Below, in pieces: positions 1 to 19,888 of a DNA stretch of 19,888 bases. Position numbers and translations under genes: made by a program. The notes under the pieces are model-generated. The model was given only the letters and a program-made list of their open reading frames with translations. It did not search any database and was not told the DNA's origin. The stretch is from Actinomycetota bacterium. Lineage in GTDB: Bacteria; Actinomycetota; Humimicrobiia; Humimicrobiales; Humimicrobiaceae. Location: the NCBI GenBank assembly GCA_023475715.1, contig JAMCVO010000344.1, positions 1-19,888 of the forward strand, read 5' to 3'. Within the stretch, counting starts at the first letter, position 1, and every line of letters starts with the position of its first letter.

Positions 1-17
1 GTGTGCTCTTCCGATCT
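1..17 (+). other. Illumina adapter remnant (artefact)
   Basis: The first 17 bases, GTGTGCTCTTCCGATCT, are identical to the 3' end of the standard TruSeq-type sequencing adapter. They were left untrimmed and are not part of the genome. The reading frame of the following partial gene becomes recognisable only after this stretch, so genomic sequence starts at about base 18. Confidence 0.95.
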
Positions 18-19
18 AT

Positions 20-169
20 GCAGGAGAAAAATTGAATTTGTCTTTACCATTTACAGCACAGGTTCTTGAAATATTAAAATCTTTATCTTCTTCCGGCAAA
101 GGTGAAGAAGACCATAGTGCAATTCTGAAATATTTTGAGAATATATCGGGGGTGGAAGTCAGCGAGTAA
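20..169 (+). CDS. 2-hydroxy-3-oxopropionate (tartronate semialdehyde) reductase-like, C-terminal end only
   Basis: This is the last 49 codons of a gene cut off by the contig end. The frame reads AGEKLNLSLPFTAQVLEIL and ends GVEVSE before TAA at 167-169. The pattern LP-x-TAQV, a following G-x-G-x-x-DHSA segment and a final VEV matches the C-terminal helical domain of the beta-hydroxyacid dehydrogenase family, and is closest to GarR/GlxR, which reduces tartronate semialdehyde to glycerate with NAD(P)H. The Rossmann domain and catalytic lysine lie outside the window, so substrate choice between tartronate semialdehyde and 3-hydroxyisobutyrate cannot be decided. The frame is open to the adapter junction. 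The 123 bases after it hold no gene. Confidence 0.75.
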   Translation, partial: AGEKLNLSLPFTAQVLEILKSLSSSGKGEEDHSAILKYFENISGVEVSE

Positions 170-292
170 GATTGTTATATAAATTGTTGATATAAAAACT
201 TTACTGGGAAAAATTCCTGTTTTTGAAGATATATTATCTGCTTATATCTAATTTTATTTTCATTCTTATTTTTATTAATTTATTAATAAATT

Positions 293-2671
293 ATGAGCAA
301 GGATAAAATTATATCTGGCACTAAAATTGAATTGGTTTCACCTGCAGGCGGGTGGGATCAGCTGAAAGCTGCTGTAAATGCTGGTGCTGATGCAGTGTAT
401 CTGGGATATAAAAAATTCGGGGCAAGAGCTTATGCAGAAAATTTTGAGCTGCCCCAGTTAAAAAAAGCTATAAAATTTGCCCATTCAAACCATGTGAAAG
501 TTTATCTTGCCCTTAATACACTCTTGAAAAACAGGGAATTAAATGAGGTCATCAATTTCCTGAATGAATATGCACAATTTTGCAGCGATGGGATAATAAT
601 TCAGGATTTTGGGTTATATAAGATTTTAAATGATCTGTTTCCTTCAATGAGAATCCATGCAAGCACTCAGCTTAACATTCATAATCTTTACTCTGTAGAG
701 CTTTTAAAAGAATTAAAGTTTGCAAGGGTTATCCTTGCCAGGGAAATGACACTTAAAGAAATAAAAGATATAACGAATAAAAAAATTATTGAAACAGAAA
801 TCTTTATCCATGGTTCCCAGTGCTATTCTTATTCAGGTAGCTGTTATTTCAGCTCTTTTACCGGTGAGCGGAGCGGGAACAGGGGGAGATGCCCTCAGCC
901 TTGCAGGATGAGATATAGTCTGATTAGCGATGAAAGCAATGGCTCCGGTTCGTCATATATAAGCAGGGAGGTATATCTTTTAAGCAAGAGCGATCTTTGT
1001 ACGCTTGAAATCCTGCCACAAATCGCAGCTTTGGGAGTAGATGCGTTAAAAATTGAAGGCAGAATGAAATCTTCCGATTATGTGGGCATAGTTACAAAGA
1101 TATATCGAAAATATATCGATTTATACCGTAGAAATCCTGAAGATTATAAAGTTGATGCTTTAGATAAATATAAAGTTACACAGATTTTTTCAAGAGAAAC
1201 AGGAACGGGCTATTTTAAAGAAAAGTATCCAAAGGAAATAATATCCCAGAAAAAATCAGGCAGCGTAGGAAACTTTTTGGGAAGAATTTTTAAACTTGAT
1301 TTTGAAAAGAATAAGATTAAATACATTTCTTTTAAAAGCAACTGGCCCGTAAACAGAGGAGACATTATAGAAATATGGACAAAAAAGGGAAACGAACAGA
1401 TTAATATTAATGATATTGAACTAATTAAAGAAGAAGCGGGTAAAAAATTGTATAAAATTCCATTGAAACATAATGCAGTACTTTCAAAAGATGATAGAAT
1501 TTTTAAATTTTATGATAGGGACCTTGATTTGGAAGCAAAAAAGCTTCTTGAGATTGATGTTGGAAATTTAAAGTCTGAACCTGAATCAAGACTGGAAACA
1601 GATACAGAAGTTGCAGGTGCGATGTTTAAAAAACTTGAAAAAATTGACATACAAAATTATTTGGAAAAATATAATCTTGTTTTAAAAGATATGAAAAAAT
1701 TTGAAAAACCCCCATTTGAAAAAAGCAGCAATGAAAGATTGGAATTGGTGGTTGTGTTAGATAAAAAAGATGTTGCAGCAGAAGCCCTAAATGCCGGTAC
1801 CGATAAGATTGTCTATGATAACTTTAGAGAAGTTATAGATGATAGAAGTACTTTGCCATTTGACAATTTGATAAGGTTAAAAGATTTAAGTGCTTCAAAT
1901 AATATCGAGTTTATCTTAAATACGCCCGCAATATTTTATGATACTAAAACTTATGATATCGAGAAGATTATTGCTAAACTCACTACGAATGGCATAAAGA
2001 ATTTAGCCATTTCAAATTCGGGAATTATAAAGTTGATATCGAAAACGACCGGCGACATTAATTTATATTTAACTCCCAGTTTAAATATCTTTAATAATCT
2101 TGCAGTATTTTTTTATTATGAGCTAATGGACAAAATTAATGCCGCAGGTAACAATTTAAAAATTTCAATTAAGGGTATGAATTTGTCTTCCGAGCTCAAT
2201 ATTGAAGAAATGTCAGAAATCATAGATACCTTAAGAGAAAATAGCCCTAAAGATGTAAATTTTTCAATTTTTAGTTACGGTTATTATCCGATAATGACAG
2301 CAAGGTATAAGCTGGAATTTCTGGATACAAAATATAAGCAGAACAAATCTTATCAGATTAAAGATAACAAAGGCTACAGGTTCAACATAAGCAATGAGTA
2401 TAATGAAAATATGGTTGTTTATAACTCCAGGAAAATCTGTACGATATTTGACCTGGATAAAATATTTGAGGCTGGTTTAAATTCTATTATCATAGATACG
2501 AAATTTATGAAAGGTTCTGAAGCTGCCAAGGTAATAAAAATATATAAAAAAGCTATAAATTTGTTAAATAAAAACGATATTTCAGGATATAAAGATTATA
2601 TGCAGACTATTGCTTACGACAAATCTTTTACAGATTATACCAGAGGTCATCTTGCAAGAGGTGTGCTTTAG
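293..2671 (+). CDS. U32 family 'peptidase' (RlhA/TrhP-type) with C-terminal DUF3656-like extension
   Basis: A 792-residue protein of the U32 family. Despite the peptidase name, characterised members such as RlhA and TrhP are Fe-S proteins that hydroxylate 23S rRNA or tRNA. Residues 12-50 carry the N-terminal barrel signature (ELVSPAGG, then AGADAVYLG and FGAR). Residues 170-206 carry the family signature with four cysteines, C177, C184, C200 and C204, spaced as expected for an iron-sulfur cluster. The long C-terminal half is typical of the large RlhA-like members. The ATG at 293 has no obvious Shine-Dalgarno sequence, but the barrel signature begins within 12 residues, so the start cannot be much further in. 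It stands alone, followed by a region of gene remnants. The family call is firm; the RNA target is inference. Confidence 0.9.
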   Translation: MSKDKIISGTKIELVSPAGGWDQLKAAVNAGADAVYLGYKKFGARAYAENFELPQLKKAIKFAHSNHVKVYLALNTLLKNRELNEVINFLNEYAQFCSDGIIIQDFGLYKILNDLFPSMRIHASTQLNIHNLYSVELLKELKFARVILAREMTLKEIKDITNKKIIETEIFIHGSQCYSYSGSCYFSSFTGERSGNRGRCPQPCRMRYSLISDESNGSGSSYISREVYLLSKSDLCTLEILPQIAALGVDALKIEGRMKSSDYVGIVTKIYRKYIDLYRRNPEDYKVDALDKYKVTQIFSRETGTGYFKEKYPKEIISQKKSGSVGNFLGRIFKLDFEKNKIKYISFKSNWPVNRGDIIEIWTKKGNEQININDIELIKEEAGKKLYKIPLKHNAVLSKDDRIFKFYDRDLDLEAKKLLEIDVGNLKSEPESRLETDTEVAGAMFKKLEKIDIQNYLEKYNLVLKDMKKFEKPPFEKSSNERLELVVVLDKKDVAAEALNAGTDKIVYDNFREVIDDRSTLPFDNLIRLKDLSASNNIEFILNTPAIFYDTKTYDIEKIIAKLTTNGIKNLAISNSGIIKLISKTTGDINLYLTPSLNIFNNLAVFFYYELMDKINAAGNNLKISIKGMNLSSELNIEEMSEIIDTLRENSPKDVNFSIFSYGYYPIMTARYKLEFLDTKYKQNKSYQIKDNKGYRFNISNEYNENMVVYNSRKICTIFDLDKIFEAGLNSIIIDTKFMKGSEAAKVIKIYKKAINLLNKNDISGYKDYMQTIAYDKSFTDYTRGHLARGVL

Positions 2672-2739
2672 TGATAGTTGTGTTGTAATCTTACTTTTTA
2701 TTTTAAATAAAATTTGAATTTTTAAAATTATAATTTTAG

Positions 2740-2939
2740 TTCGAGAGCCAAAATGTTTTAATAGAAAAAATTTCCGGACTTGAAAGCAAGTTTGAAAGAG
2801 AAATAAACTATCATATTTTCAGTGATAAAGAGTTTATTAAAAGAAAAAAAAAGATTCATTTATTTCAAGAATTTTAACAAAACCTACTATATTTTTGATT
2901 GGAAATCATAGAAATTATACATGTCACTTTTATGGATAA
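2740..2939 (+). pseudogene. Frameshifted C-terminal remnant of a nucleotidyltransferase-domain protein
   Basis: No start codon precedes this stretch; an in-frame TAG sits at 2737-2739. From 2740 the frame reads through LESKFEREINYHIFSDKEF to a stop at 2875-2877. A one-base shift within the T run at 2872-2875 joins it to the next frame, which reads LTKPTIFLIGN before ending at 2937-2939. The joined product, with 'E-REINY-x-F-S-D-K-E-F' followed by 'F-L-x-x-P-x-I-F-L-I-G', resembles the C-terminus of small MNT-type nucleotidyltransferases fused to or associated with winged-helix regulators. The missing N-terminus and the frameshift mark it as decayed. The remaining bases of the 2672-3057 gap hold only an unconvincing 35-codon frame (2932-3039). 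Confidence 0.5.
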
Positions 2940-3057
2940 CAATAGGATGCTCAGCTATTTTTGCAATAGATATATTATGGGTAAGAATTATGCTGTTATA
3001 ATAGCTGTTGGAGTAATAATTCATACACAAAAAATGTGACAGTCTAGCCACTAAAGT

Positions 3058-3348
3058 TTATTTTAATAATTCTGATATTTTCAGGACTTCATTTTTATCA
3101 ACCAATCTATGATTAATATATTTGTGCAGTATGCTTGATATTAATGTCTGGTAAGGGATTCCTTCATCAACCGCAATAGATTGTATTTTATGCAAATCGA
3201 GATCATTTAATCGTAGTGTTATAATTTTATTCTTTGAACTTTTTTGTAAAATCTTTTCGATTTTTTTCTTTTTCTGGTCAGATACTTTTCTATAATTTTT
3301 AGCTTCCTTTTCAATCATTTTTTCATTGTAATCTAATTTGTAATTCAT
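3058..3348 (-). CDS. CopG/ribbon-helix-helix antitoxin (BrnA/COG5304-like)
   Basis: A 96-residue basic protein. Residues about 40-80 hold a ribbon-helix-helix DNA-binding region: ITLRLNDLDLHKIQSIA forms the strand and first helix, and GIPYQTLISSILHKYI is the highly conserved second helix of CopG-type antitoxins that pair with BrnT-like toxins. Such antitoxins bind the toxin through the N-terminal arm and repress the shared promoter. The ATG at 3348 has a good Shine-Dalgarno sequence (AAGGAGA, about nine bases upstream). Its start overlaps the stop of the truncated toxin frame by ATGA, the usual toxin-then-antitoxin arrangement. As the toxin is broken, this is probably an orphan antitoxin. Confidence 0.8.
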   Translation of the reverse strand: MNYKLDYNEKMIEKEAKNYRKVSDQKKKKIEKILQKSSKNKIITLRLNDLDLHKIQSIAVDEGIPYQTLISSILHKYINHRLVDKNEVLKISELLK

Positions 3349-3479
3349 TTTAATTTCTCCTTATAAATTTTATGAAAATTTCTGCTAGGGAAAACAGTCT
3401 TGATGATAATGTTATCATTCTCATCTATGATAAAAGGGACAACATGTGTATAGTTCTTGTATGATAAAATATAAATAAT
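3345..3479 (-). pseudogene. Truncated BrnT-like toxin, C-terminal part only
   Basis: This minus-strand frame is open for 44 codons, begins directly after an in-frame TAA and has no usable start codon. It reads NYTHVVPFIIDENDNIIIKT and then VFPSRNFHKIYKEKLK before TGA. The 'VVPF ... IIIKT-VFPSR-x-x-x-K-x-Y' pattern is the conserved C-terminal strand pair of BrnT-like (COG2929) ribonuclease toxins, which are normally about 90-100 residues. The N-terminal half, including the early catalytic residues, is absent in all three upstream frames. The stop overlaps the antitoxin ATG, so the remnant is the lost upstream partner of that gene. Confidence 0.65.
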
Positions 3480-3496
3480 TTATTTTATAATGTCAA
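3468..3496 (-). promoter_or_regulatory. Predicted sigma70-type promoter for the antitoxin gene
   Basis: On the minus strand TTGACA (3491-3496) is followed after 17 bases by TATATT (3468-3473). A transcript starting near 3461 would include the toxin remnant without any in-frame start and then the antitoxin with its Shine-Dalgarno sequence. The -35 is perfect and the spacing ideal, although AT-rich DNA produces such matches by chance. Confidence 0.5.
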
Positions 3497-3696
3497 TACT
3501 TTATATTTATATTGTAAATTCTATTCATTTAAAATTATATTTAATAATAATCAGTTCCTTTAAAATTTGGTTCGAAATTTTCATAACTTTGGCAGCCAAT
3601 AAATAGTGAGTAGCATGGTAGGATAAATTCTCTTATAAACTCAGTTCAGGGATAAAAATAATCATGGAGCTGATGCAGTTTATGGAGTCGTCTGCC
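3497..3696. other. Intergenic stretch, no gene seen
   Basis: This 200-base region lies between the toxin remnant and the 3' end of the PBP gene. All frames are broken. The only structure noted is an AT-rich inverted repeat (AAAATTT, six-base loop GGTTCG, AAATTTT) at 3562-3581. No convincing terminator for the PBP gene was found here. Confidence 0.5.
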
Positions 3697-6546
3697 TTAT
3701 GTAGTAGTTGTTGATGTGGTACTTTCAATTTCAATAGCGACAGTATCTCCATAATTAAGGTGTGAACCTGCTGCGGGTAACTGGCTTTTAACTTTTCCTT
3801 CAGCCAGAGGGTCTGGTGTTACAACAACTTTGAATCCCAGTGATTCAAGTATGGAAATTGCTTCTGTTTTGCTCTTATTTATAACATCGGGAACCAGGAT
3901 TCCCCGGCTGATTTTTATTATTATTTCTGAAATTTTAGCATATCTTGTTCCGGAATCCGGTATCTGAGCAAACACTTTGTCCATTTCCTTATCACTTTCT
4001 TCTTTTTGGACAGATACATTTTTAAATCCGGCATTGTTCAGTGCCGCTAATGCATCAGCTTCTGTCATCCCAAATACATCTGGAATAGTACTTTCAGGAT
4101 CTTCACCTTTACTGATGTATATCGTTATAATAGTGTTCTTCGTGATTAATACTGCCGCAAGCGGATCCTGTTTATAAATCTTGTCAATAGGTTGCTCAAT
4201 GCTGAAATCATAAATCACGTTTGTTATAGGAATCCCGAGACTGCTGAGCGTTTGCTCCGCAATGTCTTTTTTTAGCCCGATAAGGTTTGGCATTTCATAT
4301 GTTTGAGGTCCCTTGCTAACCTGCAGTGTGGCGCTTAATTTTTCGCCTGTCAGAGATTCCAGTATTGTTCCGGGAGCTGGGTCTATACCGAATACTATGT
4401 TTTCATTATAAATATCATTAAATTCAAATGATTCATTTATTATAAAATTTAAATCTGTAAAAATCTGCCTTGCTTCATCAATACTTAAGCCCATTACATC
4501 CGGTACAGGAACTTTGTTATGGACATTGCAAGTCTCGGTCGGTTCCTTGCCCTTTACAAAAATCATAAAACCAAGAGTTTCCTTTGGACACCAGAATATC
4601 GGCAATAAACCGGATTCCTTGCAGACCTCGATATCAGCAAGCTCTCCTTCCGGAGCTTTGAAATCTTTTACTGGCTTATCCTTAAGTGCTTCTTTCATGT
4701 ATTCCCGCCATATATCAGCCGGGAAAGAGCCGCCAACGACTGTTCGGCCATTTATTTGTTTCATAGGTTTGCTGGACTGCTCATAACCCATCCAGACAAC
4801 AGTTGCCAGTTCAGGGGTAAAACCTCCAAACCAGGCGTCCTTATTATCAGTGGTTGTGCCGGTTTTTCCTGCCGCTGGTCTGCCTATATTTGCACCTCTT
4901 CCTGTACCCTCTGATATTACTCTTTCAAGAATCCTGGTAACATAATATGCAATTGGAGAATCCATTATCCGGAAATTTTGTTCGTTTTTTTCAGGATCAT
5001 ACTCATAAAGAACCTTGCCTTCGGAATCAGTTATTTTTAAAATAGAAACCGGCTGGTGATATATCCCTCCCGAGGCAAGGGTAGCAAAGATTTTGGTCAC
5101 ATCCAGGGGAGTAATACCTTTTTCAAGTCCTCCTAAAGCAATGGCAGGATTATTGCCTATATCGGTAATTTCCATTTCATTGCATAACCGCTCCACATTG
5201 TCTGTGCCTACTTTCATCATGAGCTGTGCATAAACTACGTTGACCGAATGGATCGTTGCATCCACGACTGTCATATCACCTTCAAATTTCTCGCTCCCAA
5301 AGTTATCTACTTTCCAGTCAGGTCCGGACGGCATATCTATGACTATTGGACCATTAGGGTTATATTTGTCATTTGGAGAGAGGTGCTGCCTTATCGATTC
5401 CATCAACACCACAGTCTTAAATACTGATCCGGGCTGTCTTTTACCCTGAGTAGCAATGTTGAATTTGCTTTTATTATAATCTTTACCGCCAATAAGGCTG
5501 TAGATATAACCATTGGAAGGATCCATGGAAACTAATGCATATGAGGGACCGGGGTCTTCCGGAAATACTTTTTTAATTGCATCTTCGGCTTTCTGCTGAA
5601 GACCTGTATCCAGGGTTGTGTATATCCTCAACCCACCCTTAAACACATCACGATCGGTAAATTTTTTCGCATAGAGCTCCTGTTTTATATAATCAATAAA
5701 ATAAGGAGCAATCCTGCCGGCATTCTGTGCGTTGATATTTATTTGATCCGTATTTAAGATAACAGGCTCTATTATTGCACTCATGAATTCATTTTTATCT
5801 ATATAACCTTGATCGTACATAAGTTTTAGAATCAAATTTCTCCTGCTCTGCGCTTTTTCAAGATTGTTGAAGGGAGAATATATCTCCGGAGCTTTTACAA
5901 GACCCGCCAGAAGTGCAGACTGGGCTACTGTAAGATCACTGGCACTTACACCAAAATAAACTTGAGATGCTTTTTCGATACCGTAAGCACCGGCACCAAA
6001 GTATATCGTATTAAGATACATTTCCAGGATTTTATCCTTTGTGTAGTGGCGCTCAAGCTGTATTGCTATTACTGCTTCATTGACTTTTCTTCTAAGTGTT
6101 TGAACCGGGCTGAAATATACATTCTTGACATATTGCTGGGTGATTGTACTGCCGCCCTGTACAATAGTTCTTGATCTGATATCAGCTATAAGTGCTCCAA
6201 TAATCCTCTTATAGTCAACGCCCTGATGTTCGTAATACCTTTTATCTTCAACAGCGACTATTGCATTTTTTATGTTCTGGGACATTTTATCAAAGCCAAT
6301 TATTTCCCTGTTTTCTTCGGCATGAAATTCAGTCAGAAGACTGCCGTCTATTGCATATACTTTTGAAGTTTCGGCTATCGCTGTGGGTGTGAGCTCTTCA
6401 AGTGTAGGCACAGTTCTTAAATAAATCAATCCTGAAATTGCTCCAATAAGAAAGATTAAAGCAACGCATATTATCAGAACTATAAAAAAAGACTTAACCC
6501 ATCCCGATTTCTTCTTATTATTTTTATTTTTATTAAAATTGTTCAT
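3697..6546 (-). CDS. Class A penicillin-binding protein with four PASTA repeats
   Basis: A bifunctional cell-wall synthase of 949 residues. A basic cytoplasmic tail and one membrane segment (about 17-43) anchor it. The GT51 glycosyltransferase domain (about 60-240) shows E100 in VEDKRYYEHQG, GGSTITQQ (131-138), the KDKILEMYLN motif (170-179) and RRNLIL (235-240). The transpeptidase domain shows SVFK with nucleophile S374, SVN at 434-436 and KTG at 561-563. Four PASTA repeats follow (about 679-746, 749-813, 819-881, 884-941), then a Ser/Thr tail (STTSTTTT). All catalytic motifs are present. C-terminal PASTA repeats on class A PBPs are typical of Gram-positive lineages. The start has AGAGG eight bases upstream. 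It is divergent from tyrS. Confidence 0.97.
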   Translation of the reverse strand: MNNFNKNKNNKKKSGWVKSFFIVLIICVALIFLIGAISGLIYLRTVPTLEELTPTAIAETSKVYAIDGSLLTEFHAEENREIIGFDKMSQNIKNAIVAVEDKRYYEHQGVDYKRIIGALIADIRSRTIVQGGSTITQQYVKNVYFSPVQTLRRKVNEAVIAIQLERHYTKDKILEMYLNTIYFGAGAYGIEKASQVYFGVSASDLTVAQSALLAGLVKAPEIYSPFNNLEKAQSRRNLILKLMYDQGYIDKNEFMSAIIEPVILNTDQININAQNAGRIAPYFIDYIKQELYAKKFTDRDVFKGGLRIYTTLDTGLQQKAEDAIKKVFPEDPGPSYALVSMDPSNGYIYSLIGGKDYNKSKFNIATQGKRQPGSVFKTVVLMESIRQHLSPNDKYNPNGPIVIDMPSGPDWKVDNFGSEKFEGDMTVVDATIHSVNVVYAQLMMKVGTDNVERLCNEMEITDIGNNPAIALGGLEKGITPLDVTKIFATLASGGIYHQPVSILKITDSEGKVLYEYDPEKNEQNFRIMDSPIAYYVTRILERVISEGTGRGANIGRPAAGKTGTTTDNKDAWFGGFTPELATVVWMGYEQSSKPMKQINGRTVVGGSFPADIWREYMKEALKDKPVKDFKAPEGELADIEVCKESGLLPIFWCPKETLGFMIFVKGKEPTETCNVHNKVPVPDVMGLSIDEARQIFTDLNFIINESFEFNDIYNENIVFGIDPAPGTILESLTGEKLSATLQVSKGPQTYEMPNLIGLKKDIAEQTLSSLGIPITNVIYDFSIEQPIDKIYKQDPLAAVLITKNTIITIYISKGEDPESTIPDVFGMTEADALAALNNAGFKNVSVQKEESDKEMDKVFAQIPDSGTRYAKISEIIIKISRGILVPDVINKSKTEAISILESLGFKVVVTPDPLAEGKVKSQLPAAGSHLNYGDTVAIEIESTTSTTTT

Positions 6547-6572
6547 ATCTCTAACCTCTAAAACAAAGTTTA

Positions 6573-6581
6573 ATTATAACA
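6573..6581 (-). promoter_or_regulatory. Predicted extended -10 promoter of the PBP gene
   Basis: Read on the minus strand this is TGTTATAAT, a perfect TGnTATAAT extended -10 element. It sits 27 bases upstream of the PBP start and would give a leader of about 20 bases that contains the AGAGG ribosome-binding site (6555-6559). There is no clear -35, as is usual for extended -10 promoters. Confidence 0.5.
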
Positions 6582-6735
6582 CCTGCTGTTCATAAAGAAA
6601 GTTAAATTCAGTCAGGAACCCAGACAGTATAATAGACATATATATATCGGCTATGTTAATATTTATTGCAGATTTTTTATGATACTTGTGCTGTTATGTC
6701 AAATTTATTTTTTTATTTTTTAGAGGGTAATTAGT

Positions 6736-7968
6736 ATGGAAAAGGATTTAAGGAAACAAATCGACACAGCCTGCCAGGGTGCTGAAGATATTCTGATAAA
6801 AGAAGAACTTGAAGATATGCTGGCAAAATCCATCAGTGAAAATAAACCTCTTAAAGTCAAGCTGGGCCTTGACCCCACAGCACCTGATATACATCTTGGA
6901 CATACTGTGGTGTTAAATAAACTCAGGCAGTTCCAGGATATGGGACATAAAGCTATATTGATAATAGGCGATTATACAGCAAGGGTAGGGGATCCTTCGG
7001 GGAGATCCACACTGCGTCCCAAGCTTAATCCTGAAGTCATAGATAAAAATGCCAAAACCTATATGAAACAAGCATTCAAAATACTCGATGTGGAAAAAAC
7101 TGAAGTTGTTAAAAATTCAAAATGGTTAAAACCTTTAAAGCTTGAAGATATTTTAAATTTGACTTCAAGGTTTACCGTGGCAAGAATGCTTGAAAGAGAT
7201 GACTTCAAGAAACGCTTTCATAATAATATCTCAATTGCGATTATGGAATTTTTATATCCCATAATGCAGGCATATGATTCAGTAGCTATAAATGCTGATA
7301 TTGAACTTGGAGGAACAGATCAGCGGTTTAATTTATTGGTTGGAAGAGAGCTTCAGAAAGAATTTGGCCAGAGACCGCAGATTGCAATCACAATGCCTAT
7401 CCTGGCTGGAACCGACGGAGCAGAAAAAATGAGCAAGAGCCTTGGAAATTACATAGGTGTGACAGAGTCTCCTGATGAAATATTTGGTAAGGTTATGTCG
7501 ATTCCTGATTTTATAATAATTGATTATTACAGGCTTCTTACAAGAATAGGTAAGCCTGAAATTGATAAAATTGAAAAAAACATAAAAGAAAAAGGTGAAA
7601 ATCCTGTTATAGCAAAGAGAAATCTTGCAAAACTTATTGTTCAATATTTACATGACCGGCAAAAAGCAATAAACGCCGAGAAAAAATTTGACAGCATCTT
7701 TAAGGAGAAAAAAATACCTGATGAAGTTGAAAAATGTGTACCGAAGCAGGAAGATATTAAGGATGGAAAAATCCGGCTTGTAAATTTATTGGTAAGCAGC
7801 GGTCTTGCAGAGTCAAACAGCAAAGCCAGACAGCTTATCGTTCAGGGTGCAATAAAATTAGGTGATCTAAAAATAGAAGATCCAAATCTGGAACTGGAAT
7901 TAAAAGATATCTCGGGCAAAGTAATCCAAAAAGGCAAAAGATTTTTCAGGAAAATCATGTGTACATAA
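6736..7968 (+). CDS. tyrS: Tyrosyl-tRNA synthetase
   Basis: A 410-residue class I synthetase that charges tRNA-Tyr. The ATP-binding signature is HLGH at residues 53-56. GDYTARVGDPSGRS follows at about 78-91, the tyrosine-pocket segment ADIELGGTDQRFNLL at about 187-201, and KMSKS at 231-235. Residues about 345-405 form an S4 RNA-binding domain (RLVNLLVSSGLA ... QLIVQGAIKLG). HLGH together with KMSKS places it in the TyrZ-like subgroup rather than the E. coli TyrS subgroup. The start has AGAGGG eight bases upstream. A TATAAT lies at 6628-6633 without a good -35. No T-box leader is visible in the 189-base divergent gap. hypA follows 42 bases downstream. Confidence 0.97.
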   Translation: MEKDLRKQIDTACQGAEDILIKEELEDMLAKSISENKPLKVKLGLDPTAPDIHLGHTVVLNKLRQFQDMGHKAILIIGDYTARVGDPSGRSTLRPKLNPEVIDKNAKTYMKQAFKILDVEKTEVVKNSKWLKPLKLEDILNLTSRFTVARMLERDDFKKRFHNNISIAIMEFLYPIMQAYDSVAINADIELGGTDQRFNLLVGRELQKEFGQRPQIAITMPILAGTDGAEKMSKSLGNYIGVTESPDEIFGKVMSIPDFIIIDYYRLLTRIGKPEIDKIEKNIKEKGENPVIAKRNLAKLIVQYLHDRQKAINAEKKFDSIFKEKKIPDEVEKCVPKQEDIKDGKIRLVNLLVSSGLAESNSKARQLIVQGAIKLGDLKIEDPNLELELKDISGKVIQKGKRFFRKIMCT

Positions 7969-8010
7969 AGAAAAAATTTTTTATATAAAAAATATCTGAA
8001 AAAATAATTT

Positions 8011-8367
8011 ATGCACGAATATTCAATTACAAGTTCAATAGTGGAGATACTTGATAAAGTCATAAAAGAAAAAAAACTAAAAAAAATAAAAAAAGTTAAT
8101 TTTGAATTAAGCCATATTGCAAGTATTGAACCGGAATCTATAAAATTTTATTTTGATTTTTTAACCGCAGAGAATCAAAGGCTAAAAGGTGCCATTCTTA
8201 AATTTAAAAAAAATAAATTAAAGCTTGCATGCAGCCAGTGCAGAAAGATATTTGAATCAAATGCTGAGCTTGATATTTCCGATGTTAAATGCCCAGCTTG
8301 CGGAAGTGAGAATGTGCAAATATGTCAAGAGGACGATATAAGAATTACCTCTGTTGAAACAGACTAA
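8011..8367 (+). CDS. hypA: Hydrogenase nickel-incorporation protein HypA
   Basis: A 118-residue nickel metallochaperone that delivers Ni to [NiFe]-hydrogenase maturation, and in some bacteria to urease, together with HypB. The invariant N-terminal MHE, whose H2 ligates nickel, is present. So is the zinc site made of two CxxC pairs, C74/C77 and C94/C97. Length is normal for the family. No hydrogenase or other hyp gene is in the window; its neighbour is tyrS, from which it may be co-transcribed. No clear Shine-Dalgarno sequence precedes the ATG, but the MHE start is diagnostic. Confidence 0.93.
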   Translation: MHEYSITSSIVEILDKVIKEKKLKKIKKVNFELSHIASIEPESIKFYFDFLTAENQRLKGAILKFKKNKLKLACSQCRKIFESNAELDISDVKCPACGSENVQICQEDDIRITSVETD

Positions 8368-8436
8368 TTTTAAACTGAAATTTTACACCAATAATTATTT
8401 TATCTGTTTTGCTAATTGATTCTACTCCCAAGTCTT

Positions 8437-8472
8437 AACCAGAGATATGCTTTGGTTTAATTGTTATTTTTC
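8437..8472 (+). terminator. Probable rho-independent terminator after hypA
   Basis: AACCAGAG (8437-8444) can pair with CTTTGGTT (8450-8457) across a five-base loop, giving an 8-bp stem with one G-U pair. A T-rich stretch ending TTATTTTTC follows. It would end the tyrS-hypA transcript and insulate the downstream catabolic locus. Confidence 0.5.
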
Positions 8473-8535
8473 AACAAATATTATCAATATCCCGGGTTCT
8501 TATGGTGAAATATTAAGAGAAAATATAAAATTATC

Positions 8536-8563
8536 TTGACAATAATTATAATTATAATATAAT
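8536..8563 (+). promoter_or_regulatory. Strong predicted promoter of the catabolic locus
   Basis: TTGACA (8536-8541) and TATAAT (8558-8563) are both perfect and separated by 16 bases. The spacer is a run of overlapping TATAATTA units. Transcription would begin near 8570, about 38 bases upstream of the DeoR-family gene, and could read through the co-directional genes to the window end. Confidence 0.7.
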
Positions 8564-8607
8564 AATATCAAAATTTATCAAATTATAGCAAATAATTTAT
8601 TAAAAAA

Positions 8608-9378
8608 ATGTTCCAAGAATCAAGAAAAGAAAAGATTGTTAATCTATTAAGTGAAGAAAAAGAGTTAAAAGTTAAAGAATTATGTAATTATTTTGGTATT
8701 TCTCTGGCTACCGCACATAGAGATTTAAATGAATTAAAAAGGGAAGGAAGAATAAAAAAAGTACATGGTGGAGTAATGCTAAACATAATAAAGAATGCAG
8801 AAGATGAAAATTTTATAAAACTTAACGAAAATATGGAATTAAAGGAGAAGATTGCAGTTGCAGCTTTAGAATATGTTGAAAATGGGGATTGTATTTTCTT
8901 AGCACCTTCTACTACATGTTATTACTTTGCAAAGCAACTTGCTGAATCTAATTTTAGAAATCTTATGATTATTACAAATTATCATTTAAATCTTGGGTTA
9001 TTTTTAAAAAATGAAAACATAAAGGTAGTTTCTACCGGAGGGTTACTGATAAAAGAATTCGGTTGTTTTGTTGGGCCAACTGCAATTACAACTATTAATG
9101 AGTTTAATGGTAATAAGTTTTTCTTTTCACCAAGAGCAATATCTATAGGTGGGGGGCTGAGTGATTATTACAATCTTGAAATATTTGATGTTGTAAAAGA
9201 AATGCATAAAAGATGTAAAGAACACATTTGCCTGGTTGATTCAAGTAAGTTTAATAAGACAGCCGAGGCCAGGATATTTCAAATATCAGAGATGGATAAA
9301 ATAATTACTGATAGCAAAGTGGATAGAGAAACAAGAGAAGAATTTGAGAAAATCAGTAAAAAATTAATAATTGCCTAA
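8608..9378 (+). CDS. DeoR/GlpR-family transcriptional regulator
   Basis: A 256-residue repressor of sugar catabolism. The N-terminal winged helix (residues about 5-57) shows the DeoR pattern: RKEKIVNLL, then a helix-turn-helix with GISLATAHRDLNEL, then KKVHGG. The C-terminal half is the DeoR sensor fold, with a phosphosugar-binding loop (APSTTCYYFAKQL), TNYHLNL, STGGLL and the closing LVDSSKFNK. Members respond to a phosphorylated intermediate of the pathway they control, which fits a locus containing an FGGY kinase. It is the first gene after the strong promoter, so autoregulation is likely. The ATG at 8608 lacks a Shine-Dalgarno sequence, but the domain begins almost at once. Confidence 0.92.
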   Translation: MFQESRKEKIVNLLSEEKELKVKELCNYFGISLATAHRDLNELKREGRIKKVHGGVMLNIIKNAEDENFIKLNENMELKEKIAVAALEYVENGDCIFLAPSTTCYYFAKQLAESNFRNLMIITNYHLNLGLFLKNENIKVVSTGGLLIKEFGCFVGPTAITTINEFNGNKFFFSPRAISIGGGLSDYYNLEIFDVVKEMHKRCKEHICLVDSSKFNKTAEARIFQISEMDKIITDSKVDRETREEFEKISKKLIIA

Positions 9379-9407
9379 GGTTTAAAGAATACCTAAGATT
9401 TAAAGAA
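9374..9407 (+). repeat. Short tandem direct repeat across the DeoR stop codon
   Basis: CCTAAGGTTTAAAGAA (9374-9389) and CCTAAGATTTAAAGAA (9392-9407) match at 15 of 16 bases, 18 bases apart. The first copy contains the TAA stop of the regulator. It looks like a small duplication; a regulatory role is not shown. Confidence 0.7.
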
Positions 9408-9422
9408 GATCAGGAGCTGTAT

Positions 9423-10859
9423 ATGAAATTATCTGAAGTTAAAGTCTTAAATGATGATGAAATAAAAAGAATAGATGAGGCTACCTTAGATATATTAAGC
9501 GAAGTCGGGGTAAAAATTGAAGATACCGATGTCCTGTCTATGCTTGAGGAAAAAGGATTGGAAATTAATTATGATACCCGTACTATAAAATTTAATCCCA
9601 CGGTTGTGAAAAAAGCGATAGAAGATACCCCGGAAGAATTTGAAGTATTTAGCAGAGACGGGTCATGCAGTTTTAAGCTTGGTGCTGGTAATGAGACCAG
9701 GACAGCATCCGGTTGTAATGGAATATTCAGCCTTGATCCTTATAAGAATGCCAGAAAACCCTCAACTAAAGAAGATGTAGGAATTTTTGCAAAATTATCA
9801 AACTATTTATCTGAAATAGATATGGTTTCACCACAAAGTATGCCTCAGGATGTACCGCCTAAATCTTCAATTTTACATGGAATAGATGCTGTTTTTAATA
9901 ATACTATAAAACCAATATTGTTTGCTCCCGAAAAAGATACCGAAGTGGAAGTCATAATAGAAATAATAAAAATTGTCCTTGATTACGATAATATAAACAT
10001 AAGACCTATAGGTATATGTGAGATATCTCCCTCAAGTCCGCTTTTCTGGACACCAGGAACAATAAAAGGATTTATTAAAATGGTAAAAGAGGGGTTTCCT
10101 TGCCTCATATTACCAGGTCCGCTGTCAGGTGCAACTGCGCCTTATTCAATTGCCGGAACCTTAATACAAAAGAATGCCGAGATTTTATCAGGAGTTGTAA
10201 TTGCACAATTATTTAATAAAGGAACACCTCTATTATATTGCAGCTCTGCAGGTCAAATTGAGATGAAATCAGGCGCCGCTCTGCTAAGTACTCCTGAGTG
10301 CTTTTTAATGGGGATAGCTTCTGCACAGATTGCACAATATTATAAAATACCTACTCATAATTGTACTCCTGTTTCTGATGCGCATATTTTAGATGAACAA
10401 CTGGGATTTGAGAATATGCTTTCATATATTAGCAGTTTTCAGTCTGGTATCAATCTTTTGGTTAATGCTGGAATGTTTTCTACCGGAGAAACGGTCTCTT
10501 TTTCACAACTCCTGATAGATAATGAAATTATTGGTATGGTAAGAAGATATATGAAAGGAATTGAAGTAAGTATTGAAAGCTTGGCTATGAATTCTATTAA
10601 AAAAATTAGATCAACGGGGAATTATATGCTTGATGAATTGAGCATCAAAAATTTAAGAAGTAGTGAATATTATAGTTCCGGTATTCTGAACAGAAAAAAA
10701 TATCAAAGGTGGTTTGAAGATGGAGCTAAAAATATTGGTGAAAATGCCACAAGAGAAGTTGAAAGAATATTAAAAGTGAGACAAGATGCCACACTCGAAG
10801 AAAATAAGAGAAAGAAAATAAAGAAAGTCATTGGTGATTATGAAAATAGATATAAGTGA
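9423..10859 (+). CDS. MttB-family (COG5598) corrinoid-type methyltransferase, non-pyrrolysine
   Basis: A 478-residue member of the trimethylamine methyltransferase family, full length. Recognisable blocks are the N-terminal IDEATLDILSEVGV (17-30), ASGCNGIFSLDP (95-106), SPSSPLFW (202-209), a glycine-rich LPGPLSGATAPYS segment (230-242) and CTPVSDAHILDEQLGFEN (314-331). The last lies where trimethylamine-specific MttB carries pyrrolysine; no in-frame TAG is present, so this is a non-Pyl homologue. Characterised non-Pyl members demethylate quaternary amines such as glycine betaine (MtgB), proline betaine or carnitine and pass the methyl group to a corrinoid protein. No corrinoid protein gene is in the window. 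AGGAG lies six bases upstream of the start. Its sugar-catabolic neighbours are unusual, so the substrate is unknown. Confidence 0.9.
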   Translation: MKLSEVKVLNDDEIKRIDEATLDILSEVGVKIEDTDVLSMLEEKGLEINYDTRTIKFNPTVVKKAIEDTPEEFEVFSRDGSCSFKLGAGNETRTASGCNGIFSLDPYKNARKPSTKEDVGIFAKLSNYLSEIDMVSPQSMPQDVPPKSSILHGIDAVFNNTIKPILFAPEKDTEVEVIIEIIKIVLDYDNINIRPIGICEISPSSPLFWTPGTIKGFIKMVKEGFPCLILPGPLSGATAPYSIAGTLIQKNAEILSGVVIAQLFNKGTPLLYCSSAGQIEMKSGAALLSTPECFLMGIASAQIAQYYKIPTHNCTPVSDAHILDEQLGFENMLSYISSFQSGINLLVNAGMFSTGETVSFSQLLIDNEIIGMVRRYMKGIEVSIESLAMNSIKKIRSTGNYMLDELSIKNLRSSEYYSSGILNRKKYQRWFEDGAKNIGENATREVERILKVRQDATLEENKRKKIKKVIGDYENRYK

Positions 10860-10976
10860 TATAAAGATTTTAACATAAGACCTTTGATATTATTAAAATT
10901 AAAAGCAATCAATGATAAGTATTATAAAAATTATCCATAATTATTCTGAAAAATCATTATAAAAGGAGTTATGTAA

Positions 10977-12017
10977 ATGGCAAAAGTTAAGATAGGTATA
11001 ATTGGCCTGGGGTGGATAGGTTCAATACATGGCAGAAATATATTAAATAATACAGATGCCAAATTAGCAGCTATTGCAGATACACGTGAAGAAAATGTTA
11101 AAAGATTTAAAAAGGAAACTGGTAAAGATCCAATATATTATAAGGACTATATAGATTTGTTAAAAAATAATGAAATAGAAGCAGTTGTCATTGCAACCCC
11201 AAATGACTCTCATAAAGAAATAACTATTGCTGCTGCAGAAGCCAATAAACATATAATGTGTGAAAAACCAATGGCAATTACTCTAGGTGATTGTAAAAAA
11301 ATAAGAGAAGCTGTCAATAAAGCAGGGGTAAAATATTTAATAGGGTACCATCTAAGATTTAATCCATTATATAAATATGTTAAAAATATCCTTGAACGTG
11401 GTGATATGGGGAAACAGATTTTTATTGAATCAGATTACATTCATTATGTACCACCTGATTGGGCAATCTGGGAATGGTTGGGAAAAGAAGATGTAGCTGG
11501 TTCGCTTTTCCATGCAGGTTGCGGTCATAATATAGATCTCATGAGATTTTTATGTGGAGATATCAAGGAGGTTTCAAGTTTCAAAGGCATATTTATTCCC
11601 AGAAAAATACAGGTAGAAACAGAAGATACGGCACTGGCCATGTTAAGATTTAAAAATGGGACTATTGGTAAGAGTGTATTTATACTTGGAGCGATTGCAC
11701 CTTTTACCCTTAGTTTCAGTCTTTATTGCACCAAGGCAACTGTCAGGAACAATAAAATATGGTTAGACAGTATACCCAATTTTTATGAGATAGGCTATGA
11801 AAAGGATTATATTGAATTACCGGCTTCCTGGATTCCAAATAATAAAGAGGGTGATATTTCCGAACCTTGGGATAAATCGATAAATCATTTTATTGATGCT
11901 ATTAAAAATAATAAACCTACCATCAATGATGTTGAAGATGCTTACAAGACCAGCGAGGTATGCTTTGCCGTAGTAAAATCTGCTAATGAGAAAAAATCAG
12001 TAGAATTACCACTTTGA
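10977..12017 (+). CDS. Gfo/Idh/MocA-family NAD(P)-dependent oxidoreductase
   Basis: A 346-residue dehydrogenase. The Rossmann nucleotide-binding loop is GIIGLGWIGSIHG (7-19). The family's catalytic-lysine motif is CEKPMAIT (95-102, EKP at 96-98). The C-terminal substrate-domain segment is AGCGHNIDLMRFL (180-192), with H184 and D187 in the usual catalytic positions. Such enzymes oxidise or reduce sugars and cyclitols at a single hydroxyl, for example inositol 2-dehydrogenases. AGGAG lies upstream of the ATG. Sitting next to a DegT-type aminotransferase, it could produce the keto group that a transaminase uses, or act on the keto product of one. The substrate cannot be read from the sequence. 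Confidence 0.92.
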   Translation: MAKVKIGIIGLGWIGSIHGRNILNNTDAKLAAIADTREENVKRFKKETGKDPIYYKDYIDLLKNNEIEAVVIATPNDSHKEITIAAAEANKHIMCEKPMAITLGDCKKIREAVNKAGVKYLIGYHLRFNPLYKYVKNILERGDMGKQIFIESDYIHYVPPDWAIWEWLGKEDVAGSLFHAGCGHNIDLMRFLCGDIKEVSSFKGIFIPRKIQVETEDTALAMLRFKNGTIGKSVFILGAIAPFTLSFSLYCTKATVRNNKIWLDSIPNFYEIGYEKDYIELPASWIPNNKEGDISEPWDKSINHFIDAIKNNKPTINDVEDAYKTSEVCFAVVKSANEKKSVELPL

Positions 12018-12085
12018 GAAAAATAAGAAATATATCATTGTCAAACTAAAAAAATTTGTATTATTAGGATTATGAGGAGGAAAAA

Positions 12086-13276
12086 ATGGGTGAAATGGTT
12101 CCCGGAAGAGCAAAAGAAATAAGAAAATTCGATGAAAAAGAATTAAATTATCTAAAGGAAGTTCTGGCAAGTGGTCTTCTAAGCTCTCTGGATGGAGAAA
12201 TGGTAAAACGTTTTGAAAAAGCTTTTGCAAAATTTACTGGAGCAAAATTTGCATTGGCCAGATCTAATGCCATGCTTGCGTTAGCCGAAGCAGTAAGTGT
12301 TAGTGGCGCTGCTACTGCAACCGAAGTAATATGCGATCCCATAGTTCACTTTGGAGCTGTGGCCGCTACTTATTTTAATGCAGTCCCAAGATTCGCGGAT
12401 GTTAATTATGACACCTATAATATGGACCCTGAATCTTTGGAAGCAAATATAACCAATAGGACTAAAGCAGTTATTGTGACGCATATGTGGGGCCTCAGTG
12501 CAGAAATTGATAAAATTAGTGAAATATGCAAAAAACATAACATTTTTCTTATCGAGGATTGTGCAATTGCATTAAAATCTTATTGGAAGGGCAAACATGT
12601 AGGAACTTTTGGGGATATTGGGTGCTTCAGCTTTCAGGAATATAAGCAACTCTCAACAGGAGATGGTGCTATGAGTGTGACTAATAATCCTGACCTGATA
12701 AACAATATGGAAAATGTATGGGCATTCAGTGGAGAATCTCCTCATTTTATGACTTTGAATTTCAGAATGACTGAAGCTACAGCAGCTATTGGCTTAGCTC
12801 AGTTAGATAAGGTTAGCGAAAGAATAAAAAATCTTTATGATGCGACACTTAAGATATTTAATGATTCCATAAAGGACTGCCAGTGGTTAAAAAATCGTTT
12901 GGTACCCAAAGAAGCGATACAATCGGGTATCTGGTTTAGCTGCACATGGGAAGGAGATAAATATGGTCTGGACTATGATAAGTTTCAAAAACTAAGTGAG
13001 GAAATGGGGATAGGTCTTAGATTTGGTTTTAATCATGTTGCCGCATACGAATTTGATGTGTTTAAGAAACCTGCATTATATAAAAATCCATATTGTCCCA
13101 CTCTTTGTCCATTATATATCAAGGTTAGTGATTACAGATATAAAAAAGGACTATGCCCGGTTGCCGAAGATATAATGCCTCGTCTTATAACGGTAAATTT
13201 GATTTTTATGACTATAGAAGAGGCAAAGAGAAAAGCTGAGATGCTGCACCATCATATTTGGTTAATGAAAAAATAG
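12086..13276 (+). CDS. DegT/DnrJ/EryC1/StrS-family PLP-dependent aminotransferase
   Basis: A 396-residue enzyme of the sugar/cyclitol aminotransferase family. Residues about 55-66 (KFALARSNAMLA) form the PLP phosphate-binding turn. IEDCA (156-160) supplies the aspartate that contacts the PLP ring nitrogen. FSFQEYKQLSTGDGAM (181-196) contains the Schiff-base lysine K187. All catalytic parts are present, so it should be active; the family also includes dehydratases, but these have histidine in place of that lysine. Members act on keto-sugars or inososes, and the reverse direction could deaminate an amino sugar in a catabolic locus. GAGGAGG lies just upstream of the start. Next to the Gfo/Idh enzyme it forms a likely oxidation/transamination pair. 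Confidence 0.9.
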   Translation: MGEMVPGRAKEIRKFDEKELNYLKEVLASGLLSSLDGEMVKRFEKAFAKFTGAKFALARSNAMLALAEAVSVSGAATATEVICDPIVHFGAVAATYFNAVPRFADVNYDTYNMDPESLEANITNRTKAVIVTHMWGLSAEIDKISEICKKHNIFLIEDCAIALKSYWKGKHVGTFGDIGCFSFQEYKQLSTGDGAMSVTNNPDLINNMENVWAFSGESPHFMTLNFRMTEATAAIGLAQLDKVSERIKNLYDATLKIFNDSIKDCQWLKNRLVPKEAIQSGIWFSCTWEGDKYGLDYDKFQKLSEEMGIGLRFGFNHVAAYEFDVFKKPALYKNPYCPTLCPLYIKVSDYRYKKGLCPVAEDIMPRLITVNLIFMTIEEAKRKAEMLHHHIWLMKK

Positions 13277-13327
13277 ATTAGCGGAATAAAATTTGATGTA
13301 TTCACTTTAAATAATGATAGCGAAATA

Positions 13328-13349
13328 TTCAACAATCAATATTGTTGAA
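13328..13349. promoter_or_regulatory. Perfect 9-bp inverted repeat, candidate operator
   Basis: TTCAACAAT (13328-13336) and ATTGTTGAA (13341-13349) are exact reverse complements around CAAT. No T-run follows, so it is a poor terminator. The half-site TTCAACAA also occurs at 8470-8477, upstream of the locus promoter, which makes a regulator-binding site plausible. Confidence 0.45.
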
Positions 13350-13388
13350 ATATAGGAAATCTAAGCTGGTTTATTTAAAAAATGTTTT

Positions 13389-13402
13389 AAAGGGAGGTGA
13401 TA
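13389..13402 (+). promoter_or_regulatory. Shine-Dalgarno-like sequence without a start codon (first)
   Basis: AAAGGGAGGTGATA contains GGAGGTGA (13393-13400), near-perfectly complementary to the 16S 3' end. The only GTG overlaps the motif and the next ATG is at 13416, too far for normal initiation. It may serve as a ribosome-binding mRNA stabiliser (STAB-SD type) in the leader of the binding-protein gene. Confidence 0.5.
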
Positions 13403-13411
13403 AATATTTAA

Positions 13412-13446
13412 CTTTATGCTTACGATTGTTTTTCGTAAGCATAAAG
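13412..13446 (+). other. 13-bp perfect hairpin in the binding-protein leader
   Basis: CTTTATGCTTACG (13412-13424) pairs perfectly with CGTAAGCATAAAG (13434-13446) across a nine-base loop. It is followed by CAAGAGCGC, not a T-run, so it is not a classic terminator. It lies between the two start-less Shine-Dalgarno sequences. Confidence 0.75.
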
Positions 13447-13453
13447 CAAGAGC

Positions 13454-13470
13454 GCTTAACTAAGTTAAGC
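13454..13470 (+). other. Second leader hairpin, 7-bp stem
   Basis: GCTTAAC (13454-13460) and GTTAAGC (13464-13470) pair around TAA. It sits seven bases after the larger hairpin and 16 bases before the second start-less Shine-Dalgarno sequence. Confidence 0.6.
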
Positions 13471-13486
13471 AAATAAAGAATATCAT

Positions 13487-13500
13487 AAAAAGGAGGTGAT
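13487..13500 (+). promoter_or_regulatory. Shine-Dalgarno-like sequence without a start codon (second)
   Basis: AAAAAGGAGGTGAT gives an uninterrupted match to the anti-Shine-Dalgarno region (AAGGAGGTGAT). No ATG, GTG or TTG lies at usable distance; the next ATG (13525) is about 24 bases away and its frame ends after five codons. The true ribosome-binding site of the binding-protein gene is a separate GGAGG at 13564-13568. Confidence 0.55.
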
Positions 13501-13573
13501 TCAAATAAGATATCTTAATAAATGATACCGAAGAATTAGGTACTTAAGTTCAATTAAAAAATTGGAGGATTTA

Positions 13574-15025
13574 ATGAAAAAAAGTAAATTATTAAGGTTG
13601 CTTGTTTTTTTCATAGTGATAATTATTGCAGTGTCCTTTAACTTGTCTGGTTGTAAAAAGACAACAACTACAGAGACAGCAGCAGGTGAAACTTCAGCGG
13701 CAGAGACAACATCAGTAGAAACAACGGCTATTACTACAGCGAAACTGGATGAATTTGGCCAGCCAATTCTGCCGGAACCCGAAAAAGCAGTTACTCTTGA
13801 TATGTGGATGCAAGATTGGACTGCAGGGTTAGAAATTGTTGGTGATATTGCAGCTCTTATTAAAGAAAGACATCCTAATATCAATATTAATATTATTCCT
13901 CAACCCTACGAAACCCTTAATCAGAAATTTATTCCTGCGGTTATGGCGGGAACAGAACCAGATATAATGTTTGGATATTACGGATGGATGACCTCAGTTG
14001 ATGTTTCAGAATTATTTTTAAAGTTATCTCCGGAGGTTATAAATAAAGAAGATGTGAATAAATATGTTGATTCTATTGCTTATTTAGGTGTTATTGGAAG
14101 AAGTGACGGAGAGCTTTATGGAGTAGGCTGGGGTGATGCAGGTGAAGCCTGGGGTATTCTTGTAAATTCTGATTTAGTAAAAGAAGCAAATATAAATATT
14201 AATGAGATAAAAACCTGGGATGCACTTCTTACGGCAGCAAAGAAATTAACCAAATATGATGGTGCAGGAAATGTTACAAGGAGCGGTTTGGGCCTCACTT
14301 ATAGCGGCAGTAGTGCAGAAATATGGTATGATTCCATTTTGCAAATAGGCGGTAAACCATTTAATACAGATACCGGAAAATGGGATTTTAACACACCTGA
14401 AGCAAAAACAGTTACCCAGTTCTGGGCAGGCATGGTTTTAAAAGATAAAATTGATGATCCAAAGATAGGTTTGGCTTATGACAACTTCCCCAAGGGTCTT
14501 TGTGCAATGTTCATGGTTGGTCCCTGGGCGGTAGGTGCTATGAACGTTGACTATCCTGAATTGAATGTCGATTATATTTTACCTCCGCCAGTCTTTCCAG
14601 GGGGGCAACCTTTATATGATGTACCCTCTAACGCAGGATGGGTTTTTTCAACGAAACTTGAAGATGATAAATTAAAAGCTGCGCATATAATAGCTCGTGA
14701 ATTAATGCTGAATCCAAAAGTAGATTCAATTAAACTGGAAAAATGGGCAGGTGCTATACAGAATAAAAAATTAATTGAAATGCTGAAATCAGGTGAAGTC
14801 GTCATTGAAGGAAAAAATGTCGATCTTGCCAAAATTATTGATGAGTTTGTTACTCCATTTACTAAAAGTATGACTTTAGGTTCTAAAGTTGACAGAGATT
14901 ACATAACTAATTCTGTTTATTATCCGGAGATTGAGAAAATCTGGGGAGGAACCCAAAGTGTGGACGAAGCTTTGATGAATATAACCAATGCGGCAAATGA
15001 AACAGAAAGTGGAGTAGCGGAATAG
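13574..15025 (+). CDS. ABC transporter substrate-binding lipoprotein (family 1, sugar type)
   Basis: A 483-residue secreted lipoprotein that captures a carbohydrate-like ligand for the adjacent permeases. The signal peptide (about 1-26) ends in lipobox LSGC with lipidated C27. A low-complexity Thr/Glu/Ala linker follows (about 29-55), then a family 1 solute-binding fold: a first strand with TLDMWMQDW, IPAVMAGTEPDIMFG, LYGVGWGDAGEAWGILVNSDL, and a hinge-region FMVGPWAVG. The start is placed at ATG 13574, five bases after GGAGG. A TTG at 13562 is in frame, but it immediately precedes and overlaps that ribosome-binding site, so it is not a credible start. Hairpins lie on both sides of the gene, which may favour its high expression over the permeases. 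Confidence 0.93.
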   Translation: MKKSKLLRLLVFFIVIIIAVSFNLSGCKKTTTTETAAGETSAAETTSVETTAITTAKLDEFGQPILPEPEKAVTLDMWMQDWTAGLEIVGDIAALIKERHPNININIIPQPYETLNQKFIPAVMAGTEPDIMFGYYGWMTSVDVSELFLKLSPEVINKEDVNKYVDSIAYLGVIGRSDGELYGVGWGDAGEAWGILVNSDLVKEANININEIKTWDALLTAAKKLTKYDGAGNVTRSGLGLTYSGSSAEIWYDSILQIGGKPFNTDTGKWDFNTPEAKTVTQFWAGMVLKDKIDDPKIGLAYDNFPKGLCAMFMVGPWAVGAMNVDYPELNVDYILPPPVFPGGQPLYDVPSNAGWVFSTKLEDDKLKAAHIIARELMLNPKVDSIKLEKWAGAIQNKKLIEMLKSGEVVIEGKNVDLAKIIDEFVTPFTKSMTLGSKVDRDYITNSVYYPEIEKIWGGTQSVDEALMNITNAANETESGVAE

Positions 15026-15045
15026 AAAATAAATGGTTTTAAGGG

Positions 15046-15081
15046 CGTATATCTTACCGGATTTCCCCGGTAAGATATACG
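15046..15081 (+). other. 15-bp perfect intercistronic hairpin
   Basis: CGTATATCTTACCGG (15046-15060) pairs with CCGGTAAGATATACG (15067-15081) across a six-base loop. It begins 20 bases after the binding-protein stop and ends 19 bases before the first permease. There is no T-run. Position and strength resemble the stabilising hairpins found between binding-protein and permease genes such as malE-malF. Confidence 0.75.
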
Positions 15082-15100
15082 ATAACTAAAAAGGGAAAAT

Positions 15101-15988
15101 ATGATTAAAAAGGGAAGAGTTAAAATTAATAGATTTATTTTAGCAGTATTTATCCCGGTAATGGGTTTTTTTACTATCTTTGGTTTCTGGCCCATTATAT
15201 ATAATTTTTATTTAACCTTTATAAGGACCAAAATAGTAACTAAAGGCAATTTTGCTGGTTTCAATAATTATATTGAAGTATTTAGCAATCCGGTTTTTAG
15301 AATCAGTATAAGAAATACCATATTATATTGTATAGGACTGGTAGTAATAGGTATTGTCACTTCTTTAATTATAGCAGTGTCTATTTCTAAAACTAAAGGT
15401 TTATTAAAAAAAATATTTATCGCCTGTTATTTTGCTCCTGTGGTGACTTCGCTTGTGGCTACCAGTATTATATGGAAGATACTCTATTATCCTAATTCAG
15501 GTGTTATAAATGTTATTCTAAATTTCTTGCACTTACCGATGCAAAGTTTTTTATTTGACTACCGGATTGCTCTTATATCAATACTTATTATGGATATCTG
15601 GAAAGACACCGGACTTAGAACCATGATACTTCTCGCTGCCATAGAAGAGATCCCTGATACTGTATATGAAGCTTCGTTGATTGACGGAGCAAATCCTCTG
15701 CAGCAGTTTTTCAAAATAACTGTACCTCTGCTTAAACCTCAACTTTTATTTCTGGCAGTGATTTATACTATTAACGGAGTTCAGACATTTACCCAGGTTT
15801 ATATAATGACTTCACCACATGCCGGTGGACCAGGGAACTCAACTATGGTTTTAGCTCTAGACATGTATAAGAAAGCTTTTGGAAACTTGAGATTTGGGTA
15901 TGGTGCAGTGGTTTCAGTAGTTATGTTATTGCTTTTAATTGGTTTTACCATTACACAGGTAAAATCCAGAACTGAATGGGAATGGTAA
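15101..15988 (+). CDS. ABC sugar transporter permease, MalF/UgpA type
   Basis: A 295-residue inner-membrane protein with about six hydrophobic segments (the first at roughly 11-40). The cytoplasmic EAA loop, which docks the ATPase, is at 190-213: EASLIDGANPLQQFF followed by KITVPLLKP. This carbohydrate uptake (CUT1) permease is the first half of a heterodimeric channel with the next gene. An AAGGGA ribosome-binding site precedes the ATG and lies just past the intercistronic hairpin. The next gene starts 41 bases downstream. The ligand is not deducible. Confidence 0.94.
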   Translation: MIKKGRVKINRFILAVFIPVMGFFTIFGFWPIIYNFYLTFIRTKIVTKGNFAGFNNYIEVFSNPVFRISIRNTILYCIGLVVIGIVTSLIIAVSISKTKGLLKKIFIACYFAPVVTSLVATSIIWKILYYPNSGVINVILNFLHLPMQSFLFDYRIALISILIMDIWKDTGLRTMILLAAIEEIPDTVYEASLIDGANPLQQFFKITVPLLKPQLLFLAVIYTINGVQTFTQVYIMTSPHAGGPGNSTMVLALDMYKKAFGNLRFGYGAVVSVVMLLLLIGFTITQVKSRTEWEW

Positions 15989-16029
15989 TTTTAATTTAAA
16001 CATTTGTTTTTAAAAAAAAGGGATAAGAT

Positions 16030-16866
16030 ATGGATAGTCTTAGAATTAAAAGAATTGCTATTAAAGCGACTTTGTATGTCTTATTGAGCATAGGTGCCTT
16101 ATTTATGATTTTTCCATTTATCTGGATGATTTTATCTTCCTTTAAAACTTCCTTTGAAATGATGCAGATACCCCTTACTTTTTTTCCCAAAGTATGGACT
16201 TTAGAAAATTACAAGCTGGTATTTGAAAAGCTGCCAGTCTTCAGGGCATTTTTTAACAGTTTAATAGTATCTTCAAGTATTACTTTTTTGGTTCTTTTTA
16301 CCTCTTCTATCACTGGTTTTATATTTGCCAAGATGAGATTTAAAGGAAAAGAGTTATTTTTTTATTATATTCTTCTTAGCTTGATGGTACCAATTCATTT
16401 GATTATAATCCCTTTATATATGGTTATAACCAAATTTGGAATAGTAGATACATATATGGGATTAATTCTGCCTTTTGCTATTAGCGGATTTGGAATATAT
16501 TTGCTCAGGTCCTTTATTAAAGGAATTCCCTCAGAATTGATTGAAGCTGCCAAGATTGATGGAGCTTCCGATATCAGAATTTATCTTAATATTATATTAC
16601 CTTTGGTTAAGCCCATATTGTCTGTTTTAGCAATTTTGATATTTCTATGGAGTTGGGATGAATTCTTATGGCCCTTAGTAGTGGTATCCAGCAATGAGCT
16701 AAAAACTGTACCTTTGGTACTTGCCTCATTTACCATGGCAGAGGCATCTTACCCTGCTCCCTCAATGGCAGCGGCTTCAATTGTTATTATTCCGGTATTA
16801 ATTGTATACGCCTTCTTTCAGAGAAATTTTGTAAAGGGAATTTCACTCACTGGTATAAAAGGTTAA
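16030..16866 (+). CDS. ABC sugar transporter permease, MalG/UgpE type
   Basis: A 278-residue inner-membrane protein with about six membrane segments. A MalG-type N-terminus (MIFPFIWMILSSFKT, 26-40) is followed by the EAA loop at 172-195 (EAAKIDGASDIRIYLN then IILPLVKP). It forms the second half of the channel with the preceding permease. AAGGGATA lies upstream of the start. No ATPase gene (MalK/MsmK/UgpC type) follows; an amidohydrolase begins 24 bases later. The transporter presumably uses a shared ATPase encoded elsewhere. Confidence 0.94.
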   Translation: MDSLRIKRIAIKATLYVLLSIGALFMIFPFIWMILSSFKTSFEMMQIPLTFFPKVWTLENYKLVFEKLPVFRAFFNSLIVSSSITFLVLFTSSITGFIFAKMRFKGKELFFYYILLSLMVPIHLIIIPLYMVITKFGIVDTYMGLILPFAISGFGIYLLRSFIKGIPSELIEAAKIDGASDIRIYLNIILPLVKPILSVLAILIFLWSWDEFLWPLVVVSSNELKTVPLVLASFTMAEASYPAPSMAAASIVIIPVLIVYAFFQRNFVKGISLTGIKG

Positions 16867-16890
16867 AATTATTTTTCAGGAATCATTCTT

Positions 16891-17934
16891 ATGATAAAAG
16901 ATTTCAAATATTATAATAACGATAAAAGAATTTTTAATGAGGAAATAAAAGATAACATTCCGTCAAAAATATTGGACTTTCATGTTCATCTTTTTAAGAA
17001 AGAACATATTATCAAGGAAGTATCACAGTCTAAAAAAGAAAAAGATCCCTTTTTTAATTTTGAAGTGATAGATGAATTTACTATTGATAATTTTATTTTT
17101 ACTGCTGAAATTATATTTCCAGGAATTGAATATGAAGGATTATTTTTTGGTGCACCTTTTAGAGAAATGGATCTCAATTCCATGAATACAATGGTTGCAG
17201 AGGAAATCATAAAAACCGGAAAATACGGATTATTTATTCCAAAACCTGAGGACGATATTAAGAATATTGAAAAAAACATAATAGAGAAAGGTTTTTTAGG
17301 CCTTAAACCATATCCCGAGCTTGCAATTGGAAAAGAATATCGGGAGGATTTAGATAGTGTATCAATTTTGGATTTTCTAACTGTGGATCATCTTGAATTG
17401 GCTAACAGATATAATTTATTAATAATTCTGCATATACCTAAATCTAAAAGATTAATCGATGACAAGAATATCGAAGATATCACATATATTTCAAAAACAT
17501 TTCCTGACATAAAATTAATACTTGCACATGCCGGCAGGTTATACTGTGAACATAATATTGTGGAAACTATTAAAAAAATATGTTTACTTAAAAATGTTTA
17601 TGTAGATACTGCAATGATTAATAACTGGGAAGTTTTTGAGATATTATTAGAATATTTTGGAAGCGAAAGAATAATCTTCGGGACAGATTTACCAATTGCT
17701 ATACTTAGAGGTAAAAATATATGCATAAATAACAATCATTATTTTTTTACTTCTGTTCCTTATCTCTGGAGTATTTCCAATAAGAACTTAAAAGAAGAAA
17801 ATATTACATTTTTTCTCTATGAGGAAATAAAGGGGATATTAAAGGCGGTTAACAGAAAAAAATTAGATAAACAGGTTATTAATAATATTTTTTATAATAA
17901 TGCTTATAATTTAATAAGTTCTGTAAAAATTTAA
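16891..17934 (+). CDS. Amidohydrolase-2-type metal-dependent hydrolase
   Basis: A 347-residue TIM-barrel hydrolase. The metal-binding HxH on the first strand is at H31/H33 (DFHVHL). GLKPYPE follows at about 137-143. H181 (ILHIPK) and H213 (ILAHAGR) supply the next ligands, and D266 (IIFGTDLPIA) the final catalytic aspartate, so the active site looks complete. The family hydrolyses or decarboxylates small ring compounds and lactones; in sugar loci members act on lactones, which would suit the product of a Gfo/Idh dehydrogenase. That assignment is inference. The AGGAA ribosome-binding site is modest. Confidence 0.85.
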   Translation: MIKDFKYYNNDKRIFNEEIKDNIPSKILDFHVHLFKKEHIIKEVSQSKKEKDPFFNFEVIDEFTIDNFIFTAEIIFPGIEYEGLFFGAPFREMDLNSMNTMVAEEIIKTGKYGLFIPKPEDDIKNIEKNIIEKGFLGLKPYPELAIGKEYREDLDSVSILDFLTVDHLELANRYNLLIILHIPKSKRLIDDKNIEDITYISKTFPDIKLILAHAGRLYCEHNIVETIKKICLLKNVYVDTAMINNWEVFEILLEYFGSERIIFGTDLPIAILRGKNICINNNHYFFTSVPYLWSISNKNLKEENITFFLYEEIKGILKAVNRKKLDKQVINNIFYNNAYNLISSVKI

Positions 17935-17946
17935 GGAGGCTAAAAT

Positions 17947-18879
17947 ATGAATACGTTTAAATTCAGTCCATCCAGGTGGGTACCTTTTGAAGACCAAACT
18001 GTGTGTGAAAAAATTAGAAAGATAAAAAAAGAGGAAATTACAAAACATCCTAATCCAGACTTAAAAATAAGAATTATTAAAGATGAGGACATGGCTTTTA
18101 TGAGAATCTGGGACATTTTCTCGAGAATGAAGCAGGCTTATGAAGAAGACAGAAGATTGGTAATGATACTCCCACAACCTCATCCACAATATAAGAAAGT
18201 AGCATATTTAATCAATAAGTACAGAATAGATTGTAAACAACTTTATACTTTTAATATGGATGAGTGGGCAGATCAAGATGGAAATATTGCTCCTGAAACA
18301 TATCCTAAAGGATTTTTATATGCCATGATGCACAATTTCTACTATAATATTGATGAGGATTTAAGACCACCTAAAAATCAAATAATTGGCCCTACAAATA
18401 AAAATATTAAAGATTATGGCAAGATGATTGAAGATTTGGGTGGAGCTGATTTATGTGATGGCGGTATTGGTTGGAGTGGTCATTTAGCCTTTATTGACCC
18501 AGGTGCAAAAGAATTTGAAGGCAGTTTTGAAGAATGGAAGCAAATGGGTCCCAGAATTGTTACTTTGAACCTGTTTACAATTGCACAAAGTTGCCTCGAA
18601 CCTGATTTTGGAATGAGCGGGGATTGGTCTGCTGTTCCTCCAAGAGCTGCTACGATAGGACCAGCACAAATACTGAGAGCCAAACATTATTGCAGCTGGA
18701 ATGACTTTACTATTGGCGGTACACCAGTATCGTGGCAAAGGTTTGTTGTAAGATTTGCGCTTCATGGACCGATAACCCAAAAATTGACCGCAACCTTACT
18801 TCAATTAAGAAAAACAGATGTATATATTTCGGAGACAATTGCAGAGAATATAGTTGAGGAGGGAGATAATTTAATATAA
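17947..18879 (+). CDS. Divergent glucosamine-6-phosphate deaminase/isomerase (NagB)-like protein
   Basis: A 310-residue protein, longer than typical NagB (about 240-270). It keeps the NagB framework: TFNMDEW at 101-107 (D105 aligns with the catalytic D72 of E. coli NagB), GGIGWSGHLAFIDPG at 172-186, TIAQ at 211-214, and a late LQL segment. Two features differ. The position of catalytic D141 is serine (S177), though H179 is kept and D184 replaces E148. The phosphate-binding GLPTGGTP loop is replaced by ILPQPHPQ (74-81). It may therefore isomerise or deaminate a different, perhaps non-phosphorylated, sugar. AAGGAGG precedes the start and overlaps the previous stop. Its own stop overlaps the ATG of the aldolase by one base. 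Confidence 0.8.
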   Translation: MNTFKFSPSRWVPFEDQTVCEKIRKIKKEEITKHPNPDLKIRIIKDEDMAFMRIWDIFSRMKQAYEEDRRLVMILPQPHPQYKKVAYLINKYRIDCKQLYTFNMDEWADQDGNIAPETYPKGFLYAMMHNFYYNIDEDLRPPKNQIIGPTNKNIKDYGKMIEDLGGADLCDGGIGWSGHLAFIDPGAKEFEGSFEEWKQMGPRIVTLNLFTIAQSCLEPDFGMSGDWSAVPPRAATIGPAQILRAKHYCSWNDFTIGGTPVSWQRFVVRFALHGPITQKLTATLLQLRKTDVYISETIAENIVEEGDNLI

Positions 18880-19694
18880 TGTCAGGAATTGAGCTGAGAA
18901 TCAAAAAATTATTTAACGGCAAAAAGAATCTGGTGATATCTGCCCTGGATCATGTAATGGAATATGGAGACCAGCCAGGTTTACAAGATGCAAAAAAAGC
19001 TATAAAAAATGTTTAAACAACTGACGGACTTATTCTTCCAAGATTTATGTTAAAACGTCACTGGGAACTTCTTGCATCAAGAGCTTTTCCCATACCTATT
19101 GTAAGAATTAATTGGTCTTCTTCATTTTATTATCCGCTCGACTACAGGGAGGGTAATACCACTATAGCTGCTACAGTAGAAGAAGCAGCGCAGGCCGGTG
19201 CCGAAGCAGTAATATGTTCTCTATTTTTAGAAGAAGATAATGCGCAAGTTAGGGAAAAAGATAATGTTACAATATTTTCTGAAGTAGTAAGACAGAAAGA
19301 AAAATTAGGGGTTCCTCTAATTGGTGAGTGTTATATTGTTGAACATATGGATAAATCAATTGAGCAGATACATGCCAAGGTAAAAAGGGTATCACGAATC
19401 ATGGCTGAACTGGGTGCAGATTTGGTTAAGACATTTTTTACCGGGAACATGTTTCATGAAGTAGTGGAAAATACTCCAGTTCCGGTTTTCACAATTGGAG
19501 CTGAAAAACTGAATACAGATCTCGATGTGTTAAAAAAAGCATTCAATAGTGTAAAGCAGGGAGCAAGTGGGATAATATTTGGTAGAAACATATTTATGGC
19601 TGAAAATCCTGTTCCAATATCAAAGGCGCTGAATGATGTCATGAACAATAATATTGAACCTGAAGATGCATTAAGGAAATATTATGAAAAATGA
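18879..19694 (+). pseudogene. Class I aldolase (DeoC/LacD/FbaB-like) interrupted by an in-frame TAA
   Basis: From ATG 18879 one frame of 272 codons encodes a class I aldolase of the LsrF/FbaB type, but codon 46 is TAA (19014-19016). The first part (MSGIELRIKKLFNG, then LVISALDHV) supplies the first barrel strand with its conserved D-H. After the stop the same frame continues TTDGLILPRFMLKRHW and runs to TGA at 19694. The Schiff-base lysine is K184, in GADLVKTFF, and the phosphate-end strand is SGIIFGRNIFM. Frame is kept on both sides, so one base substitution (for example CAA to TAA) explains it. Initiation at ATG 19047 would give 215 residues lacking the first strand. It may be a true nonsense mutation, a sequence error or readthrough. 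It overlaps the NagB-like stop and the kinase start. Confidence 0.8.
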
Positions 19695-19888
19695 TTATAT
19701 TTGCGGGATTGATATTGGAACAACTAATATAAAAGGTTCTGTTTATACGTTAAAAGGCAAACTCATTTCCAGTAATAGCATTGCTTATAAAAGTTACTCT
19801 CCTGAAGAGAATTATTATGAACAAAAACCTGATGATTGGGTTTGTGGCTTAATTGATGTTCTTAAGAAATTGCTGATAAATGATGAAG
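19684..19888 (+). CDS. FGGY-family carbohydrate kinase, N-terminal part
   Basis: The first 68 codons of a gene that runs off the window. CGIDIGTTNIKGSVY (about residues 7-21) is the ATP phosphate-binding motif of FGGY kinases such as xylulokinase and LsrK, and QKPDDWV (about 51-57) matches the typical 'Q-x-P-x-x-W' that follows. The start at 19684 overlaps the aldolase end by 11 bases and has AAGGA seven bases upstream; the ATG at 19691 is in another frame. It would phosphorylate the pathway sugar before aldol cleavage and could generate the effector of the DeoR-type regulator. Sugar specificity lies in the missing part. Confidence 0.88.
   Translation, partial: MKNDYICGIDIGTTNIKGSVYTLKGKLISSNSIAYKSYSPEENYYEQKPDDWVCGLIDVLKKLLINDE

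Follow-up and report, generated by a model that had tools for sequence, protein, structure and literature searches.

Why should a homologue of the methyltransferase MttB stand among genes for the uptake and breakdown of a sugar? Methylated sugars are common in plant, algal and bacterial polymers. According to the excerpted text of PMC8604678, the majority of MttB-superfamily genes carry no pyrrolysine codon, and what these genes do is in question. In the window, which means the whole stretch of 19,888 nucleotides analysed here, the genes pointed to an operon for import and breakdown of a methylated sugar or sugar-like compound, begun by a corrinoid-dependent MttB demethylase, a reading that we hold with slightly better than even confidence.

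Gene organization of the window

The original prediction had named a co-directional set of genes, and every gene of this set was found again, on the + strand of the window.

8536..8563, + strand, sigma-70 type promoter match TTGACA-16-TATAAT (consensus only, 12/12, best of 59)
8608..9378, + strand, DeoR-family regulator (HTH_DeoR 4.8e-15, DeoRC 1.5e-36)
9423..10859, + strand, non-pyrrolysine MttB-superfamily protein of the sugar-linked branch, 478 aa (PF06253 3.8e-84, tree)
10977..12017, + strand, Gfo/Idh/MocA dehydrogenase (nearest curated model inositol 2-dehydrogenase, below cut-off)
12086..13276, + strand, DegT/DnrJ/EryC1/StrS aminotransferase (family profile and alignment)
13562..15025, + strand, CUT1-type extracellular solute-binding protein (SBP_bac_1 2.8e-26)
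15101..15988, + strand, permease, GlcT/UgpA-like (profile match)
16030..16866, + strand, permease, UgpE/GlcU-like (profile match)
16891..17934, + strand, Amidohydro_2 metal-dependent hydrolase (1.5e-15)
17947..18879, + strand, NagB-like protein, divergent (TIGR00502 1.3e-15, below cut-off)
18879..19694, + strand, class I aldolase frame of the DeoC/LacD (DhnA-type) group, broken by an in-frame TAA at 19014-19016
19684..19888, + strand, FGGY carbohydrate kinase, N-terminus only, the gene being cut by the window end (8.5e-10)

The intergenic gaps from DeoR to FGGY were, in order, 44, 117, 68, 285, 75, 41, 24, 12, -1 and -11 bases, and these sizes were compatible with a single operon. A total of 59 promoter-like sites was counted in the window against 56.0 (sd 6.4) in shuffled sequences, which was no excess. 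No Rfam family above its gathering score and no tRNA were found in the window. The family of the class I aldolase was called correctly in the original prediction, but the break of its frame by an in-frame TAA had been overlooked.

The NagB-like protein scored 57.5 bits against TIGR00502, whose cut-off is 236.9, and thus failed the equivalog of NagB (glucosamine-6-phosphate deaminase); since a Pfam match at the 0.01 threshold was also absent, it was labelled as “NagB-like” only. The DegT protein of the window contained the lysine of the motif that we take to carry PLP in the DegT family. Its nearest solved relative was perosamine synthetase, followed slightly lower by 2-deoxy-scyllo-inosose aminotransferase, and NtdA was a weak PDB match (1.6e-15). 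The PDB matches of the solute-binding protein were weak, one of them being an arabino-oligosaccharide-binding protein. No substrate name was obtained from the solved-structure matches of the window enzymes, and one isomerase from the locus of a relative was without a PDB match.

A separate branch of the MttB superfamily

The window MttB matched PF06253 with an E value of 3.8e-84 (282.9 bits, cut-off 25) and was thereby placed in the superfamily. Against TIGR02369 it reached 387.4 bits, below the equivalog threshold of 525, and is therefore not a trimethylamine equivalog. It had been described as non-pyrrolysine, which agreed with an open frame in the window without any in-frame TAG. A trimethylamine methyltransferase or pyrrolysine read-through was rejected on the TIGR02369 score, the lack of TAG and the valine (V317) at the Pyl334 position.

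When the window protein alone served as query, an initial genome scan found zero relatives. In the tree, 84 rows including the window copy lay on one side of a split with support 100, and FastTree agreed. On the other side were 70 other MttB proteins, the MtgB chain 9yce and the MttB chain 7xcl; 9yce MtgB was the characterised quaternary-amine reference, with MtpB, MtcB, MtyB and MthB left out. Rows with stops were excluded, and lengths were limited to 400-560 residues for FastTree or 440-560 for the support-100 tree and the residue alignment. The window MttB thus falls in a distinct branch of the superfamily that has strong support. The 10 named carriers of the branch were MAGs from seven major groups; some genome searches, including that of the phylum of G009, scored the 4 or 5 top candidates per genome, so carriers were possibly missed.

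In the PDB, the branch profile matched 7xcm and 7xcl best. Scaffold residues of MttB were retained in the branch, including D143, K163, D324, Q326, E330 and G350, and residues specific to the branch were F122, Q142, S202, W209, L230, H312, N348, M351, F352 and Q362. Position 317, equivalent to Pyl334, was Asp or Asn in 71/84 rows and Val in the window copy. Of the 84 rows, 68 had an acidic residue at 232 or 317; the window copy had none there. The alternation of E232/N317 with Q232/D317 (Fisher p 1.7e-10) was dropped as covariation, because the E/N rows form one branch of the tree and the switch, as one tree event, is not independent evidence.

The window copy is atypical of its branch, departing at V317, C98 (His in 67/84 rows), S361, R396 and S407, which weighs against the main reading, as does the interrupted aldolase frame. 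The window locus may be decaying or recently altered, so that a pathway real in the relatives no longer works here, which we regard as unlikely. In its favour, S361, R396 and S407 replace residues that are conserved in 92, 94 and 99% of the 84 rows and shared by each of the six nearest relatives (P0002-P0007), and the in-frame TAA at 19014-19016 in the aldolase points the same way. However, every other frame is open (only the kinase gene runs off the end of the window), operon-like spacing accompanies a perfect promoter match, and the TAA could be an assembly error in this single assembled contig.

Sugar catabolic neighbourhood of the branch

Conserved co-occurrence in other genomes had been proposed as a check on the sugar-type locus, and it was found: DegT lay within 7 kb of MttB at 12/28 branch loci and at 0/64 other MttB loci. 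In the same seed search, any sugar enzyme within 7 kb was recorded at 22/28 branch loci (window included) versus 0/64, Gfo/Idh at 7/28 versus 0/64, an AraA/FucI/SftI-like isomerase at 14/28 versus 0/64, and a CUT1-type permease at 11/28 versus 4/64. URO-D proteins were also seen to recur beside branch MttB; at 1e-10, the seed search placed them within 7 kb at 3/28 branch and 1/64 other MttB loci (p 0.08).

Most seeds were taken from the window and L001-L010; L111 and L112 supplied two more, and a corrinoid profile was added. Loci of the window and L001-L010 therefore match themselves in these counts, whereas the Pfam counts are free of self-match. The number of independent cases is below 28, since several loci come from the same genome and L177 and L178 cover overlapping parts of a single contig. 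Left out were L173 of the branch and 6/70 control loci, whose MttB was lost by the ORF caller, and some control loci contain MttB pieces split at in-frame stops. In the Pfam scan (4/142 neighbour ORFs dropped, 24/50 eligible control loci used), the 138 branch neighbour ORFs included 11 DegT, 9 URO-D, 6 AP_endonuc_2 and 4 FGGY members. Among 138 control ORFs all four families were outside the top 25 (each with at most 3 members), which included B12-binding, Pterin_bind and GCV_T. A chance neighbourhood was ruled out by the seed counts (22/28 versus 0/64) together with the Pfam comparison. The sugar context of branch MttB recurs across several unrelated bacteria and is not a local oddity.

Corrinoid protein and activase

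A corrinoid protein and RamA had been reported as absent from the locus, and indeed none was present among window ORFs of at least 100 aa. A corrinoid protein lay within 7 kb at 2/28 branch loci versus 17/64 other MttB loci. At L178, on a 3.53-Mb contig of G727, the order was isomerase, DegT, Gfo/Idh, MttB, corrinoid protein, second MttB and ABC, and at L181 a corrinoid protein, a kinase and a transporter were close to MttB. In E. limosum the MtqC gene stands apart from the quaternary-amine methyltransferases that use MtqC (excerpted text of PMC8604678), so the lack of a local corrinoid gene is no objection.

In the genomes of the relatives, TIGR02370 matches were found in 9/10 branch hosts, and also in 9/14 control genomes. 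The corrinoid activase RACo was found in 21/22 branch host genomes, the match in G717 being a 66-residue fragment. G009 is a Victivallales MAG, and in its phylum RACo was present in 6/6 carriers versus 139/387 genomes overall (p 0.002). Among 10 genomes the branch copy was the sole MttB in G007 and G009 only, G007 being without a RACo match; in host genomes with further MttB copies, it may be those copies that the corrinoid proteins and RACo serve. In the class of G001, apparently that of the window, RACo was present in 39/40 genomes and, being near-universal, has no discriminating value there. The nearest genome by TyrS (G1058, 93%) carried RACo, and no branch MttB was found in it at E 1e-140; since its TyrS lies at a contig end, the corresponding place was not comparable.

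These counts bear on an alternative in which the MttB homologue serves a non-methyl role, having been recruited to another TIM-barrel reaction with a sugar as substrate, and the corrinoid genes of the genomes are unrelated. Such a role would fit both the few local corrinoid genes (2/28 loci) and the distinct residue set of the branch (F122, Q142, S202, W209 and others), but it is improbable in view of the retained MttB scaffold residues, the corrinoid protein near MttB at two loci and RACo in 21/22 host genomes.

Proposed pathway and substrate

From the gene content we infer methyl transfer, a sugar substrate and the following order of steps. The CUT1-type transporter would import a methylated sugar or sugar-like compound, from which the MttB homologue would pass the methyl group to Co(I) of a corrinoid protein. 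The gene for this protein would lie elsewhere in the genome, a RACo-type activase would keep the protein active, and tetrahydrofolate or some other acceptor would then take up the methyl group. Once demethylated, the sugar would be oxidised or transaminated via Gfo/Idh and DegT, the NagB-like protein would carry out a deamination or isomerisation, and FGGY phosphorylation and aldol cleavage would take place within the onward route.

The original prediction had proposed an N-methylated amino sugar or aminocyclitol. The sugar context of this idea was supported by co-occurrence, but N-methyl was not seen as general, a nitrogen-handling gene (DegT, NagB-like or class III aminotransferase) being recorded at 14/28 loci, with Pfam covering part of the ORFs and some contigs short. 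On such a substrate MttB would take the N-methyl group, DegT, Gfo/Idh and the NagB-like protein the nitrogen, and the kinase and aldolase the skeleton, which is possible though rather doubtful. The motif lysine was present in 13/13 aligned DegT copies, and DegT, within 7 kb at 12/28 loci, lay 7.4 kb off in L001; the NagB-like protein of the window had a weak relative in L008 (6e-21), L176 carried a class III aminotransferase, and characterised MttB relatives use methylated nitrogen (excerpts of PMC8604678 and PMC12155760). Against this, no nitrogen-removing gene was seen in the other half of the loci (14/28, Pfam covering part of the ORFs). L186, L187 and L188 showed no nitrogen-removing gene in 15.0, 11.2 and 12.6 kb, although L186 starts 1.1 kb upstream of MttB, and the window DegT was 24-31% identical to the other 12 and thus no tight orthologous partner.

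Loci without a visible nitrogen step carried FucI/AraA/SftI-like isomerases, class II aldolases and FGGY kinases, and L003 and L186-L188, from the class of G001, resembled isomerase, kinase and aldolase pathways. They would suit O-methyl sugars, i.e. aliphatic methyl ethers, whose ether methyl MttB, perhaps with URO-D, would pass to a corrinoid while an acidic residue aids alkoxide departure. The acid at position 232 or 317 in 68/84 rows and the URO-D in 9/138 neighbour ORFs are consistent with this, and the UroD superfamily includes the aryl O-demethylases MtvB, OdmB and VdmB (excerpted text of PMC13222342). However, the URO-D proteins of L188 and L179 were nearest to MtaA/CmuA (below cut-off) and not to O-demethylases, their PDB match being methylcobalamin:CoM methyltransferase; the E232/N317 versus Q232/D317 difference is a single tree event, and the acid is missing from the window copy. 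DegT would have no obvious role, URO-D is absent from the window, and among the literature matches listed no corrinoid enzyme cleaved alkyl methyl ethers of sugars. O-methyl substrates are therefore entertained with considerable reserve.

The N-methyl and O-methyl readings are two overlapping versions of the best explanation, the breakdown of a methylated sugar begun by MttB. O-methyl sugars may be the better fit at several loci, and an N-methyl substrate is possible for the window. Only tentatively, with clearly less than even confidence, we propose that the branch as a whole consists of anaerobic, corrinoid-dependent sugar demethylases acting on O-methyl and in some lineages N-methyl groups, both sugar and methyl group entering central metabolism. 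Our sequence comparison suggests that bacteria with this branch may demethylate methylated sugars in the absence of oxygen.

Significance and comparison with known systems

That a separate MttB branch is tied to sugar catabolism across several phyla points to a class of substrates not yet recognised, and the branch supplies concrete candidate gene sets, one with a corrinoid protein alongside. Among the literature matches listed, in their excerpted text, none dealt with sugar-linked MttB, corrinoid sugar demethylation or N-methyl amino sugars, and the matches listed held no description of oxygen-free methyl removal from methylated sugars.

In amino-sugar enzymes of the NtdA/NtdC type, a DegT aminotransferase is paired with a Gfo/Idh dehydrogenase. 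The window shows the same pairing, but NtdA/NtdC are biosynthetic and have no methyltransferase. The quaternary-amine enzymes MtgB, MtpB, MtcB, MtyB and MthB belong to the same family as the branch and are likewise without pyrrolysine, whereas their known substrates are betaines, carnitine, butyrobetaine and phosphocholine and the context of the branch is sugar catabolism; no such enzyme in a sugar operon was met in the excerpts of the literature matches listed. From MtgB (9yce) the branch of 84 stands apart with support 100. The pyrrolysine-containing trimethylamine MttB has scaffold residues in common with the branch, but its Pyl334 is replaced by V in the window copy and mostly by D or N in the branch. 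Corrinoid methyl transfer, as proposed for the branch, is carried out by the UroD-superfamily methyltransferases MtvB, OdmB, VdmB, MtaA, MtbA and CdmB, which are of a family other than MttB and are not encoded in the window. An aerobic P450 demethylates 6-O-methyl-D-galactose and yields formaldehyde (excerpted text of PMC10033563). There the sugar is demethylated ahead of ordinary sugar catabolism, as proposed for the branch, but by an oxidative monooxygenase instead of a corrinoid system. If our proposal is true, the branch would be the oxygen-free counterpart of this P450 route.

A separate branch of MttB proteins

The relatives of the window's MttB homologue (9423-10859) found by protein search spanned 67% to about 33% identity. 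At least 58 proteins matched the branch profile at E 1e-140, among the 7997 candidates sharing most words that were scored, and the matches named were MAGs of Armatimonadota, Actinobacteria, Spirochaetaceae and Pirellulaceae. The alignment search, with one genome per species, gave the best 80 loci of 532 relatives, and the top 10 of these belonged to the branch. The ten titled carriers were MAGs of Actinobacteria, Candidatus Aerophobetes, Actinomycetota, Sedimentisphaerales, Treponema, Spirochaetota, Bacteroidales, Victivallaceae, Victivallales and Clostridiaceae, which we take to fall in seven major groups. By profile search, with the centre genome counted, branch carriers made up 6 of 387 genomes in the phylum of the Victivallales MAG G009, where matches of at least 589 bits were counted as branch and the next match reached 413.5 bits. 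At E 1e-140, the carriers were 2/314, 2/17 and 4/315 genomes in the phyla of G004, G002 and G006, and 5/35 in the order of the Actinobacteria MAG G001.

The IQ-TREE quick tree placed 84 members on one side of a split with support of 100, leaving outside 70 other MttB (including four paralogues at branch loci) and the characterised chains MtgB (9yce) and MttB (7xcl). FastTree likewise recovered the branch, here with 86 members and support of 100, and 0 of 76 ordinary rows fell within it.

Structural work on MttB (PMC9842639) locates Pyl334, Gly110, Met249 and Tyr364 in the active site. Alignment to the MttB structures revealed that the family scaffold was kept in the branch alongside a residue set of its own. 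Among the 84 branch rows, position 317 (Pyl334) was occupied by Asp (45/84) or Asn (26/84), and position 232 (Met249) by Glu (27/84), Gln (24/84) or Gly (21/84). An acid was present at 232 or 317 in 68/84 rows, and the 16 exceptions all lay in the sub-branch of the window protein, which carries Gly232 and Val317. It also deviates at S361, R396 and S407, where all six nearest relatives (P0002-P0007) have the usual residue. Judged by these residues, the window MttB is an atypical branch member, and inferences from the branch apply to it with caution.

Sugar enzymes around the branch

Gene orders were compiled for 28 fetched loci (including L173 but not the window). The recurrent partners were DegT, Gfo/Idh, isomerases, xylose-isomerase-like barrels, FGGY kinases, class II aldolases, CUT1-type transporters and URO-D proteins. 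For counts within 7 kb, the window was added and L173 dropped, and the 28 branch loci were compared with 64 other MttB loci. At least one sugar enzyme was found in 22/28 branch loci versus 0/64 others, the six loci without one being L005, L010, L172, L175, L176 and L183; isomerases were found in 14/28 versus 0/64. The original prediction had proposed looking for DegT beside MttB homologues elsewhere, and this co-occurrence was indeed recovered, in 12/28 branch loci versus 0/64. These counts are seed-based; a Pfam scan of 138 neighbour ORFs per side, free of that bias and covering the top 25 of 95 and 123 families, gave DegT (11), URO-D (9) and AP_endonuc_2 (6) on the branch side, and B12-binding, Pterin_bind, GCV_T and FTCD_C on the control side.

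In the most likely interpretation, branch MttB would carry out a corrinoid-dependent demethylation early in the breakdown of a methylated sugar. The N-methylated amino sugar or aminocyclitol originally proposed is a possible substrate and would fit the window and the loci that carry DegT. The motif lysine was present in 13/13 aligned DegT copies, but the window DegT was only 24-31% identical to the remaining copies. An O-methyl sugar is also possible and would fit those isomerase/kinase/aldolase loci that showed no nitrogen step. Each version of the predicted demethylation may hold, in different sub-branches. Against NCBIfam, the nearest model of four isomerases was each time the sulfoquinovose isomerase SftI, at 28 to 140 bits under a cut-off of 700, which may hint at 6-substituted hexoses.

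Isomerases near branch MttB with SftI as nearest model
L009: 12506-13816
L179: 1697-3136
L187: 2847-4181
L187: 5860-7365

Corrinoid machinery of the hosts

A corrinoid protein lay near branch MttB in 2/28 loci, L178 and L181, and was commoner at other MttB loci (17/64). On the 3.53-Mb contig of L178, the order was isomerase, DegT, Gfo/Idh, branch MttB, corrinoid protein, second MttB and ABC transporter. Together, L177 and L178 (G727:C1) contained within about 25 kb three branch MttB copies as well as additional MttB paralogues, two DegT, one corrinoid protein and several proteins of the URO-D type. According to PMC8604678, the MtqC gene of E. limosum is separate from the MttB-type genes of that species.

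The corrinoid-protein model TIGR02370 was matched in 9/10 first host genomes and also in 9/14 control genomes. The corrinoid activase RACo was found in 9/10 first hosts and 12/12 further hosts versus 1/14 controls, the match in G717 being a fragment only. In the phylum of G009, RACo was present in 139/387 genomes overall versus 6/6 branch carriers (p 0.002). G009 itself had a branch copy as its single MttB match, with one corrinoid match and one RACo. The branch copy was also the sole MttB match of G007; two of its corrinoid proteins adjoin pterin-binding methyltransferases, one of the two also adjoining MTHFR and FTHFS, and RACo was not found in this genome. The remaining eight first hosts carry further MttB matches, which could explain their corrinoid and RACo genes. 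A non-methyl role of branch MttB is possible.

A second transporter-linked cluster was observed in G001 (L201, G001:C154, 2-10571), with an MttB outside the branch matches. By seed similarity it runs URO-D-like, SBP, two permeases, two URO-D-like, corrinoid protein, MttB and ROK protein, which suggests that sugar-linked corrinoid systems extend beyond the branch.

The window operon and its flanks

The stretch from 8536 to the window end opens with a perfect sigma-70 promoter match (8536-8563), followed by eleven co-directional genes. The gene labels first assigned, from the DeoR regulator to the FGGY kinase, were borne out by Pfam and NCBIfam. Two proteins scored under the cut-off of the curated model: the NagB-like protein, by a wide margin, under that for NagB, and the MttB homologue under that for trimethylamine methyltransferase. 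The class I aldolase frame (18879-19694) is split by an in-frame TAA (19014-19016), either a mutation or an assembly error in this single contig.

Genes upstream of the operon (Pfam/NCBIfam)
293-2671, + strand, U32-family protein
3697-6546, - strand, class A penicillin-binding protein with PASTA domains
8011-8367, HypA-like nickel metallochaperone, immediately before the DeoR regulator

No hydrogenase gene was found among the window ORFs scanned. The TyrS gene, also upstream, encodes a protein 93% identical to TyrS of G1058, a genome in the class of G001, and its named relatives were mostly "Actinobacteria bacterium", Candidatus Hydromicrobium and one Candidatus Humimicrobiaceae bacterium. Another TyrS with 93% identity (P0128) is labelled as a Nitrososphaeraceae archaeon MAG, in conflict with these labels, and is probably a binning error from a mis-binned contig.

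Comparison with known systems

The MttB family is known already; the branch and its sugar context are not described in the open-access literature searched, with no sugar-linked MttB branch among the matches listed. In the phosphocholine case (PMC12155760), MthK modifies the substrate ahead of an MttB-type enzyme, and because of this precedent a kinase-first order, ahead of branch MttB, is possible in the sugar operons too.
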